Of a stretch of 41,965 bases of DNA, positions 1-41,965 are shown one piece after another. The stretch lies in IMG/VR virus record IMGVR_UViG_3300001796_000073, positions 1 through 41,965 of that record; one strand, 5' to 3'. Position numbers and translations under genes: made by a program. The DNA comes from a virus. Each line of letters opens with the position of its first letter. The stretch's first letter is position 1. The notes below the pieces were generated by a model, which had not been told where the DNA came from, searched no databases, and saw only the letters and a list, made by a program, of their open reading frames with translations.

Positions 1-282
1 CTAGTTGCTTGGCATCACCCTTAGTTGCACCTTCCGGCAGGCGGCGGTGAACGCGTTCGCCTTTGACCATGATTCCGACGTGGAGTCGGCCTTGCTTGTC
101 TGTCCAAATTGACATTGATTTTCCTTCAGCCACCGCCGGCACTCATCGAGATTGTAACGCTTGCCCCGCACGCCAATCGGCGTGAACGGAAGCCCTAAAA
201 CCTCAAGGCGCCTGACAGTGGATTCGGAAATGCTCAAGGCAGCGCACAGTTGCTGCCTGGTCAAATCTCCTGAAACCATCAT
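1..282 (-). CDS. small helix-turn-helix DNA-binding protein (excisionase/MerR-like)
   Basis: A 93-residue protein. Residues about 6-50 carry a helix-turn-helix followed by a short wing (TRQQLCAALSISESTVRRLE, then a GKRYNLDECRRWLKE segment), the layout of HTH_17/excisionase-like DNA-binding domains. The start is the first ATG of an ATGATG pair, preceded by GGGAG at proper distance; longer readings lack a ribosome site. It overlaps the stop of the 41-residue gene upstream by 4 bases. It is the last gene of the leftward early operon and its TAG stop is the first triplet of the window. Known: such domains act as excisionases or small transcription factors. Inferred: an early or late-switch regulator; the target is unknown. 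Confidence 0.7.
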   Translation of the reverse strand: MMVSGDLTRQQLCAALSISESTVRRLEVLGLPFTPIGVRGKRYNLDECRRWLKENQCQFGQTSKADSTSESWSKANAFTAACRKVQLRVMPSN

Positions 283-404
283 TTCTCCCTGTTGAAAAGT
301 GGCAGATCGGCACATTCGTCGGGGGTCTGCCAGCTTGCCCCGTGGATTGCCCGCTGTCCAAGAAAGCGGCCCCATGTGCCATGGGGGTTCCCAGCAAAAT
401 TCAC
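279..404 (-). CDS. 41-residue conserved-looking phage protein, function unknown
   Basis: A short frame that fills the gap between its two neighbours exactly. Its GTG start overlaps the upstream TGA (GTGA) and its TGA overlaps the downstream ATG. The product has ordinary protein composition (NFAGNPHGTWGRFLGQ near the N-terminus, ending PLFNREK). No clear Shine-Dalgarno is visible, so translation is probably coupled to the gene before it. The function is not recognised. The other frame through this stretch is open but has no start next to a ribosome site. Confidence 0.55.
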   Translation of the reverse strand: MNFAGNPHGTWGRFLGQRAIHGASWQTPDECADLPLFNREK

Positions 405-682
405 GATGATCGAGTCGGTGATCCAATACGCAAAAATGACTTCCTGAGCGCCTCAAGTACCGTCGACCAGCCCGCTCGTCGTTTCCACTCGACCCCATCA
501 GCAACCACGCGGTAGCAGTCGATCCGGTTTGTGCGAAACAAGTCGATTCGATGCTCGATGGTGCCGAAATCGTGGTCGATGATGATGATCTGGCGGCGCA
601 GCGCAGGCATCACAGGGATGCCGGCACGGGCTTCAATTGCAGCCTGGCGCTTGGCGCTCTGCTTGGTCCTTGTTCGGTACAT
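401..682 (-). CDS. 93-residue early phage protein, function unknown
   Basis: The start is taken as ATG at 682 behind a short AAGGT; a GTG three codons upstream (691) is the alternative. The N-terminus is basic (YRTRTKQSAKRQAA). The middle alternates hydrophobic and acidic residues (QIIIIDHDFGTIEHRIDLF) and the rest contains CYRVVADG and a basic WKRRAGW. The composition fits a small soluble nucleic-acid-associated phage protein, but no named family is recognised. Its TGA overlaps the next gene's GTG. Confidence 0.6.
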   Translation of the reverse strand: MYRTRTKQSAKRQAAIEARAGIPVMPALRRQIIIIDHDFGTIEHRIDLFRTNRIDCYRVVADGVEWKRRAGWSTVLEALRKSFLRIGSPTRSS

Positions 683-698
683 ACCTTGCACGCTCCGT

Positions 699-986
699 CT
701 ACTTGGAGTTCGACGTCACACAATGCAGGCACACAGCGGTTTCCACAGTCACCGGACCTTTGCGGCTTTTAGCTTCGTGTCGGTCAATCTGGTCGCTCAG
801 TTCCTGCGGGTATTTCCACTTGCCGCAGCGCCCGCATTCCACTTGCCGCAGCCCTGCCTTGTGCTGCACCTCGGCCCATTCGTGCCAGGCCAAGTAGCCT
901 TCTGGCGCTTGGTCGCCGGGCTTGAAATCTGGCGTTGTGCAGATGATTCCTCTAAATCCACGGCCGGTTAATCTTGTGCAAGTCAT
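699..986 (-). CDS. small zinc-ribbon-like early protein
   Basis: 95 residues. A CGRC pair near residue 51 and a CLHC pair near residue 88 are spaced like a treble-clef or zinc-ribbon metal site. The N-terminus carries an RGFRGIICTTPDFKPGD stretch. Start ATG with only weak AAG upstream. It lies between small genes of the early operon. Known: phages carry many such ribbons that bind DNA or host polymerase. The specific role here is not visible. Confidence 0.55.
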   Translation of the reverse strand: MTCTRLTGRGFRGIICTTPDFKPGDQAPEGYLAWHEWAEVQHKAGLRQVECGRCGKWKYPQELSDQIDRHEAKSRKGPVTVETAVCLHCVTSNSK

Positions 987-1013
987 CTTGAGATCACAAT
1001 AAAAATCAAAAAG

Positions 1014-1331
1014 TTACGCCGAACCAATCGCTCCAGGCGACACGCCGCAAGCGGCGTCCGCCTGAGCTAGTGCGTTGGGCGTCAGCTTCACGAATCCTCG
1101 GGCGACCATGTACGGGTCGCGCTCGGGGTGATACCGCCGCGCCACCACAGTCTTCGCAGGCTTCAGACTCAGCATCCGCCGCCAGTATTTCCCGCAGGCC
1201 AGCGCCCGCTCTTGGCTCTCCGCCGCCACATAGACCGAGCTGCCGCACTGTTTGCCCTTCTTGTCGACCGGGAAAACTTCCCATTGCAGCCTCTCCGGGT
1301 TCATTCCCCACGTTCTCGGGTCATTGCTCAC
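1014..1331 (-). CDS. 105-residue early phage protein, function unknown
   Basis: The GTG start at 1331 is chosen because it overlaps the upstream gene's TGA (GTGA) and has GGAGA about 9 bases before it; a TTG ten codons upstream is less likely. The protein starts SNDPRTWGMNPERLQWEVF and has a basic centre (YWRRMLSLKPAKTVVARRY). No family is recognised. The C-terminal stretch is rich in Ala and Gly. It is coupled within the small-gene cluster upstream of the HTH gene. Confidence 0.55.
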   Translation of the reverse strand: MSNDPRTWGMNPERLQWEVFPVDKKGKQCGSSVYVAAESQERALACGKYWRRMLSLKPAKTVVARRYHPERDPYMVARGFVKLTPNALAQADAACGVSPGAIGSA

Positions 1332-1546
1332 AGGTCTTTCTCCATCACTCTGCACGGCCAATGGTGGCCGCAGTTTGCGCAGGCGGCCGTGTCCAGCCGG
1401 GTTGTTTTCAGCGCGGCCGGCGAGCCGTTGGCCATCAGCCAGTGGTAGGCGTGGCGCCCGCAGCGCGGGCAGCTCCGCTCCACCTTGGCCGGCAGCCGCC
1501 GAACCCGTCGCTCCAGAGGGACGCCCTCCATGCCGCTTCGCGTCAT
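1328..1546 (-). CDS. small zinc-ribbon protein
   Basis: 72 residues with two CxxC pairs, CPRC at about residues 26-29 and CANC at about 56-59, typical of a zinc ribbon. The N-terminus is basic (LERRVRRLPAKVER). It overlaps both neighbours by 4 bases (ATGA with the upstream gene, GTGA with the downstream one), so it is translationally coupled. Inferred role: nucleic-acid binding or a bridge to host RNA polymerase; nothing more specific can be read. Confidence 0.6.
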   Translation of the reverse strand: MTRSGMEGVPLERRVRRLPAKVERSCPRCGRHAYHWLMANGSPAALKTTRLDTAACANCGHHWPCRVMEKDL

Positions 1547-1767
1547 TCCGGTCGCCCCTGAGCTAGTGCGTTATCACTAATCGCTGACGGCGCAACCGTC
1601 GCCGGTCGATTCCGCATTTCCTCGCTCATCACCAACCAGGCAATGCCGTCGATCAAGTTGGACAGCAGCAGAAAAACACGCTGCCAGGCGGCGCCTTTCC
1701 TTGAGAACGCAACGTCGGTCACTCGGTCTGCTTGTCCGAGCAGCCACCAATAAATCCGCTCACGCAT
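1543..1767 (-). CDS. small early protein with one hydrophobic helix, unknown
   Basis: 74 residues from ATG at 1767 (RERIYWWLLGQADRVTDVAF at the N-terminus). The stretch RVFLLLSNLIDGIAWLVM could be an amphipathic or membrane-touching helix. The ribosome site lies in a run of nine G on the coding strand (1773-1781), unusual for this genome and potentially slippage-prone. The stop overlaps the next start (ATGA). The function is unknown. Confidence 0.5.
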   Translation of the reverse strand: MRERIYWWLLGQADRVTDVAFSRKGAAWQRVFLLLSNLIDGIAWLVMSEEMRNRPATVAPSAISDNALAQGRPE

Positions 1768-1790
1768 AATCACCCCCCCCCTCAAAAAAA

Positions 1791-4583
1791 CTACCGAATA
1801 TCCTCAGCCGGCGGCAGCACCGCGTGCAGGCCGTATTCCTTGATCTTCTCGACCGATATCGCCGTCATGTGGCCGACGCGGCGGGCGCGGAAGGTTCTTT
1901 CCACCTCCAGCGCCGTATCGTCGTCGTGCATGGCCAGCACGCCGGCCTGCACCAGCTGGCGCTTGAGCACGCGATCCGATTTCACCGGCAACTGCTCCCA
2001 GATGCTCTTCAGTGCCGGGCGGGTGCGGATGTGGTGCATCACGTCGCTGGTCCGGATCGCCAGGAATACCTTGTCGTCGATGTAGGTGAAGACATACGGC
2101 GCTTCGTAGGTGCCCTGGGCGATTTCCGCCAGCAGGGTATTGAGGATCCACACCCACGGATGCCGCTCGCCCTTGCTGTCGGACAGGTACTGGTTCATCT
2201 CGGTCACGATCGAGCGCAGCACGCCGCCGAACTCGATCGGCAGGCCGGCGAACTCGGCCAGCAGGCGCCACGAAGTCAGCAGCGCCGCGTAGTTCTCGAC
2301 GATCCGCTGCGCGTTGCTCACCGCCGAATGCTTGTTCAACAAGTCGCGGCTCTGCACCAGCGCCTTGCGCACCTGCTCCGGCGGAATATCGGCGAGGAAC
2401 TGCAGCCACTGGCGCACCGGGAACTGCGGCAGATCAAACGGCAACTCCGGCCCCTGCTTGGCCTTGTTCAGGCGGATGCGCACCAGCTTTTCCGCGATGT
2501 CTTCCACCGGCGCATCCTCGCCGGCGATCAAAACCGGCGCCGAGAGCAGGAAAGACTTCTGGCTGCGGGTTGTCTCCTGAAACTGGTAGGTTTCCTGCAG
2601 CAGATCGAGCGCCAGCTTGCGCTGCAGGTCGTTCAAGCGGGAAAACTCCTCCCAGCACACCGGGTGCGACGTGAAAGCCACCGAATTCACCATCCGGTAT
2701 TCCGTCTTCAACGTCTGGCCAGACAGCGAAGCCATCGCAATCGCGCCCGACAAGCGGCCGATCAACGTCGACTTACCCGACCCCTTGTCCGCCTCCATCT
2801 TCGCGTGCGGCCAGAATCGGATGAACGCCTTCAGGTGCGAGCCCAGCGCCCAGGTCAGCAGCAACAGCGCCTGGTTTTCCTTGAACGTCTCGTGAAACGC
2901 CTCGATCACCCGCTTTGCGGTCGACGCCTGCCCGGACGGGAAAATCAGGTTGTGGTAACGGCACTGGTACTGCGGATCCTCGAAGTAGCAATCCGGCCCC
3001 TCATTCACCGCCAGCTCACCATTGCGCCAGCACAGCCCGACAAAATTCACCGCCTTGCGCGCCCCGATGTCGCTGGCGCACTCCATGATGTTCACCAGCC
3101 GCAGGAAATTCGACTGATCCCACACCGGCCCGAACCGCTTCCAGCGCTCGATATTGTGCAGATTGTCGTCGTCGAACACCTTGCGCATCAGCCGGGCGCC
3201 GTTACGCGTCGTCTGCACCGACACCGAAAACCGCGTCGTCGGCTGCTGGTCAGGGTCGCCCGTCAGCGTCGAACGATCGCCCTGCAGCTCCAGGCGCGAA
3301 ATCGCGGCCACCCGGAAGCCGGCCAGATCCTTGTAAAACGGCGTCTCGATCTCGTCGCCATTCACATCGCGGGTCTTCTTCACGCCCCAGTAACTCGTGA
3401 AATCCGGCTGGACGCGGAAATTCTCGTACTTCACCCAGTGATGCCCCGGCAGGTACAAGCGCTTCTTGCCAGCCTGCGCGTCGTAATGCAGCCCCGGAAT
3501 CGCGCACTTCTCAAGAATCTTGACCGCCTTCTTCAACTCATCGAGGCCGGGGCCGCCCGGCTTGATGAAGTCATTCACATCATTCACCGACCACTCCACC
3601 TGGTCGATCAGCAAGAAGGAAATATCCAGCGCCGTCAGCCGCTCGTGCAGCGCCCATGCCGCCTTCAGACCCGGACGGATGCCCGCCTGCGCATGCCGCT
3701 TGCCATCTTCCCGGAACTCCGGGAACGGCTCATCGTTGTCGAAGCAGCCAATCAACTGCTTGCCCCGGAAGTAAGACCAATCGATGTTATCCACGTTGCC
3801 CACGCCGCGAATCGCAAACGCCGCCTCGTCGGCACGGATCACGCACTCCAGCGACAGCGCATTGATCGGGCTCTCCACCACCCAGACGCGCTTCGCCGCC
3901 TTCAGCCGGCGAATATCCGACGTCCAGCCGTAGCCGTCCTTCTCGCCCTGGCACTGCGTCTTCACCCCGCCGTTCAGCGCCGGATCGGCGTAACGCAAAT
4001 CCACCGCCATCACATGGCCCGGGTTCAAGGTCTTGACGATGAACGCCGCCGCCGGCCCGCCGTGGCCAGGCGAACCCTCCGGCACCTTGGTCGACCGCCA
4101 GTCGTTCCAACCCACCGCCCGCGCCTGGATCGCCTTATCCACCACCCAATCCAGAATCCCGCGCTGCTCCACCAGGTACTGCTTCGCCGCCAACGGCGCC
4201 GTCAGGCACTTCTCGGCGATGTATTCAGCGGTCGACTTCTCCCGGCGTGGCTCGTCGGCCTTGCGGTCCTGGCCGATGTCGTAGGGAATCGCATACAGAT
4301 CGCACAGTCGCTTCACCGCAGCAACCGCGTCGCCGCCATCGACATACTGAACCAGCGCAACGCAATCGCCCTTCTTGTCCGGATCGGAATGATCCTTGAA
4401 CGCCGTGCCGAACTTGGACGGGAAAATCGACAACGAAGGCGAAGCATCCTTATGCCCCGGACTGCGGTAATTGCCGCTTGCCCCGCCGGGGCGCTCCAGA
4501 CCCAGCTTTTCAGCCAGGTCATGAAGGTCAATCGTTTCTTTCAAGCGGTCAATCAGCCGCCTGAATTCTTCTTGGAAGGCCAT
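1791..4583 (-). CDS. phage DNA primase-helicase (CHC2-like, TOPRIM, P-loop ATPase)
   Basis: A 930-residue replication protein. Residues about 38-80 resemble the CHC2 primase N-domain (YRSPGHKDASPSLSIF, then KKGDCVALVQY), but most of the usual zinc cysteines are absent. A TOPRIM segment follows (VWVVESPINAL with its Glu, and a CFDNDEPF Asp pair). A Walker A motif, KGSGKSTLIGRL, sits near residue 601, with DUF927-like or superfamily-3-like flanks. Known: such fusions prime and unwind DNA at the phage fork. ATG at 4583 is preceded by GAGG. It is the largest early gene and the only clear replication enzyme here, so host polymerase is presumably used. Confidence 0.85.
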   Translation of the reverse strand: MAFQEEFRRLIDRLKETIDLHDLAEKLGLERPGGASGNYRSPGHKDASPSLSIFPSKFGTAFKDHSDPDKKGDCVALVQYVDGGDAVAAVKRLCDLYAIPYDIGQDRKADEPRREKSTAEYIAEKCLTAPLAAKQYLVEQRGILDWVVDKAIQARAVGWNDWRSTKVPEGSPGHGGPAAAFIVKTLNPGHVMAVDLRYADPALNGGVKTQCQGEKDGYGWTSDIRRLKAAKRVWVVESPINALSLECVIRADEAAFAIRGVGNVDNIDWSYFRGKQLIGCFDNDEPFPEFREDGKRHAQAGIRPGLKAAWALHERLTALDISFLLIDQVEWSVNDVNDFIKPGGPGLDELKKAVKILEKCAIPGLHYDAQAGKKRLYLPGHHWVKYENFRVQPDFTSYWGVKKTRDVNGDEIETPFYKDLAGFRVAAISRLELQGDRSTLTGDPDQQPTTRFSVSVQTTRNGARLMRKVFDDDNLHNIERWKRFGPVWDQSNFLRLVNIMECASDIGARKAVNFVGLCWRNGELAVNEGPDCYFEDPQYQCRYHNLIFPSGQASTAKRVIEAFHETFKENQALLLLTWALGSHLKAFIRFWPHAKMEADKGSGKSTLIGRLSGAIAMASLSGQTLKTEYRMVNSVAFTSHPVCWEEFSRLNDLQRKLALDLLQETYQFQETTRSQKSFLLSAPVLIAGEDAPVEDIAEKLVRIRLNKAKQGPELPFDLPQFPVRQWLQFLADIPPEQVRKALVQSRDLLNKHSAVSNAQRIVENYAALLTSWRLLAEFAGLPIEFGGVLRSIVTEMNQYLSDSKGERHPWVWILNTLLAEIAQGTYEAPYVFTYIDDKVFLAIRTSDVMHHIRTRPALKSIWEQLPVKSDRVLKRQLVQAGVLAMHDDDTALEVERTFRARRVGHMTAISVEKIKEYGLHAVLPPAEDIR

Positions 4584-4600
4584 ATTTGCCTCTTAAGTAA

Positions 4601-4984
4601 TCAGCGAACCCAGCAGAAAATCACGCCATCAGGCGAAGACACACGCGGAACCGGCCCCAATCCGTGGCCGGTAGAAATCGAATCCTGCGACCAGCCGTAG
4701 GGAGAAAAAAGGGCCGCGACCAATGGCGCCTCACTCGCCAACTGCTCCGGCGTCAGCAACCGCGCCGTATGCGTAGCCAGCGGCGTATCGATCGCCGCAA
4801 AAACCTCCGTCCAGGGCACCGGGCAACCATCGACCACCGCCGAAAAATCACCCGTCGCCAGCCCGAAAGGCACGGCCAGCAAGGAACCATTGCGCACGGC
4901 GAGCAGATGCCCAAAACTACGGAACACCCGGCCATCGTGTGAAAAGCGGGCGATGGTTGAGATGGGGATGGCGGCGGGGGTCAT
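4601..4984 (-). CDS. 127-residue phage protein, function unknown
   Basis: The start is the ATG at 4984, which overlaps the methyltransferase stop (ATGA). Visible features: an N-terminal PISTIARFSHDGRVFRSFGH segment, VPWTEVFAAIDTPLATHTARLL in the centre, and a hydrophobic C-terminus ending DGVIFCWVR. No motif identifies it. Being coupled behind the methyltransferase and before the primase-helicase, it may serve DNA metabolism, but that is context only. Confidence 0.6.
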   Translation of the reverse strand: MTPAAIPISTIARFSHDGRVFRSFGHLLAVRNGSLLAVPFGLATGDFSAVVDGCPVPWTEVFAAIDTPLATHTARLLTPEQLASEAPLVAALFSPYGWSQDSISTGHGLGPVPRVSSPDGVIFCWVR

Positions 4985-6789
4985 GCTGCTCTCCGAACAG
5001 AAAGCCAGGGCGCGTTTGCCTCGAGGAAATCGGCGGCATCCACCGGATCGACGGAATTGCCGACCATGCGCACCTGGGTGGATTTTGAAAACCGGCGGCC
5101 GTCGTGGCCGCGGTTGATGATGTAGTCGGCTGGGAAGTCGTTGGCGTTGTACAACTCGCGCGGCTCCAGCATGCGCAGGCCGATGTCGACGATCACATAG
5201 GGCGTGCCGGCGATGGTGACGGTAACCGGGGCCATGCGGTCCTTGGTCGTGATCGTCGTCAGCGGGTCGCCGAGGTCTGACCACTGGCCGCCCTGGCCGT
5301 AGTAGCGCATCAGGAAGGCGGCGACGCGCAGCGCGCCGGCTTCTTCGGTCGGTGACAGGGTGCATTCGACCAGGCCGTGGTGCTCTGCACTGGCGGTGAT
5401 CGTTGGCAATGGTTCATCCGCGCCAACACCGACGCAGTTTTTCCGGAGCGTCATCAGGTGTGCAGAAACCAGCTGCTGCTGGCTGCCGCTGTTGGTGACG
5501 GTCGTCATCGGCTCAGAAAGACCCCGGCCAACCGTCGCGCAGAAACCGTCATTCGCCTGCATTAGGTACGCCGCAGCCACGGCATGCTTGCCGGTGCCGA
5601 CGACGGTGCCCAGCGGCTGCTCGATGTCCATGACGCGCGGCGCCTGGCCTTCGCGCTCGCCGTAGCCGGTTTGAACCAGCGTTGGCGCAATCAGGCCGAG
5701 CGCGTGCGGCGCTCCGGCCGGGCGCGCTGCGCCGCCGCCGCTGGTAATGGTCGGCATCGGTTCATCGATCGCATTGCCCGGGCTGTCGCCGCGAAACTTG
5801 GCAATCACCGGCGCAACGAGAATCTTGTGTCCGCCAGTGCAAATAGCCTGCATCGGCTCATCGACCGGACGCGGGACGTTATTCGTCATGTTGTTCACGA
5901 TGAACGGCTTCGGGTTGTCGAGCACGAACTTCCGAATCCCCGTTGCGATCCGCTTCATCGTCGCCTCGGCCAGCGGGCGCTCGCGCTCGAAGATCGAGCG
6001 GCAGGGCAGCGAGAAGTCGATGCAGTCGGCGGCCGGCTTCCAGCGCTTCTGCCCCTTCTTCGGCGCCTTGAAAAACTTCGGCTCGGGGAAGGTAATCGGG
6101 TGGCCGTCGCGGCGAGCGATGAAGAACAGTCGGGTGCGCGTCGTGTGGCCGCCGGCATCGGCAGCGCAGCGGACGCGGTAGTCCCAGCGGTAGCCCAGCG
6201 CCTCGAAGGTGGCAACGAACCGGCGCCAGGTCTGTCCCTCGCGCTTCTTGTCCGGCACCAGGTACTGATCCTGTACCGGCACGCGCTCGCCCTTGTCGGC
6301 GACGGCCCAAGTGGTTTTCCCTTTGGCGTCGACCACGCGCTTCAGGCAGCGGCCGGTGGCCGGGTCGCGCTTGGCAACCAGCGGTCCCCACTTCAGCATC
6401 TGTTTCACGTTCTCCATGCTGATCACCTCCGGGCGAACTTGCCCGGCCCAGCGCGGCAGCACCCAGCCAAGACCGCGAATCTTCTTGCTGCGTGGCTGAC
6501 CGCCAGCGGCCTGGCTGTGGTGCGTGCAATCCGGCGAACCGTGCAGCCAGCCCACCGGGCGGCCCTGGGTGACCGTGCGCGGGCAGACTTCGAAGACGTC
6601 GGCAACGAAATGGCGGGTCTGCGGGTGGTTGATGCGGTGCATGGAAAGCGCGTCGTCGTTGTGATTGACGGCGATGTCCGGTGACCGGCCGAATGCGCGC
6701 TCGAAGGCGAGCGACATCCCGCCGCCGCCGGCGAACAGATCGACGATCAGCTTGCCGTTGAGGTCGAGCATGAGTTGGCGGGCGTTCAT
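4981..6789 (-). CDS. C5-cytosine DNA methyltransferase
   Basis: 602 residues. Motif I is DLFAGGGGMSLAFERAFG (17-34). The catalytic loop reads GSPDCTHHS with Cys88, so SPDC replaces the usual PPC. ENV is at 126-128 and a TRTRLFFIARR motif VIII follows. Between the catalytic half and the C-terminal motifs lie about six imperfect repeats built on DEPMPTIT (for example IDEPMPTIT, LSEPMTTVT, ADEPLPTIT, LGDPLTTIT), where target recognition should lie. ATG at 6789 follows GGAGC; an upstream TTG is unlikely. Known: phage C5 enzymes protect the genome from host restriction. No restriction partner is present. Confidence 0.92.
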   Translation of the reverse strand: MNARQLMLDLNGKLIVDLFAGGGGMSLAFERAFGRSPDIAVNHNDDALSMHRINHPQTRHFVADVFEVCPRTVTQGRPVGWLHGSPDCTHHSQAAGGQPRSKKIRGLGWVLPRWAGQVRPEVISMENVKQMLKWGPLVAKRDPATGRCLKRVVDAKGKTTWAVADKGERVPVQDQYLVPDKKREGQTWRRFVATFEALGYRWDYRVRCAADAGGHTTRTRLFFIARRDGHPITFPEPKFFKAPKKGQKRWKPAADCIDFSLPCRSIFERERPLAEATMKRIATGIRKFVLDNPKPFIVNNMTNNVPRPVDEPMQAICTGGHKILVAPVIAKFRGDSPGNAIDEPMPTITSGGGAARPAGAPHALGLIAPTLVQTGYGEREGQAPRVMDIEQPLGTVVGTGKHAVAAAYLMQANDGFCATVGRGLSEPMTTVTNSGSQQQLVSAHLMTLRKNCVGVGADEPLPTITASAEHHGLVECTLSPTEEAGALRVAAFLMRYYGQGGQWSDLGDPLTTITTKDRMAPVTVTIAGTPYVIVDIGLRMLEPRELYNANDFPADYIINRGHDGRRFSKSTQVRMVGNSVDPVDAADFLEANAPWLSVRRAA

Positions 6790-7127
6790 CAAAAAAGCTC
6801 CAGTGTTTTCGTGCAGCGCGGCGTCGGGATCGGTTCGCCGACAGGGATGAAGGCGGCGCAGCAGGGTTGTCCGTCGCTGCCGTATTACCAGGCCTGCGGG
6901 TATTCCGGGTCGGTGACTTCGTGCAGCATGGTCATGCCGATGAGGTCACAGCGCTGGGCGTCGTTGGGGCTGCCGACGCCTGTGCGCATGGCGGCATCGC
7001 GCTGGCAGCGGCGGCAGAAGGCATCCAGGAACAATTGCCCTTCGGTGCCATTGCTCGGCCGGTACTTCTCGCCGGCTCGCTTGACCAGCTTCGCAGCGAA
7101 GTCGTGGGGGTAGATGGCCTGGTTCAT
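6789..7127 (-). pseudogene. early phage gene split by an in-frame TAA codon
   Basis: The 5' part (7127 to 6885, 80 residues) starts at ATG 7127 with an N-terminus of MNQAIYPHDFAAKLVKRAGE, and has a CRRCQRD motif. It stops at TAA 6885-6887 after PEYPQAW. The same frame then stays open for 31 GC3-rich codons (YGSDGQPCCAAFIPVGEPIP, later RCTKTLELF) and ends at TGA 6789-6791, overlapping the methyltransferase ATG. From memory, related phage proteins continue past the Trp with this kind of Cys-rich tail. This suggests a nonsense mutation (for instance CAA to TAA), readthrough or a base error. The family has no assigned function known to me. Confidence 0.55.
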
Positions 7128-7330
7128 ACTGCCTTCCCCGCCCGCTCGTTGCGAACCCGCAGCGCCTCGTCGGCGATCAATGCAGCCTCAGCCACGCCGG
7201 CGCCACCCCATTCGATAACGCACGCCTTCAACGCCGCCATAAAAAACTGATCCCAAAGCGACTTCTGCGCCGCCCGCAATTCATTTTCCAGGCGCCGGAT
7301 ATTGATCTGCGCCATCTCAAGTTCGTCCAT
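7124..7330 (-). CDS. 68-residue coiled-coil early protein
   Basis: Start ATG 7330, preceded by GAGG. Residues 1-30 form a likely coiled coil (ELEMAQINIRRLENELRAAQ), followed by an amphipathic LWDQFFMAALKACVIEWGG helix and an Ala-rich end. It overlaps the upstream stop by one base (TGATG) and the downstream start by 4 (ATGA). The function is unknown; translational coupling places it in the early operon. Confidence 0.6.
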   Translation of the reverse strand: MDELEMAQINIRRLENELRAAQKSLWDQFFMAALKACVIEWGGAGVAEAALIADEALRVRNERAGKAV

Positions 7331-7632
7331 CACCTCAACTCCCACAAAGTAAAAGCCTTGCCGTGCAGCTTCTCGCCCAGCGGCTGGATCTTCACCACCT
7401 CTTCTTCCTGCTCCAACTTGTAGAGCAGATGGCAAACCGACTGTTTGGTGTAACCCGTGTAATCCATCACCCAGCGCGACGACACCGGCTTACCGGCGGC
7501 CTTCAGACAGGCCAGCGCCTGGCGGAGCTTTTCCTCAGCCACTGGCTGCGCCGGGCGGCGCGCTGGCGCCTCGTAGTTCGGCAGGAACGAAGGGCGCATG
7601 ATCTGATCAACGAAAATCGCTAAGGAAGACAT
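7330..7632 (-). CDS. winged-helix-like early protein
   Basis: 100 residues. The C-terminal two thirds resemble a winged helix: LRQALACLKAAGKPVSSRWV, a YTGYTKQSVCHLLYKLEQE recognition-helix-like stretch, then a VVKIQPLG wing. Starting at ATG 7632 it touches the upstream stop. Inferred role: DNA binding, either regulation or replication support. No named family is certain. Confidence 0.55.
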   Translation of the reverse strand: MSSLAIFVDQIMRPSFLPNYEAPARRPAQPVAEEKLRQALACLKAAGKPVSSRWVMDYTGYTKQSVCHLLYKLEQEEEVVKIQPLGEKLHGKAFTLWELR

Positions 7633-8054
7633 CACGCAGCCTCCCGATACGCCGCCCGCGCCTTCGAAAGCGCCGCCTCGGCGCTGACGAACAAGGCGCC
7701 CGGCTGGCGCTTCCAGAAATCCTCGGATTGATCGACCAGCAACTGCAGCGCCTGCAGCTCGTCGCCCGTGGCGCCGATGCGCTGCTTCTCCAGGTAACGG
7801 TCCTTCAGGTTCTGCAGTGCCACCAGGCCCAGCTCGCACACCGCCAGCGTCTCGCGGTCGTTCTTCTCGGCAGCAGCCAGCGCCAGCATGCCGCGGCAAT
7901 CCGCCAGCACGTTGAAATGACTCGTCGTCGCAAAGCCCTGACGGAGCGCCACCACCGCCATGCGCTCCTGAGTGCTCACCTCGGGGTTGAGCAGATACGC
8001 CACCATCGTCGGCGCAGCGGCCTTGTAATGCCGGCGCTTGCAGGTCTTACGCAC
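7632..8054 (-). CDS. 140-residue helical early protein, unknown
   Basis: GTG start at 8054 with GGAGG about 9 bases upstream. The N-terminus is basic (RKTCKRRHYKAAAP), followed by several predicted helices rich in Ala, Leu and Glu (LALAAAEKNDRETLAVCELG; DELQALQLLVDQSEDFWKRQ). It resembles uncharacterised proteins of temperate-phage early regions, but I cannot name a family. It overlaps the upstream gene by 8 bases and abuts the downstream start. Confidence 0.6.
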   Translation of the reverse strand: MRKTCKRRHYKAAAPTMVAYLLNPEVSTQERMAVVALRQGFATTSHFNVLADCRGMLALAAAEKNDRETLAVCELGLVALQNLKDRYLEKQRIGATGDELQALQLLVDQSEDFWKRQPGALFVSAEAALSKARAAYREAA

Positions 8055-8229
8055 GATGAAATTCCTCCATCGAAAGGGAAATCAGCCGGTCGGCCTTCGC
8101 CAGGAAGTGGCCCATCCACGACGGGCTGTCCTTGGCCTCAAGCGAATCGCCCAGCGCCACCAATTCAGCGCTGAGGCTGGCCATCTGCGCCGGGGTCACG
8201 GGGTAAAGGCCGGAAGTCGATGTCAGCAT
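8047..8229 (-). CDS. 60-residue early protein, unknown
   Basis: ATG at 8229. The product begins MLTSTSGLYPVTPAQMASLS and continues as helices (LVALGDSLEAK; LAKADRLISLSMEEFHRA). The GGAGG ribosome site of the next gene lies within its last codons. It overlaps the upstream gene's end by 7 bases. The function is unknown. Confidence 0.5.
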   Translation of the reverse strand: MLTSTSGLYPVTPAQMASLSAELVALGDSLEAKDSPSWMGHFLAKADRLISLSMEEFHRA

Positions 8230-8534
8230 TTCACACCGCCTTCCTGTTGCTCGACCTGCTGGATATGCGCCTCAAGGTCCGCTGCCGCCGCCGCCATACA
8301 GACGGACAAGTCGCGCAATTGCGCTGGCGTGACATCCCAGAGAGAAAATGACGCTCTCTGAGTTCCAGCATCCTTGGTGATGCCGATATACACATCAACA
8401 GAAAGAAGTGAAGTCAGCTTTTCTTCGTCGTTTTTTCTCCAATGCGTATGTTCGAACTCGGTGTCGCCAATCTTTGACGAAAGGCGGTAGTGCTTTTCTG
8501 GAACAAAACGAGGGGTTTCCTTTTTCGCCTTCAT
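8223..8534 (-). CDS. 103-residue early protein, unknown
   Basis: The start is ATG 8534, sharing bases with the recombinase stop (GTGATG; a GTG at 8537 is equally possible). The N-terminus is basic (KAKKETPRFVPEKHYRLSSK), with a beta-rich middle (SLLSVDVYIGITKDAG) and a helical end (QLRDLSVCMAAAAADLEAHI). The local DNA at 8350-8530 is more AT-rich than its neighbours, hinting at recent acquisition. No family is recognised. Confidence 0.5.
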   Translation of the reverse strand: MKAKKETPRFVPEKHYRLSSKIGDTEFEHTHWRKNDEEKLTSLLSVDVYIGITKDAGTQRASFSLWDVTPAQLRDLSVCMAAAAADLEAHIQQVEQQEGGVKC

Positions 8535-9175
8535 CACGCAGCCCTCAACTCAAACGCCCGGCGGGCCTGGGCCTTGGTGATGCGCTTGCGGCAGCGCCAG
8601 GCGGTTTCCACGGCCAGGCCGGGGTCGTCGTCGCGGCTCATCGTCAGGTAATGGCCGCAAGTACGCGGGTCGGCGTGGCCCAGCAGGCTGGCCAGGCGGA
8701 TGCAGGTTTCGGTCGGGCTCGCCGTACTCATGCGGCAGAACTCGGCGCCGAAGGTGTGACGCAGCCAGTGCGGGCTAAGGCGATCATCCACCCCGGCTTC
8801 ACGCGCCCAGTGCTTCAAGCGCAACTGGAACGCCCTGGGCGTCAGCGGCTGGCCGTCGCGCCCCGGGACCAGCGGACCTTCAGCGCCCGCCAGGCGCAAC
8901 AAATCCGCAAAAGCCTCCCGGGCCTCGCCACGCAAATACACAAACAAATCGCACGCCTCGCCCTTCCGGCGGCTCGCCGGCACCAGCAAGCGCTCGATCG
9001 ACAGCGCCGCCTTCACCTCGGCCACCGTCAGCGACAAAAATTCGCTGATCCGCATGCCCGTCGTCAGCAGCGCCCGAAACACAGCAAAGTCCCGCGCCGC
9101 ATCCTTCCGCCGCCCCATCACCTGACGCAGCAAACGCTCCTCTTTGAGCGTCAAACACCGGTTGCTCGTTCCCAT
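8534..9175 (-). CDS. short tyrosine recombinase (integrase catalytic domain only)
   Basis: 213 residues. The full catalytic set is visible: Arg42 in GMRISE, a probable Lys71 (SRRKGE), His136 and Arg139 in PHWLRHTFG, His167 in LLGHAD, and Tyr176 in CGHYLTM. The N-terminal arm- and core-binding domain of typical phage integrases (over 300 residues) is missing, and the protein starts directly at the catalytic fold. ATG 9175 is preceded by GAGGAG. Known: the fold cuts and religates DNA via the Tyr. Inferred: integration/excision or resolution of genome multimers. It sits inside the early operon, not next to a recognisable att site. Confidence 0.85.
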   Translation of the reverse strand: MGTSNRCLTLKEERLLRQVMGRRKDAARDFAVFRALLTTGMRISEFLSLTVAEVKAALSIERLLVPASRRKGEACDLFVYLRGEAREAFADLLRLAGAEGPLVPGRDGQPLTPRAFQLRLKHWAREAGVDDRLSPHWLRHTFGAEFCRMSTASPTETCIRLASLLGHADPRTCGHYLTMSRDDDPGLAVETAWRCRKRITKAQARRAFELRAA

Positions 9176-9258
9176 CTCGCAACTCCTCAAAAGCCTGCGC
9201 ATCAAGGGCTGCGCAGATGCCCAGAAAAAAGAACATCAGAACGAAGGCCTTCAGCCAG

Positions 9259-9708
9259 TCACTCATCGACCAGCCCTGCCAGTCGGGCGCGAATGTCCAG
9301 AATCGTCTGCACCGCCCGGTAAGCCTCGCGGCAGATTTCGTTCATTTCGGCGGGCGTCACGCGGCCATCGGCCAGCGCCTGCTGAACCACGTTGGCAAAG
9401 CGGCCCACCTGGGTATCGCGGGAAAGGAAGAGATCGAGCAGCGCCTGGTCGCTGGCCTCATCGGAGGGCGAAGGGCGGCGGATTGCCACGAAGCCGAGCG
9501 CGTCGGCAAAGGCGTGCAGGATGCGCGGGTCGCCGGTCGCCAGCGACATCGCCACGGCGGTGCCCAGCCCCAGCTTGGCGGTTTCGCATCCCGGCGACAG
9601 CTCATTGAGGAAGGTGCCCGGATGTTTGTCCAGGCGGGCCGCCAGGCCAACCGCACCCCGGTCGGGGAAATCATGCGCTACGCGGTACGCAGCATCCAGA
9701 ACGTTCAT
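9259..9708 (-). CDS. CII-like phage regulatory protein (CP76/phage_CII family)
   Basis: 149 residues. The opening MNVLDAAYRVAHDFPDRGAV and the following LAARLDKHPGTFLNELSPG helix-turn-helix-like stretch match my memory of the phage regulatory CII (CP76) family of P2-like and other temperate phages, whose members promote lysogeny or replication control. The ATG at 9708 is clear. The gene follows the antirepressor after 140 bases carrying nested inverted repeats, a position similar to lambda cII behind tR1. The 83-base gap downstream, before the recombinase start, holds no supported gene. Confidence 0.7.
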   Translation of the reverse strand: MNVLDAAYRVAHDFPDRGAVGLAARLDKHPGTFLNELSPGCETAKLGLGTAVAMSLATGDPRILHAFADALGFVAIRRPSPSDEASDQALLDLFLSRDTQVGRFANVVQQALADGRVTPAEMNEICREAYRAVQTILDIRARLAGLVDE

Positions 9709-9775
9709 GTGAACCAGCTCCCATCACTCACTAGCCAGCGAGAAGGGACCGAGGGAAACTGGCGACGCTGACAAA

Positions 9776-9842
9776 GCGAACCAGCAACCGGTTGATCCCA
9801 TCTCAACCATCGCCCCTCGCCGGTTCGCACCCAGGGAGGGGC
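9776..9842. repeat. nested, mutually exclusive inverted repeats in the early leader
   Basis: Three inverted repeats overlap here. GCGAACC (9776-9782) pairs with GGTTCGC (9822-9828). Inside it, GGTTGA (9790-9795) pairs with TCAACC (9803-9808). GCCCCTC (9812-9818) pairs with GAGGGGC (9836-9842), which excludes the first pairing. It fills the 140-base gap between the antirepressor and the CII-like gene, so an attenuator or operator role is possible. No T-run follows, so it is not a standard terminator. Confidence 0.5.
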
Positions 9843-9848
9843 AAAACC

Positions 9849-10397
9849 CTATTCCGTGCCGTTCAACTCAAGCTGATAGGGGATGTTCAGATCGCCAGCC
9901 AAGCCCTTCAGGATCACGCTGAGCGCCTTGCGATCTTCGAGGTCAGGCGCGACGCGCTTTTCCTTCGCAACAGCAAGGAAGGTGCGGATGGCGGTATTAC
10001 GCGAAGCCTTCTCGCGGAACATGTCACCCTTGGCTAGTTCGTACTGGTGCAGAACGTCATCCCATTCCTGATGCTTGGCTTCCAGCCAGTCGGCGGCATC
10101 CACATTGCCGTTTGCTCGAACACGGTCAGGGTTGATCGTGGAGAGAAAGGAAGCCACCCGGTCAACGCGAATCGCGACCATTTCACGATCCTGACCTGCG
10201 CCCCCCATAAGGGGGGTGCAGATACCAAGTCGGCGGGCCAAATAGCCACCCTGAACCTTCATTCTTTGGTTCTCCCACTTCAAGCCGATCACATCGCAAA
10301 TCGGCTTCAGCGGAACACGCTGATAGCCATCCTCACCGTCGACAATCGGCAACACCACGCCGCCGAACGCCAGTCCAATAGAAATCACCTTGCTCAT
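9849..10397 (-). CDS. phage antirepressor (P22_AR_N-type)
   Basis: 182 residues. The N-terminal half (GVVLPIVDGEDGYQRVPLKP, then ICDVIGLKWENQRMKV) matches the P22-type antirepressor N-terminal domain, which binds repressors to trigger lytic growth. The C-terminal half is helical and basic (FLAVAKEKRVAPDLEDRKAL). The ATG overlaps the Cro-like stop (ATGA) and has GAGGAG upstream. As the second gene of the leftward early transcript, it is probably shut by the repressor in the lysogen. TAG ends it. Confidence 0.85.
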   Translation of the reverse strand: MSKVISIGLAFGGVVLPIVDGEDGYQRVPLKPICDVIGLKWENQRMKVQGGYLARRLGICTPLMGGAGQDREMVAIRVDRVASFLSTINPDRVRANGNVDAADWLEAKHQEWDDVLHQYELAKGDMFREKASRNTAIRTFLAVAKEKRVAPDLEDRKALSVILKGLAGDLNIPYQLELNGTE

Positions 10398-10594
10398 GCT
10401 GCTTTCTCCTCAGGGAACAAAACCTGCTCAACCGACAGGCCAAGCGCCTCGGCCATCTTTTTCGCCTTGGCCGGGCTAATGCCAACCAGCCCGCGCTCAA
10501 TGCGAGAGATAGATCCCGGTGTCACGCCAACACTCTTGGCCAGGTCGTACACCGTCAGCCCTTTGAGTTTTCGTGCCTTCTTAATCTCGGTCAT
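10394..10594 (-). CDS. Cro-like HTH_3 repressor
   Basis: 66 residues from ATG 10594, behind GAGGC. The XRE/HTH_3 fold spans almost the whole protein (TVYDLAKSVGVTPGSISRIE is the turn region). It is the first gene of the leftward early operon, diverging from the larger HTH repressor across a 90-base operator region. Size and place are those of Cro. Longer readings run back through the operators and are not plausible. Confidence 0.85.
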   Translation of the reverse strand: MTEIKKARKLKGLTVYDLAKSVGVTPGSISRIERGLVGISPAKAKKMAEALGLSVEQVLFPEEKAA

Positions 10595-10684
10595 TTGTTG
10601 TGCCTCACAAAACAGATGCCTAATTGTTGTGTTTTGCAAAACGTTTGTCAACTGGTTGTGTTTTTGTTGTGTAATTCGCAACAA
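10595..10684. promoter_or_regulatory. lysis-lysogeny switch: operators and face-to-face promoters
   Basis: This 90-bp AT-rich gap holds three exact TTGTTGTG octamers (10595, 10624, 10664), a TTGTGCCTCACAA inverted repeat (10598-10610), the perfect palindrome GTTTTGCAAAAC (10631-10642), and TTGTTG paired with CAACAA (10664-10669 and 10679-10684). These look like operators for the two HTH repressors. The leftward promoter has a consensus TTGACA (complement of 10646-10651), 17 bases, then AACAAT (complement of 10623-10628), with the palindrome in its spacer. Confidence 0.75.
10645..10675 (+). promoter_or_regulatory. probable repressor-maintenance promoter, leaderless start
   Basis: TTGTCA (10645-10650) and TGTAAT (10670-10675) are 19 bases apart. 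The expected transcript start falls at or just before the repressor ATG at 10685, and no Shine-Dalgarno precedes that ATG. This resembles the leaderless cI message of lambda. Its -35 shares bases with the opposing early promoter's -35. Confidence 0.5.
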
Positions 10685-11014
10685 ATGAACCTAGGCAAAG
10701 CAATTGAGCAACTTCGCGAAGCCAAAGGGTTGAAGCAGTCGGCGCTGGCGAAGCTGGTTGGGGTTGATCGCAGCTCAATCTGCAACTACGAGGCGGGCGG
10801 CAACTACCCGAGCATTCCTGTGCTCGTTCGAATTGCCAATGTCCTAGGCGTTAACGTCTGTGAAATATTTGCAAAGGCGGAGGGCGTGGCGCTGGAAATC
10901 AGGTCAGAAACCCCGGATCAGACCAAGACACGATTGATGCTTGAGTCGCTTGATCAGCGCGACCTTTACAAGGTCGCTGCCATCGCTGAAATCATCAAAG
11001 GAGATGGGAAGTGA
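10685..11014 (+). CDS. CI-like HTH_3 phage repressor, short form
   Basis: 109 residues. N-terminal XRE/HTH_3 domain (KGLKQSALAKLVGVDRSSIC as helix-turn-helix, residues about 15-35). The C-terminal part (about 66-109) is charged and helical (TPDQTKTRLMLESLDQRDLY). There is no LexA-like S24 protease domain, so RecA-stimulated self-cleavage is not expected and the antirepressor may do the induction. The ATG lacks a ribosome site, consistent with leaderless translation. Its stop overlaps the next gene's GTG. Confidence 0.85.
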   Translation: MNLGKAIEQLREAKGLKQSALAKLVGVDRSSICNYEAGGNYPSIPVLVRIANVLGVNVCEIFAKAEGVALEIRSETPDQTKTRLMLESLDQRDLYKVAAIAEIIKGDGK

Positions 11015-11241
11015 GTATTCCGCCGCTATCCACGATCACAATCGAGCATCAAGGTCGCCGCTACACCGGCCAATACCGCGTTCTACCGACAAATGAATGC
11101 GAAGTTTTTCACAGTCGGGCAACCAAGCGGGCCACACTGTCTCTCTCGCACGCAGAAGGTCTGGCGAAGCAACTACTGTTCGAGATCGTAGCTCGCGATA
11201 ATCGAGGGGTTCCCGACCCGCTTGATGCGCCTGCAGGTTGA
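11011..11241 (+). CDS. 76-residue protein in the lysogeny operon, unknown
   Basis: The GTG start overlaps the repressor TGA (GTGA) and has AGGAG upstream. The product has an EHQGRRYTGQYRVLP beta-like N-half and a helical C-half (SLSHAEGLAKQLLFEIVA), and ends DPLDAPAG. No family is recognised. Co-transcription with the repressor suggests expression in the lysogen. Its 3' two thirds overlap an opposing frame with its own strong ribosome site. Confidence 0.6.
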   Translation: MSIPPLSTITIEHQGRRYTGQYRVLPTNECEVFHSRATKRATLSLSHAEGLAKQLLFEIVARDNRGVPDPLDAPAG

Positions 11242-11353
11242 AATAGGCGTCGATGAACATCAGCAGATCATCATCCCTCTGCCCCTGGTCAAGTCGTAAC
11301 TGGATGAACGCGCCAAGCGCAAAAATGGCTGCCCCGATATCTTCAGGTTTCAT
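11036..11353 (-). CDS. possible antisense-overlapping small protein
   Basis: ATG at 11353 is preceded by a near-perfect GGAGGTGAT, the best ribosome site of this region. The first 40 residues look like a real protein (KPEDIGAAIFALGAFIQLRL, DDDLLMFIDAYFNLQAHQ) with one hydrophobic helix. The rest runs antisense to the plus-strand gene for 206 bp and may be less meaningful. 105 residues if read to its first stop. Either a true tail-to-tail overlap or a gene with a foreign 3' end. Confidence 0.45.
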   Translation of the reverse strand: MKPEDIGAAIFALGAFIQLRLDQGQRDDDLLMFIDAYFNLQAHQAGREPLDYRELRSRTVVASPDLLRARETVWPAWLPDCEKLRIHLSVERGIGRCSGDLDARL

Positions 11354-11407
11354 AATCACCTCCGCTAACACTATCCAGTAGCTGCGCAGAAATAATAAGG
11401 GGGCCAA

Positions 11408-12067
11408 ATGCCGACCAATCGCCTCGCAATCAAGATCAGCATCGTTCGACCGGAAGGCGCTGCCGCAGCAGCAGGCATCTTGCCCGGTGACTACCTTTTG
11501 GAAGTTGGAGGATACCCAACCACCTCGCCAGAATCGCTCAGCATGGCTCTGGCAGGGCTGCAACCCGGGACGCCAGCGCTCATTGTGCGTAACGAAAAGC
11601 GAGCGACCATCACGCTCAATCCGGGAAAGCTGGATATCAGTTTCGGCGTGGAAGAAATCACCGACCCTGAAGGCGAAGCCGGGCCAGCATTATCCCCGGA
11701 GGAAGAAGAAGCGGACCGCCAGCGGCGACTGGCTGAAATCATCATCACCACCGCGCCAACAGTCGATGGCTACCGGGTCACCCACCAGCTCGGCATCGTC
11801 ACCGCCGAATGCGTCTTCGGCATGAACCTGTTCCGCGACTTCTTCGCCGCCGTCCGCGATGTCTTCGGCGGGCGCAGCGATGCCACGCAAAAAGTGCTTC
11901 GGGACGCCCGCGAAACCTGCCTGCGCGAACTCAAGGAAGAAGCCTTGTCCCGCGGCGCCAACGCCGTCATTGCGGTCAACCTCGATTACAGCGAGTTTTC
12001 CGGCGACGGGAAAAGCATGCTGTTCCTTGTGGCGTCAGGGACGGCGGTGAAAATCGAAAATTCTTGA
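11408..12067 (+). CDS. PDZ domain fused to a YbjQ/UPF0145-like domain
   Basis: 219 residues. Residues about 10-75 form a PDZ-like domain (GAAAAAGILPGDYLLEVGG is the carboxylate-loop region). A charged linker (EEEEADRQRRLAE) follows. Residues about 112-217 match the YbjQ/heavy-metal-binding beta-alpha fold (VDGYRVTHQLGIVTAECVFG; ALSRGANAVIAVNLDYSEF). ATG follows AAGGGGG. Known: YbjQ-like proteins form pentamers of uncertain role. Known phage functions do not need it, so it looks like a cargo gene in the lysogenic block. There is no signal peptide. Confidence 0.75.
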   Translation: MPTNRLAIKISIVRPEGAAAAAGILPGDYLLEVGGYPTTSPESLSMALAGLQPGTPALIVRNEKRATITLNPGKLDISFGVEEITDPEGEAGPALSPEEEEADRQRRLAEIIITTAPTVDGYRVTHQLGIVTAECVFGMNLFRDFFAAVRDVFGGRSDATQKVLRDARETCLRELKEEALSRGANAVIAVNLDYSEFSGDGKSMLFLVASGTAVKIENS

Positions 12068-12078
12068 TCCGGTTTTGA

Positions 12079-12114
12079 TTGACTAATTACCGTGGTGTGA
12101 TGGTAGTATTACCG
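12079..12114 (+). promoter_or_regulatory. promoter with operator-like element for the RHH-like gene
   Basis: TTGACT (12079-12084) and TAGTAT (12104-12109) lie 19 bases apart. Two direct ATTACCG repeats sit 22 bp apart (12086 and 12108), about two helical turns. GGTGTGATGGTAGTAT (12094-12109) matches the reverse complement of 12903-12918 at 14 of 16 bases, so one regulator probably binds both promoters. Confidence 0.5.
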
Positions 12115-12137
12115 AAATCATCAACCACGGAGGCACC

Positions 12138-12608
12138 ATGTCAACCAAAGCCCAACGCAGCACCATCCATCTCGCCGCCCCTATCGTCGAAGCCCTCGAC
12201 CTCGACAAGGATGCCGGCGAATCCCTCTCCGGCCGCATCGCCGTCATCGTTGAGCGTTACCGCCAGATCGTCGCCGATCACTGTCCTGACCTCAGCAAAA
12301 ACGAATGGCTGGCCTGCATGGACGTCATGAACGGCATGTTCACCGGCATGGGCGACGCCATCGCCACTAAATTCCTCTGGGCCAGCGTCGACGACGCCTG
12401 CAGCATGGAAGGCCTGGCCGAAAAGTGGGAAATCGACGGCCCCGCCCTGGTCAAGAAGCTGCGCGCCCTCGATACCGCCGGCTGCGTCGCCGTCGCCGAA
12501 ATTGGCCGGCGCTTCTGGTCCCGTGCCAGCGGCAAAAGCGCCAGCGAAGCCCTGGAACTCGCCCTGGCGCTGATCAAGAACCCGCCGCCGCTGCTGCCGG
12601 GGGAATAA
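12138..12608 (+). CDS. 156-residue protein with ribbon-helix-helix-like N-terminus
   Basis: ATG 12138 follows CGGAGG. The N-terminus (AQRSTIHLAAPIVEALDLDK, then SLSGRIAVIVERYRQIV) has the strand-helix-helix pattern of Arc/CopG-type repressors. The C-terminal part is helical (EGLAEKWEIDGPALVKKLRA; SASEALELALALIKNPP). Its own promoter carries repeats, so autoregulation is plausible. It is the first gene of a plus-strand group that seems plasmid- or phage-accessory in nature. The function is inferred only. Confidence 0.6.
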   Translation: MSTKAQRSTIHLAAPIVEALDLDKDAGESLSGRIAVIVERYRQIVADHCPDLSKNEWLACMDVMNGMFTGMGDAIATKFLWASVDDACSMEGLAEKWEIDGPALVKKLRALDTAGCVAVAEIGRRFWSRASGKSASEALELALALIKNPPPLLPGE

Positions 12609-12611
12609 CCC

Positions 12612-12872
12612 ATGAACGTCTTCCCCATCCCCGATACCCTCGCCGACAAATACAAAGGCGGCGGCCATGCCCTGGCCGCTGTCACCGGCGGCAAGATCGT
12701 CGGCCTGGTTTACTTGCGCGATGCCCTGCCCGATTACGACGACGGCGAGGGCATCGCGCGCCTGGCCAGCACCATCGATGATGACCGTCTCGGGTCAACC
12801 GTGCGCGAGCTGCATGCCCTCGGCGATCTCCATGTCGGTATGTGCTCATGCTGGGAATTTGTTGAGTTGTAA
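12612..12872 (+). CDS. 86-residue protein, unknown
   Basis: ATG 12612, three bases after the previous stop. Visible parts: VFPIPDTLADKYKGGGHALA, a beta-like GGKIVGLVYLRDALPDY, and a Cys-containing end (HVGMCSCWEFVEL). It is co-transcribed with the RHH-like gene. No family is recognised. The following 116 bases hold a promoter, not a gene. Confidence 0.55.
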   Translation: MNVFPIPDTLADKYKGGGHALAAVTGGKIVGLVYLRDALPDYDDGEGIARLASTIDDDRLGSTVRELHALGDLHVGMCSCWEFVEL

Positions 12873-12880
12873 AAAAACGC

Positions 12881-12918
12881 TTGACAGGTGGTTACCTGCA
12901 TCATACTATTATCACACC
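12881..12918 (+). promoter_or_regulatory. strong sigma-70 promoter with operators
   Basis: TTGACA (12881-12886), a 17-base spacer and TACTAT (12904-12909) form a near-consensus promoter about 80 bases ahead of the 353-residue gene. CAGGT/ACCTG arms (12885-12889 and 12894-12898) form an inverted repeat over the -35 and spacer. ATACTATTATCACACC (12903-12918) covers the -10 and matches the element at 12094-12109 in inverse orientation. Confidence 0.7.
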
Positions 12919-12988
12919 GCACCGGGACGGCCTCCCGGAAATCACCAAAGACGCCACCAGGCCACCTGGCAGGCGCATGGAGATAGCC

Positions 12989-14050
12989 ATGACCGACCGC
13001 ATCACCCTGATCAAGCTGGCCGTTGCCAGTCGCCCCGCAACCAAGGTTGCCGCCCGCGCCGCACTCAAGGCTGCCGGCCTCAAGCAGACCCTCGCTGACG
13101 ACCTGATCGCCGTCACTGCCGACCTCAAGACCGCAGCCGACCAGGCCCGCCGCTACAGCCGTCTGCATCGCCGTCTGGGCTACTGCCCGGTCGACGTCAC
13201 CGCGCGCCGCTGGAACGACTATTTTCAGCCCGCCGGCAAAGGCGTCAAGCTGCGCGACCCGCAACGCGGCACCCCTGGCCATCGCACCGGCCGCACCCCG
13301 GTACGCCTGCCCGCCGGCACCCCGGCCCAGCGGCTCGACGCCATGCGCCGCGAAGCCGCCATCGCCGAATACCGCAGCATCTACCGCGAAGCCGCCCACG
13401 GCGAGCTGGCCGTCACGCTCACCCGCGACCCTGCCGCCGTCGGCATCAAGCAGGCCGAGCGCCACGAGTGGGCGCAGAAGGGCGCCCGCTACAGCACCCG
13501 CTACCAGGACACCACGATCACCGTGCCGGCAGACTGGCGCGTGCGTGTCGCCCGCCGAGGCCTCGCCGACGTCGACGGCATGATGACCATCGACGCCTCG
13601 CCCCTCGAAGGCGCGCCGGCTGGCGTCGAACTGCACGCCGCCGCATGGCTCGTGCAGGGCCGGGGCACCACTGTCACCGCACAGCGCGGTGTCATCGCCC
13701 GCGCCGCTGGCCTCAGTTACCACGGCACCGACGCCAGCCAGGCGCTGGCAGGCCTCAAGCGCAAGCAGCGCGCCGCCGAATGGGATGCCACCCTGCGCAC
13801 CGCCGATCTGGCCTCGCTCATCGAAAAGGCCGGTACCGGCATCGTTGTCAGCATCGCCGACGCCCGCGCCATCGGCGCCTGCGAATACGGCATCAAGAGC
13901 TGGTGCTATCGTACCGGCCTGCCATACGACGCCGGCAGCGCCACTCTCGGCCAGGTCTATGACGCCTACCAGCGCGACCCCGCGCCGGAAGCCCGTGCCG
14001 CCATGCTGCACGCCCTGCGCCGCAGCCGCCGTCACCTCATTGCCGCCTGA
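12989..14050 (+). CDS. 353-residue basic phage protein, unknown
   Basis: ATG 12989 with GGAG 7 bases upstream; an ATG at 12977 is less well placed. The N-terminal 55 residues are Lys/Ala/Arg rich (VASRPATKVAARAALKAAGL). The middle has GYCPVDVTARRWNDYFQPAG and GTTVTAQRGVIARAAGLSYH. Near the C-terminus is IGACEYGIKSWCYRTGLPYD with two Cys. It is the largest gene of the plus-strand block, expressed from a strong controlled promoter. I do not recognise the family. A DNA-bound role is a guess from charge. Confidence 0.6.
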   Translation: MTDRITLIKLAVASRPATKVAARAALKAAGLKQTLADDLIAVTADLKTAADQARRYSRLHRRLGYCPVDVTARRWNDYFQPAGKGVKLRDPQRGTPGHRTGRTPVRLPAGTPAQRLDAMRREAAIAEYRSIYREAAHGELAVTLTRDPAAVGIKQAERHEWAQKGARYSTRYQDTTITVPADWRVRVARRGLADVDGMMTIDASPLEGAPAGVELHAAAWLVQGRGTTVTAQRGVIARAAGLSYHGTDASQALAGLKRKQRAAEWDATLRTADLASLIEKAGTGIVVSIADARAIGACEYGIKSWCYRTGLPYDAGSATLGQVYDAYQRDPAPEARAAMLHALRRSRRHLIAA

Positions 14051-14055
14051 TCGCT

Positions 14056-14259
14056 ATGATCACGGCCCCCGCCCACCACGGCGGGGCGCCAACCCGCGCC
14101 CCGCTGCAAGAATTTTCCGTGCGCGTCACCCTGGAAACAGGCGAGCGGCGCGAATACAGTGCCCTGGCCAGCAACAGCCTGGCAGCCCTCGAAACCGCCA
14201 TGGCCACTTACGGCATCTGCAAGATCGCCGTCTGGCCGAAACTCAGGAGAGTCCGTTGA
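14056..14259 (+). CDS. 67-residue protein, unknown
   Basis: It begins at ATG 14056, five bases after the upstream stop, without a clear ribosome site. The product has a beta-rich EFSVRVTLETGERREYSALA and a helical SNSLAALETAMATYGICKIA part, ending in basic LRRVR. The stop overlaps the following TTG start (TTGA). Similar small alpha-beta proteins are common next to phage ASCH genes, but the function is unknown. Confidence 0.5.
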   Translation: MITAPAHHGGAPTRAPLQEFSVRVTLETGERREYSALASNSLAALETAMATYGICKIAVWPKLRRVR

Positions 14260-14756
14260 AAACACTCGCCGTTCGCCAGCCCTGGGCCAACCACATCGCC
14301 GAAGGCTGGAAACCCATCGAGGTGCGCAGCTGGCGCACTGACTACCGGGGGCCGCTGCTCATTGTCGCCAGCGGCAAGCCCTGCATCATTGACCGGGAGG
14401 ACGGCAGCGAAAGCCTGCTGCCCACCCAGCGCCAGGTCTGCGTCGTTGATCTTGTCGACGTGCACCCCTGGTTGCGCCACGAGGCCGAAGCCGCCTGCCT
14501 GGCAGCAGAGGACTGGGATGCCGGCTTTTTCGGCTGGCACGTCGCCAACCCCCGCCACGTCTGGCCGGCAGCGCACAAGGGCAAGCTCAATCTCTACCAG
14601 ACCGACGACGCCGGGATCTACTACCTGCCGCCCGGCGTGCACAACCTCGATGCGCCGCCGCCCACCTACTGCGCCCGCTGCGGACACCCGCCGGGGCCGG
14701 ACTGGCTGGACGAAGCAGCCACCTGCCCACGTTGTAGGCTGGTGCAGAAAGGATGA
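14256..14756 (+). CDS. ASCH-domain protein with C-terminal zinc ribbon
   Basis: 166 residues from a TTG start overlapping the previous TGA, with AGGAGA 5 bases upstream. The opening KTLAVRQPWANHIAEGWKPI and the following EVRSWRTDYRGPLLIVASG are the ASCH (PUA-like, RNA-binding) signature. At the C-terminus CARC and CPRC pairs (about residues 137 and 158) form a zinc ribbon. Known: ASCH proteins bind RNA, and some act as coactivators or nucleases. It is the last gene before the bidirectional terminator. Confidence 0.8.
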   Translation: MKTLAVRQPWANHIAEGWKPIEVRSWRTDYRGPLLIVASGKPCIIDREDGSESLLPTQRQVCVVDLVDVHPWLRHEAEAACLAAEDWDAGFFGWHVANPRHVWPAAHKGKLNLYQTDDAGIYYLPPGVHNLDAPPPTYCARCGHPPGPDWLDEAATCPRCRLVQKG

Positions 14757-14783
14757 AAAAAGCCCGCTCCGGCGGGCTTTTTC
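14755..14783. terminator. bidirectional intrinsic terminator
   Basis: AGCCCGC (14761-14767), loop TCCG and GCGGGCT (14772-14778) form a 7-bp GC-rich hairpin with A-run on the left and T-run on the right. It therefore works for both strands, exactly between the convergent ASCH gene (plus) and ParB-like gene (minus). It marks the end of the late operon. Confidence 0.9.
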
Positions 14784-14811
14784 GCATCTCGACGACATCA
14801 ATGTCGCCGAC

Positions 14812-15507
14812 TTAACCGTCTGTAGCCCCCAGCACCGCATCGCCGCTCACGAACTGCTCATGCACCGGCGCGCCCAGCCGACGCATGCACTCCGCCCGCT
14901 CCGCCGCATCGCGGCAGACCACCGTGAAGTAAAACTCCGCGCTGTTCGCCTCCTGCATGCGCTCCGCACCGGCCTCGCGCGCCGCCTTCACCTCCGCCAG
15001 CTTCTCCTTGCTTGCCGCCACCTCGTCGTCATCCTCGAACAGGTGCGAAAAGCGCGCGTCGCCGTCGAACATCAGGTCGACGTCGATCTGGTCGAAGCCC
15101 ATGCCGGCGAAGTCGATGCCGGCTGAAAGGTTCAGGTCGGCCAGCAGGTCAAGGTCGAACGACCCGCCCGCGCTCGGGTTGTTCAGGAAAACCAGCATCT
15201 CCCGTTCCTGAACGTCGGTAAGCTCGCACGCCGAAACGTCCAACTGGTAATCGTTCTCCCGCGTCAGCGGGTTGTACTTCTCCAGCCGGTCGAGATTTTC
15301 CAGCCGCTGGTGCCCGCCCACCAGGTAGGCCGTGCGTCGGTTCCAGATCAGCGGCTGCAGCAGGCCGACATCCTTCAGCTTGCCGCGCAGGCGCTGCTGC
15401 TGCTTCTTTCCGATCGTGCGCGGGTTGTCGGGGTGCGGAAAAATCTCATGCCGCCACACCCGCACCATCTCAAACCGCTGGTACTTCGTCAGGTTCTCAG
15501 AACTCAC
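14812..15507 (-). CDS. ParB/sulfiredoxin-fold protein paired with PAPS-reductase-like gene
   Basis: 231 residues from GTG 15507, with GAGG upstream and overlapping the previous gene by 11 bases. The N-terminal 100 residues are ParB/Srx-like: EIFPHPDNPRTIGKKQQQRL, GLLQPLIWNRRTAYLVGGHQ (GxxxPLxxN and the GGHQR motif). The remainder is acidic and helical and lacks a visible catalytic motif. Known: ParB-like domains bind or cut DNA and can be NTPases, and phages often pair them with PP-loop PAPS-reductase-like enzymes. It is the last late gene before the terminator. Confidence 0.8.
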   Translation of the reverse strand: MSSENLTKYQRFEMVRVWRHEIFPHPDNPRTIGKKQQQRLRGKLKDVGLLQPLIWNRRTAYLVGGHQRLENLDRLEKYNPLTRENDYQLDVSACELTDVQEREMLVFLNNPSAGGSFDLDLLADLNLSAGIDFAGMGFDQIDVDLMFDGDARFSHLFEDDDEVAASKEKLAEVKAAREAGAERMQEANSAEFYFTVVCRDAAERAECMRRLGAPVHEQFVSGDAVLGATDG

Positions 15508-16219
15508 GGCCGTTTTCCTCCATCTCCATCTCGAACTGCCGCACCCCGGCCCCAACAAACGGGAACCAGCGCGCCACCTTCTCGTAATCCGCCGGGTAGT
15601 GCCGGCGCAGCAAAAACATGTCGTCGCCCTGCAGCGACCGGAACGAATGCCCGAGAAAGCGGGATTCCGGGCTCACCTTCAAATCGCGCTGCTTGATGTA
15701 GGCCATCACGTCCGGCTGGCGGAAGTACATCAGCGGGTAAAACCGGCCGCGCTTCACATCGAGATGGCCGGAATGCTTCATCATCGCCCGCCGCCAGATC
15801 GAATCCGCAATCCGCTCGCCCGCCGCGATGAAATGCGCCCCGGTCTGCTGCCGCACATAAGCGTAAATGTCCTGGATGCCCACCGGCGGCACAGCCCAGT
15901 CCTCATGCCGGAACACCCCAAGCCGGAACCAGTCGGAAAGCTCGAAGTGCGGCAAGCGCATCACCTCGATGCCGTAGCGGTTCTCCGCCCAGCGGATCGC
16001 CGCTTCCTGGAACGACAGCCCCGGCACCTGGTACATGAAGAACACATGCACCTCGTCGAAATACCGGCAGCACAGATCCAGCGTCACCACCGAATCTTTC
16101 CCGCCAGAGAAAGCCACGATCACCGACCGCGCAAAACGGCTCTGCGCCTTGATCGGCTCAAAAAGAAGCCGCCCGGTGGGCGGCCGCTTCTTCGGCTTTT
16201 TCGGTGCCGCCCTGGACAT
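15497..16219 (-). CDS. PAPS-reductase-like PP-loop ATP pyrophosphatase
   Basis: 240 residues. SGGKDSVV at about 38-45 is the PP-loop that binds ATP pyrophosphate. An RYFDEVHVFFMYQVPG strand-loop and RLPHFELSDW follow, as in PAPS reductase/DndC-like proteins. The C-terminal part (GHSFRSLQGDDMFLLRRHYP) probably binds substrate. The basic N-terminus (KKPKKRPPTGR) could hold nucleic acid. Known: the superfamily adenylates or reduces substrates, including DNA-backbone sulfur chemistry in Dnd systems. A role in DNA modification with the ParB-like partner is inferred, not shown. Confidence 0.85.
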   Translation of the reverse strand: MSRAAPKKPKKRPPTGRLLFEPIKAQSRFARSVIVAFSGGKDSVVTLDLCCRYFDEVHVFFMYQVPGLSFQEAAIRWAENRYGIEVMRLPHFELSDWFRLGVFRHEDWAVPPVGIQDIYAYVRQQTGAHFIAAGERIADSIWRRAMMKHSGHLDVKRGRFYPLMYFRQPDVMAYIKQRDLKVSPESRFLGHSFRSLQGDDMFLLRRHYPADYEKVARWFPFVGAGVRQFEMEMEENGREF

Positions 16220-16221
16220 TC

Positions 16222-16389
16222 TCAGCCCCCGGCGCCACCCACCGACTTACGCCGGGCCAGGTTGCTGGCCTGTTGCCGGCTCATGATGCCGGCGCCAGCG
16301 CGCTGCATCGCCTGCCCCGTGGTTGCCGTCCGACCGCGCGGACCGCGCGAACCCTTGCCAAACAACGGCCGTGCCTTCTTCGTTGCCAT
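16222..16389 (-). CDS. 55-residue basic Gly-rich protein
   Basis: ATG 16389 has a strong GGAGGTGA site and the stop lies 3 bases before the PAPS-reductase-like ATG. The product is very basic (ATKKARPLFGKGSRGPRGR and later SNLARRKSVGGAGG). It resembles nucleic-acid-binding tails. Its tight place between lysis genes and the modification pair suggests it belongs with the latter. No family is recognised. Confidence 0.6.
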   Translation of the reverse strand: MATKKARPLFGKGSRGPRGRTATTGQAMQRAGAGIMSRQQASNLARRKSVGGAGG

Positions 16390-16406
16390 GATTCACCTCC
16401 AAAAAG

Positions 16407-16751
16407 TTAAGAAACCGCCTTCTTGATCAACGCCTGCAAAACCACCTTCGCAGTCTGGTTGACCGACCCATCCGGATAAATCAGCCGGTTGCCCTTCGCT
16501 CGCCGCAGCGCCGCCAGCGCCAAGCCGGCGGCAGCCCCGGAAAGCTCGACCACCTCCCGCTCGTCGAACTGCACCAGCGACCAAAGCTGATCCAGAGAAA
16601 GCGACGGCGGAACGTCGTCAGCAGGCACCGACCGATGCACCATAGGCCAGCATGCAATGACAGATTGCAGGGCCTTGTCGCGCAAAACAAGGGCGGCAAC
16701 CTCCTTGTTTTCGTCCTGTTTTGCGGCCGTCACCGCCTCATCGAACCTCAC
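16407..16751 (-). CDS. 114-residue late protein, unknown
   Basis: GTG 16751 is chosen: it overlaps the upstream TGA (GTGA) and has GGGAGG 9 bases upstream. The product starts RFDEAVTAAKQDENKEVAAL and contains SLDQLWSLVQFDEREVVELS, LALAALRRAKGNRLIYPDGS, then NQTAKVVLQALIKKAVS. It is a helical soluble protein. The lysis cassette lies upstream. It could be a terminase-like small DNA-binding protein, but no motif proves it. Confidence 0.55.
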   Translation of the reverse strand: MRFDEAVTAAKQDENKEVAALVLRDKALQSVIACWPMVHRSVPADDVPPSLSLDQLWSLVQFDEREVVELSGAAAGLALAALRRAKGNRLIYPDGSVNQTAKVVLQALIKKAVS

Positions 16752-16885
16752 CGCCACCACCTCCCCATTATCTCCCACGGCAACGCCGCCCACTTCCACC
16801 AGCAACGCTGCATCGCGGCAACGCACCGCACCGCCGGCCCATGCGTCCGGCGCCATTCTTCCAGGTCGGTGACGGTGCCCATCAT
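16748..16885 (-). CDS. 45-residue Trp-rich small protein
   Basis: An ATGATG start at 16885 behind GGAG overlaps the Rz1 stop. The product (GTVTDLEEWRRTHGPAVRC, then QRCWWKWAALPWEIMGRWWR) is unusually rich in Trp and basic residues. The stop overlaps the next GTG. Whether it is a functional peptide or a coupling leader for the next gene is open. There is no predicted signal peptide. Confidence 0.4.
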   Translation of the reverse strand: MMGTVTDLEEWRRTHGPAVRCVAAMQRCWWKWAALPWEIMGRWWR

Positions 16886-17139
16886 TCACTCCGGCCAGGC
16901 AGCCCGGCAGAGTCGAGCGTCGGCAAGGTGTCCATCAGCCGCAAATGCCACCGCTCGATATCTTTCTCCGCATTCTCCCAGTAGCTCTGCTGCGGTTCTG
17001 GCTGCAGCAAGGGCGGTTTCGCGGGTAGCAGCATCGAGGCGCCGGTCGAAATCGGCACGGGTGTTGCGCAGGCGCTCGTCAGCAGCGCGAGCAGCAGCGC
17101 GGGCAGCAGCAAGCTGCCTTTCGGTTTCGGATCGTTCAT
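16882..17139 (-). CDS. Rz1: Rz1-like outer-membrane spanin lipoprotein
   Basis: 85 residues. The signal peptide GSLLLPALLLALLTSAC ends in a lipobox with Cys24. The mature protein is Pro-rich (TPVPI; LLPAKPPLLQPEPQQ), as in o-spanins. It starts at ATG 17139 behind AAAGGG and lies entirely within the Rz frame, ending 4 bases past it. Known: Rz1 binds i-spanin Rz to fuse inner and outer membranes in the last lysis step of Gram-negative hosts. Confidence 0.85.
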   Translation of the reverse strand: MNDPKPKGSLLLPALLLALLTSACATPVPISTGASMLLPAKPPLLQPEPQQSYWENAEKDIERWHLRLMDTLPTLDSAGLPGRSE

Positions 17140-17368
17140 CGATTGCCCTTTCCTGTTTTCTGAAATTGCCGGCTTCGCGTACACGCTGAGCGGCCGCGGC
17201 CCTTTCCTGCGCCGTCCGGACCTCGCCGATAGCCCGGTCATAGCCAATCCGCTGCTGCGTCCGGTTGTGGCTGTTCCACCACACCAGCGCCAGCACCACG
17301 GCCAGCGCGATCGCGCCCAGCTTCACCAGCAGCAGGTACTTGTCCGGGATCAGGTTCAACGGATTCAT
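16886..17368 (-). CDS. Rz: Rz-like inner-membrane spanin
   Basis: 160 residues. One N-terminal membrane anchor (YLLLVKLGAIALAVVLALVW) is followed by a long Ala/Arg/Glu coiled coil (VRTAQERAAAAQRVREAG; ERQLAAARAAARAADERLRN). That topology is of lambda Rz i-spanins. ATG 17368 follows GAGG. Rz1 is nested in another frame. It directly follows the endolysin gene, completing holin-endolysin-spanin order. Confidence 0.85.
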   Translation of the reverse strand: MNPLNLIPDKYLLLVKLGAIALAVVLALVWWNSHNRTQQRIGYDRAIGEVRTAQERAAAAQRVREAGNFRKQERAIDERSETERQLAAARAAARAADERLRNTRADFDRRLDAATRETALAAARTAAELLGECGERYRAVAFAADGHLADARLCRAAWPE

Positions 17369-17370
17369 GG

Positions 17371-17862
17371 TCAGGCCTCGTTCGTGCTGACTGGCCCGGT
17401 CGCCGTCATCAGCGGCACGGTGCGGTCCAGCGGCAGCGGCACGCTCGCCGGCCAGAAGTAGCCGATGACCCGGCTGCTCTCGAAAGGCGCGATGCTGACG
17501 CGGTTGCCCTGGTTGCCGCCGAGCACCATCAGCAAGTTGCTGCTGGTCCGGCCGACGACAAAGCCCACATGGCCGCCGCCCTTGCGCTCGAAGACCACCA
17601 CGCAGCCCGGCACCGGCGACGACAGGCGCGTACCCCACTCCGCCCAGGCCTTCGCGCGCATCCAGAACTTCGGGATCGGCAGATCGGCTTCCTGCATGCA
17701 GTGCGCCACAAACGTGCCGCACCACGGCGTTTCATCTTCCGACCACCACGCCTGCAGCTTCTTGAGCCAGCGAAGAATCTCCGGGTGATGCTTCGGCCCC
17801 GGGATCTCGGCCAGGTCGATGTGCTTGCGCGCTTCGGTCATCCACTTCGGTTCGGCGCTCAT
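17371..17862 (-). CDS. endolysin, NlpC/P60-CHAP-like (TIGR02594 type)
   Basis: 163 residues. TPWCGTFVAHCMQEADL has the catalytic Cys48, and GGGHVGFVVG has His98, as in the TIGR02594 family of phage peptidoglycan hydrolases with an NlpC/P60 fold. EARKHIDLAEIPGPKHHPEI matches the family's N-terminus. There is no signal peptide, so release probably depends on the holin. ATG follows GGAGG. It sits between the holin genes and spanins. Confidence 0.85.
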   Translation of the reverse strand: MSAEPKWMTEARKHIDLAEIPGPKHHPEILRWLKKLQAWWSEDETPWCGTFVAHCMQEADLPIPKFWMRAKAWAEWGTRLSSPVPGCVVVFERKGGGHVGFVVGRTSSNLLMVLGGNQGNRVSIAPFESSRVIGYFWPASVPLPLDRTVPLMTATGPVSTNEA

Positions 17863-17978
17863 TGAATATCCTCCGGCAGTTTCCCCGCCCGGCGCTGGTG
17901 ACGGCAGCGGGTTGTCAGGCTGGCACCGCAGACGGCGATGACCAGCCCCAGAATCACGACAAACGTTTCGGCGCTCAT
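17859..17978 (-). CDS. 39-residue membrane peptide in the lysis cassette
   Basis: ATG 17978 behind GGAGAAA. One hydrophobic helix (TFVVILGLVIAVCGASLTT) is followed by a basic tail (RCRHQRRAGK). It overlaps the holin-like gene upstream and the endolysin downstream by 4 bases each. Its size and topology fit an antiholin, or a second holin of small single-helix type. The role is inferred from context. Confidence 0.55.
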   Translation of the reverse strand: MSAETFVVILGLVIAVCGASLTTRCRHQRRAGKLPEDIQ

Positions 17979-18280
17979 GACGTTTCTCCGCTGCGAGCAT
18001 TCGCGAGCCGCATTAGCAGTCGCTCAAGGCCAACCGTGCCGAGACTGCCAAGCAGTCCAGCCACGCCGAATAGACCGGTCAGTGACAGATCGGGCTCCCA
18101 GATCAGCACCGTCCCGGCGGCCATCGTGAGCGCGCCGACACATACCGCCCGGCCAATAATCACGCCCTTGTCCTTTTCTTTCGCCACCATGCTCTGCGCC
18201 CAGCCGAGGATCAAGCCGAAGGCGAACAGCAGAACAGAGTCGGTCAGGCGCCACCAGATTTCCGCGATCTTTTCAATCAT
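17975..18280 (-). CDS. holin (three-helix, predicted)
   Basis: 101 residues with about three membrane segments: DSVLLFAFGLILGWAQSMVA, GVIIGRAVCVGALTMAAG and SLTGLFGVAGLLGSLGTVG. Charged residues lie between them and at the C-terminus (ERLLMRLANARSGE). That is the layout of type I holins, which make the holes that release the endolysin. The ATG overlaps the 46-residue membrane protein's end. Confidence 0.75.
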   Translation of the reverse strand: MIEKIAEIWWRLTDSVLLFAFGLILGWAQSMVAKEKDKGVIIGRAVCVGALTMAAGTVLIWEPDLSLTGLFGVAGLLGSLGTVGLERLLMRLANARSGETS

Positions 18281-18413
18281 CTCGCCCGCTCCCGAACAAC
18301 CAGCGCCACACGCGCTCCAGTCGCGCCATGCCGACATCGAACATCAGCGCAAACAACACGCCGACGGCGCAGACGAAGAAGCCGAGCAGGAATAACCAGA
18401 AATCGCAGTCCAT
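18273..18413 (-). CDS. 46-residue membrane protein, holin/antiholin candidate
   Basis: ATG 18413 overlaps the previous TAA by one base (TAATG). One strong helix (FWLFLLGFFVCAVGVLFALM) is followed by a basic amphipathic tail (ARLERVWRWLFGSGRDD). It precedes and overlaps the holin gene by 8 bases. A single-helix companion next to a holin often tunes lysis time; that role is only inferred. Confidence 0.6.
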   Translation of the reverse strand: MDCDFWLFLLGFFVCAVGVLFALMFDVGMARLERVWRWLFGSGRDD

Positions 18414-18808
18414 TACCGCAGCCCCAGCTGCGCCTTCTGCGCGCGGCCCCAGGCTCGGCAGTCCTCGACGAAGGCGTTGTAAAGCTCGAACTCGGCACTG
18501 GGCGCGGTGCGCAGCAGCTTGATTTCATCGCCGATGCTGTATTGCTCGGCGATTTTTTCCGCCACGCGGGCGCGGATCAGCGCGACGTGCGGGCTGGCGT
18601 CCTCGATGGCGCGGCGCAGGTCGGCGGTCAGCGTCACCGGCTGGATGCTGGCTGCGATCTCGGCCGGCTGCTCGGCCGGCAGGTCGGCGCCGTCAGGTAC
18701 GTGCACATAGGTCACGTCCTCGATGGTCGCCAGCTCGGTCGAGCCGTCCGGCACGACCAGGCGGTGCGTCGTAAATGCGTCGGTAGCTTGCTGGTACTGG
18801 TAAATCAT
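18413..18808 (-). CDS. 131-residue protein downstream of the DGR, unknown (possible tail-fibre helper)
   Basis: ATG 18808 follows a strong AAGGAG. The product starts IYQYQQATDAFTTHRLVVPD and then has VTYVHVPDGADLPAEQPAEI and helical LRRAIEDASPHVALIRARVA. Small proteins of this build often sit behind tail-fibre or host-recognition genes as assembly helpers, but the family is not certain. The first 116 bases overlap the end of the reverse transcriptase in another frame, so the two are coupled. Confidence 0.6.
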   Translation of the reverse strand: MIYQYQQATDAFTTHRLVVPDGSTELATIEDVTYVHVPDGADLPAEQPAEIAASIQPVTLTADLRRAIEDASPHVALIRARVAEKIAEQYSIGDEIKLLRTAPSAEFELYNAFVEDCRAWGRAQKAQLGLR

Positions 18809-19760
18809 GGTGGTGCTCCTTTAGGTATTGGCACATGTGGCGCAGGGAAGCGGTTCTGCGAGCATGGCCGAGGCTGGAAACAACGCTGGCGGCATGGCCC
18901 ATTCTGGCCGCCCGGCGAAAACGAAAAAGGGAGAACCTTCGGACAAGCCGGCGCGTCGCCCACGTTCGGTAGCCCACGAAATTCACGCCGCGCGAAACAC
19001 GGTGAATGCTGCTTTTGGAGAGTTCAAGCCGCAGACGGCCGCCAAGAAACTCAACAATCCGCCGGCGGCAGCGCAGCGCCTGGTCGCGGCTCAGGCCGAT
19101 CAGCACAAAGTCATCGACGTAGCGCGCGTAATACCGGGCGCCGAGGTCGCGCTTGATGAAATGGTCCAGCGCATTGAGGTAGATCAGTGCGTAAAGCTGG
19201 CTGAGCAGGTTGCCGATTGGCACGCCCGCCTCATCTTCGTGGTCGGCAAAGCGCATCATCAGGTCCACCAGGCGGTGATCCTTGATCCGGCGCTCAACCA
19301 GTCCGCGCAGAATGCTGCGGTTGATGTGGTGGTAAAACTTGCGGATGTCAAGCTGCAGCACGTAGCTGTCACGCGGCACACGCTGCAGCGCTCGCTGCAC
19401 GTAGTCCGAGGCTGCGTGCGTCCCTTTGCCCGGCCGGCAAGCGAACGACTGCGGGATGAAAGTTGCGTCGAAAATCGGCTGGATCACCCGGTAGATCGCG
19501 TGCTGCACCACGCGGTCGCGGAAGGCTGGCGCATGAATCAGCCGGCGCTTCGGCTCGAATACCTCAAAGGCGTTGTAAGGCGCAATGCGGTAGCTGCCAT
19601 CCGCCAGCTCAGCATGCAGTGCGTCAAGGTTGCTACCCAGGCGCTTTTCAAAGGCGTAGCAGCTATTCGAGGCGCGCTTGTTCTTGCGGGCGTCCAGATA
19701 GGCGGCGTGCAGCGCCTCTCTGGTAAAGCAGACGTCGTAAAGATTGCCGTAGCGCTTCAT
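18693..19760 (-). CDS. DGR reverse transcriptase
   Basis: 355 residues from ATG 19760 (the frame extends upstream only to a TTG). It has the retron/DGR-type fingers and palm: LQLDIRKFYHHINRS with catalytic Asp138, GVPIGNLLSQ (179-188), and YARYVDDFVLI with the YVDD box at 214-217. The IGxxxSQ motif, in place of the SP ending of other bacterial RTs, is diagnostic of DGR enzymes. Known: with Avd it copies TR RNA into cDNA, misreading adenines. The C-terminal 38 codons overlap the following gene and may be extra. Confidence 0.95.
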   Translation of the reverse strand: MKRYGNLYDVCFTREALHAAYLDARKNKRASNSCYAFEKRLGSNLDALHAELADGSYRIAPYNAFEVFEPKRRLIHAPAFRDRVVQHAIYRVIQPIFDATFIPQSFACRPGKGTHAASDYVQRALQRVPRDSYVLQLDIRKFYHHINRSILRGLVERRIKDHRLVDLMMRFADHEDEAGVPIGNLLSQLYALIYLNALDHFIKRDLGARYYARYVDDFVLIGLSRDQALRCRRRIVEFLGGRLRLELSKSSIHRVSRGVNFVGYRTWATRRLVRRFSLFRFRRAARMGHAASVVSSLGHARRTASLRHMCQYLKEHHHDLPVPASYRRIYDAPPGRAGRLDRAGDHRGRDLCART

Positions 19761-19889
19761 GATCCGCCCCGCTGGTCGTCGAACGGGCAAGCCCGCCTAC
19801 CAAAAAGCGGGCGGCACAACGATTTCGCCCAAGGCCGGAAGGCATCTCCCTCTGCTCCACCATGCCAGTGACGGCTGCGAGGTAGCGCG
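19761..19889 (-). ncRNA. DGR spacer (Sp) RNA segment downstream of the TR
   Basis: This 129-base stretch between TR and RT start has no supported gene. In BPP-1 a structured region of about 140 bases here primes cDNA synthesis and binds Avd-RT. A GCCCGC/GCGGGC hairpin is visible (19791-19796 with 19807-19812). Function by analogy; the exact RNA ends are unknown. Confidence 0.55.
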
Positions 19890-20005
19890 GAGTCGGCGCG
19901 GCAGCCGGCATTGAAGTTCGAATTGCCACGCGTGTTGTTCCAGTTGCGCGCCCAGACGCCGGCATTCGAGCCATTGTCCCAGTTCGCCGAAACAATCAGA
20001 GCCAT
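19890..20005 (-). repeat. DGR template repeat (TR)
   Basis: 116 bases, offset exactly 562 from the VR. They differ at 14 positions, all of them A in the coding (minus) strand of TR and T, G or C in VR. AAC/AAT codons are abundant, as in known TRs where they code surface positions (if translated, NWDNGSNAGVWARNWNNTRG). It begins right after the Avd stop. 9 of the 23 TR adenines are unchanged, among them the four in the FN segment near the IMH-like 3' end. Confidence 0.95.
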
Positions 20006-20006
20006 A

Positions 20007-20411
20007 TCAAGATGCCTCCCGTTGCTGCTTTTCCCGGTCGGCCTGCATCCAGCCGCCGATCATTCGCCCGATCTCGTCGACCCGGGCGGACAAGGCGGTG
20101 TAGCGGCGCACGGCCGTAGCCGCGCCCGCTTCATTCACCCCGTCCTTGAACTCGAAATAACCGAGTTCGTTGGCCAGGCGGACGAACATGCGCAGTTGCT
20201 CGTGGGCAATGTCCATGTTCGTCAGCGTGGTTTTCTTGTGATAGCGCTTCTGGGCCTCGATGATCAGCGCGTACAGCGAGTAGGCCGCGCGGCGTATTTC
20301 CAGCGCGAGGCCGTACTTTTCGTGCTTCGGGAAATGGTTGAGGTAGGTATTGAGCAGCCTCACCATCTCCACGAACCGCCGGTCCAGTTGTGCCTCGCTG
20401 TGCAGTGCCAT
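20007..20411 (-). CDS. avd: Avd-like DGR accessory protein
   Basis: 134 residues, all helical: FVEMVRLLNTYLNHFPKHEK, YGLALEIRRAAYSLYALIIE, the AHEQLRMFVRLANELGYFEF stretch, and AVRRYTALSARVDEIGRMIG. This is the four-helix-bundle pattern of Avd/S23-intervening-sequence proteins. It is rich in basic residues on one side. Known: Avd forms a pentameric barrel that binds TR RNA and the RT. It lies between the target's VR and the TR, the classic order. Confidence 0.92.
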   Translation of the reverse strand: MALHSEAQLDRRFVEMVRLLNTYLNHFPKHEKYGLALEIRRAAYSLYALIIEAQKRYHKKTTLTNMDIAHEQLRMFVRLANELGYFEFKDGVNEAGAATAVRRYTALSARVDEIGRMIGGWMQADREKQQREAS

Positions 20412-20416
20412 CGTCC

Positions 20417-20441
20417 GCCCCTGTCGCTATCGCTCTGGGGC
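20417..20441. repeat. inverted repeat just downstream of the VR
   Basis: GCCCC (20417-20421) and GGGGC (20437-20441) flank 15 bases between the target stop codon and the Avd start. BPP-1-type DGRs need a hairpin or cruciform just 3' of VR for efficient retrohoming. The stem here is short and the loop large, so assignment is tentative. Confidence 0.4.
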
Positions 20442-22061
20442 TCAGAGATACGAGGCGGCGCGGCAGCCGGCATTGAAGTTCGAACCGCCACGCGTGCTGA
20501 TCCAGTCGCGCGCCCAGACGCCGGCAACCGAGCCACTGCCCCAGACCGCCGAAACAAACAGAGCCAGTTCGTTGCGGATGTACTGATAGCAGTGATCCTG
20601 CCCGAACCGATTCGTCCCGCTAGCGCCCATGGCTGAGACACGCGGCAGCCCCTTGGCGGTGCGCCGCCAGCCAGCGCCGGTTGTGGCCGCATCCAGCACT
20701 TGTTGCGAGCCATCGCCGACACGACGGCTGACACCGTTGTTCGGGTAGTCGGTCCGCAGCGGGCTGAAGCCCAGCGGCTCCATCATCGCAGCAACGCCGG
20801 TTGCGCCCCAGTGGTCCGTCGCCAGCGTGTTGCCGCTGGTGAAGTTGCGCATTGCGGTCGATTGCTTGGCGCCGTGGAACGCGCCCTTGGTTGCCGATCC
20901 GCCCGAGGTATAAGCCGAGAAGCCGGTACCGTCCGCGCCGTTGAGCGTAAAGGTGTTGGCGTCGACCACGGTGATCGTGAAAATCCGGTCGTTGATCTGC
21001 GTCATGCCGCCAATGCCGGTGAGCTGGATCTCGTCGCCGGTCGTGTAGCCGTGCGCGGCGACGGTGACAGCAACCGGGTTGGCCTGCGTGGCACCGGTGA
21101 CGGTTTTGCTCGCGGCGATACAGGTGACGCCGATGGCCACTTCCCACATCAAGCCGTTGAGGTCCGCAATACCGGAGGCTTGGCCGTTGTGCGTCGTCTT
21201 GGCAAACGGCGTTCCGCTACCGGTCTTTCCACAGTTGCTGTAGCCGTCTGAGACGTAGAGCACGCTGGTGTCGTTAATGTCCCGAAGGGCGTTGTTGTTG
21301 CAGCCCTTGGGAAAATTGGTCACGCCAGCGGCGTCGTACCAGGCGCACCACGTCGCCGACGTTGCGGCCTGCCCGTGCGCCAGCGACAGCAGCGCCAGCG
21401 CGCCGTACTGGTAGATGCTCGCACAATGAAACGCCGCGCCGCGCGTCTTGGCGGCAAGGATCGCCGAGGCGTAGATGTTGGCCGGGGCGCCGTTCAGCCC
21501 GCTGGCCGGATTGTGATCCGCATGGAAGCTGATGGCGTTGCCGTTGCGGATGCTGGAGGCGATCCCGCCGTTATTCGACACCATGTACTTGTCGAAGAAG
21601 AACCCGGTTTGCACGCCGCCGCCATCGATGAAGGCGCGGTGCAGTGCGTAGCCCTGGGCGTTGGCGACGGTCTGGTTTTCAAAGGCGGAAACCGGCTTGA
21701 TATCCACCGAGTCCACGCCGTGCGCGGCAAACGTCGGGTTGCTGGCGTGGCCGATCCGGTAATAAAACGCCGGAATCCAGCACATGATCGAGCCATCTGA
21801 GTAGGCGTAATTGCCGTAGTTGTCGCTGGCCGGGTCGGTGTAGCCGGGCAGCGGGGTGTAGCCGGCCGGCACAATCGGGCACGGCGCCACGCCGAAGCCG
21901 GCGGTTCCGGGAATGCCGATATCCGCCGTGTTGAGCGCGTGAATGTGCTGCGCCTGGATGACTTTGGTCAAGCCACCGTCAGCCACCAGCATCAGCTCTG
22001 TGCCCTTGAGGTGAGTGAGCCGGCGGTCCGGGTTGTCGTATAGCTCTTGAATGGTCGGCAT
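20442..22061 (-). CDS. DGR-diversified tail protein (C-type-lectin/FGE-like fold)
   Basis: 539 residues. The N-terminus (TIQELYDNPDRRLTHLKGTE) suits tail attachment. Residues about 60-315 and 390-539 form an FGE-sulfatase/C-type-lectin-like fold (YSDGSIMCWIPAFYYRIG; DHCYQYIRNELALFVSAVWG), ending in the VR with GVWARDW and NAGCRAASYL. An extra beta domain (about 325-385: VAAHGYTTGDEIQLTGIGGM, TITVVDANTFTLNG), like E1 FCCH-type modules of other phage proteins, is inserted. Its C-terminal 38 residues are the VR. Inferred: receptor-binding protein at the tail tip, diversified to switch receptors. Confidence 0.93.
   Translation of the reverse strand: MPTIQELYDNPDRRLTHLKGTELMLVADGGLTKVIQAQHIHALNTADIGIPGTAGFGVAPCPIVPAGYTPLPGYTDPASDNYGNYAYSDGSIMCWIPAFYYRIGHASNPTFAAHGVDSVDIKPVSAFENQTVANAQGYALHRAFIDGGGVQTGFFFDKYMVSNNGGIASSIRNGNAISFHADHNPASGLNGAPANIYASAILAAKTRGAAFHCASIYQYGALALLSLAHGQAATSATWCAWYDAAGVTNFPKGCNNNALRDINDTSVLYVSDGYSNCGKTGSGTPFAKTTHNGQASGIADLNGLMWEVAIGVTCIAASKTVTGATQANPVAVTVAAHGYTTGDEIQLTGIGGMTQINDRIFTITVVDANTFTLNGADGTGFSAYTSGGSATKGAFHGAKQSTAMRNFTSGNTLATDHWGATGVAAMMEPLGFSPLRTDYPNNGVSRRVGDGSQQVLDAATTGAGWRRTAKGLPRVSAMGASGTNRFGQDHCYQYIRNELALFVSAVWGSGSVAGVWARDWISTRGGSNFNAGCRAASYL
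20452..20567 (-). repeat. DGR variable repeat (VR)
   Basis: The 116-base 3' end of the target gene. Relative to TR it shows N to V, D to G, N to S, N to V, N to D, N to I, N to S and N to G changes inside, plus I to F, M to L and D to A at the edges (11 codons, 14 bases). The downstream GC-rich 3' portion (complement of 20454-20482) is identical to TR and would be the initiation-of-mutagenic-homology site. Confidence 0.95.
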
Positions 22062-22066
22062 GAGGA

Positions 22067-22204
22067 TTACTCCACGAATAGGATGATGGGGTCGCCGTCG
22101 GCGGTGATGGTCTGGCCGTCGTCGTCTTGGAGGAAGACGTAGGCCACGCCATTGATGCGCGATCCGGCAAGGCGAAAAGTGAAACCGAGAGAGAGCGAAA
22201 GCAT
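22067..22204 (-). CDS. 45-residue protein before the DGR target
   Basis: ATG 22204. The product (LSLSLGFTFRLAGSRINGVA, then YVFLQDDDGQTITADGDPII) is a small beta-strand protein. TAA lies 5 bases from the target's ATG, and GGAG within its last codons serves as the target's ribosome site. It may pack with the spike-base protein next to it. The family is unknown. Confidence 0.6.
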   Translation of the reverse strand: MLSLSLGFTFRLAGSRINGVAYVFLQDDDGQTITADGDPIILFVE

Positions 22205-22212
22205 GGTCGCGC

Positions 22213-22476
22213 TCAGACGTAGCCGACCAGGTGACCGGCGGTGCTGGCAGTCATCACCCGCGCAACGCGGAACGGGCCGACGGTGGCGCCCGAAACCAGG
22301 TTGCGGAAAGTGACAATGTTGCCTTCGGTGTCCTGCACCACCAGATTGCCGCCCTGTCCGACGTAGATCGCACGCAGCACGCGCGGCTGGTTCTCGGCGT
22401 CGTTCGGGGTGATGGCCGTCAGGGCAATGGCCGGGGATTCGAGGCCGGGAGAGTTGTGACGGAATGGGTCGGTCAT
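22213..22476 (-). CDS. spike base protein (RCAP_Rcc01079-like)
   Basis: 87 residues. The central TPNDAENQPRVLRAIYVGQG and GNIVTFRNLVSGATVGPFRV, ending in VARVMTASTAGHLVGYV, match the RCAP_Rcc01079-type spike-base family of gene-transfer-agent and siphophage tails, which forms the platform between tail tip and receptor-binding spikes. It sits just before the diversified protein, supporting a host-recognition role for that protein. Confidence 0.75.
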   Translation of the reverse strand: MTDPFRHNSPGLESPAIALTAITPNDAENQPRVLRAIYVGQGGNLVVQDTEGNIVTFRNLVSGATVGPFRVARVMTASTAGHLVGYV

Positions 22477-22490
22477 GGTGCGGTCCTTTC

Positions 22491-25400
22491 TTACGGGGTG
22501 TAGTTCCGTGCGATCACGGTGTAGGCGATGACGATCGGCCAGCCGATCTCGATCAGGTTCTTGGTGGCATTCGCGGTGCGGTCATAGACCTGCATGTTTT
22601 TCGAGCCCTGCAGGTAGATCTTGTTGCCGCTGGTCGCGCTGCCCTTGTTCCACCGCGTCACGATGTACGTCGACGTGATGACGTTGTGCGTTGCCGCCAG
22701 GTTGCTGACGGTGTGCGCCTTGTACTTGGGACGGCCGGCGGCGTTGTCGCCGTCCCGCTCGCGATAGGTTGCGCCACTGACAAGATGGCCATGCAGCTCG
22801 GTGATTGTGTTGGGGCTGACCGTCAGCGACGACCACGACGCGGTGATGTTGTAGGCCGGCACGTCGTCGGCATTCACAATCACGGTCAGGTCGGAAAACT
22901 GGAACGTCGCCGGTAGCGTGATCTCGACCTCATAGGTGCCGTCCGCATTCAGCGTGGTCGGCATGGTCACCATGCCCTGCGCCACGATGGTGCCGATGCC
23001 CGGCGTGATGGTCACGCTCTTGCCCGTCGCCGGGTCGGATACCTGCAGTCCGTACTTGCCTGGCGCCAGCAGGCCCAGCTTGACGCGCTCGTCGGCGTTC
23101 TGGTCGCGCACCAGTAGCCGCTTGGCGTCCAGGTCAAAATCCACCGTGTTGTCGGCGCTGCGCATCTTGCCGGCGATGATCTCGCCCAGGTTGGCAACGA
23201 TGGCCGAGAGGCTGGCGACGCTGATATGACTGGCGCCGACCGCCCCGGTGGTGACAACGAACTCGCCCGACACGTTGAGGTTGTCATCCCCGTACACATC
23301 GTAAGCGGCGCAGCGCACGTACCAGGTGCGGTTCGGCTCCAGCGGCAACTGGCGGATCGGGCTGGCGCCGTCGTACTTGAGATTGCCGACCGTCAGCGGG
23401 AATCCGCTGGTTTTGCTGGCCCAGACCTTGAAGCCGACCAGATCGACATCGAGCGGCGGCGAGCACGACCAGAGCGCGCCCTGCGCATCGCTGACGACCT
23501 GCACGTTGTTGAGCTGGCCAATCTGCGCATTCGTCGCGCTGATCGTCGCTTCGCTGTCGCCGGCCACCACGCCCAGCGGGAGCACGCGGAATTCCAGCGT
23601 CCGCCACGGCCCGCCATCCATGCCGGCATCGGCGATGCTGTAGGCGTAGGCCGTTTCGGTGATGGTCGTCTCGCGGCGCAGCACGCCGGCCGCCCAGACC
23701 TGCACGCGGTAGCGGTCTGCCCGCGGCACCGGTGACCAGCGAATGCGGCAGTCCAGCCCGGTGAAAGGCGCATCGAGGTGCAGATCGACCACGCCGCCGG
23801 GCGCCGTCACCGTGGCGCCGCTGGTGCTGCTGTAGTAGGCCCACGGCCCGCGCAGCAGGCCCATGGCGGCAACGCGGGCGTTGAAATACTGGCCGGGCGG
23901 GATGCCTTCGAGCGTCCAGCGGCTGCCGGTGGTGTCGCCGGCCTTGACCCAGTTGATGTCGTCGGTGGTGTATTCCACCAGATAATGCGTGGCGCCCTCG
24001 GCCGGTTGCCAGGTGATGATCTGCTGCGGCGCAGTCGGCGTGCCGGCCTCGCTCACCAGCAACCCGGTGACGACCGGCGCGCTGGGCACGCTGGGGTAAC
24101 CGGCGGCGGTATCGTCCGGGATGGTGGCGGATTCGGCATCGTGCACGCGCATGTCTTCCGCCACGGCCTCGATCTCGACCGTGGTGCGGCCCTTGGGGCG
24201 GATGGCGGTCAGCAGCGCCTGCAGCTCGATCTGATTGGCCGGACCGAAGGCGTAACGCGTCCGCTCGCGGCGGTAGCCTTCCCATTCTGGCGTAAAGCCG
24301 GGGTCGGTCAGCAGCGTGACGCGGTGCGGGTCGGTGGCGTGCGGCGATACCTGGATGATGCCGGTCGGCGTGCCGTTGTCGCGCACCAGCCGGACGTAGT
24401 GGTTGCCGCTCGCGGCCCACTCGGGCGGCTCGGACAGCACGGCGGTCAGCGTGCCGGCATCCCAGCCGACAATCTCGCCCGACTGGCCCCACCTGGGCAC
24501 ATCGTGAACGATGCCGACCAGATCGCCGAAGCGGACCAGATAGCCGTCCATTTCGGTTTCCAGCTTGATGATGCGGCGGCGCCAGCGGTTGGCGCCGGCC
24601 ATGTACATGCCTTCACGCACCACCTGGTCACGATTGACCATGCCGAAGGCCTTGGCGTCGGCCAGCTTGCCGCCGGCCGACCCGGGCAGCACGCAGGTGG
24701 CGTCGCGCTCGCGCCAGTAGCGTTCGTCGAAGTAGGCCAGCCGCACGCCGTCCGACGTATCGGTGACAGCCGGGGCGTATTCCATCGAGAACGAACCGGC
24801 AACGATGTTGCGCGGCGTGAACATGTACTGCGGCACCGTCTGCGGGGCGTCCCGCCAGAAGCGCACCTTGCCCGACTGCTGGTACCACTTGGCGCGGCCG
24901 GCGCGGGCCGTGATGGTCAGGGCTTCACCCACGGTCATCTTGCCGTCGAAGCGGGCGTCGAAGGTGTCGCCACGGCCAGCCCAGACGCCGGCCAGGGCAT
25001 ACAGCCCGGCGAGGTCATAGCGGTCATCCGCCAGACTGGCGCCGTAGCTGGCGCGACAGATGTCGGCCAGCGCCCAGGCAATGTTGCGCGTGGCCACCGG
25101 TGCCGACCAGCCGGTGGTCGGGTGCCAGGTCGGCAGCTTGCGCGTGGAAATGATGTTGATCTTGCGCGTGGCCTGCTCGCTGATCTGCGCCGTGGCCTTG
25201 AGCTTGACGGCCAGCAGCGTGATGTTGCCGTAGTCGGTCTCGTCCGGCAGGTAGGCACGCAGCCCGGCCCAATGCACGGCATGCGCAGCGCGGGCGCTGG
25301 TATCTTTGGCATCCAGCCGCGAAACGCGTACCCGGTAGCGGCCGGCGGCGACGGTATAGCGGTAGCTGCGGCGAATGGCGGTATTGGTGGCGCCGGTGAT

Positions 25401-26342
25401 CACCGGCTCGCCCAGCGTAGCCCAGGCGCCGACCGGCTCGCCCTCGTCGTCGACCAACTGCGCCTCGATGCGCACGGTGACGCTGCGGCTATCCAGCCCG
25501 CCGGCGTTGTTGCTGTAGTAAAGCCCGTTCGGGCACACCAGATCGACGCCGATGGCGGTGGCCAGCTCGTCGGAACCGCTGGCAACGAACGGCCCCTGCA
25601 TGCCCAGGATTTCGGCGCCGCCGATTTCGGCGCTCTGAATGACGGCCGACGGGAACAGCGTGACGTCGCCGCCGGGTGGCACGATCTCTGTCTGCGCACC
25701 TTCGAACGAGCCAATCGGCGTGTCCTCGATGCGAATGGCCTCGATGTCGTACTCGCCCTGGCCGACGACGAACAACTGGTAGAGGTACTGCTCGTTGTCC
25801 TGGTATTCCTGGTACGGGCGCGCAGCGAAATCAAGGTAAGCGATGTGCCGGCCATACTGCACCGTGATCGGTTGCTCCAGGCGCGCGGCATTGCCCTGCG
25901 CCGCCAGGTTGTAGGTGGGCGACGGCGCCGACATTTCGGCGAAGGCCTGCGGCGTGGGCGGTTTTGGCTGCGGCAGGATGGCATTGAGCAGCAGCGAGGC
26001 GGCCATCTGCAATCCGGCGGTAAGCAGGGCGGTGCCCATCGTCCCCAGCTTCATTGCGCCAGCCAAAGCCGGCGCGACATACACCGCGATTACGACCATC
26101 ACCACCATTGCCAGAATCTGGCCGAACTGCTTGCCGCGCGGCATGACCACGAAGGCCACGGTATCCCCGTGCTTGACCTTGCGCTTCCAGCCGGCGCGCA
26201 GCAGCGGCTTGCCGTTGTAGATGCACACCACCGGCCGGTCGGTCTTCGGCGCCATGGCCGCGATCCGGCGGTTTTTCGGGATGCGCTCGACCGTGCGCGC
26301 TGCCGGATCAAACGGATCGAGCGACTTGATCAGCAGCGGCAT
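22491..26342 (-). CDS. tail-tip central fibre / host-specificity protein (lambda J-like)
   Basis: 1283 residues from ATG 26342. The N-terminal 90 residues include a conserved VVCIYNGKPLLRAGWKRKVK segment, then a membrane-like LAMVVMVVIAVYVAPALAG and LLTAGLQMAASLLLNAILPQ patch, as in gpI/gpJ-type tail-tip proteins. After that come beta-rich hub domains (ITVQYGRHIAYLDF; WALADICRASYGASLADDRY), fibronectin-like repeats (ITWQPAEGATHYLVEYTTDD; CRIRWSPVPRADRYRVQVWA) and a variable C-terminus. Known: J forms the hub that plugs the tail and reaches the receptor. It overlaps the NlpC gene by 13 bases. Confidence 0.85.
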   Translation of the reverse strand: MPLLIKSLDPFDPAARTVERIPKNRRIAAMAPKTDRPVVCIYNGKPLLRAGWKRKVKHGDTVAFVVMPRGKQFGQILAMVVMVVIAVYVAPALAGAMKLGTMGTALLTAGLQMAASLLLNAILPQPKPPTPQAFAEMSAPSPTYNLAAQGNAARLEQPITVQYGRHIAYLDFAARPYQEYQDNEQYLYQLFVVGQGEYDIEAIRIEDTPIGSFEGAQTEIVPPGGDVTLFPSAVIQSAEIGGAEILGMQGPFVASGSDELATAIGVDLVCPNGLYYSNNAGGLDSRSVTVRIEAQLVDDEGEPVGAWATLGEPVITGATNTAIRRSYRYTVAAGRYRVRVSRLDAKDTSARAAHAVHWAGLRAYLPDETDYGNITLLAVKLKATAQISEQATRKINIISTRKLPTWHPTTGWSAPVATRNIAWALADICRASYGASLADDRYDLAGLYALAGVWAGRGDTFDARFDGKMTVGEALTITARAGRAKWYQQSGKVRFWRDAPQTVPQYMFTPRNIVAGSFSMEYAPAVTDTSDGVRLAYFDERYWRERDATCVLPGSAGGKLADAKAFGMVNRDQVVREGMYMAGANRWRRRIIKLETEMDGYLVRFGDLVGIVHDVPRWGQSGEIVGWDAGTLTAVLSEPPEWAASGNHYVRLVRDNGTPTGIIQVSPHATDPHRVTLLTDPGFTPEWEGYRRERTRYAFGPANQIELQALLTAIRPKGRTTVEIEAVAEDMRVHDAESATIPDDTAAGYPSVPSAPVVTGLLVSEAGTPTAPQQIITWQPAEGATHYLVEYTTDDINWVKAGDTTGSRWTLEGIPPGQYFNARVAAMGLLRGPWAYYSSTSGATVTAPGGVVDLHLDAPFTGLDCRIRWSPVPRADRYRVQVWAAGVLRRETTITETAYAYSIADAGMDGGPWRTLEFRVLPLGVVAGDSEATISATNAQIGQLNNVQVVSDAQGALWSCSPPLDVDLVGFKVWASKTSGFPLTVGNLKYDGASPIRQLPLEPNRTWYVRCAAYDVYGDDNLNVSGEFVVTTGAVGASHISVASLSAIVANLGEIIAGKMRSADNTVDFDLDAKRLLVRDQNADERVKLGLLAPGKYGLQVSDPATGKSVTITPGIGTIVAQGMVTMPTTLNADGTYEVEITLPATFQFSDLTVIVNADDVPAYNITASWSSLTVSPNTITELHGHLVSGATYRERDGDNAAGRPKYKAHTVSNLAATHNVITSTYIVTRWNKGSATSGNKIYLQGSKNMQVYDRTANATKNLIEIGWPIVIAYTVIARNYTP

Positions 26343-26731
26343 GCGGCACCTGTGTAACGGTAGAACTTGATCTGGGTGTATTCGTCGGCCAGGCGGTCCA
26401 GCGGCGTCGCCATGCCGCCCAGCGGGGTGTCGCAATGCAACACGCGGCCGCCATCGACATCCACCCAGATGCCGACGTGCGCTTCCTGGTGACCCTTGAC
26501 CATCATCAGGCCGTCACCTTCCTGCGCCTCAGCGGCCGGGATTTCCGTCCAGTTGGCACGCTCCGGGTGGCTGGCAAACACGGCCGACTTGGCGGCCAGG
26601 CGGTAATCCGCCTGGGGCACGGCCGGCAGATCGCGCCCGAACTGCTCGCGCTGCACCGTGCGGAAGAATCCCCAGCAGTCACATTCCGGCGACCACGGCA
26701 GGCCGAGGTATTTGATGGACCAGTGGCTCAT
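26330..26731 (-). CDS. NlpC/P60 tail assembly protein (lambda K-like)
   Basis: 133 residues. Catalytic-type Cys19 in ECDCWGFFRTVQREQFG, His85 in AHVGIWVDVDGGRVLHC and the following His99/Cys pair fit the NlpC/P60 peptidase domain of gpK-like tail proteins. It is located between the tail-tip chaperone-like gene and J, as in lambda. Known: gpK is a peptidoglycan-cutting tail component, acting during entry or tail assembly. Confidence 0.85.
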   Translation of the reverse strand: MSHWSIKYLGLPWSPECDCWGFFRTVQREQFGRDLPAVPQADYRLAAKSAVFASHPERANWTEIPAAEAQEGDGLMMVKGHQEAHVGIWVDVDGGRVLHCDTPLGGMATPLDRLADEYTQIKFYRYTGAACRC

Positions 26732-27228
26732 CGCGTCAGCCCCGGGAAGCGCCGAGGCGTGTAAAGCTCGCGCGGGAAAGGCAGGTTGGCGATCTCGCCG
26801 AAGCCGATGCGCAGCGTGACCTGCGTGGTATTGATCGAGATATGCCGAATTTCGCCCGGCAGCAGCCGGCGCCCCGGGGCGTCCAGCTCATCGGATCGGT
26901 AGGCACGCATCACCACCGACACCGGGTCCGGGCTGCCCGACAGGCCGTCGAGCAGCTGCGCGATCTCCGCGCTGGCGCCGTCGATGGTGATCGACAACTC
27001 CGGCTGCCCGGCCACGTTCACTTCCGGCTCCACGGCCTCGAAGGCGAAGCGGGTGTAGGTCACCGTTTCGCCGGTTTCGATCTTGGCTTCGAGATCCGCA
27101 TGGTCATCGACAAAGCGCAGCGGCGCTTCCAGGTCGGCGTGATTGAGTTCCATCGTCAGCAGATCGACGACATCCGACGGTGCATGCGCGCAGGCCTCGC
27201 GGTAGGCTTCGGTCATGAGGTCGTTCAT
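26728..27228 (-). CDS. tail assembly protein (DUF1833-like)
   Basis: 166 residues. A TMELNHADLEAPLRFVDDHA segment and the beta-rich KIETGETVTYTRFAFEAVEP, then LPGEIRHISINTTQVTLRIG, are characteristic of the DUF1833 minor tail proteins found before the K-like gene. It overlaps both neighbours by 4 bases. It probably forms part of the distal tail ring (lambda L-like position). No enzymatic motif is seen. Confidence 0.7.
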   Translation of the reverse strand: MNDLMTEAYREACAHAPSDVVDLLTMELNHADLEAPLRFVDDHADLEAKIETGETVTYTRFAFEAVEPEVNVAGQPELSITIDGASAEIAQLLDGLSGSPDPVSVVMRAYRSDELDAPGRRLLPGEIRHISINTTQVTLRIGFGEIANLPFPRELYTPRRFPGLTR

Positions 27229-27710
27229 TGATCATCCTCGACCGTCAGATAGGTCAGCGGCAATTCGCTGCCGATCACAATGCCCGGCTGTCCGGCGGCA
27301 TCGATATGTTCAGCCGCCTGCACATCCGGAATGAACGGCATCTGATCCACCTCAAGCTGCGCCGACACGCGCCACAGCCCGCCGCCCTGCGGCTTGGCCT
27401 CGTAGGGGCCGCCCTGGCCATCGATGAAACGGCACTGCACGTTGATCAGCCCGGTGCCATTGAGCGCCGGGCCGGCGAACCAGGCCGCACCACCGTCGAT
27501 GGTGTTTTCGAACCACCACTCGAAGAGACCGAACTGCGCCTGGTTGAACACCCACTGCGCCGGGGTAACCGTCGGCACCCGCGTAAAACGCCGCCGCACG
27601 CGCGCCGTGCCGGCCTCCATGTCGGTGCGAACGGTGCGCGACTTTGGCTTGAGCGAATAATCCGCCAGCGTCGGCGGCGGCAGGAAATCCGGCCAGACAG
27701 CGGCGCTCAT
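27225..27710 (-). CDS. distal-tail/minor tail protein (lambda M-like position)
   Basis: 161 residues. AAVWPDFLPPPTLADYSLKP at the N-terminus and NQAQFGLFEWWFENTIDGGA in the middle, then LWRVSAQLEVDQMPFIPDV, resemble small phage tail proteins located right after the tape measure. Coupled by ATGA overlaps to both neighbours. Probably a distal tail protein that caps the tube at the tip. The exact family name is uncertain. Confidence 0.7.
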   Translation of the reverse strand: MSAAVWPDFLPPPTLADYSLKPKSRTVRTDMEAGTARVRRRFTRVPTVTPAQWVFNQAQFGLFEWWFENTIDGGAAWFAGPALNGTGLINVQCRFIDGQGGPYEAKPQGGGLWRVSAQLEVDQMPFIPDVQAAEHIDAAGQPGIVIGSELPLTYLTVEDDQ

Positions 27711-29845
27711 GCGAAAGCTCCGGCAGCACGCGACAGACCGAAGCGCGACTGCATCGACTTCGCCATCGGCCCTTCGTTGGCGATGTCACGGGTGAAAACC
27801 TCGACGATCAGCCCCACCGCATCGAACCGCGGCTGCGCCCGAGTGACCTCCTGTGGCGTGCCTTCGTTGCGGATCTCGACGCGGACGGATTCGAGGGATG
27901 CGCCGCCGCCCCCCGCCGACACCCCAAGCCGCCCGCGCGAATCCCGCTGCAGCGGCATGATCGCTTCCGGCCCAGCCTCGGCAAAGATGCCGGCGCCCTT
28001 GGCAAAGGCAAACACCTGCGGGCTGTTGTAGACCTGGCCGGAATAGGCGGACAGCGACGGCGAGCGATAGACATTGCCCAGCGCGTTGAAAGTCCAGTCA
28101 AAGTTGCTCGAGCCTGCATTCTGGCCGAGGCCGGTGGTGAACGAGGTGTCGACGCCGGATGATCTGCCGCCGAACAATCCGCCAAGCAGATTGCCGAACA
28201 GCCCACCCAGGCCGCTACTACTCCCCCCCATGGCCTGAGTGATTGCCGCGCGCGCCTGGATTCGAATGATGTCGGCGATGATTGAATTCGCCATGTTCGA
28301 GAAATTCAGCTTACCGGTCATGGCGAACTCGACCAGCGCATCCTCCATGCTGGAAAACGCTCGATTAAAGGCCTGCTCTGAAGCTGCAGCAACGTTCGTG
28401 GCCTGGTCACGGTAACGCCGCAAGGCGCGATCCGCACCAACCTCCCACGAGGCATTCAACGCATCCTGCTTTTTCTTCAGCTCAGAGAGCGCAGAAACCA
28501 TTTCGCCCTTGGCTACCTCGGCAGCGCGCGACAATTCACCGGTCAGACGATCAATCCCGTCAATGTCACCGATCGCGCCGAGATACTTTTCCACCTGCAG
28601 GCGTGACGCCTCGAACTGCCGATCAATCTCCGCCAGGGCCTTGGCTTCGGCAACCTCGTCGGCGGACTTGCCGAGCAATTCGATCTCCATCCGCAGCGCG
28701 GATACTCGCTCAAGATTCTTCGTCTCGAACCCGGTCACCTGATCGGTAGCGCGCATCTGCGCAGCATCGACGCGATCAAGAACACGCTCATTCAGCGCCG
28801 GGAACGGGTCGGTTTTCGATTTCCCTGACTTTTTCTGGATGTCGATCACATCGGAACTGCCGGCGGCCGTCATCTTCTGCATGGCCTCGGAAAGCCTGGT
28901 CTGGGCAGCCGCTGCTTCACGGCTGCCGTCGGCAACAGCCTTGATGTCCTTCAGTAACTGCTGTGCCGAACCCTTGCCGCTTTTTGCCAACTCGATACCA
29001 AACCGGGCGATGAAATTGCTGGCGTCCTCTGAATCGTCGCGCAGCCCCTTGATTGCTGGAAGCATGTCGCGAGCGGTATCCAGTGCTACGCCGTATTCAT
29101 CGGCCAGTTTTTCAGCCGGGGTAGAGCCATAAACCCCCTTCATCCGGTCCATGAAACCGTAGTCGCCAATCCCGGACAACGATTTGCCAAGCGCCTGCTG
29201 GGCCAGGATGCGCTGCGTCTCGATCAGCGTCTGCTGAAAGCGGACCTGCTCAATGATCGACGTGCGAGTAATCGCGTTGGCACGGTTGTACTCCTCGTAC
29301 AACTTGTCCATCGAGATATCCCGCGACGCCTTTCCGACTTCGCCAATCGACCGAGCCAGGTTGCCGGTCGATGATTCGAGATTTTTGGCGCCGGTTTCGG
29401 CGTCGGAAAAGAACTGAACGACAGCCGGAGTAAGCGAGGCAACCATGCCAAATACCGCGCCCATCGCACCGAAGCCAGCCAGCAACTGCGGCAACTGCTG
29501 ACCAAGCGCGATAGACACGCGGGTTCCGTTCTGAACCTGTGTGATGAAATCCGTGACCTGGTAAGACGCGTTCTGGATCGCGTAGGCGTTTTTCGAGAAG
29601 ATGCCTGAACTGGCCGAAGCCGCCGCCGAAGCAGTGTTGAACGACCTGCTGACTTCCTGAATCCGCTGACTTGCCCGCGTCGCGCCGGTTTCCACTGTTG
29701 AAAATGCGCGGGACGTCTCGCCGGTAACGCCAACGGACTTTTCCGCCATGCCGCGAAGCTGGGCATTGACGGAATCCAGCGCCGGCTTGATGCGTGCAAC
29801 ATCAGCCGAAACGATTACCTTGACGTCATTATCTTGAGTGCTCAT
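27707..29845 (-). CDS. tail length tape measure protein
   Basis: 712 residues from ATG 29845 (GCGGAG upstream). The N-terminal MSTQDNDVKVIVSADVARIK and the long Ala/Gln/Ser helices, a hydrophobic LLAGFGAMGAVFGMVASLTP patch and Gly-rich C-terminus (MGGSSSGLGGLFGNLLGGLF) are typical. At about 0.15 nm per residue it would set a tail of roughly 100 nm. It follows the tail chaperone pair, as in all lambda-like tails. Confidence 0.9.
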   Translation of the reverse strand: MSTQDNDVKVIVSADVARIKPALDSVNAQLRGMAEKSVGVTGETSRAFSTVETGATRASQRIQEVSRSFNTASAAASASSGIFSKNAYAIQNASYQVTDFITQVQNGTRVSIALGQQLPQLLAGFGAMGAVFGMVASLTPAVVQFFSDAETGAKNLESSTGNLARSIGEVGKASRDISMDKLYEEYNRANAITRTSIIEQVRFQQTLIETQRILAQQALGKSLSGIGDYGFMDRMKGVYGSTPAEKLADEYGVALDTARDMLPAIKGLRDDSEDASNFIARFGIELAKSGKGSAQQLLKDIKAVADGSREAAAAQTRLSEAMQKMTAAGSSDVIDIQKKSGKSKTDPFPALNERVLDRVDAAQMRATDQVTGFETKNLERVSALRMEIELLGKSADEVAEAKALAEIDRQFEASRLQVEKYLGAIGDIDGIDRLTGELSRAAEVAKGEMVSALSELKKKQDALNASWEVGADRALRRYRDQATNVAAASEQAFNRAFSSMEDALVEFAMTGKLNFSNMANSIIADIIRIQARAAITQAMGGSSSGLGGLFGNLLGGLFGGRSSGVDTSFTTGLGQNAGSSNFDWTFNALGNVYRSPSLSAYSGQVYNSPQVFAFAKGAGIFAEAGPEAIMPLQRDSRGRLGVSAGGGGASLESVRVEIRNEGTPQEVTRAQPRFDAVGLIVEVFTRDIANEGPMAKSMQSRFGLSRAAGAFA

Positions 29846-29870
29846 GCGCCCGATTCTCCGCAGGGCGCAA

Positions 29871-29884
29871 GGCAAAAAAAGGGG
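29871..29884 (-). repeat. CCCCTTTTTTTGCC motif, copy 1
   Basis: Minus-strand CCCCTTTTTTTGCC between the tail chaperone stop and the tape measure start, within a 62-base gap without a gene. A weak AGGGG/CCCCT hairpin precedes the T-run. The same 14-mer recurs exactly at 36393-36406, and a variant lies at 41455-41467. Confidence 0.5.
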
Positions 29885-29907
29885 CGGAAACGGGCAGTCC
29901 AGGCCCC

Positions 29908-30258
29908 CTAATCCTCCCGCATCGCCTCAATCGTCGCCATTTCCAGCGTCTGCAATTGATCGAACAGCATGCCGCGCTGTTTCCGCTTGACGCCGCGCAT
30001 GTCCATCACCGGGGGGATGGCGCTGTAATCGAGGCCGAGCAGGCCGCCCATGGGGGCATGTCGCCACTGGGTTTTCAGGTCGAGGAACAGCCAGAGAGCC
30101 GGCGCGTTGCACGGCCAGACCAGATAAGGCCCGGCCGGTGCATCCTCTTTCAGCCACAACTTCGCATCGGCCTCGCTGACGCCGTAGCGCATCAGGTCGG
30201 CGATTGCCTGGTCGTCGCTGACGCCGCCGTGCACCCAGGCACGGGCGGCGCCTATCAG
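29908..30258 (-). CDS. tail assembly chaperone GT part, read by -1 frameshift (DUF1799-like)
   Basis: 116 codons in the -1 frame after the slippery site at 30258-30264. The sequence LMRYGVSEADAKLWLKEDAP and LVWPCNAPALWLFLDLKTQW matches DUF1799 tail-chaperone C-domains. It has no good start of its own (GTG 30234 lacks a ribosome site), so it is expected only as a fusion to the upstream chaperone (about 221 residues in all). Known: lambda G-GT fusion shepherds tape measure into the tail tube. Confidence 0.8.
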   Translation of the reverse strand: MIGAARAWVHGGVSDDQAIADLMRYGVSEADAKLWLKEDAPAGPYLVWPCNAPALWLFLDLKTQWRHAPMGGLLGLDYSAIPPVMDMRGVKRKQRGMLFDQLQTLEMATIEAMRED

Positions 30259-30264
30259 TTTTTT
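30222..30264 (-). promoter_or_regulatory. programmed -1 frameshift signal with stimulatory hairpin
   Basis: A AAA AAC (complement of 30258-30264) is in the right phase just before the TGA stop. Seven bases further, C-GCCGCC-C-GTGC pairs with GCACGGCGGCG across a CTGGGT loop (30222-30250) with one bulged C. Slippery heptamer, spacer and hairpin match the classic design used for G/GT fusions. Confidence 0.85.
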
Positions 30265-30572
30265 TCCTGCGCCCCGAAAAGCTCGTCACGCCAGGCGTCG
30301 AGGATGGCCCGGCCGGCGCGCGGGCGCTTGGTCAGAAGCCGGCTCAACGCGGTGGCCGAGTAGTCTTCACGGAATCCCTGCCAGTCGGTAACCACCAGCG
30401 GCAGCACGTCGCAATCCTTCTTGCCGTCGTGCTGCTTCCAGAAATCAACGTACTGGTCCCGGTCGAGGTGGATGAATTGCATTTCCACCGTCATCGGCTC
30501 GCCGCCGGCAACCGGGATTTCAACGGGCGCCCAGAAAGACGGGGCGGGGTCGATGTCGAATAGCTTGTCCAT
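30255..30572 (-). CDS. tail assembly chaperone G-like
   Basis: 105 residues from ATG 30572 (AAGGAAG upstream). KLFDIDPAPSFWAPVEIPVA begins it, then VEMQFIHLDRDQYVDFWKQH and LSRLLTKRPRAGRAILDAWR. Lying between tube and tape measure with a frameshift to a DUF1799 frame, it fits the lambda gpG chaperone that coats the tape measure before tube assembly. It ends GAQEKN at the slippery codons. Confidence 0.8.
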   Translation of the reverse strand: MDKLFDIDPAPSFWAPVEIPVAGGEPMTVEMQFIHLDRDQYVDFWKQHDGKKDCDVLPLVVTDWQGFREDYSATALSRLLTKRPRAGRAILDAWRDELFGAQEKN

Positions 30573-30580
30573 GAGCTTCC

Positions 30581-31519
30581 TTACAGCGCAGTGATGACCA
30601 GCTCGTCGTTGCCGGCGGCGGTCGGCAACAGGGACAGGTCGGCATTGAGCATGACGATCTTCTTCTGGTCGGTATAGGTCGGGTTGAGGATCTGCACAGC
30701 CGGCGCGTCAATCTGCACCTTGTTGCCTGCGGTTGTCCCGTGGATCAACTGCAGCGCGGCCAGCGTCGAGTCGGCAATCGTGGACCACCAGTTTTTCTGG
30801 GCGACGGTGGTCGCCTCGAAAACCACCTTGCCGGTGCTCTGCCGGTCGGTCAGGTCGATGCGGCGGCTGTCGTTGAGCAGCACGATGTCGTTGATCTCGT
30901 TGGCGACGTCGATATCCAGCGACAGCAGCTTGGCGGCGTAACCATGCAGCGAGAAGGTCGGGGTATTGGTCGGGTTGATCGGCAGCGGCTTTTTCCAGGC
31001 GCTCAGGGTAAGCGCCGGCATGGCGGCGTCGACGACCGGGGCGTACAAGCCCATGAACGAGAAATTGAACAGCGGCAGGCCATCAACCGAAAAGCCCAGC
31101 TTCACCGTTCCACGGGCGCCGGTCATCTTGTGCAGCACCCCATCCACGTTGAAGTAGATGCTGAGCGCTTCCTGGTTGCTCGATACCGGCTTGTATTCGA
31201 CCTTGGTGCCGGGGGTGATTGTCTGCGAGAAGCCGCAGCCGCGCAGCGGAGCGCCCCAGGCCGGCGCGGTGCCGGCAGTGCCCGAGCCGGCGATTTCGGC
31301 CTGAAAATCGACCTTGGTAAAGATCGAGGTCACCGTTTTTTCGGTATTGCCGAAGTGGGTACGCAACAGATCGCGGTCGACGGTGCGCAGGTCCATGGGG
31401 GTAACTTGCGGGTCACCGCGCAGCAGGATGGCGTCGGCTGCGCCATCGGGCGCGGCATCCTGTCCGTAGACGGGTTCAATTTTCGCCAGAATGGCGCGCT
31501 TACGATTCAACAGCGGCAT
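30581..31519 (-). CDS. major tail tube protein
   Basis: 312 residues. Beta-rich: VTSIFTKVDFQAEIAGSGTA, TITPGTKVEYKPVSSNQEAL and FSVDGLPLFNFSFMGLYAPV. The length and position (after terminator/connector genes, before the chaperones) are those of siphophage tail tube proteins. It has an extended C-terminal domain (LTLSAWKKPLPINPTNTPTF) unlike short tubes of about 200 residues. ATG 31519 follows AAAGGAGA, and the start overlaps the end of the small gene before it. Confidence 0.8.
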   Translation of the reverse strand: MPLLNRKRAILAKIEPVYGQDAAPDGAADAILLRGDPQVTPMDLRTVDRDLLRTHFGNTEKTVTSIFTKVDFQAEIAGSGTAGTAPAWGAPLRGCGFSQTITPGTKVEYKPVSSNQEALSIYFNVDGVLHKMTGARGTVKLGFSVDGLPLFNFSFMGLYAPVVDAAMPALTLSAWKKPLPINPTNTPTFSLHGYAAKLLSLDIDVANEINDIVLLNDSRRIDLTDRQSTGKVVFEATTVAQKNWWSTIADSTLAALQLIHGTTAGNKVQIDAPAVQILNPTYTDQKKIVMLNADLSLLPTAAGNDELVITAL

Positions 31520-31667
31520 GTTGCTTCTCCTTTACTTCATCGGCCGGGCGGGTCCGCTCGACCAGGGTTTTCTTGCCGGTTTCCGGGTCGACCACATAGC
31601 TGCCGCCCTGCCCGTCAAACTCATCCGCCGCCGGCTTTTCGGCCGGCGTGCTCGCTTTCTTACTCAT
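31500..31667 (-). CDS. 55-residue late protein between tail terminator and tube
   Basis: ATG 31667 overlaps the tail-terminator gene stop (ATGAGTAA) and the stop lies 20 bases inside the tube gene. The product (SKKASTPAEKPAADEFDGQG, then YVVDPETGKKTLVERTRPAD) is hydrophilic and probably partly disordered. The small size and charge are typical of head-tail helper peptides. No known family is recognised. Confidence 0.6.
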   Translation of the reverse strand: MSKKASTPAEKPAADEFDGQGGSYVVDPETGKKTLVERTRPADEVKEKQHAAVES

Positions 31668-32082
31668 CGCCCATCACCTCCAGTTCAAAGACTACCCAGC
31701 CGTAGGGCGCCTCAAGCTGCCCGGACTGCGCAAACGAATTCACCGTGCAATCGCGCACCCCGGCGGGCATTGTTCCGCGCATGAAGGCCTTGATTTCCTC
31801 GGCCAACGCCAACTCGGCTTGCTCGACCTGCAAGCCGGACGGGTCGCCGGCTACCATCAATTGACCGATCAGCAGCACATCCAGCGTGCCAAGTTGCGCC
31901 TCGCGCCCCATCGTCTTCGGGTAGTCGCCCTCGCCTTTATTGATCAGGGTGACCACGCCTTTGACCAAATCATCCTGCGAGCGGCGAGCGTGCGGCAGAA
32001 AACTGCGGGTAACCAGCCTCGAAGGCAAGGCGGCAGCCAATCCGACGCGCAAGGCTTCCAGGGTCAGGTTCGGGGTGCTCAT
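31660..32082 (-). CDS. tail terminator protein (gpU-like, probable)
   Basis: 140 residues. STPNLTLEALRVGLAAALPS, PKTMGREAQLGTLDVLLIGQ and the ending YGWVVFELEVMGDE fit the alpha/beta fold of tail completion proteins. It overlaps the neighbour upstream by one base and the small gene downstream by 8. Located between the gp10-like and tail tube genes, the usual place. The family assignment is by context. Confidence 0.65.
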   Translation of the reverse strand: MSTPNLTLEALRVGLAAALPSRLVTRSFLPHARRSQDDLVKGVVTLINKGEGDYPKTMGREAQLGTLDVLLIGQLMVAGDPSGLQVEQAELALAEEIKAFMRGTMPAGVRDCTVNSFAQSGQLEAPYGWVVFELEVMGDE

Positions 32083-32648
32083 CAGAAATACCTCACGGCA
32101 TCAGGCCCCAGCACTTCGCGCAACCCCCGGGCAACGGCCTGCCGGATATACACCTCGCACGCCCCGCGCTTGTTGGTCACGGCCGGCGTAATGAAATCCT
32201 GCGGCTTGGTGCCGTGCTGGTAGATCCACCAGGCAAAGGCCTGCGCTCGCCGCACCAGCCCCATTTCCTGCTCCAGCCGGCCGCGCTCGCTGCGCTTGAA
32301 GCGGGCAAAGCCGCGCGCCTTCGGGCTGGTCATCAGGTACTGCAGCAGGTTGTCCGGGTTCGGGTAATACCTCGGCTTGCCGACAGCCGGGCCGGAGCCA
32401 TGCACCACATGCGGCGCGTAATTGACGCTCGGACGGACCTCGTACGCCAAATCGCCCGCCGGCCCGACAATGATCGAATTGACCAGCGCGGAAAGGGATT
32501 TCGGCGCCAGCCGCTTTTCCTCGGCGGCGATCTCGTTTGCCCCGCGCAGCACGGCACCATCGACATGCCGGCGCATCACATCGGGCGCCGCCCGCAGCGC
32601 CGCCTGCAGCTTGCTCGAATCGATCCGGACGCTGACCAGGTTGCTCAC
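32082..32648 (-). CDS. HK97 gp10-like minor tail/head-tail connector protein
   Basis: 188 residues. VRIDSSKLQAALRAAPDVMR, then GANEIAAEEKRLAPKSLSAL and VNYAPHVVHGSGPAVGKPRY are the signature of the HK97 gp10/phage virion morphogenesis family (YAPxVxxG-like). It joins head and tail in HK97-type virions. Start coupled by ATGA overlap to the connector gene upstream. Confidence 0.8.
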   Translation of the reverse strand: MSNLVSVRIDSSKLQAALRAAPDVMRRHVDGAVLRGANEIAAEEKRLAPKSLSALVNSIIVGPAGDLAYEVRPSVNYAPHVVHGSGPAVGKPRYYPNPDNLLQYLMTSPKARGFARFKRSERGRLEQEMGLVRRAQAFAWWIYQHGTKPQDFITPAVTNKRGACEVYIRQAVARGLREVLGPDAVRYF

Positions 32649-33268
32649 GATTTACCCCGGATCATCCACTCGGTCATCAACTGCGCATGCAGCGCGGCCG
32701 GGGTGCCAGTCTTCGCCTGCTGGCCGAATCCACCGCCGACCTGCACCGGCCGCACGCTGTCACGCAACGAAAGCTCCAGCATGGCCTCGGCCTGGGCGCG
32801 CAACAGCAGCAGGTCGCGGTCGGCGGCGGCAATGGTGGTTTCATTCGCCTGGCCGCCGATGGCATCCTTCGCCACGTAATAGAAGCGGTAGGCGCTGCCG
32901 AACAAGCCGATCTGCTGGTGTGTCGGGGCCGGATACATCGAGAGCAGGTTGTCATCGATCAACCGGCAACGCGGCAGCGGGCCGGGCCACTGCCGGTCCC
33001 AAGGATTCGGGAAGTTCGCGCTGCGTACCCCCCAGATCGCCGATTTGAACCGCAAGATGTCGGCCGGCGCATCGTACTCACCCTCGCCGGCCAGGATCGT
33101 CACCTCGCCGATCAGCGTGCGCGGCCGTACCCGGTGCATGTCCGCAGCCGCCTTGTCCAGATGCCGCACAAAATCTGCATCAGCCGCCGCCGTGAAGGTC
33201 GCCGCAGCATCGCGCAGGCTGGCCTTCAGGTCGGTGACCAGATCGGCGCGGCTCATGCTGCCGGCCAT
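32645..33268 (-). CDS. head-tail adaptor protein
   Basis: 207 residues. SRADLVTDLKASLRDAAATF at the N-terminus, RVRPRTLIGEVTILAGEGEY with YDAPADILRFKSAIWG, and the helical LLLLRAQAEAMLELSLRDSV at the C-terminus fit gp6-like head completion adaptors that bind the portal. It lies in the canonical spot between capsid and gp10-like genes. Confidence 0.65.
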   Translation of the reverse strand: MAGSMSRADLVTDLKASLRDAAATFTAAADADFVRHLDKAAADMHRVRPRTLIGEVTILAGEGEYDAPADILRFKSAIWGVRSANFPNPWDRQWPGPLPRCRLIDDNLLSMYPAPTHQQIGLFGSAYRFYYVAKDAIGGQANETTIAAADRDLLLLRAQAEAMLELSLRDSVRPVQVGGGFGQQAKTGTPAALHAQLMTEWMIRGKS

Positions 33269-33271
33269 GGC

Positions 33272-33664
33272 TTACTCGCCGCTCCCGCCGTCGCCGGCGT
33301 TGTCGCTGGTTTCCTCGGTGGATTCCAGCCCGCCCGGCGCCGACATTTCGGCACGGCGCAGGCGCTCTTCGGTAATCGCTGCCAGGGCGCCGGTACGCGG
33401 TTTTTCCTTCGCTTGCTCCAGGCCTTCCAGACGCGCCAGTTCGTCATCGCTCAGGTCGGGCAGGCCCAGCACCAGCTTGGCAATCGAAAGCTCGATCAGC
33501 GCCAGCAGCGGGTCGGCGACTTCACCGGCGACGGGTTCATCCATCGATTCCTGGCGGTACTCCGGCGGCAGTTCGTGGTCCTCGAAGGGTACCGTCTCGC
33601 CCGGCGGGATCATGCGGCCGCCAACGAAGATCGGTTGCTTACCATGGTTTGAAATCGGGGTCAT
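33272..33664 (-). CDS. 130-residue late protein after the capsid, unknown
   Basis: The N-terminal GKQPIFVGGRMIPPGETVPF, common in small phage proteins beside the capsid, is a short beta-hairpin module. Helices with acidic residues follow (LSDDELARLEGLEQAKEK) and the tail is Glu/Gly rich. It could be a small head decoration or connector accessory. It is separated from the capsid gene by an intrinsic terminator, so its level may be lower. Confidence 0.6.
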   Translation of the reverse strand: MTPISNHGKQPIFVGGRMIPPGETVPFEDHELPPEYRQESMDEPVAGEVADPLLALIELSIAKLVLGLPDLSDDELARLEGLEQAKEKPRTGALAAITEERLRRAEMSAPGGLESTEETSDNAGDGGSGE

Positions 33665-33676
33665 TGTCTTGTCCTC

Positions 33677-33707
33677 AAAAAATCCCCGACCGGATCACCA
33701 GCCGGGG
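33677..33707 (-). terminator. intrinsic terminator after the capsid gene
   Basis: On the minus strand CCCCGGCTGG and CCGGTCGGGG form a 10-bp stem (two G-U pairs) around loop TGAT, followed by ATTTTTT. It would trim capsid-rich transcripts and let only part proceed to the tail genes. Confidence 0.75.
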
Positions 33708-33726
33708 AAAGCCCACCCAGGGAGAA

Positions 33727-36294
33727 TCAGGCAGCGCGATTCACACGGCCGGTGGCGCTGTACAGCACGATGGACGTGAAGCCCTTCTTCAGCGGCGCCG
33801 GCGTATGCAGGGCGATGAACTGGTCGCCGTAGGCTTCCTTCTTGCCGGTGAAGCGGCCGTTCGCGTCCTTCTGGTTCTCGAGCTGGCCCAGCGCCCACGG
33901 CTTGAGCATGCGGAAGCGGGTCAGGCCGCGCTGGCCGATCACGATGCGGTTATCCGCCAGTTGCAGGCCCGGCGCGTAGCTCTTGAAGCTGGGCACGCCC
34001 TTGACCACGCCGAGATTGCCGGTCTGGTCCAGGTTGGTGCCCGGAACGGCAAAGTTCGCCTTGAAGCTCTCGGCCTGCTCAATGGCCGTCATCAAGGTGC
34101 CAGACATCAGCATCTGCCCGGCCTGGTAGCTGCGCTGATCTTCCAGCAGGCTCTTGCGCAGACCGATGCGGTACAGCAGGTCGTCGTAGCGTTCCTTGAC
34201 CTTCAGGCCGCCCAGGTCGGTATCCCACTTCGCCACGTTGGTGCTGTAGCTGTAGGCCGTCACGGTGATCGTCAGGCCGTTGGTCGGCGTCACGATGGCC
34301 CCCGCCTGATTGACGAAGCGGATTTCACCCAGTTGGTAATCCAGCACGAAGTAGGTGCCAGCGGCCTGGGTGCCGGTGCCGTCGTACTCCAGGCAGGCAT
34401 TGCCGTTGTAGGTCACCGTTACCGGGTTGGCCACGTTGCCGATCAGGTTGCCCTGCAGGTCGAAGATGCGGCGCGGCTTGACCACCGGGAAGTTGGCCAG
34501 CACGAAAATCTTGTTCGTGCCATTCACGCCGGTCAGCGACTCGTTGGCGACCGCCACTGCGCCGAATTCATCCGACGCGTTGACCTGCTCGTTCCAGATC
34601 AGGCGCTCGGTGTCTTCGCCGACGATGCGGATCGCGTTGCGGGCGTTCTCGGCCAGCACGTCGAAGTTGATCTGGCCGTTGCCGGTCAGGTAGCGCAGTT
34701 CGTCGGAAACCTCGAACGCCAGCTTCTGCGGCAGCGGGTAAGCCAGGTCCATCGCCTGACGGATGCCGGCGCGCTTCACCGGCTGGCCTTCATAGGTGCG
34801 CGTGTCGTTCATGCCGGCGGCCGTCGTGTCGCGGTAGCTGTACGGGATCGAAACCGACTGCGAGAACACATCGGTACCGACATCGACCAGCGACAGGCCG
34901 ACCATCTGGTACAGCACTTCGCGGATCACGGTCCGCTCGAACACGGCCGGCACAGCCACGTCCGTCATCACGCCAGCGCCACCGGCCAGCATCTTGTGCT
35001 CGGCATGCAGTTGCGCGCCGTGCAGGGCGTCGAACTCGGCCAGCACCTTGTCGGCCAGCGCCTTGCCCTCGGGCACCTCGACGCCGCCGGACAGCGCGAA
35101 GCGACGGCGCGAAGCCGCACCATCGATGCCCAGGCGCTTGTCGACCGCTTCCTGCAGCGCCTTGACCTGGTTCGAAGAATCCACGGAAATGATGGCATTG
35201 CCGCGGAAGTTGCCAAAGCCCATGGTCGCCAGTTGCTTCTGGGCGGCCAGCGGCTCACCAAGCTTGATGATCTTCTCGGCCAGCGCCTTGACGCCAGCTT
35301 CGTCCATGGCGGCAACCACATCGGCCATCGGCTCGCACAGTTCCTTGAGCAGATCGGCGTCCTTGATCTTCTCGCCGACCGTATCGGAGAGCAGCTTGCG
35401 GCGGGCGTCGGCGGTTTCCGACAGCTTCTTGGCGGCGGCGGCGGATTCGGCCAGGGCCTTGGCGACGGCGGCCTGCACCTGGTCGGCGGTCTGGCCCACG
35501 GTGATCGTGATATTGCCCACTGCCTGACCGCTTTCGGCCAGCTTGATCGCGCCATCCAGCAGCGAATCGCACAGCGCCTTCATCGCTGCATCGTCGGTCA
35601 TGCCCGTCATCGCCTGCTCGGCAGCCTTGAGCACCGAAGCAATGGCGGCTTCGGAGAGTTTCTTTTCGGCCAGGGCGGCCTTGAGTTGTTCCAGATGCTT
35701 GTTCATGGTCGTTCGTACCTCATTGATCAGTTCGGAAAGCAGCGTCGGATGCAGCAGGATTGCTGGCCCGTCGCCGTCGGTTTGCTCGCTCAACGAAATG
35801 GGATCGAGGCGCTTGATCACCGGTCGAATCGTCAGACCGGCCCCGAGGAGAACGCATCCATGGGTCGCGCGTTGTTCGTTGTCCTGCCAGTTCTCGTGGA
35901 ACTCGGCCGAGAGGTAGCGGAAGCCACGCTTCTTCACGGCATCGACGCCATACGGCGTCCATTCGACCAGGGCGCGCAGGCGGTCGCCCTCGATCGTCAG
36001 CTTCAGCAGCTTCGCCGCGGCGCCGTTGTCCGGCTCGTGCGAAACGTCGAAAAAGATTTCCTGCCCGTAGGTGTTCTTCTCGAAGTTGCCCACCATCTCG
36101 GCCAGCATCGCCCGGCTGATCTCGAACTCACCATAACGGCGGTCGAAGAACTTGCCGGTACGCGTGACCGTCACCCAACTAGTGGGCTTTTCCTCGGAAA
36201 TGTCGTCAGCCAGCTTGATCGGCAGACCGGAAACAAAACGGAACGTCCGCCCTTCGTCGGCGCCGGAAAGTTTGAAGTGTCGGTTTGCTCGCAT
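33727..36294 (-). CDS. prohead protease-scaffold-major capsid fusion protein
   Basis: 855 residues from ATG 36294 (GAGGGT upstream). Residues 1-200 resemble Mu I-type prohead proteases (FFDVSHEPDN with His86; GFRYLSAEFHENW with Ser129). Residues about 210-370 are Ala/Lys-rich helices (EQLKAALAEKKLSEAAIASV, LAESAAAAKKLSETADARRK) typical of scaffold. The remainder is an HK97-like capsid (VFERTVIREVLYQMVGLSLV; TDVFSQSVSIPYSYRDTTAA; GQINFDVLAENARNAIRIVG). Known: single-chain protease/capsid fusions exist. The protease presumably frees the mature capsid subunit; the cleavage site is unknown. Confidence 0.85.
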   Translation of the reverse strand: MRANRHFKLSGADEGRTFRFVSGLPIKLADDISEEKPTSWVTVTRTGKFFDRRYGEFEISRAMLAEMVGNFEKNTYGQEIFFDVSHEPDNGAAAKLLKLTIEGDRLRALVEWTPYGVDAVKKRGFRYLSAEFHENWQDNEQRATHGCVLLGAGLTIRPVIKRLDPISLSEQTDGDGPAILLHPTLLSELINEVRTTMNKHLEQLKAALAEKKLSEAAIASVLKAAEQAMTGMTDDAAMKALCDSLLDGAIKLAESGQAVGNITITVGQTADQVQAAVAKALAESAAAAKKLSETADARRKLLSDTVGEKIKDADLLKELCEPMADVVAAMDEAGVKALAEKIIKLGEPLAAQKQLATMGFGNFRGNAIISVDSSNQVKALQEAVDKRLGIDGAASRRRFALSGGVEVPEGKALADKVLAEFDALHGAQLHAEHKMLAGGAGVMTDVAVPAVFERTVIREVLYQMVGLSLVDVGTDVFSQSVSIPYSYRDTTAAGMNDTRTYEGQPVKRAGIRQAMDLAYPLPQKLAFEVSDELRYLTGNGQINFDVLAENARNAIRIVGEDTERLIWNEQVNASDEFGAVAVANESLTGVNGTNKIFVLANFPVVKPRRIFDLQGNLIGNVANPVTVTYNGNACLEYDGTGTQAAGTYFVLDYQLGEIRFVNQAGAIVTPTNGLTITVTAYSYSTNVAKWDTDLGGLKVKERYDDLLYRIGLRKSLLEDQRSYQAGQMLMSGTLMTAIEQAESFKANFAVPGTNLDQTGNLGVVKGVPSFKSYAPGLQLADNRIVIGQRGLTRFRMLKPWALGQLENQKDANGRFTGKKEAYGDQFIALHTPAPLKKGFTSIVLYSATGRVNRAA

Positions 36295-36312
36295 TGCACC
36301 CTCGTTCAGGTT

Positions 36313-36367
36313 GTCGCGGGGCGCTGGTGCGAGATGGGAGGAGAAACCAGCAAGGAAACCCCGCGAC
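36313..36367 (-). promoter_or_regulatory. long hairpin in the capsid-gene leader
   Basis: On the minus strand GTCGCGGGG (36359-36367) pairs perfectly with CCCCGCGAC (36313-36321), and GCTGG pairs with CCAGC inside (36347-36351, 36323-36327). It ends 18 bases before the capsid start and lies in a 118-base gap without a gene. It could stabilise the message, be a processing site or moderate translation. Confidence 0.6.
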
Positions 36368-36392
36368 AGCGCCAATTTTCCCGGCGCGCAAC

Positions 36393-36406
36393 GGCAAAAA
36401 AAGGGG
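36393..36406 (-). repeat. CCCCTTTTTTTGCC motif, copy 2
   Basis: An exact second copy of the 14-mer just after the head morphogenesis stop codon and upstream of the capsid leader hairpin. Together with copy 1 it marks gaps before highly expressed late genes. Confidence 0.5.
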
Positions 36407-36412
36407 AGGAAC

Positions 36413-37306
36413 CTACGGCGAGCCAAACACCCCGACCGGAAACGAAAGCGTGTTCGGGTGCGCTGGCCAGATTTTCAGGAACTCGGCCATCGACGGATAA
36501 ACCCCTTCGCCCAGGCCGAACTTGTCGGCGGCGGCCAGCTCGTCGCAGATATCCGGCTTCGGGTGTGCCGGCGACAGCGTGAAGCGAAAGCCCTTGAAGC
36601 CCGGTGTCTTCTCAGCCTGGCTCATGTAGGCCACGCCGTGCGCCCGGTTGATTTCTGTCCGGAAAACCCGCTGCGCCTGCGCCATGGCGCCACCGCCGGC
36701 CCGCCCACCGGTCATGATCTCGGTGGCCTCGCGGCCCATCCCGACCGCGCCGGCAGCATTCAGCTTGTCACGCACGTCACCGGGCACCGGCAGACCGTTG
36801 CGCAGGAACTCGGCAGCAGCTTGCGCAGCACCATGCCCCATCACCACCGATCGTTCCACGGCATTGACCACCGCATCGCGGGCGCCCCGGTCGATGCGCC
36901 ACAGCCGGTCGGAAAGCTGCAGGCCGTCCGCGCCAACAAATGCCCGCACAAAGCGCAGCGCCTCATCGGGCACCCGCATCAAGGCTGGCGTATCGACTTC
37001 GGTACGCAAAAACGGCTGCGCGCCAAGCTCAGATGCCACCCGTAGGCCGCTATCCAGCGTTGCGTCACGGGTGACGCTCAACTGATCCATTCTCGACTCG
37101 ACCTGATCGAGCAAATCCCGCAACTGGGCCAGCCCGATACTGCCGTCAGGCCCGGCGTGGTTCTCGATCAAGGCCCGCAGGTCGGCCGATGCCTGGCGAT
37201 AGATGCGCTGCAGCTCGACCTCGCCGGCTTCGTCCAGATTCTCCATCGCCGTCTGCGCCACCCGCATACCCTCACGGATCAGCGCCTCGCGTTCCGCTGG
37301 CGTCAT
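36413..37306 (-). CDS. phage head morphogenesis protein (Mu F/SPP1 gp7-like)
   Basis: 297 residues. GQAMENLDEAGEVELQRIYR-like helices start the protein. The C-terminal hallmark is VFRTEINRAHGVAYMSQAEK, then HPKPDICDELAAADKFGLGE and MAEFLKIWPAHPNTLSF, the conserved Mu F/SPP1 gp7 motif (Asp-x-Cys with His). It follows the portal with 4-base overlap. Known: a minor head protein that binds the portal and affects DNA ejection. Confidence 0.85.
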   Translation of the reverse strand: MTPAEREALIREGMRVAQTAMENLDEAGEVELQRIYRQASADLRALIENHAGPDGSIGLAQLRDLLDQVESRMDQLSVTRDATLDSGLRVASELGAQPFLRTEVDTPALMRVPDEALRFVRAFVGADGLQLSDRLWRIDRGARDAVVNAVERSVVMGHGAAQAAAEFLRNGLPVPGDVRDKLNAAGAVGMGREATEIMTGGRAGGGAMAQAQRVFRTEINRAHGVAYMSQAEKTPGFKGFRFTLSPAHPKPDICDELAAADKFGLGEGVYPSMAEFLKIWPAHPNTLSFPVGVFGSP

Positions 37307-38691
37307 TGCCCGTTCCTGATACTAGTGGCCGACTCCCCTTTCGGCGCGTTGTTCGGCGTGATGCTGACAGTCGCCGGCCCGGGACGGGATTCCCCACGAA
37401 GGCCAGGATGATCAACGCCGCCCGGGTAAGGATCGCCGCGCCCCTTCTGCTCTTCCAGGCGCTGGCGGATGTTCTGCGCGTTGTAGCCCATTTCCTCCCA
37501 GATCATGTCCTTCGGCATACCCAGCGCCATCCACTTCAGCATGCGGTCGGTCGTCTGGTTCGGCGTCTCGGTCTTCCGCTCGCCAAAGCTCACATGCGTA
37601 TCGGACGGGTCCAGCACAATGCCCTTGAGCAGCAGATGCAGCCGGAAGCCGAATTCGTAGCCGAACGAAATCGTGTCCTGGAAACTGTCGATCTCCTCGT
37701 AGTAATCCCGCTTCAGGTCTTCCAGGATGTCCCGCGCCATCCCGTTGGTGTAGCCCATCAAGCCCTTGGGCAACGGCGAACCGGCAAAGAAGGTATCGAG
37801 CAGATGCACCACGTCGCCGATCTCGCCCAGCGCCGCATCGCCCTGCACAGCGGTAACACTGCCCTTCCGGTTCATGTAGAAATCGGTCGTGATCTCGCCC
37901 TTCTCGGCCTCGACCTCGGCGCGGTATGTCTCAAGCGCAGTATCGTCAGCCCCCTCCAGCACATGCGCCAGGCGCAGCGGCGCCCGGTGCCGGCGACGGA
38001 TCACCAGATCCTCTTCGGTCATCCGCAGTTTTCGCCACACCTCCCGCGAAGCATCGATGAACGGCCGCCCCATGGCCCCCTGATCGTCGAACGAATCAGG
38101 GTCGAGCCGGCACATGAACAGGTTCCACATCGGAAAGGTGGCGATCTTGCCGCCGGTCATGATGTCGATCTGGTGATAGGCCTCGGTCGCCGACACAAAG
38201 CGTCCATCCTCACCCACGTTCGGCATCAGCGTTTCCGACGGCATGCGTACCCCGGCCACCACATTCAGATCACCATCGAGCACCCACTGCAGCGGCAGAT
38301 TGCCCTCCATCGCCAGCCCGCGCGCGTCGCTCTTCAGCTTCTGCGGGTTGCGCAACTGCAGGCGATCGACAAACGCCGACCATTCTCGGCTGATCGTCGG
38401 CGAATCCTTGGTTTGCGTCAGCACCAGCCCGCCCTTGATCGCATCGCGGGCAATCCGGTTGTGGATGCGCTTCACCCGGCCGTCAAGCCGGTCCATTTCC
38501 CGGATATCGAGAATCGCCGCCCGGACATCGGGATCAACCCACATCATCCGGTACAGGTACTTCGTCGAATTCTCCGGCGTCGGCCGCTTGCCGGTCTCGG
38601 AATTTTTCGACCCTCGCGCGTCAGCCGCAGGAATTGGCGACTTATTGCCCAATCCGCGCAGCTTCGCCACAACGTCAGCCATCAGACCCAT
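37303..38691 (-). CDS. portal protein (DUF935-like)
   Basis: 462 residues. KYLYRMMWVDPDVRAAILDI, LQWVLDGDLNVVAGVRMPSE, then MGRPFIDASREVWRKLRMTE and VVHLLDTFFAGSPLPKGLMG, with Pro-rich disordered C-terminus, match phage portals. ATG 38691; overlaps the small 80-residue gene by 17 bases. The portal forms the 12-fold ring for DNA passage. The family is inferred from these motifs plus the terminase-portal-F order. Confidence 0.85.
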   Translation of the reverse strand: MGLMADVVAKLRGLGNKSPIPAADARGSKNSETGKRPTPENSTKYLYRMMWVDPDVRAAILDIREMDRLDGRVKRIHNRIARDAIKGGLVLTQTKDSPTISREWSAFVDRLQLRNPQKLKSDARGLAMEGNLPLQWVLDGDLNVVAGVRMPSETLMPNVGEDGRFVSATEAYHQIDIMTGGKIATFPMWNLFMCRLDPDSFDDQGAMGRPFIDASREVWRKLRMTEEDLVIRRRHRAPLRLAHVLEGADDTALETYRAEVEAEKGEITTDFYMNRKGSVTAVQGDAALGEIGDVVHLLDTFFAGSPLPKGLMGYTNGMARDILEDLKRDYYEEIDSFQDTISFGYEFGFRLHLLLKGIVLDPSDTHVSFGERKTETPNQTTDRMLKWMALGMPKDMIWEEMGYNAQNIRQRLEEQKGRGDPYPGGVDHPGLRGESRPGPATVSITPNNAPKGESATSIRNGQ

Positions 38692-38917
38692 GATCTACCC
38701 CTTCAAATACCGTCACTGACTTGATGCACCGCAAACCGTCGACCATGCCTTCCGCGTGCATCGCCCTGACGAAATCCAGCGCCTCCGGAATATGCTGCTT
38801 CATCAACCGCACCCGCTCGGCAATCTCCGCCTTCTGTTCGTCGCTCAATTCCGGCGGCGGCTTCCGCTTTTCCACCGTGAAATGTGCCGTCTTGCCCTTG
38901 GCGCTGGCGTAGCTCAT
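38675..38917 (-). CDS. 80-residue protein between terminase and portal
   Basis: SYASAKGKTAHFTVEKRKPP, then helical LSDEQKAEIAERVRLMKQHI and FVRAMHAEGMVDGLRCIKSV. It overlaps the terminase stop by 4 bases and the portal start by 17. Small genes here sometimes help portal assembly; no domain can be named. Translation is coupled to the terminase. Confidence 0.6.
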   Translation of the reverse strand: MSYASAKGKTAHFTVEKRKPPPELSDEQKAEIAERVRLMKQHIPEALDFVRAMHAEGMVDGLRCIKSVTVFEGVDHGSDG

Positions 38918-40494
38918 CGGGCCACCTCGATCAGTTTCCCGGGCGTACCCATCAGCGCCTCGCGCGATTGTGTCCGCCGACCCACCACCACCGGCACCTC
39001 ATCAATCCCGCGCGTCACCAGCGCCCACACCGCCGCACAGGCCGCGTCAAACAAGTCGTCGCCGATCTTCGGATCGGCCATCTTGAAACTGCTGTAGCCG
39101 GCCTTCGTTGCATCGGCCTTGATGTTCGGCAGCTGGCGCATCAGCGCGATCCAGTCGGCGTAACGCGCCGGGTCGTCTTCGTCGAAGTCGGGAATCGCCG
39201 CCTGCCCGTGGTGGAAGGCCTGGCGCAGCATCGCTGCCATGCTGTGCTTGGTCTGGCCCTCGAAGCGGATCGGCGCGAACGGCCACTGCCCCCAGGTGCT
39301 CGCCGTGCTCTGCCCGTCGCCGATGGTCCGCCGGTCGATGCTGGTCAGCCCGTTGGCGTAGAGCCGGTCGTTCAGGCTGGTCAGCATGCCCACCCCGTAG
39401 GCGTCGCCCATCGCGTAGTCCGGGCGGAAGTAATCCCACAGCCCGGCCAGGTCGCGCTCGATCACCCGGTCATCGGTACCGGCCATCCAGGTGCGGCAGA
39501 AGATGATCACCGCGAAGTTGCCGATCTGCTCCATGACCACGATGGCCGACTTCGACGCCGTGCCGCTCTCGCCGTGGCCGGTGTGGTCGTAGCCGAACGA
39601 AATCAGCCCGCGCCGCTTGTAGCGGGCGCCCGGCAGCGGCTCGGCGATCTCGATGCCGGCCTGCAGGCCGATGGCCTTGGCCCGCCGAACGTGCTTTTCC
39701 CAGATCCAGTTCTGCGCCGCGATGTTCTTGCACAGGAACTGCCGAATCCACTCACCCTCGCTGTTCTGGGTCCGCATGTCCTCGGCCCACTGCTGGCCGA
39801 TGATCCCCAGCTCGAGCCCGAGATAAACGTCGACCACCGGCAGCGAGTGGTAAGCCCCCGACTTGATCAACGAGGAAAGCACGTCAGCGCCCTTGAACAC
39901 CCCGGTAATCCGGATTTTCGGCTTCATCTCGCGATCGACCCCCGGCCGCCGCGTCGAACCAAGCATCGGCAGGAAGCGCGACGTCAGCCGGTCGTAGGGC
40001 ATGTCGTCGGTTTCCTCGAGCGAGGCCACCGTCAGCGAATCGCCGTCGATGTTTGACATGATCCCGTAAGCCCAGGCGCCGGAACCGTTGGCGAACTGGT
40101 AGCCGGTGTCCTTCAACTGCCGCCGGCCGTTCTTCGTCGCGATGAACGCCGACAGGATCGGCGAGCGCCGGATGGCATCGGTGTGATAGCCCAGGTTCGT
40201 CAGCGACTGCTGCACCCGCGGCGCCACAATCCCTTCCTCCTCATGCGCATTGCACGCCAGGTGCTCCAGGCACCACAGTTCCTTGCAGAACGTCTTCCCC
40301 GTCCGCCGGCACGACCAGTCGACCGTGTTGTCGTTCTGGTCCATCTCAATCATCTTCAGGATCTGCACCGCATCCAGCGTCACGTTGTGAATGTGCTTGT
40401 GCCAAAGCGCGTGATCGCCAGCAAACCGCAAAATCTCATCCTCCGCCACGATGGCGGAACGACGACGGGCAGCAGCGGAGACGCGGGCTGTCAC
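38914..40494 (-). CDS. terminase large subunit
   Basis: 526 residues. Walker A-like WSCRRTGKTFCKELW (61-69), a hydrophobic LTVASLEETDDM Walker B/coupling region, and RNase H-like nuclease acids in GLISFGYDHTGHGESG, YAMGDAYGVGMLT and DLFDAACAAVWA. It starts at a GTG overlapping the previous TGA. Known: it packages DNA into the prohead using ATP, then cuts it. The class (headful or cohesive-end) cannot be told here. Confidence 0.9.
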   Translation of the reverse strand: MTARVSAAARRRSAIVAEDEILRFAGDHALWHKHIHNVTLDAVQILKMIEMDQNDNTVDWSCRRTGKTFCKELWCLEHLACNAHEEEGIVAPRVQQSLTNLGYHTDAIRRSPILSAFIATKNGRRQLKDTGYQFANGSGAWAYGIMSNIDGDSLTVASLEETDDMPYDRLTSRFLPMLGSTRRPGVDREMKPKIRITGVFKGADVLSSLIKSGAYHSLPVVDVYLGLELGIIGQQWAEDMRTQNSEGEWIRQFLCKNIAAQNWIWEKHVRRAKAIGLQAGIEIAEPLPGARYKRRGLISFGYDHTGHGESGTASKSAIVVMEQIGNFAVIIFCRTWMAGTDDRVIERDLAGLWDYFRPDYAMGDAYGVGMLTSLNDRLYANGLTSIDRRTIGDGQSTASTWGQWPFAPIRFEGQTKHSMAAMLRQAFHHGQAAIPDFDEDDPARYADWIALMRQLPNIKADATKAGYSSFKMADPKIGDDLFDAACAAVWALVTRGIDEVPVVVGRRTQSREALMGTPGKLIEVAR

Positions 40495-41429
40495 CCCTGA
40501 TCACCCATCTGCTGCTGATACTCGATCAAAACCGGGTCGTTGTTCGCCCGGGACTGGGCGCGATTCATCAAGGTGCGCAGGTCTTCCAGCGCCTTGACCT
40601 GCCGTTCCTGTAGCACCGATGCCGCCTCGCGGTCATCGGCCAGCTTGCCCTGCTGGATATCCTCTTCCGGCGCCTGGCGCATCGTCATGCCGAGATTCGC
40701 CAGGTCAATACCCGTGCGCGTGATCAATTCCGACACTGGACGGAACAACGGATGCGCAACCACGTCATTGACCACTTGCCGGTTGCCCTGCTCATCGAGG
40801 AATTCCACCACCAGGCAGTTGCCATCCTTGTCGACGTAGGTCTTCGGCGTCGCCATCGTCACGCCGTCGCCGATGATCCGGCGCAGGCATTCGGAAATCG
40901 TCGCCATCAGCGCCGCGTGGAAGTCGGCATAGATGCCCATCAGGTGCTTCGGATTGCGCTGCTCGAAGGCCGCGTGATGCAGCATGAAGTGCTGCGTCTG
41001 TTTCACGCAGGCCGGCTGCTCTCGGCACCACGGCCGGTCGACGTCGCACGTCGAGCAAAAGGCGTAACCATCCGGCTTGGCCGGGAAATACGTCGCCGTG
41101 CGCGCCGACAGCCCGTGTTTCATGCCATTGAACCGGGTCCGCAGCGCTTCTTCCGGCGTCGGATGGCCATCCAGGTTCTTGGCGGTTGCCGCGATACCCT
41201 CCGGCGTCTTCGGCCCGGTCGCCGACCGCCAGGCGCGGATCAATCCCCGCTCGAACGGCGCCTGCTCGCATTCCTTGCCGCACTCATGCGCCGCGAAGTA
41301 TCGCCAGGGGTGGATTTCGTCATCAGGCCAGTCCTCAACCCGGTCAGGCGCAGCTTTCCACGTCACCCGACACACCGGGCAGCGGAACGTCACCTCAGCG
41401 AGGGGGGAATAAGTGTCCTGTTTTGCCAT
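40491..41429 (-). CDS. Cys-rich terminase-associated protein (possible small terminase)
   Basis: 312 residues from ATG 41429 (GTG 41438 possible). An N-terminal zinc-finger-like CPVCRVTWKAAPDRVEDW, a central GPKTPEGIAATAKNLDGHPT with RFNGMKHGLSARTATYF, and FCSTCDVDRPWCREQPAC with further cysteines. The KHGLSAR motif recurs in proteins encoded just ahead of large terminases. It probably binds DNA or the terminase. Overlaps the large subunit start. Confidence 0.65.
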   Translation of the reverse strand: MAKQDTYSPLAEVTFRCPVCRVTWKAAPDRVEDWPDDEIHPWRYFAAHECGKECEQAPFERGLIRAWRSATGPKTPEGIAATAKNLDGHPTPEEALRTRFNGMKHGLSARTATYFPAKPDGYAFCSTCDVDRPWCREQPACVKQTQHFMLHHAAFEQRNPKHLMGIYADFHAALMATISECLRRIIGDGVTMATPKTYVDKDGNCLVVEFLDEQGNRQVVNDVVAHPLFRPVSELITRTGIDLANLGMTMRQAPEEDIQQGKLADDREAASVLQERQVKALEDLRTLMNRAQSRANNDPVLIEYQQQMGDQG

Positions 41430-41454
41430 CGCCCGCACTTTGGCCGAAATGGCG

Positions 41455-41499
41455 GCACAAAAAAGGGGGGCAACCCGGCGCGGCGTCAGCCGTCGCCGG
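41455..41499 (-). repeat. hairpin plus T-run at the start of the late operon
   Basis: CCGGCG-A-CGGC and GCCG-CGCCGG (41475-41499, loop TGAC) span the stop codon of the edge gene, followed by CCCCCC then TTTTTTGTGCC (41455-41470). The T-run lies about 10 bases from the stem, so it is at most a weak attenuator. Confidence 0.4.
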
Positions 41500-41965
41500 A
41501 CTTCTCGTCTGTCGCGGCCTTGCCGTTTTCGTATGGGCAGAATTCTGCCCGGTCATACGCGCCTTTCATGAGGCCCTGGATGTGCGGGATCGACAATCGT
41601 TCGCCCAGGTTCTTCTCGACCAGCTTTCGAATCTGCTGCGGGTCCATCCGTGCCGCTGCCAGCGAGCGGACGTACTGATTCCGCTGGTACCGCTGGTACG
41701 CGGAAAACTCGCGCAGCTTCGGCATGCGTCGCCCGCCGTCATGCCGCACGCCTTCATCCTCTGAAATCGCTCTCCAGATTTCGAGAAAAGCGTCAAAACC
41801 TACTCGGCGGGCCAGGCGCAGCCAGGGACCGCCGATGCCGATCTTCGCCAACTCATCAAAACGCGGGTCTGGCGGCGGTGCATCCGGGATTCGAAAGTTT
41901 GAAATGCCGCAATTCTCCAGGTACCCGCCCCCCCCGCCGGAAACGCGCCCCTTGCCCCGCCGACC
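41486..41965 (-). CDS. 5'-truncated late regulator-like protein at the window edge
   Basis: The frame is open to the last base (160 codons with no internal ATG). Visible: NFRIPDAPPPDPRFDELAKI, then LRLARRVGFDAFLEIWRAIS, YQRYQRNQYVRSLAAARMDP, and QIRKLVEKNLGERLSIPHIQ. The latter two resemble the helix-turn-helix of Mor-like/small-terminase-like proteins. The true start lies just outside the window or, if the ends join, after a TAG that abuts it. A TTG at 41851 is the first possible internal start. A G8 run at the 5' end could hide a sequencing slip. Confidence 0.55.
   Translation of the reverse strand, partial: GRRGKGRVSGGGGGYLENCGISNFRIPDAPPPDPRFDELAKIGIGGPWLRLARRVGFDAFLEIWRAISEDEGVRHDGGRRMPKLREFSAYQRYQRNQYVRSLAAARMDPQQIRKLVEKNLGERLSIPHIQGLMKGAYDRAEFCPYENGKAATDEKSGDG

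Follow-up and report, generated by a model that had tools for sequence, protein, structure and literature searches.

The 41,965-base virus record IMGVR_UViG_3300001796_000073 of IMG/VR was analysed whole and is referred to below as the window. It carries a cassette that is supported as a complete BPP-1-type diversity-generating retroelement (DGR) in a temperate phage, with a C-type-lectin-like tail protein as its target. This reading is based on the repeat statistics, the phylogeny of the reverse transcriptase (RT), profile matches, the predicted fold of the target, and the divergence of the variable repeat (VR) among relatives. The best explanation of the whole, to which a probability of about 0.93 was assigned, is a BPP-1-type DGR of a temperate lambda-like phage in which spacer-primed retrohoming would yield variants of a lectin-like tail protein. 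One further intact cassette is thereby joined to the many DGRs already catalogued (PMC8144416).

Cassette, phage and reverse transcriptase

The features are collected in Table 1. Cassette parts were located using open frames, sequence and repeats; all were on the minus strand inside 18693-22061, in the order target-VR-avd-template repeat (TR)-RT, and internal stops were absent from the RT, avd and target frames. A complete and intact set on one strand in the BPP-1 order was the central claim of the original prediction, and it was borne out. The VR ended 10 nt short of the end of the target gene. The gene order was that of the BPP-1 DGR (mtd-VR-avd-TR-brt), including a small gene overlapping the RT gene and the endolysin region that comes next.

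Table 1. Positions of the cassette parts and of the genes bearing on the phage type (window coordinates)
Feature	Position	Strand	Detail or evidence
Target gene	20442..22061	-	539 aa, open frame
VR, 3' end of target gene	20452..20566	-	115-nt repeat of TR
Interrupted hairpin directly after target stop codon	20417..20441	-	folding
avd (accessory variability determinant)	20007..20411	-	134 aa; Pfam bAvd, PHROG 3206
TR	19890..20004	-	115-nt repeat of VR
TR 3' end and TR-RT spacer, conserved structured RNA	19764..19904	-	51-locus alignment, covariation
Predicted duplex of TR 3' end and spacer	19852..19890	-	own-spacer pairing stronger than foreign
Candidate cDNA-priming adenine	19851	-	invariant A of AGGG; alternative 19853
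DGR reverse transcriptase	18693..19763	-	356 aa, ATG at 19763; profiles, tree
gpJ-like central tail fibre gene, upstream of target	22491..26435	-	PHROG 31 match
Integrase	8534-9205		Phage_integrase 5.3e-19
CII-like activator	9259-9708		
Divergent HTH regulators	10394-10684, 10595-11014		two HTH_3 proteins

The integrase, CII-like and divergent HTH genes, together with genes for gpJ, tape measure, holin and a CHAP endolysin, support a temperate, lambda-like phage, as the temperate lifestyle named in the prediction would suggest. The gpJ-like gene matched PHROG 31 ('central tail fiber J') at E 2.1e-128, and this lambda-J-like tail gene set distinguishes the phage from BPP-1.

The RT carried the predicted IGxxxSQ and YVDD motifs, the first as IGNLLSQ, and matched both Pfam RVT_1 and the reverse transcriptase family PHROG 1423 (E 3.9e-107). 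Its best solved relative (8ub7 group, record labelled Reverse transcriptase) is one that we take to be BPP-1 bRT; it was matched at E 3.7e-59, as against 7.7e-25 for group II RTs. BPP-1 brt and the window RT are homologous and were approximately 39% identical (39.6% by tblastn). In a maximum-likelihood tree the window RT was grouped with those of loci L003, L004 and L110, the last from Thiobacillus (support 97/92), and 19 environmental RTs, this group among them, formed a set with support of 100/100. The RT was thus placed in the DGR clade, as had been expected: 29 DGR RTs were split from five group II RTs at 100/99, a node at which the tool flagged the meeting of long branches. The split agrees with the motif difference between DGR (SQ) and group II (SP) enzymes.

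The Avd-like protein of the prediction was matched by Pfam bAvd (E 1.6e-19) and by PHROG 3206, 'Avd protein of DGR' (E 2e-26), and reached 76.9 bits with the NCBIfam equivalog DivGenRetAVD, slightly under the cut-off of 80. An Avd homologue is likewise shared with BPP-1.

Template and variable repeats in the window and in relatives

TR and VR are direct repeats of 115 nt that share 89% identity and start 562 nt apart; further copies were not found elsewhere in the 41,965-base record. Mismatches occurred at 13 of the 115 positions and every one (13/13) fell on a TR adenine (A>G 8, A>T 4, A>C 1). As adenines make up 22 of the 115 TR bases, the chance of this result is about 0.19^13, or approximately 5e-10. 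The predicted pairing of a 3' VR in the target gene with a TR was accordingly found with adenine-only differences. The TR contains 9 AAY codons in 37, and a stop cannot be reached by any change of an adenine. Approximately 2.5e12 protein variants could be encoded, the fixed position described below being excluded.

Eighty related viral loci were fetched; some of the counts given here span 101 loci. In 74 of the 80, the same layout was found with a TR/VR pair biased towards adenine differences; when all loci were pooled, BPP-1 among them, TR adenines accounted for 1711 of 1810 mismatches. Loci L014 and L016 shared 100% of the RT and an identical TR; their VRs differed at 19 positions, all of them TR adenines (19/19). 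The figures for VR differences at TR adenines were 20/20 for L032 and L036, which also have identical RT and TR, 17/18 for the near-identical loci L103 and L105, and 22/25 for the near-identical loci L072 and L076. Because the VRs had diverged while RT and TR remained identical, this DGR family diversifies in nature. That holds for the family of the relatives; the phage in the window may diversify likewise. The VR variation at adenines that was anticipated for related phages was therefore seen in near-identical pairs of relatives belonging to other species. A search for a near-identical viral contig, made with the DNA pattern of the TR core and with mutable positions given as N, found none, which confined the VR comparison to other species.

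That the repeat is the remnant of a gene duplication, lying by chance beside a group II or retron enzyme, can for practical purposes be set aside. A weak NCBIfam group II match was obtained for the RT (143 of 300 bits, far under the cut-off), but this reading is contradicted by the adenine-only differences, by the VR divergence of the relatives, and by the SQ motif and tree position of the RT, and the same layout recurs in 74 of the 80 relatives.

The RTs of the nearest relatives were 66-70% identical to that of the window. The cassette on the Thiobacillus sp. contig (L110), which is the nearest in a bacterial genome, and those of IMG/VR loci L003, L004 and L005 had RTs 66-68% identical and targets 55-60% identical to those of the window, and they share its FCCH insert (see below) and its spacer RNA; they differ in belonging to other species, and TR and VR are particular to each. 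Among 100 relatives of the Thiobacillus genome that were searched, one further RT was found, and it was distant. The nearest annotated phage was Pseudomonas phage Bise (OR683401, L120), in which the RT was 56% identical, Avd was present, 9/9 TR/VR differences were at TR adenines, and the spacer RNA could be aligned (alignment A1). Bise differs in having a baseplate-J type tail and a target of 364 aa that is 28% identical and lacks FCCH. The Bise record carries no DGR annotation.

The TR adenine of the motif GACT (19893, minus strand) is read as GCCT in the VR. Across the loci the VR base opposite this adenine was C in 99 of 101, while at the other TR adenines of the same set it was A in 43%, G in 30%, C in approximately 14-15% and T in 13%. 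Such near-uniformity is impossible by random mutagenesis and marks a fixed TR/VR difference. The GACT/GCCT difference is thus the IMH*/IMH boundary, lying outside the copied stretch, and is not a mutation; 12 rather than 13 of the window differences are consequently due to mutagenesis. An IMH at the VR with a differing IMH* at the TR, as in the BPP-1 mechanism, is therefore present in this fixed pair, and fixed TR/VR differences at the 3' end are shared with BPP-1. The cDNA probably starts 5' of 19893, near the invariant G at 19894.

The hairpin after the VR has GCCCC and GGGGC arms around a GATA loop. In relatives the post-VR hairpins had GATA, GGTA or GAGA loops, and that of BPP-1 has GAAA; a hairpin/cruciform is needed for efficient homing of BPP-1, where the consensus of the 4-nt loop is GRNA (PMC3240598). 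Perfect arms of at least 7 followed the VR in 18% of loci and in 5% of shuffles, an excess kept modest by the many interrupted hairpins. Because of this modest enrichment, the hairpin is regarded as the probable counterpart of the BPP-1 hairpin/cruciform.

Spacer RNA and the proposed priming of cDNA synthesis

The TR-RT spacer (126 nt) is conserved as a structured RNA in an alignment of 51 diverse loci. In a five-helix structure, 95.4% of cells were paired (73.3% in shuffles) and double-change cells numbered 205 (61 in shuffles). The covariation score was 0.619, compared with 0.194 for shuffles and 0.07-0.14 for slid controls; since the scored structure was itself derived from the 51-locus alignment, it has an advantage over slid controls, and kinship among the sequences can also push scores above those of shuffles. 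The size of the covariation gap and pair swaps such as those of columns 143-182 (CG 26, UA 23, GC 2) would be difficult to account for without a structured RNA.

A protein-coding role, or one as terminator or leader, in place of a priming RNA was considered very unlikely for the spacer. The frame 19757-20005 opens at the TR start and reads through, but spacer lengths ranged over 116-151 nt with differences that were not multiples of three, and substitutions followed the base pairing (0.619 against 0.194 in shuffles); coding was rejected on these grounds.

RNA model R1, built in this analysis, scored 104.5 bits at the TR 3' end and spacer (19764-19904), its sole match within the window. A scan at gathering thresholds gave no Rfam match in the window. 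No credible match of R1 was obtained to BPP-1, Ideonella, ACA1 or one DGR from Nitrospirota, even with filters off; homology with the BPP-1 spacer by sequence and structure was thus not found, and the likeness between the two is one of motif and position, with a similar duplex beside the priming adenine.

The 3' end of the TR (19890-19881) is predicted to pair with the GGUGGAGC region of the spacer (19862-19852), enclosing a covarying hairpin. Pairing of TR 3' ends with their own GUGGA segment averaged -6.9 kcal/mol, against -4.9 kcal/mol with foreign segments (z -8.5, a value that kinship inflates somewhat). A CCUC/GUGG helix given by RNAalifold competes with this duplex and is nearly invariant, hence beyond the covariation test. 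Of the two, the TR-spacer duplex is the better supported, even if its pairs do not line up cleanly column for column. Near the end of the duplex, adenine 19851 was invariant in 51/51 loci; from invariance and geometry, this base (or 19853) is a candidate for the priming adenine. The priming adenine of BPP-1, which we take to be A56, lies by count in GTGGTCAG just past a similar potential duplex; that duplex alone is not significant, being equalled in 7% of shuffles.

By analogy with BPP-1, the avd-TR-spacer-RT transcript would fold, and its spacer would presumably recruit the RT-Avd complex. Once the 3' end of the TR had paired with the spacer, the adenine beside the duplex would prime cDNA near the GACT motif of the TR, and the RT would misincorporate opposite template adenines. 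The mutated cDNA would then replace the VR, directed by the IMH and the post-target hairpin, and variant lectin-like tail proteins able to bind changed receptors may be the outcome. In BPP-1 a folded spacer attracts the bRT-Avd complex, and cDNA synthesis in IMH* is primed from one of the spacer's own internal adenines (PMC12875486). On balance, the evidence leans towards the spacer being an undescribed structured RNA family (absent from Rfam 15) that is spread over Pseudomonadota and Campylobacterota phages and prophages, among which BPP-1-style self-priming, with cDNA begun immediately 5' of the adenine in GACT, may be general. The loci map, without experiments, where copying would start and stop, through the fixed GACT/GCCT difference, and which parts of the RNA are probably recognised by RT-Avd, namely the helices with covariation, the duplex of TR and spacer, and the invariant adenine. 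As the priming model stems from BPP-1, they also constitute ready comparative tests of it.

Judged from its sequence, the DGR of this phage may well be active at present. A lineage in which a once-active DGR has fallen silent, its parts still open and retrohoming stopped, is quite improbable: signs of activity were confined to relatives with RT identities of approximately 53-68%, and a sister contig of this phage was not found, but the frames of all three genes (RT, avd and target) are unbroken, the RT retains both IGNLLSQ and YVDD, and the RNA still scores 104.5 bits. The TR/VR differences are also clean, whereas long silence would add differences at other bases.

Target protein

The target was modelled using AlphaFold2 with 42 homologues (pLDDT 88.5, pTM 0.89); the N-terminal 43 residues were poorly modelled. 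The top solved fold match was TaqVP (PDB 5vf4; E 2.1e-14, probability 1.00), with moderate TM-scores of 0.41 by query and 0.57 by target. TaqVP, the variable protein encoded by the DGR of a prophage in Thermus aquaticus, is an FGE-subtype C-type lectin with a C-terminal VR (PMC6328139). The match supports a VR that sits on a C-type-lectin-like scaffold, and the lectin fold named in the original prediction is in keeping with the modelled structure. The two proteins share 16% identity, and TaqVP is without FCCH. To the BPP-1 target no sequence kinship was detectable.

The gene lies directly downstream of the gpJ-like gene; its immediate neighbours also include a small tail-fibre PHROG. From gene position and predicted fold, a good guess is that the target is the tail-tip receptor-binding protein, and by analogy its variants may allow receptor switching. 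It is unlikely, although less so than a silent DGR, that an active DGR here acts on another virion protein or on a surface protein made during lysogeny. The poorly modelled N-terminal 43 residues and the optional FCCH insert would suit such a protein, but the adjoining gpJ-like gene and tail-fibre PHROG speak for the tail, and the targets of viral DGRs are mostly tail structure proteins (PMC8144416).

An E1_FCCH domain was detected at residues ~314-395 of the target by Pfam (E 1.4e-12) and in the predicted structure; the BPP-1 target differs in lacking this insert. Of the 88 related targets that are 400 aa or longer, 35 contain the domain, and many of the others aligned on both sides of it without FCCH. 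The FCCH domain is thus an optional cassette inserted in the target. Among the papers that could be searched, none treating DGRs and FCCH domains together was found. The window and its relatives show how a lectin scaffold accommodates an inserted beta-barrel.

Target gene insert and end of the RT gene

An E1_FCCH domain occupies residues 314-395 of the target protein of the window, where it is inserted within the lectin-like region. The insert was present in 35 of the 88 related targets and absent from the remainder; it is a swappable module in the diversity-generating retroelement (DGR) target. No publications on such a module in DGR targets were found in a literature search. At the other end of the cassette, the stop codon of the reverse transcriptase (RT) gene falls within the next gene, giving an overlap of 116 nt. 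In phage BPP-1, there is a slight overlap of brt with bbp4. The RT ends differ among relatives.

Features of the window and of related DGR loci
Sequence	Feature	Position	Strand
Window	DGR target gene	20442-22061	-
Window	Gene following the RT gene	18808-18413	-
Window	Overlap of these two genes (RT and following)	18693-18808	-
Window	ParB-like protein gene after PAPS-reductase-domain gene	14812-16219	-
Window	899-aa protein, Mu-like protease domain in N-terminal half only	33727-36426	-
L017	TR	655-769	
L018	Partner of L017	2401-2515	
L041	Target-like gene, two copies	1-1263; 2649-4310	
L078	TR	4742-4858	
L081	TR	1617-1733	
L113	Target, avd, RT	4104-6591	
L127	Two avd and two RT genes, as annotated	3388-6787	

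Template repeats and layouts of related loci

The template repeats (TRs) of two related loci with identical RTs, L078 and L081, differ in the 5' half, at adenine positions. In a second pair with identical RTs, the TR of L017 holds the 5' part of its own variable repeat (VR). Either VR-like or mutated sequence overwrote the TR in these pairs, or TR and VR reads were mixed during metagenome assembly.

In L113 the target, avd and RT follow one another with hardly a gap; neither a TR nor a spacer was found, and the locus is perhaps a decayed or rearranged DGR. On a plasmid of Ideonella dechloratans (L127) of 709 kb, the two avd and two RT genes are consecutive and adjoin phage tail genes and an integrase, an arrangement that amounts to a double DGR. 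Both target-like copies of L041 lie upstream of a single DGR, in which just one TR/VR pair was detected. Pseudomonas phage Bise (OR683401) carries a complete DGR with all TR/VR differences (9/9) at adenines; the annotation of its record goes no further than a reverse transcriptase, a four helix bundle protein and hypothetical proteins.

Other genes of the window

The remainder of the 899-aa protein could be a fused capsid protein. The ParB-like and PAPS-reductase-domain genes together appear to resemble the prophage regulator pair IbrAB.
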